Source: a virus. Taken from it: 64,000 nt of DNA. The notes beneath the pieces were generated by a model, which searched no databases, was not told where the DNA came from, and saw only the letters and a list, made by a program, of their open reading frames with translations. Below, in pieces: positions 1-64,000 of the stretch. The stretch covers positions 1-64,000 of the IMG/VR virus record IMGVR_UViG_3300008952_000002; one strand, written 5' to 3'. The position numbers and the translations under genes are program-made. Position 1 is the first letter of the stretch, and each line of letters opens with the position of its first letter.

Positions 1-89
1 AGTTGAGCCTTAAGTATACGGACGATGTTAACCATGTGCAAGGCGATAATAACGCTCGTCTAATGGCGGCGGTTAAGGGTATATGGTAA
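1..89 (+). CDS. C-terminal end of an upstream protein (partial)
   Basis: An open frame enters from the left edge (first full codon at 3) and ends at the TAA at 87-89. The visible tail is about 28 residues ending in ...AAVKGIW. It overlaps the start of the next gene by 7 nt, which suggests translational coupling. Too little remains to assign a family. Confidence 0.6.
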   Translation, partial: LSLKYTDDVNHVQGDNNARLMAAVKGIW

Positions 90-1366
90 ATCTGGAGATA
101 CTAAAAGCCCTGGAGAATCAGGCAACTTCTTCGGGGTTGCCTGTTTTTTCTACGAGTGAATGGCAGGAGTTTAAAGAGCACTACGAAAAGAAAGAAGCAA
201 TAGAAGCACTCGCTCATTATATCACAGAAAATAACATTCCATTTCCATTTCAAGATATAACTGAAAACGATGTAATAGAAAAGTTTAAAAAACTTAAAGG
301 AATGGACCATAACAAACTATTATATGGTTACACTACAAGCATCACAGATAAATTTAATGATTACAAATATTCCTGCCAAGACTATTGTAAAGACGTTATA
401 GACATTAATCATTATTATAATGACATTAGCAATTATTTTCAGCAACAGAACAGACTAAAATGTGGTGGCTGGTCACACAATAGTCCATTAGATATATGGA
501 GCAGTAAAGAAGCATTAAAATCCCTTAACTGGACATTTTGGCGTGATGGTGTTGTAAAGTTTGTAGATGAAAGCAAATACAGAGAAGCATTCAGACTCGG
601 TGCTTATGTTGCTACCCAATTTAAACCAACTGTAGCAAAATACATTTATAACAGATTTAATGCTAAAACAGTTTTGGATACTAGTTGTGGGTGGGGAGAT
701 AGATTAGCAGGCTTTTGGGCAAGTAATGCGGAAGTTTATGTAGGGTGTGATCCAAATCCTGATGTTTATAAAGCATATATGGAACAATGTAAGTTTTATG
801 ACAAGCATATTTTTAACAACGATGGACAGTTGATGCAGTTTAATGCCTGTAATGGATTAGAATGGTTTACCTACACAGGTGCAAAAACAGTAACCATTTT
901 CAATGCGCCTGCTGAAGATATAAAAGACTTCCCCAAACTAAACTATGATTTAGCATTTACTAGTCCGCCATATTATAATACAGAGCGTTACGCAGAGGGC
1001 ATTAAAGAGGAAACACAAAGTTGGTTTAAGTATAAAGAGTTTGACAGTTGGCTTAAAGACTTTTTATTTGTGACATTAGAAAATGTTAGTAATCTAATTA
1101 ATCCGCAAACAGGTGTTATAGCAGTAAATATAATAGATGCCAATATTAAAAACAAAAGACATTATGTTTGTGATCCAATGACAGACTTTATGGCTAGTGT
1201 TGGGATGCCGTTACAAGAAGTTATTGGTATGCGAATGAAACAGAGACCAAAAAATGAAGAAGGCGGCAATAAAGAGCATATGAAAGATTGTTTTATTGAG
1301 CCAATTTGGGTTTACAGTTCTTCCAATGACAATACTTTAACACAATTTGAGAGATTATTCGAATAA
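83..1366 (+). CDS. DNA methyltransferase (amino-group type, SPPY motif)
   Basis: Predicted SAM-dependent DNA methyltransferase of 427 residues. Seen: a SAM-binding motif I (VLDTSCGWGD, about residues 197-206), an acidic loop after it (GCDPNPD), and a catalytic motif IV of the form TSPPYY near residue 292. The SPPY form is typical of enzymes that methylate exocyclic amino groups (N4-cytosine or N6-adenine). Motif I precedes motif IV. The first 190 or so residues match no domain I recognise and may recognise the target or partner. No restriction endonuclease is adjacent, so this is probably an orphan enzyme protecting or marking phage DNA. The ATG at 83 overlaps the preceding frame; an AAGGG stretch just upstream could serve as ribosome binding site. 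Specificity cannot be read from sequence. Confidence 0.82.
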   Translation: MVNLEILKALENQATSSGLPVFSTSEWQEFKEHYEKKEAIEALAHYITENNIPFPFQDITENDVIEKFKKLKGMDHNKLLYGYTTSITDKFNDYKYSCQDYCKDVIDINHYYNDISNYFQQQNRLKCGGWSHNSPLDIWSSKEALKSLNWTFWRDGVVKFVDESKYREAFRLGAYVATQFKPTVAKYIYNRFNAKTVLDTSCGWGDRLAGFWASNAEVYVGCDPNPDVYKAYMEQCKFYDKHIFNNDGQLMQFNACNGLEWFTYTGAKTVTIFNAPAEDIKDFPKLNYDLAFTSPPYYNTERYAEGIKEETQSWFKYKEFDSWLKDFLFVTLENVSNLINPQTGVIAVNIIDANIKNKRHYVCDPMTDFMASVGMPLQEVIGMRMKQRPKNEEGGNKEHMKDCFIEPIWVYSSSNDNTLTQFERLFE

Positions 1367-1368
1367 AC

Positions 1369-1590
1369 ATGAGTACTAAAAAACCTTATCAAACACTTGC
1401 ATGGATGAGTACTGCGATATTAATACTGGCGGCTACATTAGCGGCCTTTAATATACATCCGCAGTATGTTTGGATGTTTATTGTTGCTAATAGTATGTGG
1501 ACGCTCACAGGTATATTATGGAAGGAAACCAGCCTTGTAGTTCTTAACGCAGGTCTTACGCTGATATACGTTATTGGAATGTTATGGTAG
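1369..1590 (+). CDS. Small membrane protein
   Basis: 73 residues, two bases after the methyltransferase stop. It is dominated by hydrophobic stretches: about residues 12-28, 31-48 and 54-72, giving two or three membrane helices with a short basic N terminus (MSTKKPY). It overlaps the next small membrane gene by 7 nt. The overall pattern resembles small inner-membrane proteins often found in marine T4-like phages, but I do not recognise a named family and assign no function. Confidence 0.6.
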   Translation: MSTKKPYQTLAWMSTAILILAATLAAFNIHPQYVWMFIVANSMWTLTGILWKETSLVVLNAGLTLIYVIGMLW

Positions 1591-1712
1591 ATAAAATAAA
1601 ACAGATCTGGAAACTTTTTAGCAATATTGAAAGGATTATTTTCTCTCTTGCAATATGTTTATTGACAGGTTCTGTACTATTTTTGCTATATATTATATAT
1701 GGGTCTATATAA
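1584..1712 (+). CDS. Tiny single-helix membrane protein
   Basis: A 42-residue frame from ATG 1584 to TAA 1710-1712. It starts inside the end of the preceding membrane gene and overlaps the next gene start (ATG 1699) by 14 nt. The first 17 residues are charged (MVDKIKQIW...), followed by one strongly hydrophobic segment of about 22 residues. The chain of overlapping starts supports it being translated. Function unknown; it may pair with the preceding membrane protein. Confidence 0.45.
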   Translation: MVDKIKQIWKLFSNIERIIFSLAICLLTGSVLFLLYIIYGSI

Positions 1713-2079
1713 TACAAGAACGGTTAATCCACACAATGTTTTAAACACTAGAAAGTGTGAAAACATTCCACCTTATTTCACACCTGTAACAATTCCTATT
1801 AGATCTAAATCATTTGCCACAAAATTAGACCTAGTACAAGACATAGATAGATGGATTTATCTTACACTCAATGGACGCTACTGTATTACAAAAAAGGTTT
1901 TATTGGGCTTTGATACTAAAATATCACTTAATAAAACAATAGAAATAACCTCACCAATTAAGAATCAAACTAGTACATTTGATATGCTTTGGTCATTGGA
2001 ATGGGTAGTGGGGTTTGAAGAACCCAGTGAAGCAAGTTATTTTGTTTTAACATGCCCACTTTTAAATGAAATTAATTAA
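1699..2079 (+). CDS. Hypothetical phage protein
   Basis: 126 residues, starting within the preceding tiny gene and converging with the opposite-strand gene (8-nt overlap at the 3' ends). No signal peptide, membrane helix or familiar motif. It is mixed alpha/beta by composition, with a Phe/Trp-rich C-terminal third (DMLWSLEWVVGF). I do not recognise the family. Confidence 0.55.
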   Translation: MGLYNTRTVNPHNVLNTRKCENIPPYFTPVTIPIRSKSFATKLDLVQDIDRWIYLTLNGRYCITKKVLLGFDTKISLNKTIEITSPIKNQTSTFDMLWSLEWVVGFEEPSEASYFVLTCPLLNEIN

Positions 2080-2575
2080 TAGCAGTTTCGCCCAAACCTT
2101 CTTTAATCCAGTTTCTGCACCATCTTACATATTCAAACGTTTCTATTATTTGTTTTCGAATTTGTATTGGATCCGTAACGTCGCGGCGATAATATAACTT
2201 TTCATAAGTTTTATCTCTGTTTTCATTAATAAACTCTGTTAATTGTTCTTCAGTAACATCTGGAATACTATCTAGATATCCAATTGTACTATAAACAAAT
2301 TGTTCAAACAATTCTATATTTTTACCTAGCCTTACATCAACATCATTTATTCTATCTGGCGCCATTACTTGAAATATTTCGTTAAATGACTTATATGTAT
2401 CCATTAATCGTATAAGTTCTTCGTTAGCGTATAAACATTCTAAACCTTCTTGAGCATATGTAAAGAATTTTAGTACTGTTTCTGTCGATGGTTGCTCTGG
2501 TTCAGAATTTTCTTGTGCTGATGATATAGTAATAAATACTAGTGAAAGGATTATAGTTAATATGGTTCTTTTCAT
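2072..2575 (-). CDS. Exported small protein with signal peptide
   Basis: The frame is open to 2689, but the sensible start is the ATG at 2575 (167 residues): from there the N terminus is a classic Sec signal (MKRTILT, hydrophobic core LSLVFITI, then SSAQE as a likely signal peptidase I site near residue 19). The mature part is acidic, helical and has two cysteines (LEC, RWC). It lies alone on the opposite strand among + genes and has its own -10-like element 7 nt upstream of the ATG. A phage periplasmic protein could act in superinfection exclusion or envelope change, but nothing in the sequence proves this. Confidence 0.65.
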   Translation of the reverse strand: MKRTILTIILSLVFITISSAQENSEPEQPSTETVLKFFTYAQEGLECLYANEELIRLMDTYKSFNEIFQVMAPDRINDVDVRLGKNIELFEQFVYSTIGYLDSIPDVTEEQLTEFINENRDKTYEKLYYRRDVTDPIQIRKQIIETFEYVRWCRNWIKEGLGETAIN

Positions 2576-2582
2576 ACAATTA

Positions 2583-2612
2583 ATTATCAGGAGAAAAACT
2601 AATGTCGGACAA
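2583..2612 (-). promoter_or_regulatory. Candidate host-type promoter, possibly leaderless
   Basis: On the minus strand, a GATAAT box (2588-2583) lies 18 nt downstream of a TTGTCC element (2612-2607). Only 7 nt separate the -10 box from the ATG at 2575, so transcription would start at the start codon. The -35 match is partial (4 of 6). Confidence 0.4.
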
Positions 2613-2892
2613 TACTGAAAATGCAACAGAAACCCCAGTAGATGTTCTTGATGGCACGTCACAAGCATCCCCTGATGCAGGACAAGCACCAGAATTTAAT
2701 CTTAAAGATTTGGCCGCTGTAAAGCAAATCATTGAAGTCGGAGCACGCCGTGGCGCATGGAATGCCGCAGAAATGACTGCTGTGGGTGTAACTTATGATA
2801 GACTAGTACTATTTTTAAGACATCATATTCCTACAACAGAACCAGCAGAACAAGAAGTACAAGCAGACGCACCAGACGCGACTGCTGAATAA
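2602..2892 (+). CDS. Small acidic phage protein, apparently conserved in marine T4-likes
   Basis: 96 residues with a good ribosome binding site (AGGAG, 2589-2593). Acidic, Ala/Glu/Thr-rich tails flank a central helical core (about residues 32-75, with IIEVGARRGAWNAAEM). That core resembles a small conserved hypothetical protein I remember from marine T4-like phages; the match is from memory. It begins a short run of four + genes leading to thyX. Function unknown. Confidence 0.65.
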   Translation: MSDNTENATETPVDVLDGTSQASPDAGQAPEFNLKDLAAVKQIIEVGARRGAWNAAEMTAVGVTYDRLVLFLRHHIPTTEPAEQEVQADAPDATAE

Positions 2893-2916
2893 TCAATAAT
2901 ATAAACGGAGAAATAT

Positions 2917-3465
2917 ATGAAACACGTTGGCAAGCAAATTTCAACTAACGATAAAATCGTATTACTTTTTAGGGAAGTACCCGGCGAGCCAGATAATTGT
3001 TTGGTAGCGCGAACAGCATCATTATCTCAAGATGATCACGATTCTTTAATAACAGTTTTAGAAAGTGATGAAGGTCAACAAGCCAACACACTAGCAGAAG
3101 TATTACATACTAGAATGAATGGTGCAGGGAGACCAATTTTAGAAAGTTTGCATACAAGCGGACGAATTATGAAACTTCCAGCATCTGATGTTGCACTTAC
3201 GCCAGACACAAAAACTAGTATTGCTTTAAATGAAGTTAATGCCGCAATACGCGGACAGGAAGCCACAACTTCAGAAGATACGGACGGCGCCTTAACAGAC
3301 GAAAATATTGCGTCTGATTTGCGTAGGCAAGCCGCAGGACTACAAGCAGAAGCAGAAAGATTACTTACTAAAGCAGAAGAACTTTCACCTACTAAGAAAG
3401 CAAAAAAGACAACTAAAAAGAAAACTTCCAAGAAGAAGGCTACCAAGGCCCGTGTCTCAGCATAA
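2917..3465 (+). CDS. Conserved phage protein with lysine-rich, histone-like tail
   Basis: 182 residues with a GGAG ribosome binding site. The N-terminal two thirds form a compact domain (begins MKHVGKQI; includes FREVPGEPDN), then an acidic/helical linker, and the last 25 or so residues are a run of Lys, Thr and Ser (KKTTKKKTSKKK) like eukaryotic H1 tails. A similar protein with such a tail occurs, as I recall, in marine T4-like phages. The tail suggests nucleic acid or other polyanion binding. The next gene starts inside its last codons. Confidence 0.7.
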   Translation: MKHVGKQISTNDKIVLLFREVPGEPDNCLVARTASLSQDDHDSLITVLESDEGQQANTLAEVLHTRMNGAGRPILESLHTSGRIMKLPASDVALTPDTKTSIALNEVNAAIRGQEATTSEDTDGALTDENIASDLRRQAAGLQAEAERLLTKAEELSPTKKAKKTTKKKTSKKKATKARVSA

Positions 3466-3769
3466 CGAAGTTTTCTTAACCGAATCTTTCAAAAAGCGAT
3501 GGGAAAACATTATTGAAAACATTAATATCACTAATGTTCCCATCGAATATATTGATCACTTAATATTACACGACGAAAAAGGCAAGGAATTTGTGGTTAG
3601 TGTGATAGATCTCCTAGCAGAAGGAGTAGATCCGCGTGATTTAGAAGAAGAACTTACACACCGCATAGAAAGTTATGATGGTGTACTTTCAATTGACTAT
3701 GTTTTAAACATTGAAAAAGTTACTACAGATATACAATCATCAACAAATAAAGTTTTAAAAAACTTATAA
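3452..3769 (+). CDS. Conserved hypothetical T4-like protein (GTG start)
   Basis: The open frame extends back to 3308, but that part merely reads the lysine-rich tail of the previous gene out of frame. The likely start is GTG 3452, with an AAGG stretch 5-8 nt upstream, giving 105 residues. It is acidic and helical (e.g. ESFKKRWENII), without cysteines or membrane segments. It overlaps the preceding gene by 14 nt. It resembles short conserved proteins of marine T4-like phages of unknown role. The start choice is moderately sure. Confidence 0.6.
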   Translation: MSQHNEVFLTESFKKRWENIIENINITNVPIEYIDHLILHDEKGKEFVVSVIDLLAEGVDPRDLEEELTHRIESYDGVLSIDYVLNIEKVTTDIQSSTNKVLKNL

Positions 3770-3776
3770 TATTGCA

Positions 3777-3805
3777 TTGACAAAAATCAATTATAATCAT
3801 ATAAT
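3777..3805 (+). promoter_or_regulatory. Consensus sigma70-type promoter of thyX
   Basis: TTGACA at 3777-3782 and TATAAT at 3800-3805 with exactly 17 nt between them, matching the consensus of the bacterial housekeeping sigma factor. The ATG of thyX begins 7 nt after the -10 box, so the transcript is predicted to begin at or within a base of the start codon; no Shine-Dalgarno sequence fits in between. Confidence 0.8.
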
Positions 3806-3811
3806 ATTAAT

Positions 3812-4723
3812 ATGACAAAAATTTCAGACATTAATTTTGAAAAAGATGAAAACTATGTAAAGTATTTGGACTATGGTTTTGTAGGACTCGTTGACACTAT
3901 GGGTTCAGACGAAGCAATTGTCCAAGCTGCAAGAGTATCATATGGTAATGGTACCAAAGGTACTCGTAACGACAGGGCACTTATCAGATATCTAGTTAAG
4001 CACCGACACACATCACCGCTCGAGATGTGTGAGGTTAAATTCCATTTGAAAATGCCCATTTTTGTTATGAGGCAACACGTAAGACACAGAACGGCAAACT
4101 TGAATGAATATTCTGGCAGATATAGTATTATGTCAGATGAGTTTTATGTTCCTGATAAAGCAAACCTTAAACCACAAAGTGTCATCAATAAGCAAGGTAG
4201 GGACGGTACGTTAATTCCCATTGAAGAAACTATGTGCCATAACACTATTAAGCGAATTGGAAGAGAGAACTATAAAGATTATTTGTCTCTATTAGGGGAG
4301 AATCCCAATGACAATTATAATATTGATAGTGATCTTAGGCAAGGATTATCAAGAGAGTTGGCCCGTGCGGTGTTGCCTCTCAACAACTATACAGAATTAT
4401 ATTGGAAAATAGATTTAAACAACTTTTTTCATTATGTAAAACTAAGAGCAGACTACCATGCACAATGGGAGATACAAGAACTAGCAAAAGCAATGTATGG
4501 TTTAATTGTAAATAAGTTTCCATTGGCGTGTGAGGCATATGAAGATTATATTGAAAACGCAACTACTGTGAGTCGCATGGAAAAAAGTCTTATTAAACGT
4601 ATTATGTCAGGTAAACGCTGGTTTGATATTTTAGAAGATTATAGATCTGAAGAACTTCTCGCGAAACACTTTGATATGAGCAAGCGTGAACTTTCTGAAT
4701 TTAAAGACAAGTGGGAATTATGA
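3812..4723 (+). CDS. thyX: Flavin-dependent thymidylate synthase ThyX
   Basis: Makes dTMP from dUMP using FAD, NADPH and methylene-tetrahydrofolate; phages use it to supply thymidine for an AT-rich genome. 303 residues. Seen: the ThyX signature RHR-x7-S (RHRTANLNEYS, about residues 92-102) and, near residue 185, the conserved GLSRELARAVLP stretch with substrate-binding Arg and Ser residues. It is longer than the roughly 220-250 residues usual in bacteria, with a C-terminal helical extension (about 255-303). It is the first gene of a coupled set: its TGA overlaps the next ATG (ATGA). Its promoter appears leaderless. Confidence 0.95.
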   Translation: MTKISDINFEKDENYVKYLDYGFVGLVDTMGSDEAIVQAARVSYGNGTKGTRNDRALIRYLVKHRHTSPLEMCEVKFHLKMPIFVMRQHVRHRTANLNEYSGRYSIMSDEFYVPDKANLKPQSVINKQGRDGTLIPIEETMCHNTIKRIGRENYKDYLSLLGENPNDNYNIDSDLRQGLSRELARAVLPLNNYTELYWKIDLNNFFHYVKLRADYHAQWEIQELAKAMYGLIVNKFPLACEAYEDYIENATTVSRMEKSLIKRIMSGKRWFDILEDYRSEELLAKHFDMSKRELSEFKDKWEL

Positions 4724-5292
4724 AAACTATCTTAGCTCTTAGTCCGCACCCAGATGATGTAGAGTTAGGAGCCGGCGGATTTTTGTTAAGCGAACTTAGC
4801 AATAATAGTTTTGTTAAAATTGTTTATTTTTATAAGGAAAAAGAAGAATCGGTTGACATTAATTCTTTTAATTTAAAATATGAATATGAATTTTTTGACG
4901 ATGTCCAAAGACCCTTCTTTAGTAGTGATAGTATTTCTAGACTAGACGATATATTATACAATAATAATTACGATTATTTGTTAATACCTCATTACGGCGA
5001 CAGCCATCAAGACCATCAAACTGTAAATCAACTAGCATTAGCAAGTAGTAGAAAATTTTCTGGCATTATATTGCAATATGAAGTTACTGCTTATGTAAAC
5101 AATAATAAATCATTTAATCCAAATGTGTTTTTTGGAATGAATACTATACAAGATAAGTTAGATTGGTGCTCATCATTTATTGATGTAAGTGATGAATTAT
5201 TAGAACAAACTCGTGCTCTTGCTATATTACGGGGGACATCTACGAAAAATCCTTATGCGGAGAGTTTTGAACTAGTTAAATGGACGATGTAA
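4720..5292 (+). CDS. PIG-L/LmbE family zinc N-deacetylase
   Basis: 190 residues from the ATG at 4720, which overlaps the thyX stop; a GTG at 4711 in the same frame is less likely. Family members remove acetyl groups from N-acetylglucosamine-type sugars or related conjugates. Seen: the metal motif PHPDD (about residues 9-13) with nearby GAGG, and the HxDH element (SHQDH) near residue 100 that completes zinc binding. It is near the small end of the family. It leads directly (13-nt overlap) into a sugar aminotransferase and an epimerase, so its substrate is probably an N-acetylated sugar or sugar nucleotide in the same pathway. Confidence 0.88.
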   Translation: MKTILALSPHPDDVELGAGGFLLSELSNNSFVKIVYFYKEKEESVDINSFNLKYEYEFFDDVQRPFFSSDSISRLDDILYNNNYDYLLIPHYGDSHQDHQTVNQLALASSRKFSGIILQYEVTAYVNNNKSFNPNVFFGMNTIQDKLDWCSSFIDVSDELLEQTRALAILRGTSTKNPYAESFELVKWTM

Positions 5293-6338
5293 AAGTATTT
5301 AATCTTGATAGACTTTGGAATGAAATAGGGTCTAATGTTAAGCAAGATATAGATTCAGTTTTGTCTACCGGAGTATGTCAGGGTGGAGATATAACTAAAC
5401 AAGTCGAAAATAAAATATCTTTTTTAATTAATACAAAAAATACAACATTGTTCCATAGTTGTACAGACGCCCTTGTACAAGGTTTACGCAATCTAAATTT
5501 ACCTAGCAATAGCGAAGTAATTGTTCCTGCTTATACGTTTATTGCAACAGCATCTAGCATTTTACTTGCGGGACTAAAACCCGTGTTTGTAGATGTTGGG
5601 GATGATTATCATCTAGATTTAACTAAAGCAAAAGAAAAAATCACTAACAACACAAAGGTATTATTATATGTTACATTATGGGGAAGCCCCGCAAATAAAC
5701 TAGTTGAAACGTTTTGTAATGATAATAACTTATTACTAGTCGAAGACGCGGCGCAAAGTCTAGGAGCACCATTAAGTAATTCTGCGTTTAGTGTGCTAAG
5801 TTTTAGTCCTACCAAGCCCTGTACTACATTAGGAAGCGGCGGCGCATTAGTTACTAATAGCGATAACTTTGCTAAGTTAGCAACTCTAGGAAGATTACAC
5901 GGAAAAATAAACAATTCTACTCCTAGTGAAGTTTTAGGAATGAATAGCATGATTAGTACCACAGAATCTGTGGTATTAAATAACACGTTAGATTTATTAA
6001 CAGAACATAAAAATAAAAGACGATATATTGCTAAACTATATACCACAGAAATAGGCAACAAGTATGAACTTCCTGTATATAAAGAAGATTGTACCTATAG
6101 TAAATTTGTAATTAAGTGCGAAAGCAGAGATAAATTAATAAAACATCTTAAATCTAATGGTATATTAACACAAATACATTATAGTATTTTACCTATACAA
6201 GAAAAACTGTTCAATATTAATATAAAAGAATATAATAATAGTTTAAGTTTACAACAAACTAGTCTAACAATACCCAATTGTCCTTATATGACAAATAATG
6301 AAATAGAAAGAGTTATACAATGTCTAAAAGAATTTTAA
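5280..6338 (+). CDS. DegT/DnrJ/EryC1-type PLP sugar aminotransferase
   Basis: 352 residues. Family members transfer an amino group to a keto-sugar nucleotide. Seen: an N-terminal part with a GG-D substrate/PLP loop (GVCQGGDI), the VEDAAQSLG element (Asp and Gln contact PLP), and the lysine that holds PLP in SFSPTKP followed by a glycine-rich stretch (GSGGALVTN), slightly different from the usual GEGG. It overlaps the deacetylase by 13 nt and the epimerase by 19 nt. With these neighbours it should make an amino sugar on a nucleotide carrier. The product cannot be named. Confidence 0.9.
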   Translation: MDDVKVFNLDRLWNEIGSNVKQDIDSVLSTGVCQGGDITKQVENKISFLINTKNTTLFHSCTDALVQGLRNLNLPSNSEVIVPAYTFIATASSILLAGLKPVFVDVGDDYHLDLTKAKEKITNNTKVLLYVTLWGSPANKLVETFCNDNNLLLVEDAAQSLGAPLSNSAFSVLSFSPTKPCTTLGSGGALVTNSDNFAKLATLGRLHGKINNSTPSEVLGMNSMISTTESVVLNNTLDLLTEHKNKRRYIAKLYTTEIGNKYELPVYKEDCTYSKFVIKCESRDKLIKHLKSNGILTQIHYSILPIQEKLFNINIKEYNNSLSLQQTSLTIPNCPYMTNNEIERVIQCLKEF

Positions 6339-7315
6339 TATTAGGTGGCCACGGTTTTATTGGATCGCATACTAGCGACATACTACGTAAACAAGGTCAC
6401 GAAATAGCGGTAGTAGACTGTTACCACCAGTATTATATTTTTCCAGACGATGAATACTTTTGTATATTGCAACAACGACAAGAACTTGCTTGTGCTGATC
6501 ATATGTTTCAAGGAAAAATAGAAGATACAGAGTTTATGTCCGGTGTTTTTTCTACTTTTAAACCAAATATAGTAATACATCTAGCAACATATCCAAACGC
6601 TTACATGGTAAAACGCAATGTTGTTGATGCTACCAACAATATGATTACAGCAACAGCAACAACACTAGATTTATGTACAGAATATAACGTAGAAAAGATT
6701 GTGTTTTCTAGCAGTAGTATGGTTTATGGTAATTTTGAAAGTGAAGCGCCAGATGAAACAAGCAAGACAGATCCTAAAACATTGTACGGGAGTTATAAAC
6801 TACAAGGCGAACGTATGTGCGAAATATGGCATAGAGAAAAAAGATTAAACTATGCTATACTTCGACCTAGTGCTTTGTATGGCACAAGAGATATGATAGT
6901 TAGAGTAATTAGTAAAATGGCAGAATCTGCGTTAACTACAGGAAAAATACATGTCCACGGCGCAGAAAATAAATTAGATTTTAGTTGGGTAGAAGATGTC
7001 GCTAGTGCATTTGCTGTCTGTGCTATAAATGAAAACACCACTAACGAAATTTTTAATTGCACCCGTGGTAATGGAAAAACTATTTTAGAAGCAGCCATGC
7101 GGGTACAAGAAAGATTAGGTGGAGATATGGAAATATTGCCACATGACAGTTTTTATCCTAATAGAGACACATTAAACAGCAACAAACTAAAAGAATATAC
7201 AGACTGGAATCCTACAATGGATATTGAGATAGGAATTCCTACTTATTTAAATTGGTTTTTAGAACAACCATTTGTTAAAACTCTTCCTCGGTATCAAGAG
7301 GTAATGGGTTGCTAA
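6320..7315 (+). CDS. NAD-dependent sugar-nucleotide epimerase/dehydratase
   Basis: 331 residues, extended short-chain dehydrogenase family. Seen: an N-terminal Rossmann motif GGHGFIGSH for NAD(P), the catalytic serine region SSSMVYG, and the YxxxK pair (YGSYKLQGE, about residues 155-163). Such enzymes epimerise or dehydrate UDP-, GDP- or dTDP-sugars. It is the last gene of the thyX-led set and overlaps the convergent 1224-residue gene by 41 nt at the 3' ends. It probably supplies or finishes the keto or epimerised sugar used with the aminotransferase. Confidence 0.9.
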   Translation: MSKRILILGGHGFIGSHTSDILRKQGHEIAVVDCYHQYYIFPDDEYFCILQQRQELACADHMFQGKIEDTEFMSGVFSTFKPNIVIHLATYPNAYMVKRNVVDATNNMITATATTLDLCTEYNVEKIVFSSSSMVYGNFESEAPDETSKTDPKTLYGSYKLQGERMCEIWHREKRLNYAILRPSALYGTRDMIVRVISKMAESALTTGKIHVHGAENKLDFSWVEDVASAFAVCAINENTTNEIFNCTRGNGKTILEAAMRVQERLGGDMEILPHDSFYPNRDTLNSNKLKEYTDWNPTMDIEIGIPTYLNWFLEQPFVKTLPRYQEVMGC

Positions 7316-10300
7316 TATTAGAATAACGTTCTTCGAAAAAGGCTTTTAACCATGGCCAATCATAACTGTTTAACAATGCGTTATAATCACCATTTTCTTG
7401 TTCGTAATACTCTAATGCATCATTTGCTCCTGCCAAGCACCATTCCGCGTTCTGCCCTTCTGCAATAGTACACCATACTTTAAGTCTATATGCAATTTCT
7501 GGTCTAGGATCACCTAAATCTACTTCACGTTTAAGTTTTAATACTTCTCTAAATGCACTTCTCCAAGTTACCCATGGATCTTCATTGAATCTACTAATAC
7601 TAGCAACAATAGGAATAGTGTCGTGATTGCTACTTAAAGTAAAGTCTAATCCGGGCTTAGTATCTAAAGTTAACTGTCTATTATACATGTTAATATTCAT
7701 AGCACCATATTCTAATCCGTTAAGAGGATTACGACTGTGTAACATATAATGTTTTGTTTCTTCTAAATAATTAGGAACTAGGTCAAATTTAAAATCTGGC
7801 ATCACTTCTGTTTTTGCAAATACAGCATAAAACCATTCTGTTCTGCTAAGATTCGCGGCCGCTTGATATGCCTGTGTTCTACCATTCACGCCGCTACTTC
7901 TTAATAGTGTATTTGTACAGTTGTTATTCTTATATACTTCTACTAAGTGATCCCAATTTTTATTGGCGTTTTTTTCTCCATTGGAAATAAACACAATATC
8001 TAGTGGTTTATCTTCGCATTTGAACCCCGAATGGCGCAATATATGCGGGTAGTCATATAATTGTGTTCGAAATTCCCTTTTACAGTCACGGGGTACTAAG
8101 GACACGCTACCACTCCTGTTAAAAACGTGAAGTTCTGGCGTTTTCCAGAAAGGAGGATCATAATCTATAGTCTTTTGATTGTTGTGTAAAATCCATCCAT
8201 ATAATGTATCTAGTTCATGTATATTATTAACTATAGGCCAACTACAACGCGAAACATTAATATCTTTAACATAGTTAACTGTATCAAACCAACCCAATAC
8301 TTTTAAATTACTAGATTGTTCTTTAAACTTTTTAACAGGTACATAAAAAGTGTCGCCTTCAAGTTGCTTATTACTAGGAAATACATGAAGCATGTCTTGT
8401 TGCCATGGCTCAGGTTCCCAGCCGAAGTCAAATGATGAATAATCACATATACTCCCGCATACCCATATATAATCTTCGTCTGTTCTTTCTACAATACGTG
8501 TTAATGTTTCTAACCAATTACCAAAGAATCTTGCTTTATTATATTCTAGTAATGGCGCAAAATCTACGTTGTTACCAAAATCAACATACCATATTTCTCT
8601 ATTGTCGTCGTACAATTGTACCTGTTGATCTTCTACAAAATTTAAATTATAAACATCTTCAATATTTTCTGCCCAGTCAAAGGTGCGAATAAAATCATCA
8701 GCATTTACTAAAAACGTGTTACTCCACTTGTTCCACTTACTGCCAAATACATGTAGCATTCCATTTTGCCATGGTTCGCAATGCCAATCAAAGTTAAAAC
8801 TGTCATAATTGTTCTCGCTCGAAATCGCCCAGAATCGCCCTGTATTGGATTTTTTAGCACACCGTAGTAGTGTATCACGTATATTCCCAAAGAACCGTGT
8901 CTTGACCATCTGTGGGTGTCTTAGAAGCAGTGATTTAAAGCGTTCTGCGCTATTTTCTCCTCCCTTGTCGATATAGAAGATATCCAGGGTGCTATTCGCT
9001 ACTACCTTCTGATCTCCCACAAAATTTAAGTGGGTATTGCCTTTTAAGTAGGCAGGAGCATTTACGTAGAATGTTTGGCTATGCTTTTGCCATTGAGACC
9101 CAAACACGTGAACATAATCCATTTGGCTTGCGTCTGGGTGCCAACTAAAGTCAAACTCTTCATAATCCATTTCTGAATTCAACGCCCAAAAGCGTTCAGT
9201 AGGATGATCGTTTATTAAATCCTCTAGTGTTGTTTCAATATTATAACGAGGCAATGTGTCGCTTTTACTTGTTACACGTTGGTCTGTTACATAGTTTATT
9301 TTTGGATTAGAATTATTGCCATTGTAGTAAAACGTCTTACTAGTCTTTTGCCATTGTGATCCAAACACATGTTTAAAGTCTTTTTGTGACTCTTCTGGAT
9401 GCCAGCTAAAATCAAATGTGCTATAGTCTGTTTCACTATCTGTATGCCAATGTTCTGTAGTGGGCAATGCTTTTGCTCTTGGTTCATCAATATAATTTAT
9501 TTTAGTCGCACCTTCTACTTCATATATAGGTCCACCATCTTCCTGCCATTGTGTACCAAAAACATATATGTATGGGGGATCATCTGGATCAGGCATCCAA
9601 CTAAAATCAAAACTATCTTCGTCTATATTACTAGGAATAATCCAATCTTCTTTTTTAGGTAGTGGTCTAATAACCTGGTCGCTTACGTATTTCTTTGGTG
9701 CACCTTCTTTTGTAGTATAACAAACATTGCTATTACGTTGCCATAATGAAGGAAATACATATGTGTAGTCGCCGTGCGAGGGATCAGGATGCCAACTAAA
9801 GTCAAACTCACTTGTGTCTATATTGTCTGGCAATTCCCAATTATCTAGACAGTTGGTACGTTTTGTTACTTGGTCGCTAATATACTTTTTAGGCGAATCG
9901 AGGGCAGTTACATAATATGTGCCGCCATCACGTTGCCATTGCGAAGGGAAAACATACGTGTAGTTACCATATGATGGGTCAGGATGCCAGCTAAAATCGA
10001 AATTAGTATAGTCAGTATATTTGTTGAGACTCCAATTATCTTTATTTGGTATTCTTTTTGTTACCTGATCACTAACATACTTACGCGGTGCATTAGGACT
10101 TGTAACATAGTATGTACCGCCATCTCTTTGCCATTGTGAAGGAAACACATAAGTAAAATCTCCGTGTGATGGATCAGGATGCCAACTAAAGTCAAAGTTA
10201 CTGTAGTCTGTATCTTCATGTAGTTTCCAACCGTGTTTAATATCGCTAGTATGTTTAATATTATCTGCAGACACAACACTAGTATCGGAACTAACAGGAA

Positions 10301-10949
10301 CATCTCTTATTGTTGTTTGGTCATTAGCGTACTTACGCGGTGCGCCGGGTTCTGTAATATAGTGTGTTCCACTATCACGTTGCCATTGCGAAGCGAAAAC
10401 ATACGTGTAAGGTTTTTCAGCAGGATCGGGGTGCCAACTAAAGTCGAACTCAGTTGTGTCTACATTCGGTAGTTTCCAGTTATCCAAACAGTTTGTGCGT
10501 TTTGTTACCTGATCACTAACATACTTCTTAGGCGCGCCAGGCTCTGTAACATAGTACGTGCCACCATCTCTTTGCCACTGCGAAGGAAAGACGTATGTAA
10601 AATCGTCATCCAAATTGTCAGGATGCCAACTGAAGTCGAAGTTACTGTAATCAGTATCGTCATTGAGAATCCAATTTCTTTTCGTAGATTCTCGTGGAAC
10701 AACATTACTATTATGTAATTTTATTTGTTCTTCGGGATGTTGCTTATTGACTAATCTTATTCCGCCGTCACGTTGCCATTTGCTTGGGAAGATATGTACA
10801 AACTCGGATTCCCATGGTACAGGAACCCAATTGAAATCAAACCCAGTACAATCAACACCATGATCAACGTACCAAAAATATCTCGTTTTGCATTTGGCGG
10901 CCGCCTCGTGAATGTCATCGATGTCATCCCTGCTTATTATGTCATACAT
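7275..10949 (-). CDS. Multi-repeat FDFSW protein with C-terminal glycosyltransferase-like domain
   Basis: 1224 residues. About eleven modules each carry a core of the form FDFSWHPDP, then YVFPSQWQR, a short strand such as TYYVT, and a DQV element. The FDFSW cores lie near residues 36, 104, 168, 252, 317, 382, 447, 512, 600, 718 and 840; from 252 to 512 the spacing is exactly 65. Later modules are longer and add an LDIFYIDKG start and a TGRFWA strand. The C-terminal 245 residues (from about 980, LDIVFISNGEK) resemble the glycosyltransferase-like protein encoded at 29707-30633: NPLNGLEYG matches NVINGLMYG and TWRSAFRE matches AWRAGFRE. The DGD of that relative is absent here (AVFAKTEVMPD). I infer an array derived from a glycosyltransferase-like fold, perhaps glycan-binding. 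No signal peptide. Confidence 0.75.
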   Translation of the reverse strand: MYDIISRDDIDDIHEAAAKCKTRYFWYVDHGVDCTGFDFNWVPVPWESEFVHIFPSKWQRDGGIRLVNKQHPEEQIKLHNSNVVPRESTKRNWILNDDTDYSNFDFSWHPDNLDDDFTYVFPSQWQRDGGTYYVTEPGAPKKYVSDQVTKRTNCLDNWKLPNVDTTEFDFSWHPDPAEKPYTYVFASQWQRDSGTHYITEPGAPRKYANDQTTIRDVPVSSDTSVVSADNIKHTSDIKHGWKLHEDTDYSNFDFSWHPDPSHGDFTYVFPSQWQRDGGTYYVTSPNAPRKYVSDQVTKRIPNKDNWSLNKYTDYTNFDFSWHPDPSYGNYTYVFPSQWQRDGGTYYVTALDSPKKYISDQVTKRTNCLDNWELPDNIDTSEFDFSWHPDPSHGDYTYVFPSLWQRNSNVCYTTKEGAPKKYVSDQVIRPLPKKEDWIIPSNIDEDSFDFSWMPDPDDPPYIYVFGTQWQEDGGPIYEVEGATKINYIDEPRAKALPTTEHWHTDSETDYSTFDFSWHPEESQKDFKHVFGSQWQKTSKTFYYNGNNSNPKINYVTDQRVTSKSDTLPRYNIETTLEDLINDHPTERFWALNSEMDYEEFDFSWHPDASQMDYVHVFGSQWQKHSQTFYVNAPAYLKGNTHLNFVGDQKVVANSTLDIFYIDKGGENSAERFKSLLLRHPQMVKTRFFGNIRDTLLRCAKKSNTGRFWAISSENNYDSFNFDWHCEPWQNGMLHVFGSKWNKWSNTFLVNADDFIRTFDWAENIEDVYNLNFVEDQQVQLYDDNREIWYVDFGNNVDFAPLLEYNKARFFGNWLETLTRIVERTDEDYIWVCGSICDYSSFDFGWEPEPWQQDMLHVFPSNKQLEGDTFYVPVKKFKEQSSNLKVLGWFDTVNYVKDINVSRCSWPIVNNIHELDTLYGWILHNNQKTIDYDPPFWKTPELHVFNRSGSVSLVPRDCKREFRTQLYDYPHILRHSGFKCEDKPLDIVFISNGEKNANKNWDHLVEVYKNNNCTNTLLRSSGVNGRTQAYQAAANLSRTEWFYAVFAKTEVMPDFKFDLVPNYLEETKHYMLHSRNPLNGLEYGAMNINMYNRQLTLDTKPGLDFTLSSNHDTIPIVASISRFNEDPWVTWRSAFREVLKLKREVDLGDPRPEIAYRLKVWCTIAEGQNAEWCLAGANDALEYYEQENGDYNALLNSYDWPWLKAFFEERYSNISNPLPLDTEEEF
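9401..10196 (-). repeat. 195-bp tandem coding repeat
   Basis: Within the FDFSW gene, five consecutive module cores (anchored on the minus-strand FDFSW codons near 10182, 9987, 9792, 9597 and 9401) are spaced 195-196 bp apart. The DNA, as well as the protein, stays similar between neighbours, especially in 9790-10640. This points to recent tandem duplication or ongoing homogenisation. More diverged copies extend from about 8417 to 10843. Confidence 0.85.
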
Positions 10950-10997
10950 GTGGGAAATCTTACTGTATATAATATTTAATTTTGTTAATAGAATTTA

Positions 10998-11924
10998 CTA
11001 CAATTCTTGAATCAATAAATCTGAATTATGATAATTATGATAATCATCTACAATATAGTTTATTTTACCAAGCGGAATGCCACACATTCTAGGATCATAT
11101 TCTAAGTTATATTGTTGCAACCATTTGTAAAATATTTTGTTTTTGCAAAAATCTACTGGCGTTTTGTTAGGATAAAGTACAAACATACCAGTATAATTAT
11201 TTAAATATTGTATATCCCATTCAGTAGGATTATCATGATTTATAAATCCTGTTATGTAATCTTTGCCTAGTAAATCTACTTTTAGCCACACATTCCAATT
11301 ATTACTATCATCTGCCGCACTTAAACATTCTTCGGGTGTAATAGGACAATGAACACTTTCTGACAGATACATGTTTTCATTATATAAATGATACTGTATA
11401 CTGAAATAATCTAAAATAGGAATACTTTGCAAATGGGGAGTTCTTGTATAACTATCTAAGTCATGAACTGCTTGGTTGATTTCTTGTATTCTGTTAATCC
11501 AATTGGATGTATCCTCTTCTTTTTTAATCATTCCATTTTTTAATAAATCTCTTCCATGAGGTTCGCGAATACCATTAGTAAAATGCCTATGGAATGTGTT
11601 TAAATATTGCTGTGCTTCTAATCCATTTTCTAAGAAAATATCATAACTTGGAAAATTATCTGAATCATATGGGAATATATGTGTATTTGTAATAGAGTTT
11701 AGGTATAACCCCGCGTCTCTAATAGAATCAATTGATTTTTTAACTATGTCTATAGACGGTGCTGGCTTCCACGAATTTGTTGGATATAGATAATTTAGCG
11801 TATATGCTTGGAAATTAGAGTTTATATATTTCCAATGTTCGAACCATTTGTTAACAAATGGATGATTCCGAAACTCAATAACTGCCAAAGAACGCCCTTG
11901 GCTAACTAGTTCAATCCTGTTCAT
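10998..11924 (-). CDS. Hypothetical protein, paralogue of the 17164-18270 protein
   Basis: 308 residues from ATG 11924, preceded by AGGAAAA; an upstream in-frame TTG is less likely. I do not recognise a named family. It shares a layout with the protein at 17164-18270: a middle segment with LNTFHRHF (compare FNWLHRWFE), an INQAVHDLD helix (compare LNLLCHEFE), then a strand-rich part (WNVWLKVDLLGKDYITGF, compare GGVYVGVNKAVGK). It lies between the FDFSW gene and the 24-gene run and is preceded by an exact late-promoter box about 118 nt upstream. It is rich in Asn, Tyr and Trp. No membrane segment or signal. Confidence 0.6.
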   Translation of the reverse strand: MNRIELVSQGRSLAVIEFRNHPFVNKWFEHWKYINSNFQAYTLNYLYPTNSWKPAPSIDIVKKSIDSIRDAGLYLNSITNTHIFPYDSDNFPSYDIFLENGLEAQQYLNTFHRHFTNGIREPHGRDLLKNGMIKKEEDTSNWINRIQEINQAVHDLDSYTRTPHLQSIPILDYFSIQYHLYNENMYLSESVHCPITPEECLSAADDSNNWNVWLKVDLLGKDYITGFINHDNPTEWDIQYLNNYTGMFVLYPNKTPVDFCKNKIFYKWLQQYNLEYDPRMCGIPLGKINYIVDDYHNYHNSDLLIQEL

Positions 11925-12041
11925 CAAATGTTTTCCTAATCGAAAAACTATTTGATCGAATTTAATTATTAATTAATTGAAAATATTATTTGATTGAACT
12001 TGTTTATATTAATTTTATAGAAATTTTTATAGTATTAATTA

Positions 12042-12049
12042 TATTTATA
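12042..12049 (-). promoter_or_regulatory. T4-type late promoter TATAAATA
   Basis: Exact TATAAATA on the minus strand, 6 nt beyond the stop of the sulfotransferase-like gene and about 118 nt upstream of the ATG at 11924. The intervening 11925-12041 is very AT-rich, with no gene or convincing hairpin, and would be a long leader. It should be read by gp55, and would place the 10998 gene and possibly the FDFSW gene under late control. Confidence 0.6.
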
Positions 12050-12054
12050 TTATG

Positions 12055-12627
12055 TCATACATTTGCTAATTCAGGATAAAAAACTGTTTGTTGAAGATTA
12101 AACGCTCGCCATATTTTTAAACAATATTCTTCTATGTCGCTTCTATTAAGCACATCTAAAATACCATCATAATTTAAGATTGCTTTTTTATAATATTCTA
12201 GATCGCGTTTTGTGTATATACTGTTTAAATTTTTCTGTGCTATGGTATCATATAATATGAACTGGTATGGGCGAGTTGCTATAAGCGGTACCATGGTATC
12301 TGTAAAATCTTTAAGGTATTGGCATGCTGAACCAACAACTTGATATGGTATTTCTTGCGGAGATAAATCTGTTAATGGTCGATTTTTTGTGCCCACGCTA
12401 TACCCATCTTTATCAGCATTAAACATACTATAAGAGTTAGATATAATTTGGTCTCTAGGATTACGCACTAAAACTATTAGATGTTTTCCTTTTTCATCAT
12501 ATAATTTTTTAGCGTAATCTGCTTCATGTCTAAATTCGCACTCATGCCCTTGGTTTTTAAAATAACTTTGCAAATAATGATTACCACTCCTTTTTGCGCC
12601 ATATATTACTATTGTATTTTTATCCAT
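12055..12627 (-). CDS. Sulfotransferase-like P-loop protein
   Basis: 190 residues. Sulfotransferases move sulfate from PAPS to sugars, proteins or small molecules. Seen: an N-terminal strand and phosphate-binding loop (VIYGAKRSGNHYL, about residues 8-20) similar to the 5'-phosphosulfate loop, and a second element VLVRNPRDQIISNSYS (about 52-67) that fits the 3'-phosphate-binding motif, with Arg and Ser in expected places. It is somewhat short for the family. It is the last gene of the 24-gene run, 4 nt after the carbamoyltransferase. PAPS synthesis genes are not in this window, so the donor would come from the host. The acceptor is unknown. Confidence 0.75.
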   Translation of the reverse strand: MDKNTIVIYGAKRSGNHYLQSYFKNQGHECEFRHEADYAKKLYDEKGKHLIVLVRNPRDQIISNSYSMFNADKDGYSVGTKNRPLTDLSPQEIPYQVVGSACQYLKDFTDTMVPLIATRPYQFILYDTIAQKNLNSIYTKRDLEYYKKAILNYDGILDVLNRSDIEEYCLKIWRAFNLQQTVFYPELANV

Positions 12628-12631
12628 TATA

Positions 12632-14299
12632 TTAAAACCTCACATGCCTACCCATGGTAACTGCACCGGCGGCAGTATATACAGGAATGCCATATTTTTT
12701 AGTAAATCTTATAGCATCGGCAACATCATTTACCATTGGCTCACCTCTAATATTTAAACTGGTATTTAATAACATTGGACAACCTGTATAGTATTCCCAC
12801 ATTTTAAGTAAATTTCTTACATTTGGATTATCATTTGGGCCTACTGTTTGCACTCTACTTGTTCCGTCTGCATGTACAATAGCCGGGAACTCTTTTGGCT
12901 TCTTACATTTGGCTACAAACTGCATATAAGGAGATGCTAATTTCCTTTTATTGCGATGTAGTATTACGCCATGTTTGTTTGCATAATCTGCTCTAGTTGC
13001 TGTTTCAAACAATAAAGTATCTGGCATATCAAAATACTCATGTGCTCTTTCTTCTAATATCATTGGCGCAAATGGACGAAACTTTTGTCTGCGTTTTATT
13101 TCATTTACTTTATCTTTAATATCATCACCGCGTGGATCTGCTAATAAACTTCTATTGCCTAATGCTCTTGGACCAAACTCTGCTTTACCGTTAGCAACAC
13201 CCACGATGTTTCCTTCTAACAACTCTTTTATAATCTCTGCTTCTGGATATTGGCCACTAATATCATAGCCGAGATATGGATGCTCCCAATTTAATTTTTT
13301 ACCATATGTTAATGCGGCGGCACCTAAACTGCTACCAGCATCTCCTGGATTAGGCATAATCCAAATATTATTCCAGTTATTTGCTACTTTTGTATTTGCA
13401 ACGCAATTTAATGCAACGCCGCCCATATAAACTAAATTTGTAGATTTGCAATGTTTTTTAGCGTGAGTCATAATATGGCCTACCATAAACTCTAAAACTT
13501 GTTGCGAAGATGCCGCAATGTCATAATTATCTTGATCTTCCATTTCTGCCAAGTAATTGGCCGCGAGCCGTGCGCCGTACCGAAGTTCATTACTTCGCCA
13601 ATTTGTACCAGCGTGTAAGTTCTCTTTTAGTTTAAAAACTATTTTATTTAAGTTATTTGTTTCCCAAAAGGTATCAATTAAGTCTCGCGAATATATTGGA
13701 AATCCATATGCGGCCATTCCCATTAAAATGTATTCTTCATCTAGTGGGCGTAGGCCTACGCGATCAGTCATAGCACTATAAAACAAACCAATACTATTTG
13801 GATATTTTGCACCCCAAACTTTTTCGTATTTTGCATAACCATTGTGATTGTATTGTGCATTCCATATTGTAATAGTATCCCATTCTCCTATCGCGTCAAT
13901 AACTACTATAGTTGCATCATTAAATGGACTTGTTTGAAAGCCCGCGGCGGCATGGGATAAATGGTGATTATGATAATTAAAATGTTTGGTAAAATTCCAA
14001 CTTAATTCAGTTTGCTTAACAAGCATTTTTTTAATGGAAAGATTTTTTAAACTTAATGCATCTTTCCATTGTCCGGAATATGCTTGGCGAGTTTTTTTAA
14101 TCCATGGATTTTCGTAATACGAAACAACTTCGGGAAATCCATGTTTAAGTGCGTCAATTATTAATTCATAATTTAAGTTATTGTCGTGTTTTTGCTTACT
14201 ATATCTTTCCGCGTGTCCAGCAAAAAGTATATTTCCAGAATCGTCTATTAAACTGGCGGCAGCGTCATGAAACCCGCAACTTATTCCTAATATTTTCAT
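12632..14299 (-). CDS. O-carbamoyltransferase (NodU/CmcH/TobZ family)
   Basis: 555 residues, about full length. Family members make carbamoyl-adenylate from carbamoyl phosphate and ATP, then pass the carbamoyl group to a hydroxyl of a sugar or antibiotic. Seen: N-terminal Kae1-like domain with MKILGISCGFHDAAA, HHLSHAAAGF, VIDAIGEWDT, MGGVALNC and NPGDAGSSLGAA, then the C-terminal YrdC-like carbamoyltransferase part with EFGPRALGNRS, KFRPFAPMIL, LLNTSLNIRGEP and a final GRH. The usual metal-binding histidines in HHLSHA are present. The gene overlaps the SGNH hydrolase upstream by about 35 nt. In this context it probably carbamoylates a sugar made or attached by the neighbouring enzymes. Confidence 0.95.
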   Translation of the reverse strand: MKILGISCGFHDAAASLIDDSGNILFAGHAERYSKQKHDNNLNYELIIDALKHGFPEVVSYYENPWIKKTRQAYSGQWKDALSLKNLSIKKMLVKQTELSWNFTKHFNYHNHHLSHAAAGFQTSPFNDATIVVIDAIGEWDTITIWNAQYNHNGYAKYEKVWGAKYPNSIGLFYSAMTDRVGLRPLDEEYILMGMAAYGFPIYSRDLIDTFWETNNLNKIVFKLKENLHAGTNWRSNELRYGARLAANYLAEMEDQDNYDIAASSQQVLEFMVGHIMTHAKKHCKSTNLVYMGGVALNCVANTKVANNWNNIWIMPNPGDAGSSLGAAALTYGKKLNWEHPYLGYDISGQYPEAEIIKELLEGNIVGVANGKAEFGPRALGNRSLLADPRGDDIKDKVNEIKRRQKFRPFAPMILEERAHEYFDMPDTLLFETATRADYANKHGVILHRNKRKLASPYMQFVAKCKKPKEFPAIVHADGTSRVQTVGPNDNPNVRNLLKMWEYYTGCPMLLNTSLNIRGEPMVNDVADAIRFTKKYGIPVYTAAGAVTMGRHVRF

Positions 14300-14912
14300 A
14301 GATAATCTCTGCTATTTCAGCATGTGCCAATTTTCCTGGATGGCCTTTAGGACCGTGATCCATACCATACACCCAATTAACTATTGCTTGGTTTGGCCAC
14401 CCTATAAAATACTTATCGTCAACTAGGTCTTTAAACTCAGAATTACATTGTGGTATTACTTTTTCATTATCAAAAGCATTAAGCATCAAATAAGGTATAC
14501 GTCTAGACTCGAAAAAATCCTGTAATTCTCTTATTTGTACAAAAAAATTATCTAATAGATAATTTTTTTCATTCTCTCCTAACACAATATTCTTTGGTAT
14601 AGTTTCGTTTGGCCCCAATCGAATATACGAAGTCCATTGTATTACAGCACATTCTATTTCAGTTACTGAATTCAATGATTTCCTTTTACCAGTATTAAAA
14701 ACAGATAGTCTGGCCAAATCGTTAAAAAAGTTTTTGGTAGTTTCTACTATACGATTATTTGCGGCACCGGAACGTGCAAAATTAACTACTTGAAGTCTAG
14801 TTATTTCACCCAACTTGGCTGGCCAACATTCAGAAAACGGATGTTCTAACTCATCCCCAAACGTAAAACTATCACCGTTTGTGAATATTATTTTTTCTTG
14901 ACTAATATCCAT
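14265..14912 (-). CDS. SGNH/GDSL-type hydrolase 1
   Basis: 215 residues from ATG 14912; a GTG at 14924 would add four residues. SGNH hydrolases are esterases, or acyl-handling enzymes that act on glycans. Seen: block I NGDSFTFGDE with the nucleophile Ser, block II/III RSGAANNR, and block V near the C terminus (DHGPKGHPGKLAHAEIA), where the Asp and His of the catalytic set should lie. No signal peptide, so it acts in the cytoplasm. It overlaps the Smr gene by 25 nt and the carbamoyltransferase by 35 nt. The same fold occurs again at 16328-17155. Likely role: adding, moving or removing O-acyl groups on a phage-made glycan. Confidence 0.82.
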   Translation of the reverse strand: MDISQEKIIFTNGDSFTFGDELEHPFSECWPAKLGEITRLQVVNFARSGAANNRIVETTKNFFNDLARLSVFNTGKRKSLNSVTEIECAVIQWTSYIRLGPNETIPKNIVLGENEKNYLLDNFFVQIRELQDFFESRRIPYLMLNAFDNEKVIPQCNSEFKDLVDDKYFIGWPNQAIVNWVYGMDHGPKGHPGKLAHAEIAEIIYENIRNKLRVS

Positions 14913-15121
14913 AGGTAAAAGCACCCGCCGTCGTCGCTTTGTTCTATTTTTCTTACTAGTGGGCTACATTCGATCCACAGTGGGAATTCTTGGCAAATAC
15001 TTCCTTTGCCTGTAATTATTTTTATTTTTTTAATTCTTTCTTCATGGCATTCTTTAATAGTAGCAATAATGTCATCATATGCTTCTTGTATGGAATAGCC
15101 GTGGTAGTCGATTACTATCAT
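14888..15121 (-). CDS. Stand-alone Smr domain protein
   Basis: 77 residues, essentially a bare Smr domain as found at the C terminus of MutS2, where it can nick or bind nucleic acid. Seen: the IDYHG (DxHG) motif at residues 4-8 followed by SIQEA, and the IITGKGS loop near residue 36. The C-terminal strand (CFYLWILVKK) fits the fold, but the usual glycine-rich segment after TGKG is altered. It is tied to its neighbours by an ATGA overlap with the radical SAM gene upstream and a 25-nt overlap with the SGNH gene. Why a nucleic-acid type domain sits in this pathway is unclear. Confidence 0.8.
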   Translation of the reverse strand: MIVIDYHGYSIQEAYDDIIATIKECHEERIKKIKIITGKGSICQEFPLWIECSPLVRKIEQSDDGGCFYLWILVKKK

Positions 15122-16188
15122 ATATTAATTAATGAACCCTTTAATGTTATATATCCATTTTTATAATGTTGGTGATTTTTAAGTTTGTTTAACATGTTTA
15201 TGCAATCACTGTACAATGAATTGTTTGGCAAAAAAACTGCTTGCTCTAAAAATAAGTTGGTATTGTAATTGTTAACCCACCAAGAACCCCAATCTTCTAT
15301 ACTACTAATAGTGGCACCAACATTGTACTTTTGACATAGGTTTGCAAAATTTATAACATCCCTATAATTATTTTTTTGTAATACGAATGATAAATGAAAA
15401 TAACGATTGTTCTCTTTCAAAAAGTCTAGACTATCAATAACAGTACTCCAGTTACCTGGGTAACGCACTTTTCTATATACTTCTTCACTTCCTGCATCAA
15501 TACTAACTGCAAAAGATGTTACTTGATCCATAACTTTTGAATTTAAAAGCTTTTTATAATTTATGCGTGTGGCGTTTGACCGAATTGTAAATTTATGATT
15601 TTTTCTAGGAATATAATTATAGATTATATCACCATAAATTCCACTAGCAAATGGTTCTCCGTCGCCTCCCAATTCTATTAAAGACGCGTGTTCAAAGTTT
15701 GACACCAAATCTAAAAAATGCATTGCATAACTTTTTCTTAACTCAAATTCAGGACCCTTATTAATAAACCTAAATTCTGGCCGGCAACTTGGACATTGTA
15801 AATTGCAACTATCATCAATAGCAAATATAAATGAATACCTTTGAGGGAAATCACCGAATCGTATAGGCCCGGTGCATTTTGCTGTATTACAAAACTTAAA
15901 ACTGCTTCCTGCTGAAGTATGTTCTTGTAGTTTTTTAGCAATTGAATTGTTCCATATTTCTTCTATAGTGTTAAAATCTTTTATATTACCAATTAGATAA
16001 GGTAAATGACCATGGCATGAACAGATGAATACGTGGCCAAGTTTGTTAACAAGAATTGAACTGCTTGGCATTATACAATAAACATCTTCTTTAAAAGGAT
16101 GTAATTGGTTATCTCCCAATTTATACTTGTGTCTAATAGAACTTATTGAAGGTGTGCTTCTTATATAACGTAAGTAATCAACTTTCAT
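15118..16188 (-). CDS. Radical SAM protein 1, N-terminal cysteine-cluster domain (group A)
   Basis: 356 residues. Seen: an N-terminal accessory cysteine set (YCIMP, CSCHGH, then FCNTAKC before residue 110) with the IEEIWN helix typical of SPASM/twitch domains, followed by the radical SAM motif CNLQCPSC near residues 128-135. Usually the accessory domain follows the radical SAM barrel; here it precedes it. The GGEP motif reads GGDGEPF, with an extra DG. It closely resembles the protein at 20871-22007 (shared CNLQCPSCR, TIRSNAT, SIDAG and FVLQKNN or FVVQKNN). It should bind one [4Fe-4S] cluster for SAM cleavage and probably one accessory cluster. Substrate unknown. Confidence 0.88.
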   Translation of the reverse strand: MKVDYLRYIRSTPSISSIRHKYKLGDNQLHPFKEDVYCIMPSSSILVNKLGHVFICSCHGHLPYLIGNIKDFNTIEEIWNNSIAKKLQEHTSAGSSFKFCNTAKCTGPIRFGDFPQRYSFIFAIDDSCNLQCPSCRPEFRFINKGPEFELRKSYAMHFLDLVSNFEHASLIELGGDGEPFASGIYGDIIYNYIPRKNHKFTIRSNATRINYKKLLNSKVMDQVTSFAVSIDAGSEEVYRKVRYPGNWSTVIDSLDFLKENNRYFHLSFVLQKNNYRDVINFANLCQKYNVGATISSIEDWGSWWVNNYNTNLFLEQAVFLPNNSLYSDCINMLNKLKNHQHYKNGYITLKGSLINI

Positions 16189-16190
16189 TT

Positions 16191-16223
16191 AAATATTTAT
16201 TAATAAATATTTAAATATTTATT
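16191..16223 (-). promoter_or_regulatory. AT palindrome and late-promoter-like boxes before radical SAM gene 1
   Basis: A perfect 22-bp palindrome (AAATATTTATT followed by its complement, 16191-16212) lies just upstream of the ATG at 16188. Minus-strand AATAAATA boxes, matching the late motif at 7 of 8 positions, occur at 16223-16216 and 16201-16194. The first is well placed (about 28 nt upstream) for an internal late promoter. It overlaps the end of the 44-codon gene. The region is so AT-rich that chance is possible. Confidence 0.35.
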
Positions 16224-16353
16224 TGTATATAAATGGATCTCTCTTTTTAAGTTCTTTTAAACGCTTTCTATATCGTATCTCACGCTTAATTGCGTTAATA
16301 GGACGCATAGCTTGATACTTTGCTTTTTTATAGTATTTTTTTAATGTGTTCAT
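16219..16353 (-). CDS. 44-residue very basic peptide
   Basis: A short frame from ATG 16353 to TAA 16221-16219 fills most of what would otherwise be a gap. It overlaps the end of the SGNH gene by 26 nt, as other genes in this run do. The product has roughly 17 Lys/Arg of 44 residues and several Tyr (starts MNTLKKYYKK, ends DPFIYK); it is helical by composition. No family recognised. It could bind nucleic acid or another polyanion. A link to the radical SAM enzymes as a peptide substrate is conceivable from position alone, without direct support. Confidence 0.5.
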   Translation of the reverse strand: MNTLKKYYKKAKYQAMRPINAIKREIRYRKRLKELKKRDPFIYK

Positions 16354-17155
16354 AAATTATCTCTGCCGCGTCTTCGTGTGCTTTCTCTAAAGGATGCGAA
16401 GTTGCAAATTCATAATTATTTATAAGTGCCCAGTCATTGAATCCCAAATACTTACTTGTTGGCCATGCTCCGGGAAAATGAAACCATACATCTTTATCAA
16501 TTAATGTTCTTAAATTAATAGTATATTGATTAGTATGATCTTCAAATAATTGCGAAGGCGTATGATGTCCTACGTATGTGAATAAGTATTTAATATTTTT
16601 ACTATTCAAAAATTCTTGAAGTAATAATATTTCTTTTAAACTGGTATATACATCGTCTTCATCGCTTACAGTATAATACCATGCTTTTGCTAAGTCTACA
16701 ATGCCTGCTTCTTTATATATATTATATTTTCTTTCTAAAGTGGCTTTAGTACTTTCGTAATTGGGAGCATCAGAACTAACCTTTTTAAACCATTCAGATT
16801 TTACTTCATTGGTTGCGGCATAAGGATCTAACGATAACCACTCTGAATCTACTTTATACATTTGGTCATTCAATGTTCCATTTATTAATTTGAACTCGCG
16901 CCTTGCAATAAATGTATACATGACTTGTACAAAAACATCTTCAGGATCATACTTCTTTAAGAATTCAATAGTATAATATAACACTCGCCGTGCCATAAAT
17001 GCATTGCCTCTTCCACTAGCTGCCGTGTTTATGTGCTTGGCTCCTAGTTTATTAGATACTAAATTACTCCAAGCATATTTACTAGGTCCAATACTATCAT
17101 TTGGTAATTCAGCACCATAAGTAAAACTATCTCCGGATGAGATGCATATTTTCAT
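16328..17155 (-). CDS. SGNH/GDSL-type hydrolase 2
   Basis: 275 residues. Seen: block I SSGDSFTYGAE at the very N terminus with the catalytic Ser, SGRGNAFM as block II/III, and a C-terminal SHPLEKAHEDAAEIIYEHI whose His fits block V. It is longer than the SGNH protein at 14265-14912, with an inserted helical middle (about residues 110-180), but the two end alike (EIIYEHIKK, EIIYENIRN), so they are probably paralogues. Cytoplasmic by lack of signal. Expected chemistry is ester hydrolysis or acyl transfer on a glycan; substrate unknown. Confidence 0.8.
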   Translation of the reverse strand: MKICISSGDSFTYGAELPNDSIGPSKYAWSNLVSNKLGAKHINTAASGRGNAFMARRVLYYTIEFLKKYDPEDVFVQVMYTFIARREFKLINGTLNDQMYKVDSEWLSLDPYAATNEVKSEWFKKVSSDAPNYESTKATLERKYNIYKEAGIVDLAKAWYYTVSDEDDVYTSLKEILLLQEFLNSKNIKYLFTYVGHHTPSQLFEDHTNQYTINLRTLIDKDVWFHFPGAWPTSKYLGFNDWALINNYEFATSHPLEKAHEDAAEIIYEHIKKIL

Positions 17156-17163
17156 ATTCTTAT

Positions 17164-18270
17164 TTAACGTATTTGATCTATTTGTAATTGTTTAAAGTTA
17201 CTATCGTGCCAAAAATAATCGAATGTAGCACTTGCGTCAGATGTTTGTAACTTATAAACATCTAAATAGTCATTCATAATATACCAAGTTAGATAAGGTA
17301 TGTCAGTATTAAAAGACTTTTGTAAGTTAACTTGTCCTACCTGTGGATGCCCCAATGTTAATGTTGGATCATCAGGATCTAATCCGTTTTGCCTTAACCA
17401 ATTTATAAATTCATTAATTCGTTCATTATGATGTGGGAAATCTGACTTCCTTGACCAACTAATATCAAAATCACCTGCGGCTTTTGTTTGTGATCGGCAT
17501 GCAATAGTAATTTCACCCAATGTCATTGTATTGCCACCACTGATATCTAATGCACCACCTTCATCTATAAAAACTTCCCAATGCGTTTTACCAACTGCTT
17601 TATTAACACCTACATAAACACCGCCAAACACTTTGTCTAAGCTACCAATTCCAAACCCTTCGAAGTCTGATTCATCTACTAAATCAAAGCGTGGTGCATT
17701 TAACCAACACATTAATTGTGACTTCTGCATCCACTCAGGCGCCTGTACTAACTTACGATTAGTTAATGCCCATGTTTCAAACTCGTGACATAACAAATTA
17801 AGTTGCCTTATATGATACTTTTCTTCAGGTGTGGCGTTTTTAAAATGCCGAGACATTGACGTTGACGTATCACCTGTATCAATGCCTTGTAATTCTTCAA
17901 ACCATCTATGTAACCAATTAAACTTTTCATGTTTAATGGATAGTCCTGGATGGCCAAACCCTACTTCACCATAATTAATACAATTTTCTAATGTATATGG
18001 CGCTGTTTCTATATTATAGTTTAATGAACTACTGTTAATAAAGTCTATCGTATCGTTGATTTCATCAAGAATCAATTGCCCTGATCGTTTTCCGTTTACA
18101 AAACCCAAAAAGCAATAGTTTTTTTCAAGTATTAAATTGTCGTTAAGTATTCCGTTTAACGCTGTAAGCCATTTGCGACTTAACCCTGTATCATATACGT
18201 CAATATAGACATCCATAGTACTATGATATCTTGTTCTTAACGTCATTACAATTTCATCTAATTTTTTCAT
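17164..18270 (-). CDS. Hypothetical protein, paralogue of the 10998-11924 protein
   Basis: 368 residues, no recognised family. It shares with the 10998 product the HRWFEEL helix, a LNLLCHEFE helix and a following strand-rich region. Further motifs of note are GEVGFGHPGLS (about 96-106), an aromatic FDISWSRK (compare FDFSW in the repeat protein) and a C-terminal TFDYFWHDS. It begins in the last 17 nt of the oxygenase-like gene and ends 8 nt before SGNH 2, so it is translated with the enzymes. It may bind a substrate or act as a scaffold; no catalytic motif is evident. Confidence 0.55.
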   Translation of the reverse strand: MKKLDEIVMTLRTRYHSTMDVYIDVYDTGLSRKWLTALNGILNDNLILEKNYCFLGFVNGKRSGQLILDEINDTIDFINSSSLNYNIETAPYTLENCINYGEVGFGHPGLSIKHEKFNWLHRWFEELQGIDTGDTSTSMSRHFKNATPEEKYHIRQLNLLCHEFETWALTNRKLVQAPEWMQKSQLMCWLNAPRFDLVDESDFEGFGIGSLDKVFGGVYVGVNKAVGKTHWEVFIDEGGALDISGGNTMTLGEITIACRSQTKAAGDFDISWSRKSDFPHHNERINEFINWLRQNGLDPDDPTLTLGHPQVGQVNLQKSFNTDIPYLTWYIMNDYLDVYKLQTSDASATFDYFWHDSNFKQLQIDQIR

Positions 18271-19030
18271 TGATTAGTTTCTCCTTTACTTCTTCAAATG
18301 TTTTACCATATAGGCATACTCTAAGCGTAAGTCTTTCATTTGGTGTTGCTTCTACACGATGTTCTATACCACTATTAATTAACGCTACCTTGTAGGTATC
18401 TACTTTATAATAATTGTCACCTTCTCTAAACTCTGTTGCTCCACGTTTACTAGTTTCGCTATCTAAGTTAATAGCTATAACAATAGGTGTAAAAGTAGTG
18501 TTATTAGACTTTAACAATCTATCCGGAACTGTTATAACATTATCCACATGCCAGTCGATGCTAGTATTTTTTGCTGACCATACGTAATTTACATCATAAT
18601 CTAAAATAAAGTCTTGCAAATTTAAATGTTCAATTAATTGTTTTCCTATTTCTTGCATGTATTTTTTATTATCAGTAAACTCTTTAATACTGTGTTGGTC
18701 CTCAAGAACATTAAAACGAGAGTACAACGGATTATCTGCTTGCCCTACTAATATAACTCCTTCTGTTCCTTTTTTGTCAGTAACTAGTGGGCGAATTTTT
18801 TCCATATCTATAGAATCATAATAATCTTTGTTTTTTACTATTAGATCTAAGACTTTTTTCAGTGCTTTAGATTTATCTTTTTCCTCAACTGAATAATATG
18901 TTTCTCTATATTTTCTAAGTATAGAAAAAACTTCTCTTAACTTAGCAATATCAAACATGTCATATTTGTCGTTAAAATCAATGTGTTGTGAACCAACCCA
19001 TGGTTCAGATTTGTCTAATATCTTATCCAT
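18254..19030 (-). CDS. Probable 2-oxoglutarate/Fe(II)-dependent oxygenase
   Basis: 258 residues. The C-terminal half fits a double-stranded beta-helix oxygenase: an HxD iron motif (DWHVDN, near residues 158-163), a distal His in SGIEHRVEATP (about 222-232), and a following Arg (ERLTLRVCL) suited to binding 2-oxoglutarate. The N-terminal 90 residues are helical and charged. Such enzymes hydroxylate, epimerise or desaturate amino acids, sugars or bases. It is 1 nt from the FMN-type gene and overlaps the next gene by 17 nt. Family assignment rests on the motif trio alone. Confidence 0.65.
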   Translation of the reverse strand: MDKILDKSEPWVGSQHIDFNDKYDMFDIAKLREVFSILRKYRETYYSVEEKDKSKALKKVLDLIVKNKDYYDSIDMEKIRPLVTDKKGTEGVILVGQADNPLYSRFNVLEDQHSIKEFTDNKKYMQEIGKQLIEHLNLQDFILDYDVNYVWSAKNTSIDWHVDNVITVPDRLLKSNNTTFTPIVIAINLDSETSKRGATEFREGDNYYKVDTYKVALINSGIEHRVEATPNERLTLRVCLYGKTFEEVKEKLINEKIR

Positions 19031-19031
19031 T

Positions 19032-19580
19032 TTATATTCCTCCTATTGTTGTAGTATCAAACTTTAGAAATTCTTGTTCATCAATACTGGTGCGTATCCA
19101 AGCTGCCTTAGCAAATCCTCCATTTAACCTAATAGACTCGACATTGAGTCTATACATATTAAAGTCTAAAAAGTCAAAAAATCCTCTTGCTTTCTTATGC
19201 TTTTCTAAAAACTTTGATTTGTGTTCATTCTTGTCTACTAATTCTACTCTGCCTATAAAAGTGGCTCTGGGACTATTCATTCTCATACGTCCATGTAAAC
19301 TACCGTCAATTGTGCCATCTAATAATAAAGATATCTTTTTGTATGTTTGAATATTTTTACTATGGTCTGACAAATCTGATATAAAAATATAAGGAACTTT
19401 TCTAATAAAGCATGACTGAACCAAACTTACATATGGATGAGTTTGTAATGCATCATGACCATTTCCTAATGAAGTGGCCATATACATAAAACCACTATCA
19501 GCAGTTATTAAATTTTCAACAATATGTATTGCGTCTACTGTAGTAAAATTTGTTTCTAAACTTTTATCGTCTTCCACCAT
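19032..19580 (-). CDS. HugZ-like FMN split-barrel (PNPOx family) protein
   Basis: 182 residues. The family includes pyridoxamine-phosphate oxidases and haem-degrading HugZ proteins. Seen: MATSLGNGHD, then IFISDLSDHSKNIQTYKKISLLLDG, which closely follows the LISDLAxHTxNL...SLL pattern of HugZ-like proteins; SPRATFIGRVELV; and the C-terminal DFNMYRLNVESIRLNGGFAKAAWI, matching the family's substrate or FMN-dimer region. It starts inside the end of radical SAM gene 2 (25-nt overlap). Possible roles are flavin-dependent reduction or oxidation of a pathway intermediate, supply of electrons, or haem/iron handling. Flavin binding is an inference from the family. Confidence 0.85.
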   Translation of the reverse strand: MVEDDKSLETNFTTVDAIHIVENLITADSGFMYMATSLGNGHDALQTHPYVSLVQSCFIRKVPYIFISDLSDHSKNIQTYKKISLLLDGTIDGSLHGRMRMNSPRATFIGRVELVDKNEHKSKFLEKHKKARGFFDFLDFNMYRLNVESIRLNGGFAKAAWIRTSIDEQEFLKFDTTTIGGI

Positions 19581-20869
19581 TCTAAAATCTCGCCATTCAA
19601 AATATTATCTATAGTATAACTGGTTTTACGCAGATTGTCAATTTTTGCCATGCGTTGTTTGCCTTTCAAGATGCCTTGTTCGTACTCGTCGGACCACTCT
19701 TCTTGGAAAGTTGGTCTTTCTTTTAGATTTTTTAATACATCTATTAGCGGTTGTTGTTTCCATGTTGCCTCCTTACATTCTTCTAATAATTGATCTACTT
19801 TGTCGTTTAATAAGTTACGTGGTAAACACAATGGACTCATTATAATGTCCGGTGTAAAAGCAAAAGTAACTTTTGCTAATAACATCGTATCTAACTCCTT
19901 ACTTAATTCAAACATATTTTTTACTTCATATAATCCAGGTAAGGTTAAAGTAAAGTCTAAACGCATTTGGTTTGGATGCTTTTGTGCCGCCATACCTTGT
20001 TTATAATAGTGTAAAAACTTACTCCAATCTAAACCATCGCGTATGTATTCTCCTATAGCACCTGTACCATCAATTGATGCACATATTTGCCAGTCGCGTA
20101 TATTGTCTAGTATATTTCTAAACAAATGCGTTCCTTTATACTCTATACGAGATAAGTTTGTATTATATCTTGCGTATACTTTACTTCCGTGTCCTTGTTC
20201 TATAATTTGTTTCATATACTTCCAATGTTCTTCAAACATTAGAGGTTCGCCACCTACCCAGTATATCTCTTCTACTTTGCCATTTGCTACTGCATCAGCA
20301 AATTCTTTTTCTACTACTTGCGATTGAACCTCGCTTATTTGTTTTCTTACAGTTGGGTCCATCCAATTATTTTTTGGATTACTGTAATCAATCATGTTGT
20401 TGTTACGTTGTTCTGTTTCCCAACTACTACTTAACATATCGCCACACATACGACATTTAAAATTACATAAATTACTAAAGCGATAATCCCAACTTACTGG
20501 CTTCATTGTAGTGTAGCCTGTTTCGTCTGTACTTGCTATCACTTCGTCGTATTTGTGTTTAAATAAATTCCAAAAATAATCTCTATATACGTCAGTGTTT
20601 AGTAATTTTTTATTACATACTTGGCAAGCATCTATTTCTTCTCCCGCCATGTGTGCTCTACGTACACTTTTCATATATTCACTATTCCAATGTTCTTCTA
20701 ATGATATTGGATTATATTCACCTGTGCCGGCTTCAGTGTCTATATATTGCTTAAAGCTTTGTGCAGGCTCGCGTGAAGCGCAACACAATCTACGTTCTGT
20801 TTGTGGACTTAGGTAAGTATGCACCCACGGTGCCATACACATTGTTTCTGGTTTTTGTATTTTTTTCAT
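19556..20869 (-). CDS. Radical SAM protein 2, N-terminal cysteine-cluster domain (group B)
   Basis: 437 residues. N-terminal accessory domain: CMAPWVHTYLS, a CC pair (LCCAS), a LEEHWNSEYM helix and a CQVC pair near residue 80. The radical SAM motif CNFKCRMC follows at about residues 134-141, then a short GDMLSSSW stretch and the GGEP motif (WVGGEPLMF). The C-terminal part lacks a second cysteine domain, unlike usual SPASM proteins. The C-terminal EVFPEL-type ending of its neighbours is missing. The gene lies 1 nt after radical SAM gene 3. Expected to make the 5'-deoxyadenosyl radical and oxidise, epimerise or cross-link an unknown substrate. Confidence 0.9.
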   Translation of the reverse strand: MKKIQKPETMCMAPWVHTYLSPQTERRLCCASREPAQSFKQYIDTEAGTGEYNPISLEEHWNSEYMKSVRRAHMAGEEIDACQVCNKKLLNTDVYRDYFWNLFKHKYDEVIASTDETGYTTMKPVSWDYRFSNLCNFKCRMCGDMLSSSWETEQRNNNMIDYSNPKNNWMDPTVRKQISEVQSQVVEKEFADAVANGKVEEIYWVGGEPLMFEEHWKYMKQIIEQGHGSKVYARYNTNLSRIEYKGTHLFRNILDNIRDWQICASIDGTGAIGEYIRDGLDWSKFLHYYKQGMAAQKHPNQMRLDFTLTLPGLYEVKNMFELSKELDTMLLAKVTFAFTPDIIMSPLCLPRNLLNDKVDQLLEECKEATWKQQPLIDVLKNLKERPTFQEEWSDEYEQGILKGKQRMAKIDNLRKTSYTIDNILNGEILEWWKTIKV

Positions 20870-20870
20870 T

Positions 20871-22007
20871 TTATTTTTTGGGTATTAATAATGAATCTTT
20901 ACTAATGCTTATATTTCTGTTGAAAGTGATCGGAGGTACTTCCGGAGCGTGAAACCACGGATGTGTTATGATATTATTATAGATTTTAACCCATTCATCA
21001 TATAATTCGTGGTCAGGCATGAATACTTGTTGTCTTTTAAAATTTGTGTAGCGGTCTGCTTCCGTCAAGCCGTTATTCTGATCTACCACTGGCCATGTTA
21101 TGCCCCACGCCGTGCCCCAATCGTGTACAGGGTTAAGAAATCCTTTAACTTCAAACTTTTCGCAAAGATTTATAAAATTTATAATATCTTTAAAATTATT
21201 TTTTTGCACAACAAAAGTCATATGAAATACATAATTATTATCTTTCAAAAATTGTAAATTATCTAGAACAGTTTCCCATTTGCCAGGAGGTCTAACAATG
21301 TTATATACGTCCTTAGTGCCTGCATCAATGCTTATTGAAAATTCTTGTATATTATTTTTTAACATAGTAGATGTTTCAAACTTGGATTGATCTATTAATG
21401 TTGCATTTGATCTAATTGTAAAACGATGTTTTGGATTTGGTTTATAATTATATATAATTTCACTATATATTTTACTAGCAAAAGGTTCACCGCCGGCGAA
21501 TTCTATAAGTACTGATCCTTTATATTTGTCCAAAAGTTCTAAGAATTTTTTTACATAACTTTTTTTCTTTTCAAACTGTTTTCCAGATTTATAATACATC
21601 AGTTCATTTCTGCAACTAGGGCACTGTAAATTGCAACTATCATCCGTTGTTATATTAATTGTAAAATCATGAAATGGATCCTCCTCCTCAAAAGGGCCAT
21701 GACAATGTTTTAGATCACAAAATTTAAATGTTGATCCTGCTTTTGTGTTTTCTTGTAGTTTTTTAGCAACTGGGTTGTTCCATATATCATGCAATCTATA
21801 AAAATCAAAAATATGGCCAACAGGATAAGGTAAGAATCCTTCACAACTACATATAAAAATATATCCATCTTTATCCATCGTCATGTTGGTTTCAGGAAGA
21901 ATACATGTAAAATTTTTAGCAGATAAGTCGACTTTATTTCTATACTTATTTTTTAAGGAGAAATTACCGCCGGTTTTTCGAACAAGGGTTAAATATTTTG
22001 TATCCAT
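20871..22007 (-). CDS. Radical SAM protein 3, N-terminal cysteine-cluster domain (group A)
   Basis: 378 residues. Same plan as radical SAM protein 1: TCILPETNMT, CSCEGFLPYPVGHI, a DIWNNPVAKKLQ helix, then FCDLKHCHGP, followed by CNLQCPSC at about residues 125-132 and an intact GGEP (FAGGEPFAS). Shared TIRSNAT, SIDAGTKDVY and FVVQKNN elements make the two clear paralogues, though separated by six genes. It overlaps radical SAM gene 4 by 19 nt. Substrate unknown. Confidence 0.9.
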   Translation of the reverse strand: MDTKYLTLVRKTGGNFSLKNKYRNKVDLSAKNFTCILPETNMTMDKDGYIFICSCEGFLPYPVGHIFDFYRLHDIWNNPVAKKLQENTKAGSTFKFCDLKHCHGPFEEEDPFHDFTINITTDDSCNLQCPSCRNELMYYKSGKQFEKKKSYVKKFLELLDKYKGSVLIEFAGGEPFASKIYSEIIYNYKPNPKHRFTIRSNATLIDQSKFETSTMLKNNIQEFSISIDAGTKDVYNIVRPPGKWETVLDNLQFLKDNNYVFHMTFVVQKNNFKDIINFINLCEKFEVKGFLNPVHDWGTAWGITWPVVDQNNGLTEADRYTNFKRQQVFMPDHELYDEWVKIYNNIITHPWFHAPEVPPITFNRNISISKDSLLIPKK

Positions 22008-23335
22008 TTTTTATAGTCATAATTTATGAATTCTGCTAACACAGAATCAACATCATTTAAAGTTTTGCTTCTTACACTATCTACTTTACAGATAATGGTA
22101 TGTAACATGGTGTCTAGATATTCTTCACCATCTTTTTCCTTTCTAAGATCTTCACTATACATATAAGAAATTAAAGACTCTACTTCTTTTACGTTATCAA
22201 AGTTTTTATCTATTAACTCTTGCCAATTATATGCTCTTAACTTATTTGCAATAATATCTTTTACTTCAGGTGAATGCATTTGTATATTAAAATGTTTGGG
22301 ATAATGCATTAAATTTAGATACCAAGAATCTAAGTCTTTAATTTCTTTAACCCAGTCTGCAACATCTGTTATGTTATGGAAATTAAACAAGTTAAATGTA
22401 GTGCATATTTCTGTTTCCATGTTACTGGTTTTGTTCTCAGAAATATACAGTATATTACTGTTTACTTCATCCCATTTTGCACCATAACGTTGGTATTCAA
22501 ATTTATCGCCAATATCATCTACACTAAAAGATATTCTACAATGTTTAAAATGTGGTAAAATATCATGAAATTCATCTTTTGGCAACTGAGTGCCATTTGT
22601 ATTATAATGAATATTTATATTTTTTGCGTGTCCGGATTCAATTAATGTTTCTAATACTGTAAAGTGTTCTTTAATCATCCAGGGTTCACCGCCTGTAAAC
22701 TCTAAATGCTTTACGTTAGGCAATATTTCCTTTAGGTCTTCCCAAAATTGCGGACTTTTGCGTGGCCATTCGCCTTGCTTTAGATAGTAATATGCTGATG
22801 ATTTTTTTGCATCTTCTTTTTTAAGTCCATGGAACTTTATATCTAATTCTATTTCTTCTTGCGCCCATTTGCTACTACTCCATGATCCGCATATTCTACA
22901 TTTTAAATTACAAATAGTTCCTAACTTTAAGTCTAAATATGCAATATCATTTTCTGTAATATCTTTACTAAAAATATCACGCATTTCAGGCAAGTGATGT
23001 GTAAAGTAGTGTGCCCAATTTATACGTTTACTTTCCAATCCAGCGTCTTCCTCATCCCAACACTTTTTGCAAATCTCAGGCTTTTTGCCGTCTAAGAAGT
23101 CTTGTCGTAACTTTTGCATATCAGGACTATTAAACGCATTTGTAATATTGTCGCCATTGTTTAAATTATACGGCTCATTTGTTCCTTCTTTACGCACAGG
23201 CCCTTCTGTCATACAACAAGGTTTAAGCCATCCTTTAGCATCTGCTTCCATATGCATAAAGGGCAAGTAGCATAGTGTAGGTGTTTCCTTAAAAGAGTCT
23301 ACTTTATGTATAACAGTTTTTAGTTTTTCATTCAT
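21989..23335 (-). CDS. Radical SAM protein 4, N-terminal cysteine-cluster domain (group B)
   Basis: 448 residues. N-terminal accessory cysteines: LCYLPFMHMEAD, a KPCCM pair and CKKCWDEED near residue 85. Radical SAM motif CNLKCRIC at about residues 142-149 followed by GSWSSSKW, and GGEP in EFTGGEPWM. Later elements HYNTNGTQ and SFSVDD fit the barrel. It is the most diverged member of group B and lacks the ETFPEL ending. It overlaps the upstream radical SAM gene by 4 nt. It keeps the canonical CxxxCxxC and GGEP, so it is likely active. Confidence 0.9.
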   Translation of the reverse strand: MNEKLKTVIHKVDSFKETPTLCYLPFMHMEADAKGWLKPCCMTEGPVRKEGTNEPYNLNNGDNITNAFNSPDMQKLRQDFLDGKKPEICKKCWDEEDAGLESKRINWAHYFTHHLPEMRDIFSKDITENDIAYLDLKLGTICNLKCRICGSWSSSKWAQEEIELDIKFHGLKKEDAKKSSAYYYLKQGEWPRKSPQFWEDLKEILPNVKHLEFTGGEPWMIKEHFTVLETLIESGHAKNINIHYNTNGTQLPKDEFHDILPHFKHCRISFSVDDIGDKFEYQRYGAKWDEVNSNILYISENKTSNMETEICTTFNLFNFHNITDVADWVKEIKDLDSWYLNLMHYPKHFNIQMHSPEVKDIIANKLRAYNWQELIDKNFDNVKEVESLISYMYSEDLRKEKDGEEYLDTMLHTIICKVDSVRSKTLNDVDSVLAEFINYDYKKWIQNI

Positions 23336-24585
23336 AGTTCACTCAACTCTGGAAATGTTTCTTTAAAGTTTTCATTTCTTACATCGTCTACTTGGTTGGT
23401 TAGTTTTAAAAAGTCTTGTAGCAATTGTTCGTTGGCAGGTTGATTAATAAAGTTAATAGCACTTTCATAACCGTTTGTTGCTCGTTGCAAGCCGTCCAAC
23501 GGTCTAATATATTCAATATGCTCTTTGTATTTAGCGATTAGTTTTTCTTTAAGATTATTTGGTAGATTGTCTATGCGATAGTGTGGTGGATTCATTAATA
23601 TGTTTATGTTAAAGTCTTGTGCTTGTATTAAACCTCTATCCATCCAATCACGATGAAAGTCTGGCATATGGAAACTGTTCATTATGCTTAACGTGCAACT
23701 AATATAAAAATCCACGTTAGGACAAATTTCTAACATTTCAAATCTATTTTGTTCAGTCTCTTTCCAAATAGTTCCTTTACGTATATACTCGGCACGTTTG
23801 CCCATGCCATCCAAACTTGCGCCGACACTAACACTATCAAAATGTTTCCACATTTCAAAAATACTTTTTCCTTTAAACTTCATTTCGCTCATATTAGTGT
23901 TGTAAATAAGTTTTACATCAAAACGCTCTTGTCGTATAAGTTCTTCTAAAATTTTCCAATGCTCAACCATTGTAAGTGGTTCACCACCCGCAAAATAAAA
24001 TTGCTCAATGTATGGCATATGTCGCTTTGCTTCTTCATAAAAGTCTTTGTCATCACCACATCGTATTACTTTGGGATGATTTGGCGTTTGTCCTAACTTA
24101 ACGGCATCACTATACCAATTAGAACTAAACAGTGGTCCGCAAGTGCGACAACGGAAGTTACACATATTACTAAAGCGAACGTCCCAATACACAATTTCAA
24201 AATTTGGATCAACGTTATGTGATTTTGTTTTATTAATATGATGTCCAAAATGTTTATTTGCACTTACTCTACCACTCATGAATCCGTTTTTATCTTGTTC
24301 ATAGCATTTACTACATTCTTTAAGGTGCAATCCTTTAAACATTCTATCACGTATATTTTGCATTTTCTCGCCGTGCCAAATCTCTTCCAAAGTATTATCT
24401 TTTAAATCACCAACTGGCATATTCATATCTGACATACAGCAAAGATGCACAGAGGAATCAGGATAAGCATGTATATGAGTCCAGGGATAGATACAAAACG
24501 TAGGATTTTCTAAGAGATTGAATTGTTCTTGTGGTGATAGATCCTCAAGTTGAACTTTCAACGGCTTTTTTTCATTATAATCCAT
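23332..24585 (-). CDS. Radical SAM protein 5, N-terminal cysteine-cluster domain (group B)
   Basis: 417 residues. N-terminal accessory domain: FCIYPWTHIHAY, a CC pair (LCCMS), DNTLEEIWHGEKM, then CSKCYE near residue 90. Radical SAM motif CNFRCRTC at about residues 142-149 followed by GPLFSSNW, and AGGEPLT. A conserved YNTN then ASLDGMGKRAEYIRKGT stretch is shared with protein 6. The protein ends with NFKETFPEL. It is the closest paralogue of the next upstream gene (24575-25888), suggesting tandem duplication; the two overlap by 11 nt. Confidence 0.92.
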   Translation of the reverse strand: MDYNEKKPLKVQLEDLSPQEQFNLLENPTFCIYPWTHIHAYPDSSVHLCCMSDMNMPVGDLKDNTLEEIWHGEKMQNIRDRMFKGLHLKECSKCYEQDKNGFMSGRVSANKHFGHHINKTKSHNVDPNFEIVYWDVRFSNMCNFRCRTCGPLFSSNWYSDAVKLGQTPNHPKVIRCGDDKDFYEEAKRHMPYIEQFYFAGGEPLTMVEHWKILEELIRQERFDVKLIYNTNMSEMKFKGKSIFEMWKHFDSVSVGASLDGMGKRAEYIRKGTIWKETEQNRFEMLEICPNVDFYISCTLSIMNSFHMPDFHRDWMDRGLIQAQDFNINILMNPPHYRIDNLPNNLKEKLIAKYKEHIEYIRPLDGLQRATNGYESAINFINQPANEQLLQDFLKLTNQVDDVRNENFKETFPELSEL

Positions 24586-25888
24586 CCATTAACTCCTTTA
24601 ATTCTGGAAATACTTCTACCATATCTTCATTTCTAAATCTATCAAACTTATGTATTTCCTCTCTAAACTTTGGTAATAAGTCTGTTCTATCTTCGTTCTC
24701 TAAAAAGTGTATGGCGCCTTCAAATCCATTTGTAGCACGTTTGATATCATCTGCTTCGGCAATGTTTACTAAATGCTCTTTATATAATTTTATTACTTCT
24801 TCTCTCATATGTTGTGGCAAGATAGTTAGTCTATAATAGTCTGGTCCTTGTAATATATTAATATGAAAGTCATACGCCTTAATAAGGCCACGATGCATCC
24901 AATCATTATGGAAATCTACAATATGATATGCATTTAATACCTGCAGTGTAGCACTTGGAAAAAAGTCTACTGTAGGACATATATCCAACATTTCTTCTCT
25001 GTTGCGAACTATTTTATCCCAATTAGTTCCTTTGCGTATATACTCTGCTCTTGCACCTATCGCGTCTAAACTTGCACCTACTGATACTGTTTCAAACTCT
25101 TTCCATATTTCAAATACGTTTCTGCTTTTATACTTCGTTTCACTAAAGTTTGTGTTATACATTAACTCTACATTTGTTTTGCCGCGTTTTAATAGTTCAT
25201 CTATTAAGCGCCAGTGTTCTTCCATCATTAGCGGTTCTCCGCCAGCAAAGTATATTTTATGTAAGTTATCTATATATGGTTCTACCATTTCCCAATTTAA
25301 TTCTTTATTGCCACGTGTATATTCAATCTTTAAGTCTTGCCCATATATGCGATTAAACTCTTTAACCCAATTACTACTAAACTGCGGGCCACACATTCTA
25401 CAACTAAAATTACATAAATTATTAAACCGCATATCCCAATATATAATATTCGGATCAGCACTGCCATCTGTTTGTGTGCTATCTATATAATCTACAGCAT
25501 ACGCAAAGTTTCTATTGCTTTCATTACGCAAACTAAAAAAGCCATTGTCCTCTTTCTCATAACATTTTACGCATTGCTCGCTAGGTTTATCTTGTAGCAT
25601 ATTAAGACGCATTTGTCTCATGCTTTCACCGTTCCATACTTCTTCTAAAGTATTGTCGCGTAAATTTCCTACTGTTTCATTCATCTCTGCCATACAGCAA
25701 GGATATGCTTCGCCTTGTGACCAACCGTGTAAATGTATCCACGGCAGCATACAGAAGTGTTTACTATGTGCTAACAGTTCATACTGTAATTGCGTAAAAT
25801 CACTCTTTTGTAATCGTTGTTTGTTTCTATCAAGTAACAACGTCTTACTATCAAACGGATTATCTTCGTCTAAAAATCCTTTATCCAT
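24575..25888 (-). CDS. Radical SAM protein 6, N-terminal cysteine-cluster domain (group B)
   Basis: 437 residues. N-terminal accessory domain: FCMLPWIHLHGW, CCMAEM, DNTLEEVWNGESM, CVKCYEKED. Radical SAM motif CNFSCRMC at about residues 159-166 with GPQFSSNW after it, AGGEPLM, YNTN and SLDAIGARAEYIRKGT. The C-terminal segment NEDMVEVFPEL matches the ending of protein 5. The pair share most motifs in the same order, so they arose by duplication and presumably act on related substrates. Overlap with radical SAM gene 7 upstream is 8 nt. Confidence 0.92.
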   Translation of the reverse strand: MDKGFLDEDNPFDSKTLLLDRNKQRLQKSDFTQLQYELLAHSKHFCMLPWIHLHGWSQGEAYPCCMAEMNETVGNLRDNTLEEVWNGESMRQMRLNMLQDKPSEQCVKCYEKEDNGFFSLRNESNRNFAYAVDYIDSTQTDGSADPNIIYWDMRFNNLCNFSCRMCGPQFSSNWVKEFNRIYGQDLKIEYTRGNKELNWEMVEPYIDNLHKIYFAGGEPLMMEEHWRLIDELLKRGKTNVELMYNTNFSETKYKSRNVFEIWKEFETVSVGASLDAIGARAEYIRKGTNWDKIVRNREEMLDICPTVDFFPSATLQVLNAYHIVDFHNDWMHRGLIKAYDFHINILQGPDYYRLTILPQHMREEVIKLYKEHLVNIAEADDIKRATNGFEGAIHFLENEDRTDLLPKFREEIHKFDRFRNEDMVEVFPELKELMDGL

Positions 25889-27248
25889 TTAAACTATTAT
25901 ACCAATCTGCTAGGCGTGGAAACGTTTCTACAAAATTCTTTCTTCTACGCTCATCATATTGTTTGTAGAAATGATAAAAATCATTATGCAATGCTGGTTT
26001 TTCAAATGTATCGCTGTGCGGTGTTTCTACCACATCTAAATAATCTATTAAACGCTCTACGTGATTGCGTTCCATTTCATGCATCAACTTATTTTTCTTT
26101 GCTTTTCTATACCAACCTTGTATATCCCCTCTAAACTCCGCAAGTATTTCTTTCGGCAATACCAACGGAGATTGGAAACTTGGAAAACGTAAAATATTTA
26201 ATGTAAATGTTGGAAAGCTCGATCCGTACTCTTCTTTAAATTCCAATTGTTGCTGTAAAAATTGTGGAAGAGAGTTTAAACACAATGCGTTAATTGTACA
26301 CATCATATGAAAACCTTCAAGGTTTCCTTCGGTACAGGCTCTGTGGCAATTACTCACCCATCTATTCCACTCTAATCCATCACGTATATATTCTGCTTGT
26401 ACGCCCATCGCTTCACAACTTGTATATAAATGCAAGTGCGGAACATGCTGTGCATTTTCAATAAATCTATCTAATAGTTCGTCTTTGGCACCCAGATTAC
26501 TGTTAATAGCAAAACGCATATTTGTTTGCCTGTCACTATTTTTAAACCATTCAAATAGTTTCCATATGTCGTCAGACATCAATGGTTCGCCACCAGTAAT
26601 ACGAAGTTCATCAAGTGTTTCGTGTAATTCCTCATCCCACCACTTCCAGAACGCTTCAACATAAGGATTAGTTTCATCCTTTTTGTATAATTGAGCAGAA
26701 GGGTGGGTATGAGTAAAATGATTACGACCGTCGCTAATTAGATTTTCGTACGGTCCATCTTTTTTGATATCCTTTACCCAGGAACTACTAAAAGCAGGAT
26801 TACAGTAAGAACAGCTAAAGTTGCAAGTCCGATCAAAGGCGGTCTCAAGAGTGCGAAGTGCAAAATTTTCTGTCGGTAATTTGTCTTTGACATAATTAAC
26901 ATCCTCCTCGTCATAAATGACTGATTTATGGACACGATCCGAAATAGCATCGGGCCCAATATCTTCAATCTTCCAACAATACTCACAGCCAGCAGGACGT
27001 TGTCCCATTAGCATATTGTGTCGATCTTTCTTTTTTTGGAATGTGTTATGGATAGCGGCTGGATTGGATTGAAGTTCTGTTACATCTATTTCGTGGGCAG
27101 GCGGGTGATGACAACTTGTTGTCATTCCACTTCCTAACCATATTGTAGCGTTCCTCCATTTTGCCATACAAAAAGATGGACTTATAGTATTATTTAGCCA
27201 TTTTTTGACCTCTAAATCGGTCTCTCTACCCGGTTTTCTTAGTGTCAT
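25881..27248 (-). CDS. Radical SAM protein 7, N-terminal cysteine-cluster domain (group C)
   Basis: 455 residues. The N-terminal accessory domain has a distinct four-cysteine pattern: FCMAKW, SCHHPPAHEI and GCEYCWKIED. Radical SAM motif CNFSCSYC at about residues 142-149 then NPAFSSSW, and ITGGEPLM. It contains CEAMGVQAEYIRDGLEW, like the ASLDG-AEYIRKG segment of group B. It ends with NFVETFPRL. The closest relative is protein 9 (28265-29707), with the same PP-H-I and HNT-KK segments; a canonical radical SAM gene separates them. The start is exactly adjacent to gene 8. Confidence 0.92.
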   Translation of the reverse strand: MTLRKPGRETDLEVKKWLNNTISPSFCMAKWRNATIWLGSGMTTSCHHPPAHEIDVTELQSNPAAIHNTFQKKKDRHNMLMGQRPAGCEYCWKIEDIGPDAISDRVHKSVIYDEEDVNYVKDKLPTENFALRTLETAFDRTCNFSCSYCNPAFSSSWVKDIKKDGPYENLISDGRNHFTHTHPSAQLYKKDETNPYVEAFWKWWDEELHETLDELRITGGEPLMSDDIWKLFEWFKNSDRQTNMRFAINSNLGAKDELLDRFIENAQHVPHLHLYTSCEAMGVQAEYIRDGLEWNRWVSNCHRACTEGNLEGFHMMCTINALCLNSLPQFLQQQLEFKEEYGSSFPTFTLNILRFPSFQSPLVLPKEILAEFRGDIQGWYRKAKKNKLMHEMERNHVERLIDYLDVVETPHSDTFEKPALHNDFYHFYKQYDERRRKNFVETFPRLADWYNSLNG

Positions 27249-28268
27249 TTAAAACCTCATTACTGTTTCTTTATTAACCTCAGTTGATTTACATTTTAAA
27301 TTACATATATCCAACTTAGGTATGTTTTCTATAAATTCTTTCCAACAAGGATTGTTTAATACTGATTCTAACCCACGTTGTTTTATGTTCTTGTCATGCG
27401 TCAACCAGTTTTTATATGCCTCATCATTATATCTATTAATAATCCAGCAACACGGATAAAAATATCCTCTGCTATCAATGAATAACCCTTTTGTACCTAT
27501 AAAGCAATAAGGTATTAAATCACCCACCAAAGATTGCTTTTTATATAACTGTACTGCTGTCTTAAAACTATCATCGTATATTTTCCTTTTTGTAAGACGT
27601 ATGGTATTACTTTCGTATCTACCAGATTTACTAATGTAATCTTCTATAGGATCTAAAGAATTATCATAGTGTTGATAATAAAAATTAAACTTATTACTTT
27701 TAGTTTGTCTTATAGCATCAAAATTTAGTTCCTTTGCAAGTGCTATCATATGATCTTCATGTTTATAATTAAAAGAAAAATATATCATATCCCATACTAA
27801 TCTAACAGGTTTTTTTCTTAATGCATTTACGCCTTCCATTATACTATTCCAATCACAATTTATTCTATATTTCTCATTACTTTCTTGATCATAACCATCC
27901 AAACTAAAATGCACCTGATCGTATTTGTTTAATACTTTAGCCAATCTTTCCCACCATACTACTGGTTTGTAACTACCATTGGTAACAATACTTAACTCTA
28001 TTTTAGGATTAATAGTTTTAAAATATTCACAAATCTCTATAAATTCTCTATTGTAAATTGGATCACCGTCGTAGCCACACAATGTAATTCTTTTTATTTG
28101 TGTTAAGATATCCTTAGTAAAGTTTTTTGTAAAAAAGCCTAATGTTAAATTATCTCTTTCTAATGTTTGTGGTTTTTCTGTTCTAGAACATCTAGGACAT
28201 TTTAACGTACATAAACTACTAAGTTCAATATGCCAATGCCACAGTGGCCAGTTAAATTCATTTTTCAC
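27249..28268 (-). CDS. Radical SAM protein 8, canonical order with C-terminal SPASM-like domain
   Basis: 339 residues, start codon GTG at 28268 in a GTGA overlap with the upstream gene. The only member with the usual order: radical SAM motif CTLKCPRC at residues 20-27, a GYDGDP version of GGEP (about residue 65), a HFSLDG strand, then C-terminal cysteines typical of SPASM domains (FYPCCW near 272, CW near 310, and ICNLKC near 323). Such proteins include peptide-maturing and sugar-modifying enzymes. The lack of the N-terminal domain sets it apart from its eight neighbours; it may do a different step. Confidence 0.9.
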   Translation of the reverse strand: MKNEFNWPLWHWHIELSSLCTLKCPRCSRTEKPQTLERDNLTLGFFTKNFTKDILTQIKRITLCGYDGDPIYNREFIEICEYFKTINPKIELSIVTNGSYKPVVWWERLAKVLNKYDQVHFSLDGYDQESNEKYRINCDWNSIMEGVNALRKKPVRLVWDMIYFSFNYKHEDHMIALAKELNFDAIRQTKSNKFNFYYQHYDNSLDPIEDYISKSGRYESNTIRLTKRKIYDDSFKTAVQLYKKQSLVGDLIPYCFIGTKGLFIDSRGYFYPCCWIINRYNDEAYKNWLTHDKNIKQRGLESVLNNPCWKEFIENIPKLDICNLKCKSTEVNKETVMRF

Positions 28269-29707
28269 GATTGCGCCAACCTCTTACATTCTTCCCACCA
28301 ATCTATCATTTCGGGGAAAGTTTCGAGGAAGTTTGTTCCTCGGCGTTTATCGTGTTCGTTAAAAAACCTATAAAAATCTGCTTTACAGTCTTTTACATAG
28401 TGCTCGTCTAAATTACTACCTTCTTGCCACCACGCCAAGTCACGTTGCATACGTTGAACTTCATAATCTTTAAATCCCTTAAAGCGTGTTTTTTCGTCTT
28501 CCATATTATCCAACATCCAACAAATGTTGTCGTCATGTATCATTTGGTATGCTTCGGGCAATAATTGTATGCTTTGCCAACGTGGTTGTCTCAACAGTGG
28601 AGTATCAAACCACACTCGTTGGTAAGTCTCGCTATATATTTGTCTTAAACCATGTATAGCGGCTAACAGTTTATCCATGCCTGTTACACTTAAATTATTA
28701 TATGTAATAATAAACGTAACGCTGTTTCTATATGGAACTTCTGTTAAAAATCTATTAACGTTGTCCCACATTCTATTAAAATCTAATCCATTGCGTATAT
28801 ATTCCGCTTGCTCCATCCACGTGTCAACGCTAACATATTGCATAAAGTGTTCTACTTTTTCATCTAAGCAAATAGGTTTAATTGCTTCAATATATTTGTT
28901 AAACAGTTTATCCTCTACTGAGAAGTTACTCGTTACGTTAAGATGTAAATCGCTTTTTGGATGCTCATTAATGTAATCAAATACTTTGTAAGTATTTTTA
29001 TCCATCATTGGTTCGCCGCCAGTCATTCTAAAGTGTTTTAAATCTTTATATAAGTCGGGCCACCATTTCCAAAATGCTTCTACATGTGGATTATAATGAC
29101 TATGTGGAATACATGCTCTGTCGCCAGTAAAATGTTCAGGTGCGTTATGTGGTGTTTTTGTGGGCCATGCACCATACTGCTTCATTTCCTTTTCCCACGA
29201 TGTGCTAAACTGTGGTGAACAGTAACTACACTTTAGATTGCAATTATGATTAAAGTTAACTTCAACATAGCGTGGGTTTTTGTCTGCATTCCACGGAGCA
29301 TTAAGTATAGTTTCAAAGTCCATGTGTGCCCATGGCTCGCCACTTCTATAATGCCTGTCGCTCATATGCCCAGTATCTTCAATGTTCCAACAATACTGGC
29401 ATTCTTTTGGACGTTCTCCTTCTAGCATTAACTTACGCATTTGTTTCTTGTGTTGCGTATTATGTAAAGCAGATGGATTTTGTTTAACTTCTTCTGCGTC
29501 TATTTTGTGTAGTGGTGGGTGGTAGCAACTGTTGTTTAATCCAGTTGGTAAATGTAAACTAACTTGATTCCATTTAGCAAGGCAAAAGGACGGTGATACA
29601 GAGTCTAATTGCTCTGTAATATTTTCTGCGCTTTTGTAAAAGTCCGATTTAAATTTCCCATCTTCAACTTCTACTTTATCGCCCTTATTGTCCTTGTATA
29701 GTTCCAT
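28265..29707 (-). CDS. Radical SAM protein 9, N-terminal cysteine-cluster domain (group C)
   Basis: 480 residues, the longest of the set. N-terminal accessory cysteines: FCLAKW, SCYHPPLHKI and ECQYCWNIED. Radical SAM motif CNLKCSYC at about residues 156-163 followed by SPQFSTSW, and MTGGEPMM. It contains VDTWMEQAEYIRNGLDF and ends with NFLETFPEM and a Trp-rich tail. The paralogue is protein 7. It is the first radical SAM gene transcribed, 1 nt overlapping the glycosyltransferase-like gene upstream. Confidence 0.92.
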   Translation of the reverse strand: MELYKDNKGDKVEVEDGKFKSDFYKSAENITEQLDSVSPSFCLAKWNQVSLHLPTGLNNSCYHPPLHKIDAEEVKQNPSALHNTQHKKQMRKLMLEGERPKECQYCWNIEDTGHMSDRHYRSGEPWAHMDFETILNAPWNADKNPRYVEVNFNHNCNLKCSYCSPQFSTSWEKEMKQYGAWPTKTPHNAPEHFTGDRACIPHSHYNPHVEAFWKWWPDLYKDLKHFRMTGGEPMMDKNTYKVFDYINEHPKSDLHLNVTSNFSVEDKLFNKYIEAIKPICLDEKVEHFMQYVSVDTWMEQAEYIRNGLDFNRMWDNVNRFLTEVPYRNSVTFIITYNNLSVTGMDKLLAAIHGLRQIYSETYQRVWFDTPLLRQPRWQSIQLLPEAYQMIHDDNICWMLDNMEDEKTRFKGFKDYEVQRMQRDLAWWQEGSNLDEHYVKDCKADFYRFFNEHDKRRGTNFLETFPEMIDWWEECKRLAQS

Positions 29708-30633
29708 TACCAGCCTTCAATTTGGCGTATTACATCTAACTCCTGGATCATGATATCATAGTTTTTGTGTGTGCTATAGTGCTCTTTAAAAAACTTACTT
29801 GATTCAGCATCCATTTCGCATATAGGCATACCTAATTTGTTTTGTAGTATTTCGCCCAACCTTCTTGCTTCTGCTTCTGGATCTTTGTCTGCGTGTTCCG
29901 CATTAAACAATTCTGTAAGATACTTAAAGTCTCTTACATTTATATAATCCCAATCTGCAAGCATGGTTAAAAACGTGCCTAAACGTGCTCCATATATTGC
30001 CCAAATGCCGTGTTCAACATCGCGTCCTACTGTTTGCCAAATACATAGATTATCGTAATTACGAGCATGTATTTGTTTCTCAAATGTATCGAGACTGGGG
30101 CGGGATCCTTTATCCAGCACCATCTTGACGCCTTCTCTAAAGCCTGCCCTCCACGCATGAAGTTCGGATCCATTTGGATATGTTGTACTGTAGCAGTTAT
30201 GCATTGCTCTATATTTGTCATCAAAACAAAATTCAACCAATGTTTCATCTCTGCCATCAGTGTTTTCATGTGATTTCATGTTCATTACAAACTCAACTGG
30301 CCAACAACTTAAACCACCATTGCCGTACATTAGTCCGTTTATAACATTACGTCCCTTCCATCTAAAAACGCAATCTTTTGTATCGTTATCTAATGTAATT
30401 TGAAGGTTAAAGAACTCCGGGTCAGGCATATTGTCTCCGTCAATCAAAACAAACCGTTCTGTGTCACTTGCTTCTGCCGCCGCTTTATGTGCCGCATCAG
30501 AACCATAAACACCGTCAACGTGTTTTGCCCACGGAACCATATTAAGTATCTTTGCCCAAAACTCATCCTTTTGTGGTTCATCGTATGTTAGATATATGCA
30601 GTCTAAGTCCGCAATGTCGATGATTTCAGTCAT
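29707..30633 (-). CDS. Glycosyltransferase-like protein with DGD motif
   Basis: 308 residues. Seen: a Rossmann-like start (LDCIYLTYDEPQ), an AAAEASDTERFVLIDGDN element with DGD at residues 65-67, which fits the metal-binding DxD of GT-A glycosyltransferases, and NVINGLMYG. The C-terminal half contains HAWRAGFREGVKM and CIWQTVGRD, both with counterparts in the end of the 1224-residue FDFSW protein. I infer this is an intact relative of that domain. The gene is joined to its neighbours by ATGA and single-base overlaps. Donor and acceptor are unknown. Confidence 0.7.
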   Translation of the reverse strand: MTEIIDIADLDCIYLTYDEPQKDEFWAKILNMVPWAKHVDGVYGSDAAHKAAAEASDTERFVLIDGDNMPDPEFFNLQITLDNDTKDCVFRWKGRNVINGLMYGNGGLSCWPVEFVMNMKSHENTDGRDETLVEFCFDDKYRAMHNCYSTTYPNGSELHAWRAGFREGVKMVLDKGSRPSLDTFEKQIHARNYDNLCIWQTVGRDVEHGIWAIYGARLGTFLTMLADWDYINVRDFKYLTELFNAEHADKDPEAEARRLGEILQNKLGMPICEMDAESSKFFKEHYSTHKNYDIMIQELDVIRQIEGW

Positions 30634-30857
30634 GAGTTAAAGTGTTCTTCAAATAATGATGCTTCTGTTGGGCGTTTAAAATCTACCCTTACGCCGTGGG
30701 CATAAACTCGGTCGTCGACTTTATATTCACCCTTACAGTTTGATTCACACCATACTTTTACACTTTTATATATTTTAACTGCCTCTTTAAACTCTTGATT
30801 TTTAATTACGTCTCCCTTTTCAACTTTCCACGGAAACTTTGCATGTGATGTCACCAT
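30630..30857 (-). CDS. Small hypothetical phage protein
   Basis: 75 residues, starting 8 nt after the preceding gene and ending in an ATGA overlap with the glycosyltransferase-like gene. A ribosome binding site (AGGAGG, in the gap 30858-30865) is strong. Contains two cysteines in WCESNCKGEY and a C-terminal FKRPTEASLFEEHF. No recognised family. Confidence 0.55.
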   Translation of the reverse strand: MVTSHAKFPWKVEKGDVIKNQEFKEAVKIYKSVKVWCESNCKGEYKVDDRVYAHGVRVDFKRPTEASLFEEHFNS

Positions 30858-30865
30858 TTTTCCTC

Positions 30866-31255
30866 CTATTGTAATTGGTAATAACTTTCATCTTTAATAA
30901 ATTTGACTTGGTCTGGATTAATAACACGTTTAATTAACCTATGATCTTTATTAGTAACTAATACAGGACGAGTATGGTCTAACTCTGAAGCATGTGTTAT
31001 TTGTTTATATTTTGATATTGCGCTATTATATTTTTCTATAGGCTTTAACTTACCATCTTCAACAGTCCAATCTGTAATAAAGTTATCGTTTGGCCAGTTC
31101 CATGGAACTTTTATATAACTTAATCCTTCTCGTTCTTCTGTTGATGCTTCGTATATTCTGCCTGAGTCATCATAATATAAACAATAATCTGGCTTTTCCT
31201 TTTCACTATAGTTAAAGCCTTCTAATGCTTCTAAAAACTCATTAAGTCCTTTCAT
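30866..31255 (-). CDS. Hypothetical phage protein
   Basis: 129 residues, starting in the last 14 nt of the DCD glycosyltransferase gene. Rich in charged and aromatic residues (YDDSGRIYEAS, VPWNWPNDNF). The mixture of a short strand-rich N-terminal part and a C-terminal basic part (DHRLIKRVIN) matches no family I know. Its tight coupling suggests the same pathway or expression class as the flanking genes. Confidence 0.5.
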   Translation of the reverse strand: MKGLNEFLEALEGFNYSEKEKPDYCLYYDDSGRIYEASTEEREGLSYIKVPWNWPNDNFITDWTVEDGKLKPIEKYNSAISKYKQITHASELDHTRPVLVTNKDHRLIKRVINPDQVKFIKDESYYQLQ

Positions 31256-32105
31256 AGTACTCTATTGTTTTATCAGCCAAGTATTCTTTACAATCAGCAC
31301 CATGTACTGGGTATAACTGTGGCTCAACACCAATAAGTAATCCCACATCATCACTATAACTTATATTAACAACATCCTCTATTTTGTGTTGCTCTGGCCA
31401 TTCTAGAATGCTTGGTTTTAAATGTACAAATGTTGGGTAATCTATAATTTTATTTGTATATGTATATTCTTGCTCTTGCAATACTAACGCAATAGCTAAC
31501 GCAACATCTGTTGTGGGTTTATTATCTCTACAGTTTTTAATATTCTCTGTTACTGTATTCCAGTTTTTGTAAACCCATTTGAGTGTTTTAAACAGTTTTA
31601 AACTTTCCTCACCGTAACGAAAATACATAAACCCACTATATACGTTTGGTAAATTATTTTCATCAAATACACTTCTATATTTGCGTGATGTGGCAATGTG
31701 TCCATTTAATTTACGTACATTCGTCGCAATTAGTATTTCTTGCTCTCGCATAAATGTCCACCAATGGTCAACGTTTCTGGTAAACACCATATCACAGTCT
31801 AATTTAACTGTTTCTTTAAATGGTGTTATTGCCCACGCCTTCCATTCGTTGCCTAACTTCCAACTATCTTCTTCGCTATCATCTCCCCACGGTATATCTA
31901 TAACATAATCAAATACTTTATAATGTTTGTCTTCCAAACATTCTTTAGTTGCTTCGTCTACTGCTATAGCAAACTTGTTTATGCTTTGTGTTGCCTTTAA
32001 ACTTAAACCACACGCATACGCAAGTTTTAAATAGTCTGTTGTTTCATTGTTTTGAACAAATGTAAAGTAACCTATTTGCTCACTGTGATCATTGATTCGC
32101 TTCAT
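31242..32105 (-). CDS. GT-A/GT8-like glycosyltransferase (DCD motif)
   Basis: 287 residues. Seen: YFTFVQNNETTDYLKLAYACGLSL at the start, then TPFKETVKLDCDMVF with DCD at residues 103-105, as in the metal-binding DxD of GT8-type glycosyltransferases, and NVYSGFMYF, a usual position for the acceptor side. The nearby gene 32089-32931 has the same plan, so the two are paralogues. It overlaps the upstream gene by 17 nt. Probably transfers a sugar in the cytoplasm; donor unknown. Confidence 0.75.
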   Translation of the reverse strand: MKRINDHSEQIGYFTFVQNNETTDYLKLAYACGLSLKATQSINKFAIAVDEATKECLEDKHYKVFDYVIDIPWGDDSEEDSWKLGNEWKAWAITPFKETVKLDCDMVFTRNVDHWWTFMREQEILIATNVRKLNGHIATSRKYRSVFDENNLPNVYSGFMYFRYGEESLKLFKTLKWVYKNWNTVTENIKNCRDNKPTTDVALAIALVLQEQEYTYTNKIIDYPTFVHLKPSILEWPEQHKIEDVVNISYSDDVGLLIGVEPQLYPVHGADCKEYLADKTIEYYERT

Positions 32106-32931
32106 GTGCTGTGTGGATTAAAGTAGGTTGTGTTGCGTATCGTATAATATTATTTGCATTTTCTAATATACTGTGCTTGTTCATAATGTGTAAATTAGCA
32201 TTTGTTATTGTTGATAAACAATTATCAAACTCATACACTACCGTACCATCTTCTCTAACATCACTAACAATATATTGAGAAGGTAAGGTAAGGAGGGAGT
32301 TGTCGAAGTAACCTTCTAAGCTTAGAAGGTTATATGCAATACTTATAGCATAGTCGTTTCTGTATGGGCCTTTCTTGAAATTATATAGATTATAATAATA
32401 CATATAATTTTCTTGTATCATTTTCATTAAATCGAAAAATGCTTTAGCAGTTTCTCCTTTAGTAAAATATAATACAGTTGCCCACAGCATCGGTATGCTA
32501 CTCCAATGCAATAACTTATCATCAATAAAACTATGATTTTCTGTTATATCAAACACATCTTTATGACATATTAGTTCTTCTTGTGTTTGAAATATCCCTT
32601 GCAACGAATTATTAAACATAAGATAATCTACATCTAATAATAAAGTTTTGTGGAATGGAGAAATATCGTATGCTAAGGGTCTAGTTTTATTGTGCCATGT
32701 AAGTTCTTCGAGTTCTCCCTCCGGGCCTCTAAATGTTCTTCTTCCGCTGTTCCCAGCGTCAACGTGTATAATATGATCGAAGGGGCCATCGACAGGATTG
32801 TTAGTAACTAACGCTATTCCTGTTCCTGGTAAGTGTTTGCGTACTAATAAAGCACAAATAATGGCGAGATTTGTGTAACTTATTGATTCGTTATCATACG
32901 CAAATAATAATACGCCTTTTTCATCTGGCAT
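32089..32931 (-). CDS. GT-A/GT8-like glycosyltransferase (DVD motif)
   Basis: 280 residues. N-terminal LLFAYDNESISYTNLAIICA, then DISPFHKTLLLDVDYL with DVD at residues 100-102, the likely metal/donor-binding motif. IPMLWATVLYFTKGETAKAF corresponds to NVYSGFMYFRYGEESLKLF of the paralogue at 31242-32105. The ATG shares one base with the stop of the preceding gene (TAATG). Probably transfers a sugar onto an unknown acceptor. Confidence 0.75.
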   Translation of the reverse strand: MPDEKGVLLFAYDNESISYTNLAIICALLVRKHLPGTGIALVTNNPVDGPFDHIIHVDAGNSGRRTFRGPEGELEELTWHNKTRPLAYDISPFHKTLLLDVDYLMFNNSLQGIFQTQEELICHKDVFDITENHSFIDDKLLHWSSIPMLWATVLYFTKGETAKAFFDLMKMIQENYMYYYNLYNFKKGPYRNDYAISIAYNLLSLEGYFDNSLLTLPSQYIVSDVREDGTVVYEFDNCLSTITNANLHIMNKHSILENANNIIRYATQPTLIHTAHEANQ

Positions 32932-33281
32932 TAAATTTGGTCTGGTTTTCTAATTTGTCGAATTTTTTCTAGTTCGGCATAGTATTCGTTTGTTACTTCG
33001 TAATACCGTTGCCATAACTTCTGTGTAAAATCTACTGGATCCTCAATTAAAATTGGGTTTTCAAATGAATCTAAAACTACTGTTGGATTTGCATCTAAGT
33101 CATTTTGTGTGGCTATTTGGTGTCTTAAAGACATTAATTCACCAAAACTTATTAACTCCTGTGTTACTTTAAATAAGCCACCGTTATAAGGAAGGGAAAG
33201 TAAACCTAGGGTGGTCTCACGCTTTGTTGCATGAGCCACCTTTTGGTTAAACTTTTTCTTTACTACTTCTTTTGCACTCAT
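32931..33281 (-). CDS. Hypothetical protein heading the 24-gene run
   Basis: 116 residues if translated from the second ATG (33281, MSAKEVV). An in-frame ATG two codons earlier (33287) lies only 1 nt from the -10 box of the promoter and would be upstream of the predicted transcription start, so the second one is chosen. The product is helical and charged with a lysine-rich start (VVKKKFNQK) and a C-terminal helix (YYEVTNEYYAELEKI). No family recognised. It is the first gene behind the consensus promoter. Confidence 0.6.
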   Translation of the reverse strand: MSAKEVVKKKFNQKVAHATKRETTLGLLSLPYNGGLFKVTQELISFGELMSLRHQIATQNDLDANPTVVLDSFENPILIEDPVDFTQKLWQRYYEVTNEYYAELEKIRQIRKPDQI

Positions 33282-33288
33282 ATACATT

Positions 33289-33317
33289 ATTATATATTAA
33301 ATGCTTTTAATTGTCAA
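33289..33317 (-). promoter_or_regulatory. Consensus sigma70-type promoter of the 24-gene run
   Basis: On the minus strand, TTGACA (33317-33312), exactly 17 nt, then TATAAT (33294-33289). The ATG at 33281 lies 7 nt downstream, which predicts an essentially leaderless transcript. A second TTGACA copy sits 13 nt further upstream (33330-33325). This is the only clear promoter before the genes at 12055-33281. Confidence 0.8.
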
Positions 33318-33331
33318 TTTAAATTGTCAAG

Positions 33332-34243
33332 TTATGATTGTGCGAAACTTGAACTAGCATACGTAGGCGCGCCAGTCCAACTCGCATTGTTTAATTGAGT
33401 TGTGTTTGGTGTTCTATGTGTAACAGTATTAGTTACTGTACCGTCTACTGTATCATCAAAGTCATCTGCGGCCGCGTCAGCCCAAGTAATAGTAAATGTT
33501 AAAACACTACCTTTGTCGCTGTTTGAACCTTGTGTACCATTTGACTTTGCCTGTACAGAAATATAGTTAGATGTGTAAGGACTATCGCCTTCATACTGTC
33601 TAAATATTAACTGGTTGCTTGTTGACATGTCATGATAACCAATTGTTGTTGCTTCTGTATCTACTGTACCAGATCCGCCTGACTTGGTTGTGCCTTGTGC
33701 GGCAAAAATAACTGTGCCACATGCAGTTGCCAAGTTTGCCCATTCTGTATTTTTTGTATGTGATGTACCGCCTGATCTACTAAACGTAAGACGGGTGCTA
33801 CCACCTGCATTATAATAATATCTTGCTTCGTCGCCACTTGACCATGTTAATGTAAACTCGTCAACAGTACTTGTTGTCCAGCTAGCTGATCCACTACCAG
33901 TGCTAGTAGTATCATCATAGTTAGGTGAAGTAATGTTTAACTTGCTTGTATCAATTGTGCCAATGTTTGTTGATAGAGCGGCGTATGCGCTAATTGTATC
34001 ACCTGCACTTGGTGTTGAAATAGCGGTAATTGAACTGCCTTGATGGGACGCGGCTGAAGAAATTCTTGCTAACAACGTTGCCCACTGGGTTGCTGTTACT
34101 GTGTCAGATGCGCTTACGGTTGAAATTACATTACTTTGACCATAACCATCGTCACCACCGCCTGTTCCCCAGATGGTGTTAACACTAGTCACAAAGCCAT
34201 TATAGTGTGTAGCGAGAATTGTATCACCGGTTGAATATGCCAT
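33332..34243 (-). CDS. Virion structural protein, Ser/Thr/Gly-rich
   Basis: 303 residues, starts MAYSTGDTILATHYNGFV. Low in charge, rich in Ser, Thr, Gly and Asn, with many short strands. The opening GDTIL-HYN-FV pattern is one I recall from structural proteins of marine T4-like phages. It could be a short tail fibre, collar or baseplate accessory. It has its own late promoter and a strong hairpin in the leader, so it is probably made in quantity late in infection. Confidence 0.65.
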   Translation of the reverse strand: MAYSTGDTILATHYNGFVTSVNTIWGTGGGDDGYGQSNVISTVSASDTVTATQWATLLARISSAASHQGSSITAISTPSAGDTISAYAALSTNIGTIDTSKLNITSPNYDDTTSTGSGSASWTTSTVDEFTLTWSSGDEARYYYNAGGSTRLTFSRSGGTSHTKNTEWANLATACGTVIFAAQGTTKSGGSGTVDTEATTIGYHDMSTSNQLIFRQYEGDSPYTSNYISVQAKSNGTQGSNSDKGSVLTFTITWADAAADDFDDTVDGTVTNTVTHRTPNTTQLNNASWTGAPTYASSSFAQS

Positions 34244-34298
34244 CTTTTTTAATTCTCCTTAAGGATTTTTCGTTTTTAAACTCGAGTTTTAACTCACT

Positions 34299-34323
34299 AT
34301 TCTCCCCCTACAAGGGGGAGAAT
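34299..34323 (-). other. 10-bp perfect stem-loop in the late leader
   Basis: Arms ATTCTCCCCC (34299-34308) and GGGGGAGAAT (34314-34323) around a 5-nt loop, in the 118-nt gap 34244-34361. No U-run follows it on the minus strand, so it is not a standard terminator. It lies about 20 nt downstream of the late promoter box, near the expected 5' end of the mRNA, where it may stabilise the transcript. Confidence 0.75.
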
Positions 34324-34342
34324 ATATAGTTATATATATACT

Positions 34343-34350
34343 TATTTATA
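34343..34350 (-). promoter_or_regulatory. T4-type late promoter TATAAATA
   Basis: Exact TATAAATA on the minus strand, about 100 nt upstream of the ATG at 34243 and 11 nt beyond the stop of the preceding gene. This matches the gp55-dependent late promoter of T4-like phages. The leader that follows contains the stem-loop at 34299-34323. Confidence 0.75.
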
Positions 34351-34361
34351 TCGTTTGTAAC

Positions 34362-35903
34362 TTAGACTGCTCGAACAATACAAAGAACTAACTTTTCATC
34401 TTCATCAGAATTGCTTTCAAGGGCCCTTCCAATAACGTTAAATGCAGTCATTTCTTTTCTTGTTGCCTTTCTAGCAGTTCCGTTGCCAGCGGCCACAATC
34501 CTGTCACCTTTTGCAATAGAACCAGTAATTTTAACTGCAACTCTGCCTGCTAATGCTATTTGAACACCATCTTCTTGATCACTATTCATCAAGTACGCCG
34601 GATATGAACTTACAACGCCCAATACATCTTCAGATGCGCTTGTTTCACACATTGTAACTTCACATTCGCCACCAATTTGAACAACAGTACCTGCATCGTA
34701 GTCATAGTCTGCTACAAACTTTTCTGCCAAGTCAGCGTATTGTGCTGATGTTGCTAGACCGGTTAAGGTTCCACAATGAATATTGGCATAACTATCAATT
34801 GTTACATCACCTGATGTACTACCTGTTTCTGCTGTAACGACAGCCGCCCATTCAGTACCTGATCGATCCCAAATAAATCCAACATTTGAAGTAGATCCTC
34901 TTTCTACTATTAAGCCTGCGTCCGGATGCGGGCCCGCGCCTGTTACGTTCTTAGAAAGAACAATTAACGGATCTTCTACCAACAAGTTGTTAGTATTAAT
35001 TGTTGTAGTAGTTCCACCAACTGATAAATCGCCCGCGATTGTTACAGCGGTTGTTGAACCATCAACAGTAATAGCGTTTGTTGGAGTACCGCCTTGATTA
35101 ACATTAATGTATACATTACCATTACTTGTATTGTTCTTAAGTGATACATCATCACCTGCTACTGTTGCGCTAAAATCAGAATCAACACCAACTACTATAC
35201 CATTGTCATTTAAAATACTAATTGATCCTGATGTAGATTCATTAGTATCTGAACGCATGTAGCTAGCGGCCGCAACACTTCCTAATTTATCTGAGTTTGT
35301 TGCGGTTCCGTGCCATTTAGCACCTGCTACTGTTGTACTTAAATTGTATCCTGGTTCAACTGTTGCAAAACCAGAAATAGCAACGTTTGGTGTAAAGGAC
35401 GTATCTTTAGATATAATAGAAACTCTTGAATTTCCTACATACATTGTAATTACAGTATGATCAACTGCCAATGTATCAGTAATTGTTTCTATAACGGGTC
35501 CCGTTTTAACACCACCTGCATACAATGGACCAACAAGAATCCATGAACCACCGTCGTATGCAAATAGTTGATCATTTACTGTATCAAACCACAATTCACC
35601 TTCTGAAGGACCGGATGGTGCTGATGCCCTAATTGTTATTCCACCTGCACCTTTCCAATTTGATCCAGTGTAAACATTCAATAACGTATTGGCAGTGTCC
35701 CACCAAAGTTGACCCGCCACCGGTGAACTTGGTGCTGAAGTATTTGCAAAATTTTCTAGCATAAAGACAAAATTTTCATTTTGAATCTCGCCATATCCAG
35801 CATAATTCTTACCAATAAGCGTCAGGTCGGTTGTTGTATCCAGCGTTGAGTCTGCAACCGTAGTTAAGACTGAACCGTCTGTTTTATTAACTGTATATGC
35901 CAC
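34362..35903 (-). CDS. Tail fibre-like structural protein (GTG start)
   Basis: 513 residues; the start is GTG at 35903 with GGAG upstream. Seen: repeated display motifs (PVAGQLWWDTANTLLNVYTGSNW and PSEGELWFDTVNDQLFAYDGGSW), a Gly/Thr-rich middle typical of trimeric beta fibres, and a C-terminal domain with YADLAEKFVADYDYDAGTVV and VVSSYPAYLMNS, which occurs at the ends of phage fibre proteins. The protein is probably a host-contacting fibre or an adaptor. It is driven by two tandem late promoters. Confidence 0.75.
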   Translation of the reverse strand: MAYTVNKTDGSVLTTVADSTLDTTTDLTLIGKNYAGYGEIQNENFVFMLENFANTSAPSSPVAGQLWWDTANTLLNVYTGSNWKGAGGITIRASAPSGPSEGELWFDTVNDQLFAYDGGSWILVGPLYAGGVKTGPVIETITDTLAVDHTVITMYVGNSRVSIISKDTSFTPNVAISGFATVEPGYNLSTTVAGAKWHGTATNSDKLGSVAAASYMRSDTNESTSGSISILNDNGIVVGVDSDFSATVAGDDVSLKNNTSNGNVYINVNQGGTPTNAITVDGSTTAVTIAGDLSVGGTTTTINTNNLLVEDPLIVLSKNVTGAGPHPDAGLIVERGSTSNVGFIWDRSGTEWAAVVTAETGSTSGDVTIDSYANIHCGTLTGLATSAQYADLAEKFVADYDYDAGTVVQIGGECEVTMCETSASEDVLGVVSSYPAYLMNSDQEDGVQIALAGRVAVKITGSIAKGDRIVAAGNGTARKATRKEMTAFNVIGRALESNSDEDEKLVLCIVRAV

Positions 35904-35978
35904 TTTTATTTCTCCATGTATAATCGATTATGTGTTTGCCGCGGCTATTATTGCCGTAATTGATTTGGCATTACATAT

Positions 35979-35995
35979 ATAATATGCTACTATTA
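35979..35995 (-). repeat. 17-bp regulatory repeat, copy 1
   Basis: Minus-strand TAATAGTAGCATATTAT, directly beneath a late promoter box, at the likely transcription start of the fibre-like gene. An identical copy precedes the gp25 gene (55364-55380). Both lie in non-coding gaps. Confidence 0.6.
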
Positions 35996-36012
35996 TTTAT
36001 ATTCTATTTATA
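35994..36012 (-). promoter_or_regulatory. Tandem T4-type late promoters
   Basis: Two exact minus-strand TATAAATA boxes at 36012-36005 and 36001-35994, 11 nt apart, in the 153-nt gap 35904-36056. The leader of about 90 nt has only a weak GC-rich stem near 35934-35958. The doubled box suggests strong late expression of the fibre-like gene. No gene is seen in the gap. Confidence 0.78.
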
Positions 36013-36056
36013 GTAATGTGGAATAATAGAGCAGAAAAAGTGGTTTTTTAGGGCCC

Positions 36057-36722
36057 TTATGTAGCAGAACTTAGGTTTGTAAGCGTTTGAATACGTATTG
36101 TGTAGTCAATTTGAATCAAACGGTTTAATGACTTCTGTACAGGGTGGAAAACTACGTGTGTAAGCAAATTGCCTTCACCAATTGTGCCTTCCCAACTCTT
36201 TAAGCCTAGTTCGTCAAATACATATGTACCGTCTAGTGAAGCGGAGTTATCAAATGCTTCTTGACCTGCAGGTTCACCGTAATCTAACAAACATGTAACT
36301 AGGATATCAGAATAAACTGTGCCAGCAGTATGGCCCACTGTCATTTTGTTACGAATTGGATCTGGATTAGAACTACTTGTATCATCAATAACTTTGTAGT
36401 AGGTTTTGTTATATAAATCTGCAGAACTACCTGAGTTATTTGCAGGCAAGTAAGTGATAATACCAGTAGTTGATACTGAAGTACCGCCGTTGCCAAAATG
36501 CATTTCGTGAATAAATCCTGTTGTTTTATTAGCAACACTTTTCGCTAATGCCAAAGAAAAGTTTTCATAATGAATAGCGTTACGCTTATCTACAAAAACT
36601 TCATCTGTTTCAGGATCAAAGATTTTAATGTGGCCTTCGATATGCACATTAGGAATTTCATTAGGTTGTTTCACTTCCATATCTTTTTGTTCTTCACTGT
36701 TGTTGATTTGTTCGTTTTCCAT
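36057..36722 (-). CDS. Virion structural protein
   Basis: 221 residues; acidic, Asn/Glu/Gln-rich first 25 residues, then HIEGHIKIFDPETDEVFVDKRN, a pattern I recall from structural proteins of marine T4-like phages, and a beta-rich body ending in a threonine/serine tail. It lies 17 nt after the 4936-residue gene on the same strand with an AGGAT ribosome binding site. Probably attached to the baseplate or tail fibres; the exact place is unknown. Confidence 0.6.
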   Translation of the reverse strand: MENEQINNSEEQKDMEVKQPNEIPNVHIEGHIKIFDPETDEVFVDKRNAIHYENFSLALAKSVANKTTGFIHEMHFGNGGTSVSTTGIITYLPANNSGSSADLYNKTYYKVIDDTSSSNPDPIRNKMTVGHTAGTVYSDILVTCLLDYGEPAGQEAFDNSASLDGTYVFDELGLKSWEGTIGEGNLLTHVVFHPVQKSLNRLIQIDYTIRIQTLTNLSSAT

Positions 36723-36739
36723 CTTGTATATTTATCCTA

Positions 36740-39700
36740 TTAATATGCCTTTGGAATAGTTAACGGCCCTTCTTTTAAGAATTTTACTTGTTGTGTGGTT
36801 GCCATTCCCAACCCTAATCCATTTGTTGCTGTGCTTGTTCCTTGGTCATACCATACCTTTGTATGTGAGTCTGACCCGCCCGGAACAATTTGTTGCTTAC
36901 TGCTATCTACTACTTCTGTACCTGACGCATGTGTAGTAACAACACCTGTGCCCCATGTACCTCTGCGAATTCTTTTTAGTTTGTTGCTATCAATTTCCCA
37001 ATACTCAATACGTTCACCACCAATGAATATAACACCTGGTATGCCATCACTTGGATTAGGCGTTAATAATTTAGAAGCGTCTGTTACATGAATTTCTAAA
37101 TCAGTATATTCAAGTGTATCAGCAAGCGTAGTAATATTGTCTGTTGCAATTCTATAATAAGCAATTTGGTCGAACATATCTTTCCAAATTCTAAATCCAA
37201 TGCTTTGTTCTTGTTCTGCTTCAGCACCGCGCATAGTCGATACTGTAATTTTATCTGTCGCTAGAATTACTCCAGTGCGAGGAGTCATAACTAAATAACC
37301 ATCATCTGTAATATAATAATCATGGTTAGCAATCTGATAAACGCCATTTAACCATACCCAAGCATAGTTGGTATTATATTCTTCTTGTAATAATCTAATA
37401 TCATAAACCGGCGTAGCAATGCTAACACTTACATCGCCTGCGTATCCGGAAGTATCATAAATTATAGCGTCAAATCTTTCTAATGAAGTAGATGTTGCTA
37501 TTGACGAACCTTCAATAGTTATGGTTTTCCCTTGGCTATACGTTTGGTTAGCAAATGATTGTACAAACACCTTGTCTCCATTAACTGCACCGGCATCCGT
37601 TGACAATCCACTACCATTTTCTAATATAACCTGTTGATTGTTTGCAATCCAATATTTTCCGTTTCTAACTGTAATGGCAACTTCTGCACCATCTGCAGGA
37701 GCCGTTACGAATGTTACTTCTGCGCGAGAAGGGGTTCCTGTAAACGTATAATCTGATGTGAGTGTTTTTAATTCACCAGCAACATGCACTTGTATATCTG
37801 CATCTGTGGCTGAAGCATAATTAACCGTTGGATTAGTTGGACTTGCATATACTGTTGTTGTGCCATCACCGGTGTAGTATTCTGTATCGGGCGGAATTAA
37901 ACGTGTGCCATTTAGATAAACAAATGCTTTGGCCATATCTGGGCCCTGTTCCTCAAATAAACTCGGATAAGTAATAGTATAATCACTTGGCCATGATGGT
38001 GAGCCTGGCAATGAAAGTGTAAATTCCTCCGAGTCAATTCTAATATATGGAGATGGTACAGCAATTTTATCATCATATACTTGCGCGGTTGCTGTTGCTG
38101 TGACTCCTGAAGCAGGAGGAGCAATAGTAACTGTTGGTGCTGTCGTATATCCTGTTCCTAAGTTTGTAATAATAAAGCCTTCTACTTCGCCATTATCATT
38201 AACTATAGCATCGGCGGCCGCGTTTGATCCTACTCCCGTAATAGTCACAGTTGGTGGACTTGCTTTACTATATCCTGATCCTGGGTTAACCAATGTTAAT
38301 CCAGACATATTAAACGTATGCACTCTTATTCTACTATTAGCGCCGGGCGCGGATGAAAATGTAACTTTTGTCTTTTTGTAATAACTAGATGCTGTATATG
38401 TAGCATCCCCACCGTTGACTGTTACATACAAATTTTGTGCATATTGATAAGGAATATTAACAATAAATTGAGTTGTTGACCCGTCACCTGTAAAGTCTTG
38501 TTTAAAGGCGCTAATATTTTCGCCACCTGTTTCAACAAGAACAACGTGTACTAATTGCCCCGGGTTTGCAGGAGTGTTCAAGTTAACTGTGTTTATCTCA
38601 TAATTTAATGTAAAATCAGTACCACGTATTTTTAAAACATTATCAATATACACTTCTGCACCATAGTCTGTTGTAGGCAATCCACCTACACTACTGAAAT
38701 CATAACTAGTAGTTGAACCGTTACCATAGTAAGTATATTTTTTAACCGTTACTCCCGAATTCCTAGGTGAAGGCATTTCATATACTTTCATATCTAATGT
38801 ATCAAACATTCTGCCAGGAATCTGTTCTTCCGGAGCGTGTGATGTATATACGGTTACAAAGCCATCGCCATCTACTACAACATTAGCAGGATCAATACCT
38901 CCTGATGTACTAAAATCACCACCACTTAAATCAGTGTCGACACTTGCTATAACTCTAATACCTTCTTCTGTTACAGCATAATCATCAAAAGCGTTTTTAG
39001 CATACGCCGCTCTGTCATAACCGGGTTCTAAACTAAATTCTGCACCTAACACTTTATTTGCTTTGTATTCTAAACCAGATTCTGAAATAATTGATTCATA
39101 ATTGGGCAAATCTATTAATTCATTTTTCCAATTCTTATTACTATTTGTGCCTGTTTGCCCGCCTGCATAATAAAGAGTTAATCTATCACTATGTTTTTTA
39201 CTTGTTAATTCATGATCAGGCTCTAATCTATTATAAGATGAATACGTAACTGTTGCTGTTGCTGTAGCACTACTACCACCTCCTCCACTAATAACAACGG
39301 TAGGAGCCGTTTGATATCCTTTACCCTGCTCAGTTACTGTAATACTTGTTACTGCTCCCCCTGAGATGGATGCTATAGCCTGTGCTCCGTTACCCCCCAA
39401 TCCTGTGTTTATTGCTGATGCATGTGCCTTTTTTGTTGGATTAGGATCTGCAGGACTATTTTTAATAAATTGTACAAATGGTTTATTAATATATCCACTG
39501 CCTTGTTCTGTTATAGTAACAGAAGCAATTGAACCATCTACATCTAGTGTTAATGATGCGGTTGCTTGTGTACCATTTAACTCATCTGGCGCAGAAATAA
39601 GCACTTTTGGCGCTACTGTATATCCTAAACCTTTTTCAGTTATCGTGATAGTATCAACGACGCCGGCCAATGATATATTTGGTATAGAAGTATACCCGGA

Positions 39701-42700
39701 ACCACCGTCAGTTACTGCAACTGTTTCTACATGTCGAGGGCCATCAACACGGTCAAACTTAATTGTTTCTAAAATATCTCTCACTTTAAAGTTTTCTAGA
39801 TTAGCATATGCTATAGCGCCAGTACCTGCACCACCTTCTATTATTACTTTTGGTGTAGTTACATATCCTGTACCACCGTTGGTAACTGTAATAGACGCTA
39901 CTGAATCTAAACCAGGTGTGGTCATTACAGGAACAGCGGTTGCGCCTGAACCATCTCTATGTGTTCCATCTTCTAGTGCAGAGAATCTAAAGACCCCTCT
40001 TGTGGCGTTACTTGCATCTGTTTGTGTAAAGGTATATGTTGAACCTCTATACAATATTAAATTAGGACGCTCTACACCATCAATATAAAAATCTGGATTG
40101 CCTTCGCCATCAACTACTACAGTAACAGCAAATGTTTTTGATTCTGGAGTATTTAATGCTGGTTTTATTCTCACTTTCCAACCCATGTCTTTTATGTCAC
40201 TACTATAATACCATAGCGTATCTGGACTATGTTCTGGAACCACAAGAACTGCTTGTGCGCCTGCTTCGCCTGGGTCGGTGTCGCTAGTATAACTATAGCC
40301 AAGTTCCCATTGTGCTCCGCTTTCAATAAAGACAACCGGAGGCGTTGTTGATACGGCTGCCCCATCATATTTTGTGGTATCATATGCAGATTCTGCATAT
40401 TCATCAATATCACTATTACCATAACCACTGCCACCTTCAGTAACTGTAATAGATTCTACGTGTTTTGTATAATGGTTAAACCAGTTAACCCATGGCCCTG
40501 TTTGCATACGCTGATCATCATCTGCCTCGTATACATTTGGTGAGCGGAATATCTGTTGTGTCTCGTCCCAATAACCTGGTAAATCAAAATCTGTTACTGC
40601 ATTGTGAGATATTTCAAGATATGGATATCTATAGATATATTCTCTTAAATTTGTTCTATATGGCTTTGCTTCTTCAATGTAACTTTCTATACTATCCTGA
40701 ACATCATAACTATAATTAACAATTTCAGAAAGTTCTCTTACTGTTTGATTTACTCCTACGAAACTAGTTTTAAACGCCCAATCGACCTGTAAATTTTGAT
40801 CAACTAATGCATATTGGACCAATTGAAACCAGATTTTATTAAAATGTTCTTCTAATGAATTAATAAACAAATCATCTTTTAATGCATCAATAATATATCT
40901 TATTTCTTCTAATGGCCCAGGTAAAGTATATAATTCTGTTTTTAAAGATATACTTGCGTTTTCTTCACCTATTAATTCGTAAGGGTTTGTTTTTTCATAA
41001 AGTTCCCAACGACCTTGCCCATTGTCAAGAACTTTGACAATATCACCCGTGCTGGTAGTTAATTTATCTAAATCATTTCTAGTGGCAACAGTATAATTAA
41101 TAACAGTGTTAACACTATATCCGGTCTTATACCAATCACTATAATCCCAATATTTAGATGTATCATATTTTTGTTTTTTATCAAAAGCCCAAAGTTGTGT
41201 AGCTGTTGACCAAGAGTATTGTGTCCAATAATTACCTCTTGTTTCATCTTTTTTAACTACCACTGTATATCCATTAGAAATTGTTGCGGTGTTTATATAA
41301 GTTAATTCAGCATATGTTTCTACAACTTCATCAAAGCCATCTATTGGCAATGCTTCTGCAGTCTGTAGTTTACTTAAACTATATTCTATTGCCATTCTGT
41401 TTTCAACAAATACTGAATTACTATAATTAACTAAGACTTTAATAGCATCGTTTTTGTTGACAAACATTGTTTGCCTTGGATAGTTTAAAATACCATATTT
41501 TGATCCTGGTTGTAATGTAGGATCCGGTACGGATCGATTTTTAGAATCAAGACCCACTAAACTATCTGCTAGTTTAGTTACTAGGTATTGGTTTGGTTTT
41601 GATAATTTATTATTCTTTTGCACCAATTGCCATTCAGTATGCAATGGTATATTATTTTTCTTAGTATCATAATTAATACTAAGTACAATGTTATCGTTAA
41701 CCAAATTTTTATTTAGATTATATCCAACAATAGCATTTTGATCTACTAATCCAATATATTTTAACCCATAACCTGCAGGATCTTTAATAATATTTGCTAC
41801 TGTGTCAGCCGGAAGTTTTCTTGTTGCGGCCGGAATAAAACTATTCAACTCAATTTCTTTACCTCGCGATGTAAATCTAATTTGGCCAGCTGCATTCAAA
41901 TATGTTCTAGGTATAGGCGGCACAGTAGTTTTATTAGCAACCCAATAATAGTATACTGGTTCTAATAGTCCAGTTGCTTCATCTTTTCTAACATATTCAA
42001 CATATGCACTATCATCAACAAATTTAGGATTCCCATCACCTAACAATGATACATAATTTGATGGTAACGTATCACTCTCAACCCATTCATAAATATTGAT
42101 TTGTGTTCCTGGAAATAGCTTACCCCAATTATTTTTTCTATATTCCAGATCACCCTGCTCATAATCAACATATTTTGTATTTGTTAAATCCCACCACAAT
42201 GTGCCAACTTCGTTTGGCCCCCAATGGTGTTTAGAATTAGTTGTCACTAGTAGGTTTGAAGCAGTATTATAAACAGCAGGATCATAAAACGTTTTGAAAC
42301 TAATTTCTTGATCTGCTATTCCTGGTATCTTTCCTTTAACAGGATCTAAAACTTCCACATACTCTATAAACTTATTATTTTTATGATCATATGTAAACAC
42401 TTGGTTAATGTTATCAATATCAATTTTATTAGTTTCTTGTCGTTTAATAGTCCAAGCGTCCTTGTCTCCCGTGTTTATTGCTTCTATAACTGACCCTGTA
42501 TTAGATGTATACTTGTAAATTTTAATGGTGTATGCAACTGGAGCAGTATCAAATGTAATAGTACTGTTAGGTGAAGCGTTGTCACTAGTAAAGCCTGTTA
42601 GAATTTTTTTATTATTAATAAAAATTTCAATTTTATCTGTACTATATTGACCGGTAATTGCAAACGCTGTAGTTACTCCATCGCCGGTCTTTTCTTCAAT

Positions 42701-45700
42701 TTCAAAATAATCATCGCCAGGAGCACCTATAAAAGCTGTATTATTTGTTAGACCAATACCTGTGCCATATTTGTCATATTGTCTACGTTCTTTCCAATCT
42801 AATCGTTGCAATAGTGAATACGACATATCACTATTAATATCATATATTAACGCAGATCCTGATTCTAATTGTTCATCACTTATAAGTGTATTTCCTTGGT
42901 CAAACGTTGTTAAAGAATTGTCCATATTAAGATCAACAATTGAATTTGATACAGGACTACTAATTAAAATATTAGAGGCGTCTTCATTAAATTTAATTCG
43001 CTCACCATAAAATGCATTCTGAAAACCATCAGGATGAACTAACGATGCTTTAAATTCATAAGGTGTAATTCCTAGTGCTGTAAACACTGCTACACCATTT
43101 GTATTACCTACTGTAACAGCAAGTTTATTATTTGTAGTGGTGCTGGTGCTAGTAATTTTTAATTTATTATCTGATGTGCTTTCCGCAGTAACAAAATACA
43201 TACCAGCATCATTAATATCTTGCACTACATCGGCCAACGCAGTGCCTGTAAATGTAACTTGTGTTCCATTTATAACAATTTGATCGCCTATACTAACCGT
43301 TGGATTAGCCACAGTGCCGGTAAGTGTGCCGGACACTCTAGCATAATCAATAAAGTAATCTACTTCACCTGTGTTAACAGCAAGTTTAGCTGTTTCATTT
43401 ATATATGCATAATCAGCGCCGGTAGCACCAACAGCAACAATATGCCCGAATGCGCCTGCTTCTACTTGTTTTCCAAAAAATTCAAGTTCAGATGTTACGC
43501 CACTGGTCAATTCTTGGACTTCATTAAATGAATCATTCGGTGACTTTCCGTATACCTTAGTAGAACCTACTTGCAAGTTTCCGCTTTTCTCTATATTTGG
43601 TTGGCCAACAAATACGTATGCGCCATCATCAGTTATAGCAACACTTCTACCAAAGTCTGTTCCGCTAACACCCGATAATGTTTGTATCAAATTATAGTAA
43701 TTTCCCTTACGCATTTCTACATTGTTAGAACCAATTGGCGGGAATCCACTTATAAAAGTAATACTGCCAGGTGCTAATGTGTAATCCAAACCTTGAATTT
43801 TAATATGGCCATCCACATAAACAGTGATTTCTTTATCGTCACCATATGATATTGTTGTAGCAAATGTAGGTGTGGCGCCTGTACCGTTAAAGAACTCACT
43901 AGAAGAAGTTATTCCTGTTACTAATTTGTAAACATAGGATTTTAATTCTCCCGGCGCACCAACTACTAGATATCCATTATTACTAATAGAAACATCATAT
44001 CCAAAAAAGCCGCTAGTTGTAGGCGACGGTGATCGCAATACGTCAAACGCTTCATATGTTTTATCATCTTTTTGTTTTAAGATAATCGCATAGCCTTCTT
44101 TAGAATTACTACCTGGTGCAGAAGTAACTAAGTAATCATGTTCTTTCGTGTTGTCAAACTGCCACCCCAACAAACCACTGTTATAAAGTTTAGTGCCATC
44201 TACTATATTACTATCAAAAGTAAAGTTGGTAGGTGCAATATTAATTGTTTGTGTGTTACTTCCTCCTGGATCACTAGGCACTGTGTCTGTTTCTAAAACA
44301 GGTTGTTCTTTAAATGTAGGTCCTACGATATAAGGATATACAGGAGTTCCGTCTACTTTTATAGTTAAAAAGTATGCATAGGTGCCATCAGGATAATCAG
44401 GGGTTACACAATAACGACCATTGTGTTTGTCTAAAGTTCCGACACCATCTAAATAATAATGATCTTCTATAAATGAACCAACAGGATAAACTGTATAATT
44501 GTATCCTCTTTCACTTAACGGTGATGAGTGTGTACGATAAGAAGATGTCATACGTACAGGTGTTGTTGTAGAATTTCCAGGAGTTTGGTAACCGAATGGT
44601 CCATAAATTGGATAACCGTCGTATGCGTAGCCTATAATCTTAGAGTGTCCATCTGCATGTCTCCAATGGTCTCCGCTGTAATTCGTGTTATTATAATAAT
44701 TATTTTCTGTATAGACTCCGCTATTCCATTGGCTTAAAAACTTACCACTATGGTAATGATACTCACCATCTTCTTGTGGGTGGCCGTCACTCGCGTCTAA
44801 TCCCAAATTTGTTCTGTTTACTATCGCGTTCCATTTCCAATTGCCTGGTGCTACGCCTTTTGCTGGCCCTGTGTCGTTTGTCAAATTCCCGTCAATAATT
44901 GGACTTACAAAAGTTACACCATTGGCTGCAATGCCAATGCCGCCTAGACCAATTTCTTTTGGGGAGCTTGTAGTAGTATTTGTACCAACACGTATATTAA
45001 ACGTATGTTCAAAAGTTTTACTATTAATTCTATTAGGATTAGCATCACTAGGAAATACACCAAATGGTGCAGGCTTAGGTAAACCATCTGTATTAATTGT
45101 TAATAAAAATCCTGATTCACTTAAATGTCCTGATGTTAGTGAGCCATCTCCACTTACAAAAATACTTGTTACATCAAAGACTGTTTTAATAGTTCTTGTC
45201 CATTGTTCAATATTACCGGCTGACGTGCCGTCATGTACAGATCCAACCAACAGCGTAGATGTATCCTTGTTGGTTGAGATAGCCTGACCAAATCCAGTAT
45301 TAGCCGGCTTGCCGGTAGGATAAAGTTGTTCTCTCAACGTAAATGGATTCTTCTTTTCAAGTACTGCCCATTTTCCTGTATCGTTATAGTCATCAATCCA
45401 AGCCAAATCCCCATCTAACCATCCATATCTAGGTCCGGCATCGCTATATAAATCACTAGAACTAGCATAACGAGAATTTGTTAATAATAAAATTTCACCG
45501 CGAGTCGGAGTCGGTGCTAAAGAATCTCCCAACCCGTTTAACGGTCCCACAGACGTGTTTGCGTGTAATTTTAAAGTATATGTTCTAGAAGAAAGTAAAT
45601 TTTCTTTAACTTTATAAACACCACTGAAGTCAATTGACTGGTCTGCTGTGTTATAAAATTTTCTTAGAATAATATAATCACCTTCAAGAATTTTTCCAAT

Positions 45701-48700
45701 TGGGTATGTAAATGTGACAGTTAATTCATTATTATTATCTTTAGCCACTGCTATAGGTGAATTATTTGCATTAGTAATCCTATACATTGCCCAATCTTTT
45801 GAATCTTCTTCAAATTGTGGCGGGTAACTATCAGCATTTGCTACCCAAATTTTGTCACCAATTTTTAAAGAATTTAAAAATTCTGTTTTTTCGGTAAGTT
45901 GTATTGATTCGCCTACACCGGATACTACAAAATTCTTACCTTTATAACTAGACGGCGTAATCTGTGAACTACTAAAGAATACTACGGAACCATTATATAA
46001 TTGTACAGAATCATTAGTTGTATAGCTTTTTCTTCCGAGTAGTTCTGTTTGTATATCGATAGATTCTGTTATTGTTATTATGTTAGATGAAACCCAATCA
46101 GAAAGTGTTAATACAGAGTGCTCGGAGTCATCAGTTCTTACATGGCCCGCTGTAGGCAATGTTAGTCTGTTACTAATATTATCTGTTTTATGTTTAAATA
46201 TATTTTTGCTATAATATAAAGGTTCTTGTGGTCGTTGATGCAAATCTTCAGGACGAACAGTGATGTGAATATCTTTATATTGCTCATCTGAGTTAATGAG
46301 TTCAATTAAATCAGGACTTTCTTTAAATTTATTTTCTTCTAAATATAGATCAATTGTCTGTGTACTGTCTACTGAACCATATTCACCAATTCTAAATGCC
46401 CATTCTTCATATAAGTCAATTGTTGTATCTAAAGCAGGAACTTTTGCTCTTAATAGTTTATTAACTACAGAACTTGTACCTTTTTCTTTAAGAAAACCTT
46501 GGTAAAATTTCTTTTGCGCCGTGTCGTCAATTTGTAAGTTTTCTAAATATCTTCTACTTTGATATCCTATTAGATTAGTGGATAACTTGTCTAGACTAGA
46601 CATTCTAGCATCTTCTTCAACTTCATAAAAGCTTCTAAATTGGTCTGCTTTAGTATCTAAGTTAGGCAGTAGTCCTGTTTCTACTTTATCTAAAAGTTTC
46701 CATTTGCTAAAATCAAACTTACCCAATTCTGTTAGATCTGTAGGAGAATGACTTACGTTAGTGGCGTAAAATTTATTTTTAAATTTTATAATATCTCCTA
46801 TCTGATAAGAATAATTAACATTCCAAACTTCTACGCTATCGTCTAGTAATATATAACCCGGTAATTGCTGTGTACCATCCCACAATCTTGTTTTATATCC
46901 AACTAACTTAATTCTGTTCTGTCTACTGCCTGTTGTTAAATTCCAAATAACATCCTTGAATACTGTTTCATTTTCAAGAATTAATAAATGTTCTGTTTGT
47001 ATTGGATTTAAAGTACAAGCAAATATGCCATCCACTTCTTCACTTGAACTTAGTTGGAACATGTTATCTTCTCTATAATAGAAAAGATCTTGTATTGCTA
47101 TTCTTTGTTTATTTTGGTTAATGACAGAAGAAGGTAAAATATTACTTACTAAATTGCTAACTTGTGTTTGGTTTAAGTTAAATTTGAAAGTATTACTACC
47201 AGCACTCATTGTTATTAATGACCCTGGACCAAAGTTGGCCTGAGTCCAGAATAAGAATTCCCTTGCTGAATTGTCCCAGTCTTCAATTTGGCCAAAATCA
47301 TCGCTAACATTATCAAATACTAGGCCAACAGATTCTAAATATCTTCCATAACTTATAATGAAATCATATACATCTTGTATAGTGTTATATTCTGTTTTAT
47401 AAGGTACTTTTGTAGTGGTGCTTTGAAAATCATCATGATGAAGTACAGTGATTCCTCCTTGTGTAGGAACTGTTGGTGTACTAGTTAAATATTGTCTATC
47501 ATCATCAAAATTATTTGTTGCTGTAAACTCAGCGTTAACAATATAGAAAGTATTTTGACCTACTTCCACAACTTGACCAATAGCATATTCTTTACCTAGT
47601 TCATATGGAATTGAATCAAGTTGTATTCCTCCAACAGATACCTGTCTTGTATTACCAGATGTAGTAATACTTTTTAATATATTAAAATAAGGAGTATCAA
47701 CTGAATAACCGTCAATAATGTATCCGGTGTGTGTTCTTTCAATTAACAAGCCTGAATAATTTATTTTTGCTAAGGGTTTGCCTTCAAGCAAGTATAAAGA
47801 ATAATCTTCTTGTGGCACAAAAATGTCATTAGAAGATCTAGTAGGTGAAATTTGTTCTAATATAATTTTTAATTTTTCTTTATCTGTGAATCCGGCTATC
47901 TTATAAGCCAAATTAAGACTTAAAGTATTTAAATTTGTGTTAAGTTTTACAGTATCACTACTTAAATATTTTGCATGATCAACTAACCAGTTGCCATAAC
48001 CAAGAGTATAATCAATTGATTTATCTGTATTAACAAACCCGTTTGTCTTTACGGAATTGGGAACAAGGAATAACCCTGTATCTTTGTCTACATAGTGCCC
48101 AACTAAATTTTTTGTTACGTTAGATACATCATACATCAATTCAAAATATTTTGCAGGTTTAGTTAATGCAAATAGTTTTTGCACTGCAAAGGGATAACTA
48201 CTAGATCTCTTCCACGCAGTTTCAGCCGGGCCATCGTCCCCCGCTTTCCAATCACTAGTGGTATCTGTATCAATTACACCTGTAAGGCCTATCTCACGTG
48301 GATTTAATAGCGCGCCTGATGAATCTACTGGAATATAATTTGCAACCATTCCGGTGCGTTTATATTTGTCATAAGTGCCGGCATCAGGACCACTTACAAT
48401 TTTACCATCTTCTAAATCTTGCCACAATATTAGGTTGTCTTTTGTATACGGTGCTGGCCCATACTCTTTCTCCCACCAACTCGGTTTCTCAAAAAAACCA
48501 AGCATTTCCCACGGATGAGAATGTGGGCGATCTGTATCATAAAAGTATTTGTAAATACCTCTCCAAGAACCTGGCAAAAATTCAGACGAGTTAAGTTTAT
48601 TTTTTACTAAACTGTAATTCCACGTATAAGGATTTGATGAGTCATAATGTGTATTATCAGTATAGTTAACATTATTGCGGTATGCCCACTGTGACAAAAA

Positions 48701-51550
48701 CGCAGATGTAATAATATTAATATCGTCTAATGTGAATGGCAGTTTTCTTATATGACCTGGTATGATTTCAAATTTACTAAGTAAATCTTTATTATATGTA
48801 GCCTTAATATTATTATAAATTTTCTTTTCTAATTCTAATAAAACGTCATCTTTGTAGTCCCCATACGCTGGAATAATAGAGCCATCGTGTCCTTGAATTG
48901 CCGATATCGATGTTACATAGGAATTATCTGTGTATTTTTTAGGAGTATATTTTGGATATAATCCTAACTTAGTTGGCGTTGGTGGTATGAAATTGCCAAG
49001 TGTCGTATTATATTCTACTAATTTAATCTTATCATTCGCTACCAAAGTAACAGAATCTGTCAATGTTACAAATGGTGTTGTTGTAGAAAAAGTGTAATCT
49101 TGATCTTTAATTAATAGTACATCATTGTGATAAATTAAAACAGCTGTTTGGCCTGGTGTAGTGTCGTTATATGTTCTTTTAAGTTCAAACTTTTTATTAT
49201 CAATATCAAAAACAACATAAGTTGTTTCTGTATTATCTGTTGAAAATGGTACCATATCACTATCGTAATAAGGCATTGTACTATTTTTACCAGCAAACAT
49301 TGTAATTAAGATTAAATCAACAAATGTTGCTGGATTGTCATTATATTGCAATTTGTCAGCTGTTTGAAGGAATAAATTCTTAAATTTATTATATTCTATT
49401 TCTGCGTGATCTATAGAAGCAAAGAAGTCATATTCGTTATTTGTTAAGATATAACCCGCCTTGGCCAAACTAGCAGAGTTTTGAATAATTTTTACTCCTA
49501 ACGTATTAATATCACCGATGTCACGCAAATTATTATAACCAAAAAACACTCCGTCAAAATCCAAACTATTTTCAACACATGTTCCTACATGGTCTCTAAT
49601 CTGGCCAAGCGTAAATGTAGTTGTTGTATCTAAATTATTAAGTGGGTTATTGTTTAGGTTAATCGGAATAGTATATGTTTCTCCGTCTACTAAAGTTTCA
49701 ATTAAATCATCTGTATAAGATTTTATTACGACAATGTCTTCTTTAACTAGATCTCTAGTAAAGTTTATAAACTGTACGCCATCATTTACTACAATATAAA
49801 AATCTTTTGTAGTTTCAGAGTTATCACCTTTTACTTGTAATTTTCCATTAACCGTTACTATTAAATTTTTTGCAATTGTTTCTGCTTTTGGTGTTGTTGT
49901 AACTTTAAACTGCTTCAATTCAGTTCCGACAGAAATTGTTTGTTGGACAAATTGTCTACTTTCAAAAGGCGCCTTTGTCCAATTGTTAAGCACGTTATAT
50001 TGTGTAATACTGGTTGACTTATGCAAGAATCCCTTTGCCAATCTTATATTAGCAGAAATATTATTCAAAACATCTGATGTATACACAAAACTATCTTTAA
50101 TAATGTTATCGTGGAAAACAATATCTCCGATGTTATTAAAATTTCTATATGTTAACCCAAACCCTAACTCTGTATCCGCAACACCTGCCGAATTTATAGC
50201 GTAACTAAAAACAGTTGTTCCAGCAAATTTACTATTAGTATATGTAGAAAAACTATTACCAGCATTATCAAACATATCAAACAATGGGGCTTGGTTTAAT
50301 TTTGACTTTATTTGTCCTTTTATCCATGCGTTGTTTTTATAATACCATTGGCTCCCGGCATTATTGCCCAATTTAGCAATTAACGTATTCCCTTCAACAG
50401 GGTCAGCCACTGTGGTAATTTTCTCTAAATGAATAGTTTCAACGCCGCCGATAGTTACGATTTGTATTTCATATATAAAACCATTAACAAATGAATCTTC
50501 ATCTTTTGTGAAAACAATTTTTTGGCCTGCTTCAACAGCAACGCCATCAATAAAGGTGCCTGCTTTAGCCGAACCTTCTAAATTAGAAAACGCATCTGTA
50601 AAAAGAGTGTCAACAAGATCAACATTTGTTAACTTAGATACACCAAAATTATATAATTTTAGATCTTTATCAAATTCTATAATAGGGCGTTTTGCTCTTA
50701 AGGCTGAATTATACACTGGAACCGTTTTGTTATATTCCGCTGTTTTGGCAATGATATCTTCATGGAACCAGCGATTATTGTTACTCCACTGGTTTCCGTC
50801 AATTGATCCAGGTTTAATTGTGATATAATCCTTGCCTAAAGAATAGACATTACTTTCTGGTGTAATTAAACTATTCCATTCAATGAGTTCAATACTTTTA
50901 CCTACATTTGCAACTATATATTCTTTATTATAATAAGTTGTGGGCTGGGTGTCTGCATGAGTAAATTTAACTTTCAACCCGTTAGTAAATTTTATATTTC
51001 CAGTGGTAGTAGTAAAGTTCTTTTTACCTAACACTTCTGAATCAATATTTAATTTATCTGTAATTTCAACAACATCAGGGCCGTCCTGTAACCAAAAATA
51101 TCTTGCGTAACTAGTAATTTTATCTAAGTCAATTGGAGGGGTCCAGACATAATATTCACTAGAAAATATTTTATCATGATCAAAACTATTGCCGCCTCTT
51201 GATTTTACTGCATTGATTAAATCAATATATGTTGCGGCGTAGTCATATGCAGATTGTCCAAGAACGTGACTAGTTCCGGAGTGCAATCGGTCCGTAAATC
51301 GAAGATTAGCTGCATCCTTTTTAATGGTAAATGCAGGTTCTAACTGATAATTTGTTCTATCAGCAGTTGATTCTAATAAGTAACTGTCAGTAGTTTTAAA
51401 ATTATCAACATCACGTCTACCAACGAATCCATTAACGATATCCAATGTTCCCGGAGACAGTAATTGATCCAAGGTTGAATTTAAAAATTTCTTATTAACT
51501 TCAGTTTGAAACTGATTTGGTAATAGATTAACAGTTTTTCTTATTGCCAT
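36740..51550 (-). CDS. Giant tail/baseplate structural protein, 4936 residues
   Basis: About 14.8 kb, just after gp6. The N terminus (MAIRKTVNLLPNQFQTEV) resembles that of large structural proteins in marine T4-like phages. Seen in order: FG-GAP-like beta-propeller segments (e.g. near residues 2100, 2530, 2640 and 2940, with VVGAPG or FIGAPGDD), a YHYH-type domain (EYHYHSGKF near 2260, then GYAYDGYPIYGPFG), display modules (GDGSTT-type repeats near 2960, 4284, 4354 and 4560), and about eight GSGY-xxx-P-x-V repeats (about 3700-4480). The last 130 residues include EIHVTDASKLL and GGERIEYW. This suggests a long multi-domain fibre or baseplate arm with sugar-binding parts. Whether it matures by cleavage is unknown. 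Confidence 0.85.
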   Translation of the reverse strand: MAIRKTVNLLPNQFQTEVNKKFLNSTLDQLLSPGTLDIVNGFVGRRDVDNFKTTDSYLLESTADRTNYQLEPAFTIKKDAANLRFTDRLHSGTSHVLGQSAYDYAATYIDLINAVKSRGGNSFDHDKIFSSEYYVWTPPIDLDKITSYARYFWLQDGPDVVEITDKLNIDSEVLGKKNFTTTTGNIKFTNGLKVKFTHADTQPTTYYNKEYIVANVGKSIELIEWNSLITPESNVYSLGKDYITIKPGSIDGNQWSNNNRWFHEDIIAKTAEYNKTVPVYNSALRAKRPIIEFDKDLKLYNFGVSKLTNVDLVDTLFTDAFSNLEGSAKAGTFIDGVAVEAGQKIVFTKDEDSFVNGFIYEIQIVTIGGVETIHLEKITTVADPVEGNTLIAKLGNNAGSQWYYKNNAWIKGQIKSKLNQAPLFDMFDNAGNSFSTYTNSKFAGTTVFSYAINSAGVADTELGFGLTYRNFNNIGDIVFHDNIIKDSFVYTSDVLNNISANIRLAKGFLHKSTSITQYNVLNNWTKAPFESRQFVQQTISVGTELKQFKVTTTPKAETIAKNLIVTVNGKLQVKGDNSETTKDFYIVVNDGVQFINFTRDLVKEDIVVIKSYTDDLIETLVDGETYTIPINLNNNPLNNLDTTTTFTLGQIRDHVGTCVENSLDFDGVFFGYNNLRDIGDINTLGVKIIQNSASLAKAGYILTNNEYDFFASIDHAEIEYNKFKNLFLQTADKLQYNDNPATFVDLILITMFAGKNSTMPYYDSDMVPFSTDNTETTYVVFDIDNKKFELKRTYNDTTPGQTAVLIYHNDVLLIKDQDYTFSTTTPFVTLTDSVTLVANDKIKLVEYNTTLGNFIPPTPTKLGLYPKYTPKKYTDNSYVTSISAIQGHDGSIIPAYGDYKDDVLLELEKKIYNNIKATYNKDLLSKFEIIPGHIRKLPFTLDDINIITSAFLSQWAYRNNVNYTDNTHYDSSNPYTWNYSLVKNKLNSSEFLPGSWRGIYKYFYDTDRPHSHPWEMLGFFEKPSWWEKEYGPAPYTKDNLILWQDLEDGKIVSGPDAGTYDKYKRTGMVANYIPVDSSGALLNPREIGLTGVIDTDTTSDWKAGDDGPAETAWKRSSSYPFAVQKLFALTKPAKYFELMYDVSNVTKNLVGHYVDKDTGLFLVPNSVKTNGFVNTDKSIDYTLGYGNWLVDHAKYLSSDTVKLNTNLNTLSLNLAYKIAGFTDKEKLKIILEQISPTRSSNDIFVPQEDYSLYLLEGKPLAKINYSGLLIERTHTGYIIDGYSVDTPYFNILKSITTSGNTRQVSVGGIQLDSIPYELGKEYAIGQVVEVGQNTFYIVNAEFTATNNFDDDRQYLTSTPTVPTQGGITVLHHDDFQSTTTKVPYKTEYNTIQDVYDFIISYGRYLESVGLVFDNVSDDFGQIEDWDNSAREFLFWTQANFGPGSLITMSAGSNTFKFNLNQTQVSNLVSNILPSSVINQNKQRIAIQDLFYYREDNMFQLSSSEEVDGIFACTLNPIQTEHLLILENETVFKDVIWNLTTGSRQNRIKLVGYKTRLWDGTQQLPGYILLDDSVEVWNVNYSYQIGDIIKFKNKFYATNVSHSPTDLTELGKFDFSKWKLLDKVETGLLPNLDTKADQFRSFYEVEEDARMSSLDKLSTNLIGYQSRRYLENLQIDDTAQKKFYQGFLKEKGTSSVVNKLLRAKVPALDTTIDLYEEWAFRIGEYGSVDSTQTIDLYLEENKFKESPDLIELINSDEQYKDIHITVRPEDLHQRPQEPLYYSKNIFKHKTDNISNRLTLPTAGHVRTDDSEHSVLTLSDWVSSNIITITESIDIQTELLGRKSYTTNDSVQLYNGSVVFFSSSQITPSSYKGKNFVVSGVGESIQLTEKTEFLNSLKIGDKIWVANADSYPPQFEEDSKDWAMYRITNANNSPIAVAKDNNNELTVTFTYPIGKILEGDYIILRKFYNTADQSIDFSGVYKVKENLLSSRTYTLKLHANTSVGPLNGLGDSLAPTPTRGEILLLTNSRYASSSDLYSDAGPRYGWLDGDLAWIDDYNDTGKWAVLEKKNPFTLREQLYPTGKPANTGFGQAISTNKDTSTLLVGSVHDGTSAGNIEQWTRTIKTVFDVTSIFVSGDGSLTSGHLSESGFLLTINTDGLPKPAPFGVFPSDANPNRINSKTFEHTFNIRVGTNTTTSSPKEIGLGGIGIAANGVTFVSPIIDGNLTNDTGPAKGVAPGNWKWNAIVNRTNLGLDASDGHPQEDGEYHYHSGKFLSQWNSGVYTENNYYNNTNYSGDHWRHADGHSKIIGYAYDGYPIYGPFGYQTPGNSTTTPVRMTSSYRTHSSPLSERGYNYTVYPVGSFIEDHYYLDGVGTLDKHNGRYCVTPDYPDGTYAYFLTIKVDGTPVYPYIVGPTFKEQPVLETDTVPSDPGGSNTQTINIAPTNFTFDSNIVDGTKLYNSGLLGWQFDNTKEHDYLVTSAPGSNSKEGYAIILKQKDDKTYEAFDVLRSPSPTTSGFFGYDVSISNNGYLVVGAPGELKSYVYKLVTGITSSSEFFNGTGATPTFATTISYGDDKEITVYVDGHIKIQGLDYTLAPGSITFISGFPPIGSNNVEMRKGNYYNLIQTLSGVSGTDFGRSVAITDDGAYVFVGQPNIEKSGNLQVGSTKVYGKSPNDSFNEVQELTSGVTSELEFFGKQVEAGAFGHIVAVGATGADYAYINETAKLAVNTGEVDYFIDYARVSGTLTGTVANPTVSIGDQIVINGTQVTFTGTALADVVQDINDAGMYFVTAESTSDNKLKITSTSTTTNNKLAVTVGNTNGVAVFTALGITPYEFKASLVHPDGFQNAFYGERIKFNEDASNILISSPVSNSIVDLNMDNSLTTFDQGNTLISDEQLESGSALIYDINSDMSYSLLQRLDWKERRQYDKYGTGIGLTNNTAFIGAPGDDYFEIEEKTGDGVTTAFAITGQYSTDKIEIFINNKKILTGFTSDNASPNSTITFDTAPVAYTIKIYKYTSNTGSVIEAINTGDKDAWTIKRQETNKIDIDNINQVFTYDHKNNKFIEYVEVLDPVKGKIPGIADQEISFKTFYDPAVYNTASNLLVTTNSKHHWGPNEVGTLWWDLTNTKYVDYEQGDLEYRKNNWGKLFPGTQINIYEWVESDTLPSNYVSLLGDGNPKFVDDSAYVEYVRKDEATGLLEPVYYYWVANKTTVPPIPRTYLNAAGQIRFTSRGKEIELNSFIPAATRKLPADTVANIIKDPAGYGLKYIGLVDQNAIVGYNLNKNLVNDNIVLSINYDTKKNNIPLHTEWQLVQKNNKLSKPNQYLVTKLADSLVGLDSKNRSVPDPTLQPGSKYGILNYPRQTMFVNKNDAIKVLVNYSNSVFVENRMAIEYSLSKLQTAEALPIDGFDEVVETYAELTYINTATISNGYTVVVKKDETRGNYWTQYSWSTATQLWAFDKKQKYDTSKYWDYSDWYKTGYSVNTVINYTVATRNDLDKLTTSTGDIVKVLDNGQGRWELYEKTNPYELIGEENASISLKTELYTLPGPLEEIRYIIDALKDDLFINSLEEHFNKIWFQLVQYALVDQNLQVDWAFKTSFVGVNQTVRELSEIVNYSYDVQDSIESYIEEAKPYRTNLREYIYRYPYLEISHNAVTDFDLPGYWDETQQIFRSPNVYEADDDQRMQTGPWVNWFNHYTKHVESITVTEGGSGYGNSDIDEYAESAYDTTKYDGAAVSTTPPVVFIESGAQWELGYSYTSDTDPGEAGAQAVLVVPEHSPDTLWYYSSDIKDMGWKVRIKPALNTPESKTFAVTVVVDGEGNPDFYIDGVERPNLILYRGSTYTFTQTDASNATRGVFRFSALEDGTHRDGSGATAVPVMTTPGLDSVASITVTNGGTGYVTTPKVIIEGGAGTGAIAYANLENFKVRDILETIKFDRVDGPRHVETVAVTDGGSGYTSIPNISLAGVVDTITITEKGLGYTVAPKVLISAPDELNGTQATASLTLDVDGSIASVTITEQGSGYINKPFVQFIKNSPADPNPTKKAHASAINTGLGGNGAQAIASISGGAVTSITVTEQGKGYQTAPTVVISGGGGSSATATATVTYSSYNRLEPDHELTSKKHSDRLTLYYAGGQTGTNSNKNWKNELIDLPNYESIISESGLEYKANKVLGAEFSLEPGYDRAAYAKNAFDDYAVTEEGIRVIASVDTDLSGGDFSTSGGIDPANVVVDGDGFVTVYTSHAPEEQIPGRMFDTLDMKVYEMPSPRNSGVTVKKYTYYGNGSTTSYDFSSVGGLPTTDYGAEVYIDNVLKIRGTDFTLNYEINTVNLNTPANPGQLVHVVLVETGGENISAFKQDFTGDGSTTQFIVNIPYQYAQNLYVTVNGGDATYTASSYYKKTKVTFSSAPGANSRIRVHTFNMSGLTLVNPGSGYSKASPPTVTITGVGSNAAADAIVNDNGEVEGFIITNLGTGYTTAPTVTIAPPASGVTATATAQVYDDKIAVPSPYIRIDSEEFTLSLPGSPSWPSDYTITYPSLFEEQGPDMAKAFVYLNGTRLIPPDTEYYTGDGTTTVYASPTNPTVNYASATDADIQVHVAGELKTLTSDYTFTGTPSRAEVTFVTAPADGAEVAITVRNGKYWIANNQQVILENGSGLSTDAGAVNGDKVFVQSFANQTYSQGKTITIEGSSIATSTSLERFDAIIYDTSGYAGDVSVSIATPVYDIRLLQEEYNTNYAWVWLNGVYQIANHDYYITDDGYLVMTPRTGVILATDKITVSTMRGAEAEQEQSIGFRIWKDMFDQIAYYRIATDNITTLADTLEYTDLEIHVTDASKLLTPNPSDGIPGVIFIGGERIEYWEIDSNKLKRIRRGTWGTGVVTTHASGTEVVDSSKQQIVPGGSDSHTKVWYDQGTSTATNGLGLGMATTQQVKFLKEGPLTIPKAY

Positions 51551-51558
51551 GGTATTTC

Positions 51559-54500
51559 CTATGCACTTGTTACAATTGTGCCACTTGCTCTAATCTTAGA
51601 TGCAGTGACAGCATCTATAATCTCAATATTATCTACTTTTACATCACTTATAAAAATTTCATCACTAGCACATTCAACTTCAAATAAACTACCAAAATTT
51701 TGGTTTGTGCCAGTAGGTACAATTAAAATGGTCGCTACGTGCGGCGCTAATTCATGATGAACAAACGCTGATAATTCTGTAAAATAAAAAGTATCTCCAA
51801 AATCCCAATTTTCGTCTTCAAAATAATCAATGAATGCGTCTACAGTTCTTGTTTTTAATTCAGAATCAGTAATTGGAGAATTTGGATTTTTTACTATTTT
51901 AAATTGTGCTTGTAAATTAGCATCTGCTTTACTACCAAATAATACCTTATATTTTACCGGATGAAAAATAATTTCATCACTCAACATTTTATATTCTAAT
52001 AAACTACCAAATTGTGTTGCCAATTCTGTTGTAGTACTTGTTTCTGGTTTAGTAACAACACCTGTATTATCTTGAATATACCGCACAAACTGATCATTAT
52101 ATGATTGTGTTAAAATGTATAAATCAATAATATTACTCAGTCCTGGATTAATTCTTCTATCACTTGGTGAGTTGTGTTTATAATTAAAGTATAAGTCTTT
52201 TCTACCTACATATGTTAGATAATCTGTACTGTCTAAAAGAGTACTATCAGATGAATTATTAACTTTAAACTTCTTATCTAACGTCAAATATATAACTTCA
52301 CCATCTTTAAAAATTGATGTGTCGGATGGTAAATTTGTTTCTAAATCATAATCTAAATTAATTGTTTTTTTAGTTAATCTATATTGTTGGCCACCGTCTG
52401 CTTCTGTAAATTTTTCAAAAAATACTAGTTTGTTATTTGGATTAACACTAGGATCAACAATAGATGTAAACTGATCAGGATTATCAGGTATACCGTCGTC
52501 GTCACTATCTAAGAAAGTAACTAGAACTCTGCGTGTATTAGTATTGCCTGTAAATTCTGTATCCAGCCCATAAATTTGCCAGATGTAATCTTCTTCTAAT
52601 GCGTCATTTGCATCAGGCTTACTGTTCATTTTAAATACATTAACATAATCTATTACTGTTTGTCCTGTACGAGAATCATAAATTTTAAGTGAGTCATCAA
52701 AATAAAATCTTGTTTCTAAATCACTTTCAAAACTATAGTTTAATCCTCTATAAGTTGCTGTATACATCACGCCAGTACTTTTAAAACGAATCATCCAACT
52801 TGCGTCCTTACGCAATCCCGACGTGTCACCGGCATATCCAAATCCAAAGTTATCAGAAACGTTTAAATTTTCTGCTAATACAATATACCATTCTCTGTCG
52901 TTAAGATCAAAACGTAAACCAAATTCTTCGTGATTAAAGATTTTGTTTAACATTGCTGTTTCAATTGATGAAGACAAATCAGTGTCAAACTGTGGAATAA
53001 TCTCTGCGACTTCTGCACCATCACCAATTTTCTCTGTTAACGTTACCGGGCCACTGCCATTTGACAAATTACCTACGCCACCATTCATACCGTCGCCTAC
53101 AACATTTTTAATCATTGCCCATATAGAGCTAAATGTTCCTGGCGCGCTAACTGAGCCTGTATGCAAACTACCATCTGCTTTAAAGTATTTTCCAGATGGT
53201 GCATTAAACTTAACTAGTGAGTTATTTGTTAACCATTTTCTTGCATCAGGTGCTGATGACCCCAATGGCACAGGTGATCCAATATTATTTTTAAAATAAC
53301 CTGTACTTAAATTGGTGCCGGTTGTTGATTGCTCCCACGTCGTGGTTGCAACTGTTATTCTAGAATATTTTTTATAATAGTATTGTTTACTACCAACGTC
53401 ACGTAAGATGGGTTCTATTCTATCACGAATAATTCGCAATATGTCCATCTCGTTTACAAACTCAAAATCAAAGTTATTAGTAAATATTTCTTCAAATAAT
53501 ATTCCATCTTCACAAAATACATTTGTAGATGAATATTTTGCAGACGGATCTACAACATCCAAATAACGTGATATACCGCTGGATGTTCTGTTAACCGCTT
53601 TTGCTTTTATGATTTCATTTGTTGCCGTGACTGGGAATATATTATAATCTTCACCATTTACCATACGATTTTGTGTGTAATAGGCCTGCGGTGCATTTGT
53701 TCTAATATCTTCAATTGTTTCTCTTTCTGCCGCATTGTAAATCTGCTGTTGTAAATCAAATACCATGGTTAAGGTATGTGTTATATTATACTTGTTTAAA
53801 TAAGTGACACTTAACGTAACACCTTGCATATCATCTGTATTAATATCATATGTTAATCCGTTACTTTGTCTAAAATAAGATCTAAAACCTCCCCGAGGCA
53901 TATCTGAGAAGATACCATCTCCAAATATATATGAAATTTGATCCGCTTCGCGTGACGTTACACTGTATAATGTTCTTATATCTTTGGCCAAACTATTATA
54001 TATTACATTATTGCCGACCACACTAGGAACTTGTGTCCATAATCTATACAAATCATTATTGGAATCTAATTCATATAGCCATACATCATTATTATTAACG
54101 TTACTGGTATTAATTAAAACTTGTCTATTAGGAATTGCTTGGTCAATATTGAAATCAGATGATCGTAGCGTACCTTGTTTGAAGTACGCAAAAAATCCCG
54201 TATTGTCACTGCCATTGCCCTTGCCATCACTCCTATATAGAAAACCAAAAGGCGCAACATTGCTAGGTGCTTTTTCATATATAAAATCTGCATTTTGAAA
54301 AGTGGCACTAACTATTTCAAAATCTATGTTTACTCCATCAATATTAGTTGTGAATGGAAACACAGGGATAGTTCCAGATGGTATATTAATTTCATATTCT
54401 TCTGTTAATATGCCGTTCAATGTTTTAGAACTGTTAGGGTTTCCTATTCTCTGAGAATTTACCATTGCGGCATTAAGTATTAAATTAATTTGTTCAGTAT

Positions 54501-54954
54501 AATCTACATTGTTGGGGTCATTCCATTCAATTCTACTATTTGCTAGATTTTCACCATTGGAATCATAAACATCTTCTGTTGTAGAAATGCTTGATAATTT
54601 TAATAATCCACTAGCATTTATACTACGCTTTGCGTTATAACTTACTAGTCTAGCAAGTCTTAAAATACTTTCTCTGCGACTTGCAGTTGCTAGGAAATTT
54701 TCTCTAGCATTTAAATCTACTCTGTAACTAATGTTTTGTGTTACATACGCAAGTAAGTCAATTAATGCTATAAATTCTGAACTTTCAATATAATCATTAA
54801 AATCTTCAGGATGATATGTTTTGATATAATCAATCATTGACTTACGCAATGTTTGGAAATCATAACTTTCAAAATCAGCATTAATAAAAGATTGGTATAA
54901 CACTTGCCAATCTTCTGCGCTATATATATTATTTTGTCGTGTTGTTAGTGCCAT
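51559..54954 (-). CDS. 6: Baseplate wedge protein, gp6-like
   Basis: 1131 residues. T4 gp6 forms the inner ring of wedges that holds the baseplate together. Seen: the N-terminal block with VLYQSFINADFESYDFQTLR, IDYIKTYHPEDFNDYI and SSEFIALIDLLAYVTQNISYRVDLNARENFL, the best conserved part of the gp6/baseplate J family. It is larger than T4 gp6 (about 660), with added beta-rich segments in the middle. It ends one base from the gp25 gene start (shared base), the order found in T4-like phages. Confidence 0.9.
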   Translation of the reverse strand: MALTTRQNNIYSAEDWQVLYQSFINADFESYDFQTLRKSMIDYIKTYHPEDFNDYIESSEFIALIDLLAYVTQNISYRVDLNARENFLATASRRESILRLARLVSYNAKRSINASGLLKLSSISTTEDVYDSNGENLANSRIEWNDPNNVDYTEQINLILNAAMVNSQRIGNPNSSKTLNGILTEEYEINIPSGTIPVFPFTTNIDGVNIDFEIVSATFQNADFIYEKAPSNVAPFGFLYRSDGKGNGSDNTGFFAYFKQGTLRSSDFNIDQAIPNRQVLINTSNVNNNDVWLYELDSNNDLYRLWTQVPSVVGNNVIYNSLAKDIRTLYSVTSREADQISYIFGDGIFSDMPRGGFRSYFRQSNGLTYDINTDDMQGVTLSVTYLNKYNITHTLTMVFDLQQQIYNAAERETIEDIRTNAPQAYYTQNRMVNGEDYNIFPVTATNEIIKAKAVNRTSSGISRYLDVVDPSAKYSSTNVFCEDGILFEEIFTNNFDFEFVNEMDILRIIRDRIEPILRDVGSKQYYYKKYSRITVATTTWEQSTTGTNLSTGYFKNNIGSPVPLGSSAPDARKWLTNNSLVKFNAPSGKYFKADGSLHTGSVSAPGTFSSIWAMIKNVVGDGMNGGVGNLSNGSGPVTLTEKIGDGAEVAEIIPQFDTDLSSSIETAMLNKIFNHEEFGLRFDLNDREWYIVLAENLNVSDNFGFGYAGDTSGLRKDASWMIRFKSTGVMYTATYRGLNYSFESDLETRFYFDDSLKIYDSRTGQTVIDYVNVFKMNSKPDANDALEEDYIWQIYGLDTEFTGNTNTRRVLVTFLDSDDDGIPDNPDQFTSIVDPSVNPNNKLVFFEKFTEADGGQQYRLTKKTINLDYDLETNLPSDTSIFKDGEVIYLTLDKKFKVNNSSDSTLLDSTDYLTYVGRKDLYFNYKHNSPSDRRINPGLSNIIDLYILTQSYNDQFVRYIQDNTGVVTKPETSTTTELATQFGSLLEYKMLSDEIIFHPVKYKVLFGSKADANLQAQFKIVKNPNSPITDSELKTRTVDAFIDYFEDENWDFGDTFYFTELSAFVHHELAPHVATILIVPTGTNQNFGSLFEVECASDEIFISDVKVDNIEIIDAVTASKIRASGTIVTSA

Positions 54955-55343
54955 TATACTGTACTCAATGTAGCTCGGGTTGTTTCTGTATCAAACTCTA
55001 TTAACAAATGTTCTATTATTTGGTCCGGAATAAATGTCAAATTTAATTCTATTATTAAACCCTGTTCAACTTGTCTGACTACAATATCATTTCCTTCTAT
55101 TCTTGGATCATATGCCAGAATCGTTTGTATATCCTGTCTAATTGTTTCAATTGTAGTCTCATTCAAAGGCTCATAAATCATATCCCAAACTATAGAGCCG
55201 AAATCAGGTAACTGTAATTTCTCTCCCTTTCTTATATTAAAATGGTTTGTAAGATCCTGTTTAGCAATATCAAACCCGGTTAATGTGAAAGAATTAGAGA
55301 ACTTTTTACCTTGTGTATTGAAGCCTTTGTATGTAATCGCCAT
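54954..55343 (-). CDS. 25: Baseplate wedge protein, gp25-like
   Basis: 129 residues. gp25 initiates sheath contacts in T4 and has a lysozyme-like fold found also in type VI secretion. Seen: GFDIAKQDLTNHFNIRKGEKLQLPDFGSIVWDMIYEPL, the conserved core of this family, followed by PRIEGNDIVV and a C-terminal strand-helix part. It lies between the gp5-like and gp6-like genes, matching T4-like order. Confidence 0.92.
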   Translation of the reverse strand: MAITYKGFNTQGKKFSNSFTLTGFDIAKQDLTNHFNIRKGEKLQLPDFGSIVWDMIYEPLNETTIETIRQDIQTILAYDPRIEGNDIVVRQVEQGLIIELNLTFIPDQIIEHLLIEFDTETTRATLSTV

Positions 55344-55363
55344 GCTAATATTTAGTGTTTTTA

Positions 55364-55380
55364 ATAATATGCTACTATTA
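55364..55380 (-). repeat. 17-bp regulatory repeat, copy 2
   Basis: Identical to the copy at 35979-35995, here 20 nt upstream of the gp25 start in the 48-nt gap 55344-55391. No TATAAATA box accompanies it. The shared element could be part of an alternative late promoter or a transcript 5' end. Confidence 0.55.
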
Positions 55381-55391
55381 ACCTAGGTAGA

Positions 55392-56942
55392 TTAATTACT
55401 ACTATCAGCAATATGTGAGGTGGTTCCTGCTTTAGGTTCCTTTTTCTTTGATTGGTTAATTCTTGGATCTGGCTCGTGCATCGGAACACGTTGCATTGCG
55501 GTATAATAAGAGTAACTACCATCAACAGCATAGCGTTTACCGCCGTGTGTGTTGGATTCTCCCTTGTTTACCCAGTTATTTTCATATACAGGTACCTTGG
55601 TTGGTTCTTCAGCAACGTTGCCTGCTTCTGTGTTGAGTTTTATAGGGTACTTAGCACCGCCGCCACTTTTAACATAGATACATGCTGTACTTGTAACACT
55701 GATTGCTTCTTTGCATGTAATGTTAAACCAACCTGTCGACGACATGTTAAATGTGCCGGCCGCATATGTTTTCATGTTACCATTGACATATATATGTGCG
55801 TGGCCCTTGCCTTCAACCCCGGCCGGATTTGTTTCAATTTTAAAATTATGGCCTGCTAAAATATTAACATCTTCACCTGCTTGTATATTAACATCAACAT
55901 CTGCTAACATATTAACATTTCCTTCTGCGTGAACGCTAATATCTCTAGCACTAAACACATCTACTGAGCCATCATTTCTTAATTCTGCCCAAGCACTGCC
56001 ACTTGCAGTTCCTAAGTAAATTGTTCCACCGTCATCACTTAGTAAAACTTGGTGTCCTGTTCCTGTGCGTAGTCTAATAAGTTGGCTAAGGCCTTGTTGA
56101 TCACCGTCGTCCATAACAAATGTATGTCCAGACTTTCTATTATAAGGCCAATCATATCCTGTACTATTTTCAGTAATTAAACCTTGTTTAATGGATCCAT
56201 AATCATAGTCCAATGGTCCAGGTGTTGAAATACCAAATACGTTAGAAGGACTTTCACGCTGGGCACTTGACGTACTAATGCCTCTGACATAATCTGCCTC
56301 CAATCCTTGTGCAAGCAATGTATCAAAAAGAGGATGCACCGGCTTTTCAACATTCTTCCAAGCAGTGGATTTATCAAAACTTTTTACTTGTAACTTATTA
56401 TACTCTGCAACAGGTACTTCAAAATTTGGTGATGTGATGCCTGCGTTCGTTGTAGACTTAGACTTTGCAAATGCCGGGGAGGCTGCTATACCTGGCACCA
56501 TATGTAACATCAATGCATCAGGTATATAAGAAATAATATATCCATTTTCAAGTATTCCTTCTGCAAAGACCACCATAACTTGTGTATCAATATCAGGAGT
56601 AGGCAACCACATACCATAAGATTTAGTGGTTGTTTCATATTGGCCTGCAGATCCTACATCTAAATTATTTGTTCTTCCGTAAAACGGCAAGGCTAATGAA
56701 CATAATATTACATTACTTTCTTGTTCTGTTTTATCGTATTTAGAGTGGGGATTTGACGTCCGTTGTTCGGCCAATGCTGGAATATAAACACCAATACGAT
56801 TCATACCACTGTCGTCGCCATAGCCTTTTACTATTCCTATATAAGGACCTGGATCTACTTTTGCAGAATAATCACGAGAACTCGTTGGAAGGCCGGGTGT
56901 TGGCTTTTTTGGTTTATTATTATAATCTGATTGACCAGGCAT
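55392..56942 (-). CDS. 5: Baseplate hub/spike protein, gp5-like without lysozyme
   Basis: 516 residues. Seen: an N-terminal OB-fold-like part (PYIGIVKGYGDDSGMNRIGVYIP and DTQVMVVFAEG) as in gp5/VgrG, then a C-terminal region of short repeating strands (VNMLADVDVNIQAGEDVNILAGHNF) that fits the trimeric beta-helix needle, and a Gly/Lys tail. T4 gp5 carries a lysozyme domain between these; none is visible here. It is followed by the gp25 gene and preceded by a large hub-region gene. It pierces the outer membrane by inference from the family. Confidence 0.82.
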   Translation of the reverse strand: MPGQSDYNNKPKKPTPGLPTSSRDYSAKVDPGPYIGIVKGYGDDSGMNRIGVYIPALAEQRTSNPHSKYDKTEQESNVILCSLALPFYGRTNNLDVGSAGQYETTTKSYGMWLPTPDIDTQVMVVFAEGILENGYIISYIPDALMLHMVPGIAASPAFAKSKSTTNAGITSPNFEVPVAEYNKLQVKSFDKSTAWKNVEKPVHPLFDTLLAQGLEADYVRGISTSSAQRESPSNVFGISTPGPLDYDYGSIKQGLITENSTGYDWPYNRKSGHTFVMDDGDQQGLSQLIRLRTGTGHQVLLSDDGGTIYLGTASGSAWAELRNDGSVDVFSARDISVHAEGNVNMLADVDVNIQAGEDVNILAGHNFKIETNPAGVEGKGHAHIYVNGNMKTYAAGTFNMSSTGWFNITCKEAISVTSTACIYVKSGGGAKYPIKLNTEAGNVAEEPTKVPVYENNWVNKGESNTHGGKRYAVDGSYSYYTAMQRVPMHEPDPRINQSKKKEPKAGTTSHIADSSN

Positions 56943-56957
56943 TGTGTTTTCCTGTTA

Positions 56958-59900
56958 TTAGAATCCGCCACCACCGCCGGTAGTCGTAGATTCTTTTTCT
57001 GAAATAATATCTAATAAGTAGCCAGTTTTTTTCCAACTTGGTACATTATTTCCATATTTATTGTGTATAACCTCATTTTTTTCACTTGCTGAGTTTCCGC
57101 GTTCCCAGGCGTGTGCCAATTGTGTGCCGCTTAGTACGGCGGCTGCGGCCGCAACACCTGCTCTAATAATTCTACCAGCCGGATGTAACGATGCAACGGC
57201 AAGAACCCCTGCTCCGGCGGCAAGGCCTGCATTAATGATTGTTTGTCTTTCTACACCCATTATTGTATCATTGTTTGCTACAGTAGTTTGATCCGATGTT
57301 TCATATGTACTAATATTAGGATGTCTATCTAATGCCACTGTTCCTACGGGATTTCCTTGAGGAGTCGGTAATACCGTGCCACCAGTGGTGGTCACAAAGG
57401 ACGGCGATGATCTATATTGTTCAACCGGTCCGCCAGCACTAAAGGATGGCGATGATCTATATGGTTCAGCAGGTGAACTATTACTAAATGTGACAGGGCC
57501 AGAGGCATCTGCGGGATTAGGTCTAATTGGTGTTAATTCACTACCAGTAGTAGACAATTCTGATGCAAGTGTTCCTGATGATTGTGCTATGCTGGGAGAT
57601 CCAAATCTACTTGCTTCAGATGCTCTAAATTCTGCCGCGGTTTGCGGCCTATTTTGTAACGCCGCTGTATTAAAATCTGCGTGGGGATTTACAAAGTTTT
57701 TGCTAGAACTTGTTTCTGTAACTGGAAATGGGCCTTCAATTCCCGCAAATTCATTGTTTACTTCTATTGCTTCTGCAGTTAATTGCCTATTCTTCATTTC
57801 TTCTTTTACTGTCAATGGAGTTCCTGCAAACTCATCTGCATCCATTGGTGTCGGTGCTACTCCAGTGCCGCCAAATGCATCTAAGCCTACGGCGGCTTCA
57901 TTAGCAACTTCTGCAGAACCAGGTGTTATTAACTGATTAGCAGCTGCTTTAGCATCTTCAAAATCATAATTGTTTGCTTCATCATTAGACATTAATTCTG
58001 TATTCTTTTCAGGATTATCAATATTTTCACGCCATTGATTATAAATTCTTGTTGCTTCAATAGTTTGTGTAAATTCTCCACCTTGGAAAACACTGTTAAC
58101 CTCCCATACTCTATAATAACCAGATAACGTACTACCGCCGGCACTGCTACTAAAGTCTGCTAATCCGGTCGCTTCATCATAATCTCTAGGTGTTTTGAAT
58201 AACAAATAAAAATGTGCATCATCTAAGTCACATAATATTGCACCATTCTTTGGATCATGGCCGTTTGTACCGCCTCCTGCTCCAGTTTTATTAGGAGTTG
58301 CCATTGTCAATACACCATCCTGTTGAATATATCCCGGATCCCCTACTATTTCCATAGTTACCGACATCATGTCCGATCCTGGTGTTCTATATAAGTTTTC
58401 CATTAAGGTTGCGCCGGTTCTTTGTTTACTTGTTGCGTGTGGATCTTGAATAAACTTTTTAGACTTCGGTTTAATGTTTTGGCCACCTGCTACTTTTGAT
58501 TGTTGGTCTTGCCTATTCCCCGCATCTGGTGCAACATTCGACTCCTCCTCTGGTATTATAGCCTGATCAGCGGATGCATTGCCTGTTGCAACCCCTGCCA
58601 TAGCTAATATAAAAGAATTATTAAAGGTTAAATCTAAATTTCTAATATCTAAATTTTGGCCACTGTAAATATAATCATAACTTCTTGCAACATTGCGTAC
58701 TCCATTTTGTCCTGGCTTAGCCTTGCCTCCGGTGACTTCTGGATCTACTACCTTATAGGGATCAATTTGTATAAGGGTGTGTCTAGCATATTTGTTACGT
58801 ATGTTATCGAATTCTTTTAATATTTTAACATATGTAATCTTAAACCAATCTAATCCTTTGTTGGGATCCTTTAAAACTTCTTTTGCTTCAGATACTTTTC
58901 CTAATGGTTTATTATCTGCAAGTTGGTCGGTAATATATGTACTATCACGTATTACTTTTTCTACTAATGATAGCATAGATTGTCCTGGGGCAGATATTTC
59001 TATTTTATAATCCGATCTTTCACCATAATATCGTAACGCAGAATCGTTCTTAAATTTTTCTTTTGGAGGCGTTTGCCTTCCCCTCTCGCCACGTGCGACT
59101 GTTTCATGACCGCTTGGAACCACTTTAAGTAACGTCTGCTTTGCTACATTAGGAGATATTTTTGCAGATTTTAATCTGTTAGCGGCCGGGCCGCCTCCTG
59201 TTCCTATTCTAAATTCTATACTGTCAGCAAACTCCTGTGTTTTAGGAGCCCAAGTTCCTGCTTCATTTGGTTTTATTCCTGCGGTAAAACTGCCGGTAGT
59301 TCTATCTGTTTGTTCTCTATTAAACTCTTTTTCTAGATGTTTAAAAATATCTTGAATTTGTTTTCCTTTTATTGTTTTTAAATTAAGACTTTGTGTTATC
59401 GGATTATTATCTGCTTCCAAAACCGCCATCATAATAAATTCAAGTGAATAATTTGTGCCTTCTGCAGTAATATTAAAATCTAAATTTGCTATTCTAACAG
59501 GAATCCAACGTGTAGCAGGTTTTATACGTACATTTTTGCCTTCCTCATCATAACCTAAAAAATCAATCTGAACTAACAACGGCTTTTCTGTCCAATTCCC
59601 TCCATCTTCAGTTAACACTTCATGAAATCTATCTAACAGTGTGGTTCCGGTTGGTTCAACTACAGCCATACTTAGATCCATAAGGTTAGTTGCTCTAGAA
59701 TTAGAGTTCATACCCATTAATCCAGAAGTTGTCATTGATTCAATGTAAAAATCTAATTCAAACTTAGGATGCCTTGCCGGCAGAATTTCTGAACCATCAT
59801 TAAGTATACCACCTGAGGAAAATAATGTATAGCATATTTTAGGTATATTTGCATGTGCCCAGTCCCAACTGCCTTTCTCTGCTAAATCATTATAATTCTG

Positions 59901-60023
59901 CACAGTTTTGAAACTTAATAAACTTATTTTATAAGTGTAGTTTGTAAACTGGTGTAAAATATTGTCAGGTGCTGGTACAGGTTTATCTGCTACAACTTGT
60001 AGATTAGGATCACCATTTGTCAT
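56958..60023 (-). CDS. Large baseplate/tail structural protein
   Basis: 1021 residues between the gp53- and gp5-like genes. The first 350 residues form a mixed domain with FELDFYIESMTTSGLMGMNSNSR and an IPVRIANLDFNITAEGTNY strand pair; the middle has NIRNKYARHTLI and VWEVNSVFQGGEFTQTIEATR. The last 200 residues are low in complexity (Pro/Ser/Thr) with FSAGGPVEQYRSSPSF near-repeats and an alanine-rich helical stretch (RAGVAAAAAVL) long enough to cross a membrane. By position it could be the hub, perhaps the equivalent of gp27; I cannot confirm this. Confidence 0.65.
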   Translation of the reverse strand: MTNGDPNLQVVADKPVPAPDNILHQFTNYTYKISLLSFKTVQNYNDLAEKGSWDWAHANIPKICYTLFSSGGILNDGSEILPARHPKFELDFYIESMTTSGLMGMNSNSRATNLMDLSMAVVEPTGTTLLDRFHEVLTEDGGNWTEKPLLVQIDFLGYDEEGKNVRIKPATRWIPVRIANLDFNITAEGTNYSLEFIMMAVLEADNNPITQSLNLKTIKGKQIQDIFKHLEKEFNREQTDRTTGSFTAGIKPNEAGTWAPKTQEFADSIEFRIGTGGGPAANRLKSAKISPNVAKQTLLKVVPSGHETVARGERGRQTPPKEKFKNDSALRYYGERSDYKIEISAPGQSMLSLVEKVIRDSTYITDQLADNKPLGKVSEAKEVLKDPNKGLDWFKITYVKILKEFDNIRNKYARHTLIQIDPYKVVDPEVTGGKAKPGQNGVRNVARSYDYIYSGQNLDIRNLDLTFNNSFILAMAGVATGNASADQAIIPEEESNVAPDAGNRQDQQSKVAGGQNIKPKSKKFIQDPHATSKQRTGATLMENLYRTPGSDMMSVTMEIVGDPGYIQQDGVLTMATPNKTGAGGGTNGHDPKNGAILCDLDDAHFYLLFKTPRDYDEATGLADFSSSAGGSTLSGYYRVWEVNSVFQGGEFTQTIEATRIYNQWRENIDNPEKNTELMSNDEANNYDFEDAKAAANQLITPGSAEVANEAAVGLDAFGGTGVAPTPMDADEFAGTPLTVKEEMKNRQLTAEAIEVNNEFAGIEGPFPVTETSSSKNFVNPHADFNTAALQNRPQTAAEFRASEASRFGSPSIAQSSGTLASELSTTGSELTPIRPNPADASGPVTFSNSSPAEPYRSSPSFSAGGPVEQYRSSPSFVTTTGGTVLPTPQGNPVGTVALDRHPNISTYETSDQTTVANNDTIMGVERQTIINAGLAAGAGVLAVASLHPAGRIIRAGVAAAAAVLSGTQLAHAWERGNSASEKNEVIHNKYGNNVPSWKKTGYLLDIISEKESTTTGGGGGF

Positions 60024-60027
60024 GGTA

Positions 60028-60333
60028 TTATAACTCCAATGATCTTCGCAACGTGGTTATTTTTGGAACAATAATAGTTACCCCTGCAATAAAATCAAAA
60101 ACTGGGTCAATTAGTGTATCTGGATTTCTTACTGCAAATACCCACCATAAGTTGGCATTATTATAAATTTCATGCGCCAACAAATCGGGTCTATTAGCAT
60201 ACTTCTCTTCAATTCTATATTCTAAATCATCATCTTCAAAAGGAAAAGATCGCTTTCTCATTATTCCTAATTTATTATTAAATGATGTTGTTAGATAGTA
60301 AGGACTTTCTGACAAATAATTAACTTTTGGCAT
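60028..60333 (-). CDS. 53: Baseplate wedge protein, gp53-like
   Basis: 101 residues. T4 gp53 joins neighbouring wedges and carries a LysM-like fold. Seen: the conserved YANRPDLLAHEIYNNANLWWVFAVRNPDTL run and a C-terminal IAGVTIIVP strand typical of these proteins. It is shorter than T4 gp53 (about 196). It shares one base with the upstream gene's stop and is followed after 4 nt by the large hub-region gene. Confidence 0.88.
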   Translation of the reverse strand: MPKVNYLSESPYYLTTSFNNKLGIMRKRSFPFEDDDLEYRIEEKYANRPDLLAHEIYNNANLWWVFAVRNPDTLIDPVFDFIAGVTIIVPKITTLRRSLEL

Positions 60334-61004
60334 TATATAAATCCTCCTTCACTATCACTTCCAAGTAGATCGCCGTTGGCAAAGCTCTTCAATCCGAAAC
60401 GTCGAGAAGTAGCTTTTCTTGTATATGTGGGTTTGGCTGTAATTGTTACAGTAGTACTAGCAGGCATCATTGTTTTACCATCTGTTGTTCTAATATAATC
60501 AATTGTACCAGGTAGTTCCATTGTAAATGTCTCTATTACCACAGGAACGTTTGAAAATGCATAATCCCCAAATCCATTTAATTTCACAACTGGCGGTGGT
60601 GTGCCCGCAATTGGATCTTTATCTTGGCCAAAAAACATTTTAGTAACGGTTCTTAAAAAATGTAACACAGCTCTAAGATAGTCAGCTTCTGCTGAACTAT
60701 TAGCTGTAAATTGTCCTGTAATTTGGATAGATCCAACTTGGTGGCTATCAAACGTAGGATGATCATAATTAGAATGTGTTAGTCCGGCCGCACCGTACGA
60801 AGCATTATGCTGAACAAATACCGTAGGTGTATATGGAAATATTATTCCTTTAGACGATTGTAGGGGACCCAAAACTGGTCCGCCTAATAACTCAATACCA
60901 ATAGTTATTTTTGTTCTCCAATCTTCTTTAGGGGAACTGTCGAAACCTACCTTAGGAAGAGTTGAACTACCAAATAACACGCCACCAAATGGAATTGTTG
61001 CCAT
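60333..61004 (-). CDS. Baseplate/tail tube-associated structural protein
   Basis: 223 residues, first gene of the minus-strand structural block, divergent from gene 55. Seen: FPYTPTVFVQHNASYGAAGLTHSNY and a beta-rich body with IETFTMELPGTIDYIRT. Position next to gp53 suggests a tail tube or baseplate cap (gp48- or gp54-like role), but the resemblance is not clear enough to name it. The gene has a late-promoter-like AATAAATA box 26 nt upstream and an AGGAA ribosome binding site. Confidence 0.65.
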   Translation of the reverse strand: MATIPFGGVLFGSSTLPKVGFDSSPKEDWRTKITIGIELLGGPVLGPLQSSKGIIFPYTPTVFVQHNASYGAAGLTHSNYDHPTFDSHQVGSIQITGQFTANSSAEADYLRAVLHFLRTVTKMFFGQDKDPIAGTPPPVVKLNGFGDYAFSNVPVVIETFTMELPGTIDYIRTTDGKTMMPASTTVTITAKPTYTRKATSRRFGLKSFANGDLLGSDSEGGFI

Positions 61005-61029
61005 AAAAATATTTCCTATTATATCTTTC

Positions 61030-61037
61030 TATTTATT
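61030..61037 (-). promoter_or_regulatory. Late-promoter-like AATAAATA box
   Basis: Minus-strand AATAAATA (7 of 8 to TATAAATA), about 26 nt upstream of the ATG at 61004, well placed for the structural block from 61004 downward. It shares its last base with the -35 box of the divergent gene 55 promoter, so the two may compete. Confidence 0.5.
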
Positions 61038-61065
61038 TGACTTTTTAATATGCGTGTATTATAAT
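61037..61065 (+). promoter_or_regulatory. Sigma70-type promoter of gene 55
   Basis: TTGACT at 61037-61042, 17 nt, TATAAT at 61060-61065. The ATG at 61086 is 20 nt further, with a GGAG ribosome binding site (about 61077-61080), so this transcript has a normal leader. Host polymerase should make gp55 before late genes are read. Confidence 0.8.
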
Positions 61066-61085
61066 AAATATATTATGGAGCATTT

Positions 61086-61886
61086 ATGACAAATACTAGA
61101 AACGTATACCTAAGAAACAAAGATATTTTAGAAGAAATACACAAATCAAAAAATAGTTATAGTAGTTACGTAACACCTGAAGATGCAGATTACGATATTA
61201 TCGTACTAGATATTAAAAAAATAAACATACGATCAGCCGCACAAGCAAAACGTAATAAAGCATCTAAAATTGCAAAAGAAAACCATGCAAAAGCAGTAGA
61301 AGAAAACACTACTCGTAAAAAACCTCGATTAATCGACTTTACTGTCAACTGGAAAAAGATTGCTAAGGAAGATCTCGTATTTAGAGTCATGACCTTTGAT
61401 CATATTCCTTTACAACATGGTAGAGTTAAAACACCCAAAACGGTAGCAGACCATTATGAAAAACTTACATTCCCTCCATATCAACACTTTCGTTATGATG
61501 AAACAGGCGAACTTGTCTGTGTGGGCAAAAGTCACTGGATTGGTGATCTAGAGAATGGTAAGTTTAGTAAGGACCATGGGCAAATGACTGATAATCTTGG
61601 CCGCATGTTTATAAAACTTTGTGATCGCTATGGCACAAGATCTAACTGGCGAGGATACACATATAATGATGAAATGCGTGGCGCGGCTGTTTTACAACTA
61701 ATTCAAGTTGGATTACAGTTTGACGAGTGCAAAAGTCAAAATCCATTTGCATATTATACTGCGGTTATAACAAATTCATTTACTAAAATTCTCAATATGG
61801 AAAAGCGTAATCAAAACATACGTGATGATATTTTAGAGATGAATGATATGAATCCAAGTTATACAAGACAGAACGCAAGATCTTGA
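61086..61886 (+). CDS. 55: RNA polymerase late sigma factor gp55
   Basis: 266 residues; T4 gp55 is about 185. It replaces the host sigma factor on RNA polymerase to read late promoters of the TATAAATA type, several of which are in this window. Seen: a basic N-terminal part (RSAAQAKRNKASKIAKENHAK), then the sigma region 2-like helix RGYTYNDEMRGAAVLQLIQVGL and a closing NPFAYYTAVITNSFTKILNMEKRNQ, both typical of gp55 relatives. The N-terminal extension of about 80 residues is unusual. The stop codon overlaps the -35 box of gene 47. Confidence 0.92.
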   Translation: MTNTRNVYLRNKDILEEIHKSKNSYSSYVTPEDADYDIIVLDIKKINIRSAAQAKRNKASKIAKENHAKAVEENTTRKKPRLIDFTVNWKKIAKEDLVFRVMTFDHIPLQHGRVKTPKTVADHYEKLTFPPYQHFRYDETGELVCVGKSHWIGDLENGKFSKDHGQMTDNLGRMFIKLCDRYGTRSNWRGYTYNDEMRGAAVLQLIQVGLQFDECKSQNPFAYYTAVITNSFTKILNMEKRNQNIRDDILEMNDMNPSYTRQNARS

Positions 61887-61911
61887 CAAATTACTTTAAG
61901 TTTAGTATACT
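61883..61911 (+). promoter_or_regulatory. Sigma70-type promoter of gene 47
   Basis: TTGACA at 61883-61888 overlaps the gene 55 stop codon; after 17 nt comes TATACT at 61906-61911. The ATG at 61923 begins 12 nt after the -10 box, so the transcript would have a leader of only about 4-5 nt. Confidence 0.75.
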
Positions 61912-61922
61912 AATAAGAATGT

Positions 61923-62948
61923 ATGAGTAACGAAAATCTATTTAAAAAAGTAGCAGTTTGTACAGATATACACTTCGGAAATAAAAGCAATTCAACTATA
62001 CACAATCAAGATTGTGAGGATTTTGTTGACTGGTTTATAGACACGGCGCATAAGAACGACTGCGAGACTTGCCTATTCTTAGGCGATTGGCATCATCAAC
62101 GAGCAAGTATTAACGTCCATACGTTAAACTATAGCCTACGTAGTTTGGAAAAGTTAGGCAAGTCTTTTGAGAAGTTTTATTTTATTACAGGCAATCATGA
62201 TCTGTACTACAGAGATCGTCGTGATCTAAACAGTGTTGAATTTGCTAGTAGATTTCCTGGAATTTCCATCGTAAATCAAACAATTAACGAGGGCAATGTT
62301 GCTATTGTTCCGTGGTTAGTGGGCGATGACTTTAAGAAAATTAAAAAACTTAAAGCAAAATATATCTTTGGACACTTTGAACTGCCACACTTTTATATGA
62401 ACGCTATGGTACAAATGCCAGACCATGGCGAACTTTATGCTGACGACATGTCGCAAGCAGAGTATGTGTTTAGTGGACACTTCCATAAGAGGCAACAACA
62501 AAAGAACGTAATTTACATTGGTAACTGCTTTCCACACAACTATGCTGATGCTTGGGACGATGAGCGTGGTATGATGATGTTAGAATGGAATGGTGAACCA
62601 GAGTTTGTAAGTTGGCCCAATGCTCCTTCATATAAAACATTAAAACTATCGCAACTGTTGGAAAATCCCACACAGTATTTAGACAATAAAACATACGCAA
62701 GAGTAACAATGGACATTGATATTAGTTATGAAGAGGCAAACTTTATTAAAGAAACATTTACTAGAGATCACAATGTTCGTGAGTTAAGTTTATTGCCAAA
62801 CAAAGAGAAGCAGGACCTTGATATTATTGACGAGGATATTGAACTTAACTTTGATAGTATTGACTCTATTGTTATTGATCAATTATCAAACATTGAAAGC
62901 GAATATTATAATCCACAAACGTTGTTAGAAATTTATAGGAACATTTAG
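61923..62948 (+). CDS. 47: Recombination nuclease subunit gp47 (Mre11/SbcD-like)
   Basis: 341 residues. With gp46 it resects DNA ends for recombination-dependent replication. Seen: metallophosphatase motifs in order: CTDIHFG, FLGDWHHQ, GNHDLY, and a later FGHFELPH and SGHFHKRQ, giving the full set of metal ligands. The C-terminal part (about 240-341) is the acidic capping and gp46-binding region. It is followed 1 nt later by gene 46, as in T4. It comes after gene 55 with its own promoter. Confidence 0.95.
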   Translation: MSNENLFKKVAVCTDIHFGNKSNSTIHNQDCEDFVDWFIDTAHKNDCETCLFLGDWHHQRASINVHTLNYSLRSLEKLGKSFEKFYFITGNHDLYYRDRRDLNSVEFASRFPGISIVNQTINEGNVAIVPWLVGDDFKKIKKLKAKYIFGHFELPHFYMNAMVQMPDHGELYADDMSQAEYVFSGHFHKRQQQKNVIYIGNCFPHNYADAWDDERGMMMLEWNGEPEFVSWPNAPSYKTLKLSQLLENPTQYLDNKTYARVTMDIDISYEEANFIKETFTRDHNVRELSLLPNKEKQDLDIIDEDIELNFDSIDSIVIDQLSNIESEYYNPQTLLEIYRNI

Positions 62949-62949
62949 T

Positions 62950-64000
62950 GTGTTAAAACTGACTTCCCTAACAGTAAAGAATTTTATGAGTGTGGGTAAC
63001 CAAACTCAAGCGGTTGCTTTGGACAGACAAGACCTCACACTTGTTTTGGGTGAAAACTTAGACTTGGGTGGTGATGACGCAGGTGCTCGTAATGGCACGG
63101 GTAAAACTACTATTGTAAATGCTTTGAGTTATGTGCTGTATGGGCAAGCACTAACTAATATTCGCAAAGATAATTTGATAAACAAAACAAATGCCAAAGG
63201 TATGTTAGTCACTATTGAGTTTGAAAAAGATGGTATGCGTCATCGTATTGAGCGTGGTAGAAAGCCAGGCGTGTTAAAATATTATACGAATGATGACGAC
63301 GACAACTTAGCACAAGGCGAGAATAAAGAAACGCAAGAAGCAATAGAGAAAGCAATTGGTATGTCGCATACAATGTTTAAGCACGTTGTGGCACTTAACA
63401 CATATACTGAACCGTTTCTTGCTATGCGTGTTTCGGATCAGCGTGAAGTTATTGAGCAGTTACTTGGTATTACATTACTATCCGAAAAAGCAGAAAGACT
63501 TAAAGAGATCGTAAAGCAGACTAAAGATTTTATTACTGAAGAAGAATACGCAATTAAGGGTAAACAGCAAGCAAACGAGAATATTGAAAATACTATTAAA
63601 AGTTTGCGTATGAAACAAAAAGCGTGGGTAAAATCTCGCAACAAAGATGTTGAAAAACTAGACAACGCTGTTAAGGAACTTGAATCAGTTAATATCGAAG
63701 AGGAAATAGCACTACACACTAAAAAATCAAATGTAGAGCAGTTAGAGTCTAAATTACGTGGCTACAATAGAGAAAAATCCACCTCTGAAAACTTATTATC
63801 CAAATATAACAAAGAGTTAGCACGTTTTGAAAGTAATATATCCAAGACAGAAGATAAAAAATGCCATACTTGCGGGCAGGCGTTGCATGATGAAATACAT
63901 CAAAAAATGCTTGCAGATTTGGAAGAACAAATAAATGAACATAAAGAATCTATCAAAAGCGAAGAAGGTAACTTAGCAACTATAAACAAAAAGATAGAAG
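62950..64000 (+). CDS. 46: Recombination nuclease ATPase gp46 (Rad50/SbcC-like), partial
   Basis: 350 codons are in the window from a GTG at 62950; the frame runs off the right edge without a stop. The GTG start is chosen because the following residues (LKLTSLTVKNFMSVGNQ) align with the known gp46 start, and an AGGA lies 9 nt upstream. Seen: Walker A (GARNGTGKTT, about residues 45-54), then a coiled-coil region and the zinc hook CHTCG near residue 305, where two molecules join. The second ATPase half lies beyond the window. It works with gp47 in DNA end processing. Confidence 0.95.
   Translation, partial: MLKLTSLTVKNFMSVGNQTQAVALDRQDLTLVLGENLDLGGDDAGARNGTGKTTIVNALSYVLYGQALTNIRKDNLINKTNAKGMLVTIEFEKDGMRHRIERGRKPGVLKYYTNDDDDNLAQGENKETQEAIEKAIGMSHTMFKHVVALNTYTEPFLAMRVSDQREVIEQLLGITLLSEKAERLKEIVKQTKDFITEEEYAIKGKQQANENIENTIKSLRMKQKAWVKSRNKDVEKLDNAVKELESVNIEEEIALHTKKSNVEQLESKLRGYNREKSTSENLLSKYNKELARFESNISKTEDKKCHTCGQALHDEIHQKMLADLEEQINEHKESIKSEEGNLATINKKIE

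Follow-up and report, generated by a model that had tools for sequence, protein, structure and literature searches.

The window, a stretch of 64,000 nucleotides from a 201.7-kb IMG/VR virus record, carries on its minus strand a series of radical SAM (rSAM) genes together with glycosyltransferase-like and fibre-type genes (Table 1). All nine rSAM open reading frames reported in an earlier note on this DNA were found, each with one CxxxCxxC motif, and the eight-gene run from R2 to R9 was indeed uninterrupted, the genes following one another in the same direction with spacings between −19 and +1 nucleotides. A further seven rSAM genes, not noticed earlier, lie elsewhere in the record (16 in total). 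The family search proposed in that note confirmed superfamily membership, as an rSAM core with CxxxCxxC was identified in 9/9 proteins by PF04055, NF033640 or the motif. PF04055 matched eight of them in Pfam (E 2.5e-14 to 2.5e-6, two of the eight missing the gathering score by about 1 bit), and the ninth, R9, for which this match was weak (21 bits against a cut-off of 29.5), was secured by NF033640 (327.8 bits).

Table 1. Features of the locus, ordered by position in the window
Feature	Position	Strand	Basis or remark
L7, FDFSWHPD module repeats and C-terminal domain homologous to GT29	7275..10949	-	
Sulfotransferase-like accessory protein	12055..12627	-	weak Pfam
NodU/TobZ-family O-carbamoyltransferase, co-conserved	12632..14299	-	Pfam E 1.3e-52
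DUF6071-like accessory protein	14265..14924	-	weak Pfam
R1, accessory N-terminal-SPASM rSAM	15118..16188	-	PF04055 and PF13186
DUF6071/SGNH-like accessory protein	16328..17155	-	Pfam 27.4 bits
u17, core protein	17164..18270	-	directly after R2 in most phages; AlphaFold2 pLDDT 83.5
Possible 2OG-Fe(II) oxygenase, accessory	18254..19030	-	HxD...H pattern only
CREG/PNPOx-fold accessory protein, weakly HutZ/HugZ-like	19032..19580	-	PF13883 E 2.2e-11; NCBIfam HutZ E 2e-7, below cut-off
R2, core N-twitch rSAM	19556..20869	-	NF033640 289.8 bits
R3, accessory N-terminal-SPASM rSAM, sister of R1	20871..22007	-	Pfam; tree
R4, core N-twitch rSAM	21989..23335	-	NF033640 352.2 bits
R5, core N-twitch rSAM	23332..24585	-	NF033640 399.2 bits
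R6, lineage duplicate of R5	24575..25888	-	NF033640 406.5 bits; groups with R5 in tree
R7, core N-twitch rSAM, sister of R9	25881..27248	-	NF033640 309.5 bits
R8, accessory classical rSAM, C-terminal SPASM	27249..28268	-	R8-type match in 13/94 loci
R9, core N-twitch rSAM, sister of R7	28265..29707	-	NF033640 327.8 bits; 7/7 listed ligand Cys, 55/55 phages
GT29, GT-A-fold glycosyltransferase-like core protein	29707..30633	-	AlphaFold2 pLDDT 91; Foldseek
u30, small protein, conserved position	30866..31255	-	tail-fibre-assembly-chaperone-like by eye only
GT31, glycosyltransferase-like	31242..32105	-	homologous to GT32; GT-like by eye only
GT32, glycosyltransferase-like	32089..32931	-	DxD-type motif only; homologous to GT31
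u32, small conserved ORF	32931..33287	-	
u33, Ser/Thr-rich fibre-like protein	33332..34243	-	first gene of presumed transcript; candidate substrate
TATAAATA late promoter motif	34343..34350	-	last intergenic one before rSAM operon, ahead of u33
fib34, fibre/tail-type structural protein, peptidase_G2-like chaperone region	34362..35903	-	PHROGs tail/head; Pfam Peptidase_G2 weak
Two T4-type late promoter motifs TATAAATA	35994-36001, 36005-36012	-	
s36, structural-region protein (phrog_11259), conserved; anchors synteny with cultured jumbo phages	36057..36722	-	PHROG 248 bits

Six of the nine proteins exceeded the curated whole-protein cut-off (170 bits) of NF033640 (N_Twi_rSAM, twitch domain-containing rSAM), covering nearly the full model at 289.8–406.5 bits, as did three further proteins of the record; R1 (44.7 bits) and R3 (65.1 bits) missed this cut-off, and R8 gave no match at the threshold used. 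The set thus comprises six N-terminal twitch enzymes, two N-terminal SPASM relatives and one classical enzyme with a C-terminal SPASM domain, R8, which had been singled out as the sole canonical member. The auxiliary-cluster domain lies at the N-terminus in eight of the nine proteins, a feature that had escaped notice. Of the earlier motif groups, R1 with R3 (sisters, support 1.00) and R7 with R9 (members of sister clades, support 0.99) were recovered in the tree; the group of R2, R4, R5 and R6 held for the close paralogues R5 and R6 but is not one clade, R2 and R4 being separate lineages.

Relatives were collected from IMG/VR using a narrow R5/R6 alignment; a broad alignment had too few conserved stretches. 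This gene-neighbourhood search, also proposed earlier, revealed that the order u33–GT32–GT31–GT29–R9–R7–R5–R4–R2–u17–NodU recurs in phage contigs (94 loci on about 90 contigs), so that only five of the nine rSAMs (R9, R7, R5, R4 and R2) form the conserved core, a distinction the earlier note had not drawn. A second collection made with u17 alone (64 loci) contained, upstream of u17, R2 in 63, R7 in 63, R5 in 61, R4 in 60 and R9 in 55 loci, and downstream NodU in 57/60 and the L7 family in 58/60. Core genes overlap. The three CxxxCxxC cysteines of the five enzymes, and all their predicted cluster-ligand cysteines, were invariant in 55/55 non-identical phages, and mean identity was higher for R9, R7 and R2 (64–66%) than for the neighbouring fibre protein fib34 (48%). 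Each core enzyme formed a separate clade (support 0.94–1.00), suggesting therefore five old functions and ruling out recent amplification of one gene; random capture of host genes was ruled out by the recurrent gene order. IMG/VR holds hundreds of stretches encoding relatives of the core proteins; the operon was absent from all 50,697 GenBank phage records, and literature searches did not find it described. Judged by gene order, the nine rSAMs are a local elaboration of a conserved five-enzyme core. Sequence comparison thus supports a strictly ordered operon of five rSAMs, with intact motifs for two predicted clusters each, and of glycosyltransferases, directly behind tail-fibre genes in large uncultured T4-like phages.

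The N-terminal domain matched, at the profile level, the C-terminal twitch of BtrN (E 4.5e-7); the two are similar, but the domain order is reversed, the window enzymes carrying the twitch first. Its auxiliary cysteines C31, C50, C91 and C94 were invariant over 13 sequences, the cluster itself being predicted. Among solved structures, the rSAM core best matched viperin, MoaA and BlsE, whose substrates are nucleotides or sugars. NF033640 is a named sequence family for which no described function was found; in these phages, five or more of its members, distinct and of ancient origin, are arranged in one ordered operon. The BtrN-like twitch, the BlsE/viperin-like core and the TobZ-like NodU are enzymes of natural-product type, and one Paenibacillus homologue is surrounded by carrier-protein genes, as would suit an operon yielding a soluble aminoglycoside-like or nucleotide-like compound. 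We regard such a secondary metabolite as very unlikely, since no gene for export or resistance could be recognised within the operon and its linkage to a fibre-like protein is constant.

Among the neighbours named in the earlier note, the glycosyltransferases and the flavin-type protein stood, the latter as a CREG/PNPOx-like protein, whereas the oxygenase has an HxD...H pattern only and no Pfam match. GT31 and GT32 are glycosyltransferase-like by eye, and their profiles match each other. The best PDB folds for the GT29 model were the S-glycosyltransferases SunS and ThuS, hyaluronan synthase, RmlT and the PBCV-1 capsid glycosyltransferase (Foldseek E 1.6e-4 for SunS, the TM-scores of these PDB matches being low), and its DxD-type motif D65-G66-D67-N68 was invariant; a sequence search of the PDB gave a chance match only. 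By predicted fold and motif, GT29 is a GT-A glycosyltransferase-like protein. NodU contains both carbamoyltransferase domains (PF02543 and PF16861), and its PDB relatives are decarbamoylnovobiocin carbamoyltransferase, GdmN and TobZ, which add carbamoyl groups to small molecules, sugars among them. For u17, at least 556 relatives were found in IMG/VR; Pfam gave no consistent family across 27 members, and neither its sequence nor its predicted structure had a significant PDB match. Its Foldseek match to gp166 of Agrobacterium phage Atu_ph07 (E 4e-7), an entry equated with gp166 by phage and length only, is only suggestive, as profile comparison indicated no relationship (probability 1.4%). No family matched u30. 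Aminotransferase and nucleotide-sugar epimerase genes lie near the operon, and a ThyX gene about 3 kb beyond L7. DNA bases can be substrates of phage rSAM, glycosyltransferase and carbamoyltransferase enzymes, and with ThyX nearby one might suppose that the operon hypermodifies DNA; this is highly improbable, given that the operon has a presumed late, fibre-linked position and that ThyX occurs in 8/60 loci and is not a regular part of it.

u33 has the highest Ser/Thr content (32.7%) among 211 ORFs, has no match in Pfam, PHROG or NCBIfam, and is found, in 41/41 testable loci, no more than four genes upstream of GT32. Distance correlations between u33 and the glycosyltransferases were 0.71–0.83, values that shared phylogeny and linkage can also yield. 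The C-terminus of u33 carries a conserved PxTTxLxNxWGTPT motif, more likely structural. The TATAAATA motif was intergenic in 21 of 32 occurrences across the record, although the intergenic fraction is 4%, consistent with a late-promoter position of the operon in this phage; in relatives, 7 of 25 were intergenic (88 loci), so the motif is not generally conserved.

The multi-step radical pathway suggested earlier gains strong support, as a predicted pathway, since gene order is conserved, the genes overlap, the cluster cysteines are invariant and the glycosyltransferases are conserved along with them. Its predicted function is probably to give the fibre an unusual chemical or sugar modification. 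We tentatively propose, at slightly less than an even chance, that this conserved operon acts late, its products glycosylating and radically modifying an adhesin or fibre of the virion; its substrate, step order and chemistry are what we infer here. The proposal draws on the GT-A fold of GT29, the BtrN-like twitch and, as a parallel, the rSAM locus at the syntenic position in Atu_ph07 and Phosso described below. GT32, GT31, GT29 and perhaps L7 would build a sugar on the co-transcribed u33 or the neighbouring fibre. R9, R7, R5, R4 and R2, each with a predicted SAM-cleaving and an auxiliary [4Fe-4S] cluster, would then act on the glycan or its carrier polypeptide by oxidation, epimerisation, deoxygenation or cross-linking. 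NodU may contribute an O-carbamoyl group, u17 may be an accessory factor, and the accessory enzymes (R1, R3, R6, R8, CREG, SGNH and sulfotransferase) may vary the product from phage to phage.

Alternatively, the operon could alter O-antigen or capsule late in infection, blocking superinfection or aiding release. The glycosyltransferases, NodU and the nearby aminotransferase and epimerase genes would suit such remodelling, as would Bdellovibrionota contigs carrying GT29/L7 together with N-twitch rSAMs; the authors of the pelagimyophage study interpreted glycosyltransferases at a comparable locus as modifying host LPS (PMC7029224). We nevertheless consider host-surface remodelling unlikely: the late-promoter position behind fibre genes and the constant u33 linkage fit virion maturation better, and few glycan genes appeared in cellular N-twitch neighbourhoods, in a Pfam tally that was mixed and uninformative.

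A second rSAM locus lies at the same position, behind homologues of s36 (gp177 in Atu_ph07 and its Phosso counterpart, 55–59% identical to s36) and fib34 (36–39%), in the cultured jumbo phages Atu_ph07 and Sinorhizobium phage Phosso. It differs in having other rSAM subfamilies and no GT29 or NodU match; instead, a cupin is present and the rSAMs adjoin a protein with a CHxSCHxSCH tail (fuller form CHxSCHxSCHxSRxRR). These rSAM/SPASM enzymes resemble the peptide maturases DynA, PapB and HxsB, and when loci with the complete tail were located by DNA pattern alone, 39/40 carried such an rSAM; literature searches did not find this module described. It lends weight to purely peptide chemistry in the window, with rSAMs cross-linking or epimerising fibre or tail side chains and glycosyltransferases serving a separate process. 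We find this quite unlikely, because the window enzymes belong to a different subfamily, their best solved-structure matches are small-molecule enzymes and GT29 abuts or overlaps R9 in 47/47 adjacent cases. No Cys/His-rich precursor tail was found across the operon, which does not resemble an rSAM RiPP system, where a precursor with conserved core or tail sits beside the maturase. Against fibre decoration, u33 has no tail like that of the cultured phages' substrate candidate. Even so, it is possible, if doubtful, that the two loci represent virion maturation of a previously undescribed kind: a five-rSAM pathway, conserved across a large uncultured clade, would equip the receptor-binding fibre with a cross-link or a glycan altered by radical chemistry, and an unrelated CHxS-tail rSAM module would play the corresponding part at this position in cultured jumbo phages.

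The earlier impression that nine such genes are out of the ordinary has to be revised, given the hundreds of IMG/VR relatives, the 11–12 rSAM genes of the virulent Campylobacter phages CP220 and CPt10, which include an interchangeable five-rSAM cluster (PMC2853527), and the 12 of TARA_ERS488813_N000010, a 183-kb T4-like marine genome in which glutaredoxin and an A-type Fe-S carrier are also encoded (Nishimura et al. 2017; PMC5332604). None of these reported sets has a known function; the case named earlier as counter-evidence, such sets in many phages with a known function, was therefore not encountered. Our record likewise has an A-type-carrier-like gene and a glutaredoxin; the available text of the marine study describes the rSAMs as Fe-S metabolism and does not discuss operon order, twitch position or fibre linkage (PMC5332604). 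rSAM cassettes also occur in the pelagimyophage host recognition cluster, a tail-fibre island that holds glycosyltransferases, where the accessible part of the paper mentions them in comparing two genomes and describes no conserved multi-enzyme operon (PMC7029224).

Phage rSAM clusters have been on record since 2010 without a function, and here one is a strongly conserved operon tied to tail fibres. Should the fibre prove to be the substrate, phages would build or vary their adhesins by radical chemistry as well as by glycosylation, and the five enzymes would offer new chemistry on sugars or peptides. The cultured relatives Atu_ph07, Phosso and Vibrio phage K566 make virion modification accessible to study. 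As further parallels to the proposed fibre decoration, rSAM and glycosyltransferase-like genes are intermixed in both K566 and CP220; the CP220 cluster includes an amidinotransferase and nucleotide-sugar transferases, close to the gene for a baseplate lysozyme. In the CP220 region, no gene matched the core profiles; the R8 type alone matched (tblastn, ~30%), and u17, NodU and L7 were absent. Our record is thus not a CP220-type module, its amidinotransferase-like ORFs, recognised by eye, lying elsewhere in the record.

The earlier note claimed nine radical SAM (rSAM) proteins in the window, numbered here R1 to R9 by coordinate, and this was borne out for all nine ORFs: eight matched PF04055, and the ninth, R9, was weak against that family yet scored 327.8 bits against NF033640. 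The uninterrupted run of eight of these genes was also confirmed, the intervals between neighbors ranging from -19 to +1 nt. The whole 201,690-base IMG/VR virus record carries 16 rSAM genes (14 PF04055 matches, R9, and one further gene). An auxiliary cluster domain lies N-terminal to the rSAM domain in eight of the nine proteins; R8 has the classical arrangement, with this domain behind the rSAM domain. The N-terminal region matched the BtrN twitch domain (E 4.5e-7), and the rSAM core domain matched viperin, MoaA, and BlsE. Four N-terminal cysteines, CxxxCxxC, GGEP, and a few further residues were invariant over 13 diverse sequences.

IMG/VR contigs were gathered by homology to R6 and, in a second search, to an R5/R6 profile, which had at least 595 confirmed relatives, some possibly outside this operon. 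The usual order at 94 loci was fib34 (fibre/tail-type structural protein)–u33 (Ser/Thr-rich fibre-like protein)–GT32–GT31–GT29 (glycosyltransferase-like proteins)–R9–R7–R5–R4–R2–u17–NodU–L7, with R2 ahead of R4 in one subgroup. R7 was present at 92 loci, R4 at 91, R9 at 90, R2 at 86, and R5 at 83, counts affected by truncation at contig ends and by R6-type matches that replace R5 in some loci. In an independent test, loci were gathered by u17 alone (at least 556 relatives); among the 64 with enough upstream sequence, R2 and R7 each occurred in 63, R5 in 61, R4 in 60, and R9 in 55, and NodU and L7 followed downstream in 57 and 58 of 60 loci, respectively. Neighboring core genes overlapped or nearly overlapped in almost all cases. 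R1, R3, R6, and R8 are lineage extras outside this conserved core.

Across 55 non-identical loci, mean identity was 0.66 for R9 and R2, 0.64 for R7, 0.56 for R5, and 0.52 for R4, compared with 0.48 for fib34 and 0.41 for u33, and every ligand cysteine tested in the five core enzymes was kept in 55/55 loci. In a FastTree phylogeny including cellular relatives, each core enzyme was monophyletic (0.94–1.00), R7 and R9 were sisters, and R5 was placed among cellular sequences. The simplest reading is that the core comprises five old functions, each maintained separately.

Locations of the features discussed
Feature	Sequence	Position
R1, first rSAM gene	window	15118-16188
R9, ninth rSAM gene	window	28265-29707
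Further rSAM gene	whole record	167831-168898
L7	window	7275-10949
Intergenic TATAAATA, operon strand	window	ahead of fib34 (two copies), u33 (one copy), and 10998-11927 (one copy)
YHYH-domain virion protein	window	36740-51550
Amidinotransferase-like ORFs	L038; L040 (same record)	12581-13708; 14574-15611
A-type Fe-S carrier-like ORF	L039 (same record)	14296-15490
Cupin–rSAM/SPASM–tail-protein module	L253 (Atu_ph07)	16909-27106
Same module	L254 (Phosso)	14866-25667
Same module	L256, L257, L258; L259-L331	
Vibrio phage K566 rSAM genes	L251	11971-18713
Six N-twitch rSAM genes	L083 (bacterial contig)	6662-16444

u33 tops all ORFs of the record in Ser/Thr content (family average 30%) and lies at most four genes upstream of GT32 in 41/41 testable loci. 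The GT29 model was confident (pLDDT 91), and the best PDB matches of its domain were GT-A proteins (SunS/ThuS S-glycosyltransferases, hyaluronan synthase, and RmlT), with TM-scores too low to claim membership in these families. The C-terminal domain of L7 is homologous to GT29; the rest of L7 includes many tandem FDFSWHPD modules of ~75 residues, a module present in few copies in other phages. NodU has antibiotic and sugar O-carbamoyltransferases as relatives, and the confident u17 model had no significant PDB match. The favored reading, held at slightly less than even odds, is that the operon is a late cassette for glycosylation and radical modification of an adhesin; remodelling of the host surface is a less likely alternative, and modification purely of peptide is slightly less likely again.

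As for timing, 21 of the 32 copies of TATAAATA in the record are intergenic, versus 4% intergenic DNA; all six copies in the window, four of them intergenic, lie on the operon strand. Since no intergenic gap of the rSAM operon holds a copy, the operon is most likely part of the late transcript that includes u33. The motif is not widely conserved in relatives, so this evidence for late expression is limited to this phage.

The capsid protein is 62–67% identical to those of jumbo phages (e.g., PA5oct, Phosso, and GAP32). Phages with multiple rSAMs have been reported, with no function assigned (PMC2853527, PMC5332604, PMC7029224). The novel elements are a conserved core of five enzymes with intact catalytic motifs, constant partners, and a fibre-linked location, together with the lack of this core in the cultured phages searched: the core operon occurred in 0/50,697 phage records, where R5, R4, and R9 queries found relatives of only 20–31% and u17, GT29, and GT32 queries found no match. 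At the syntenic position, Atu_ph07 and Phosso instead carry different rSAM/SPASM genes, a cupin, and a protein ending CHSSCHASCHNSRSRR or similar. Burkholderia and Pseudomonas jumbo phages carry this module too, and in several jumbo phage lineages the protein has a C-terminal CH[SAT]SCH[ST]SCH[GS]SR[GS]RR. A tail-only DNA scan found the complete tail at 40 loci, 39 with a related rSAM nearby; the fortieth is a 4-kb fragment. The tail protein had no NCBIfam match. The module looks like CXXX-repeat or HxsA-type modification of a phage structural-type protein and, by analogy, suggests that rSAMs encoded near phage structural genes may target virion proteins. Vibrio phage K566 offers a tractable parallel, in which four N-twitch-type rSAM genes are interleaved with glycosyltransferase-like genes (identified by eye) and adjoin a Ser/Thr-rich fibre-like protein.

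Elsewhere in the record are genes for a glutaredoxin and an A-type-carrier-like protein; one A-type Fe-S carrier-like ORF adjoins another GT29/L7-domain protein. Two ORFs without a Pfam match appeared amidinotransferase-like by eye, a parallel to the CP220 rSAM module, which includes an amidinotransferase. A virion protein of 4936 residues, also encoded in the window, has a YHYH domain as well as segments that are FG-GAP-like and T7-tail-like. In bacteria, GT29/L7-like genes adjoin N-twitch and additional rSAMs in Bdellovibrionota contigs (L076, L077, L079, L080, L082, and L084). Housekeeping genes flank the six N-twitch rSAM genes of L083, two of which are R9-like (38–42%), and an Elusimicrobia contig (L048) has six in succession, several of which show, on inspection by eye, TPR-like repeats at the N terminus.
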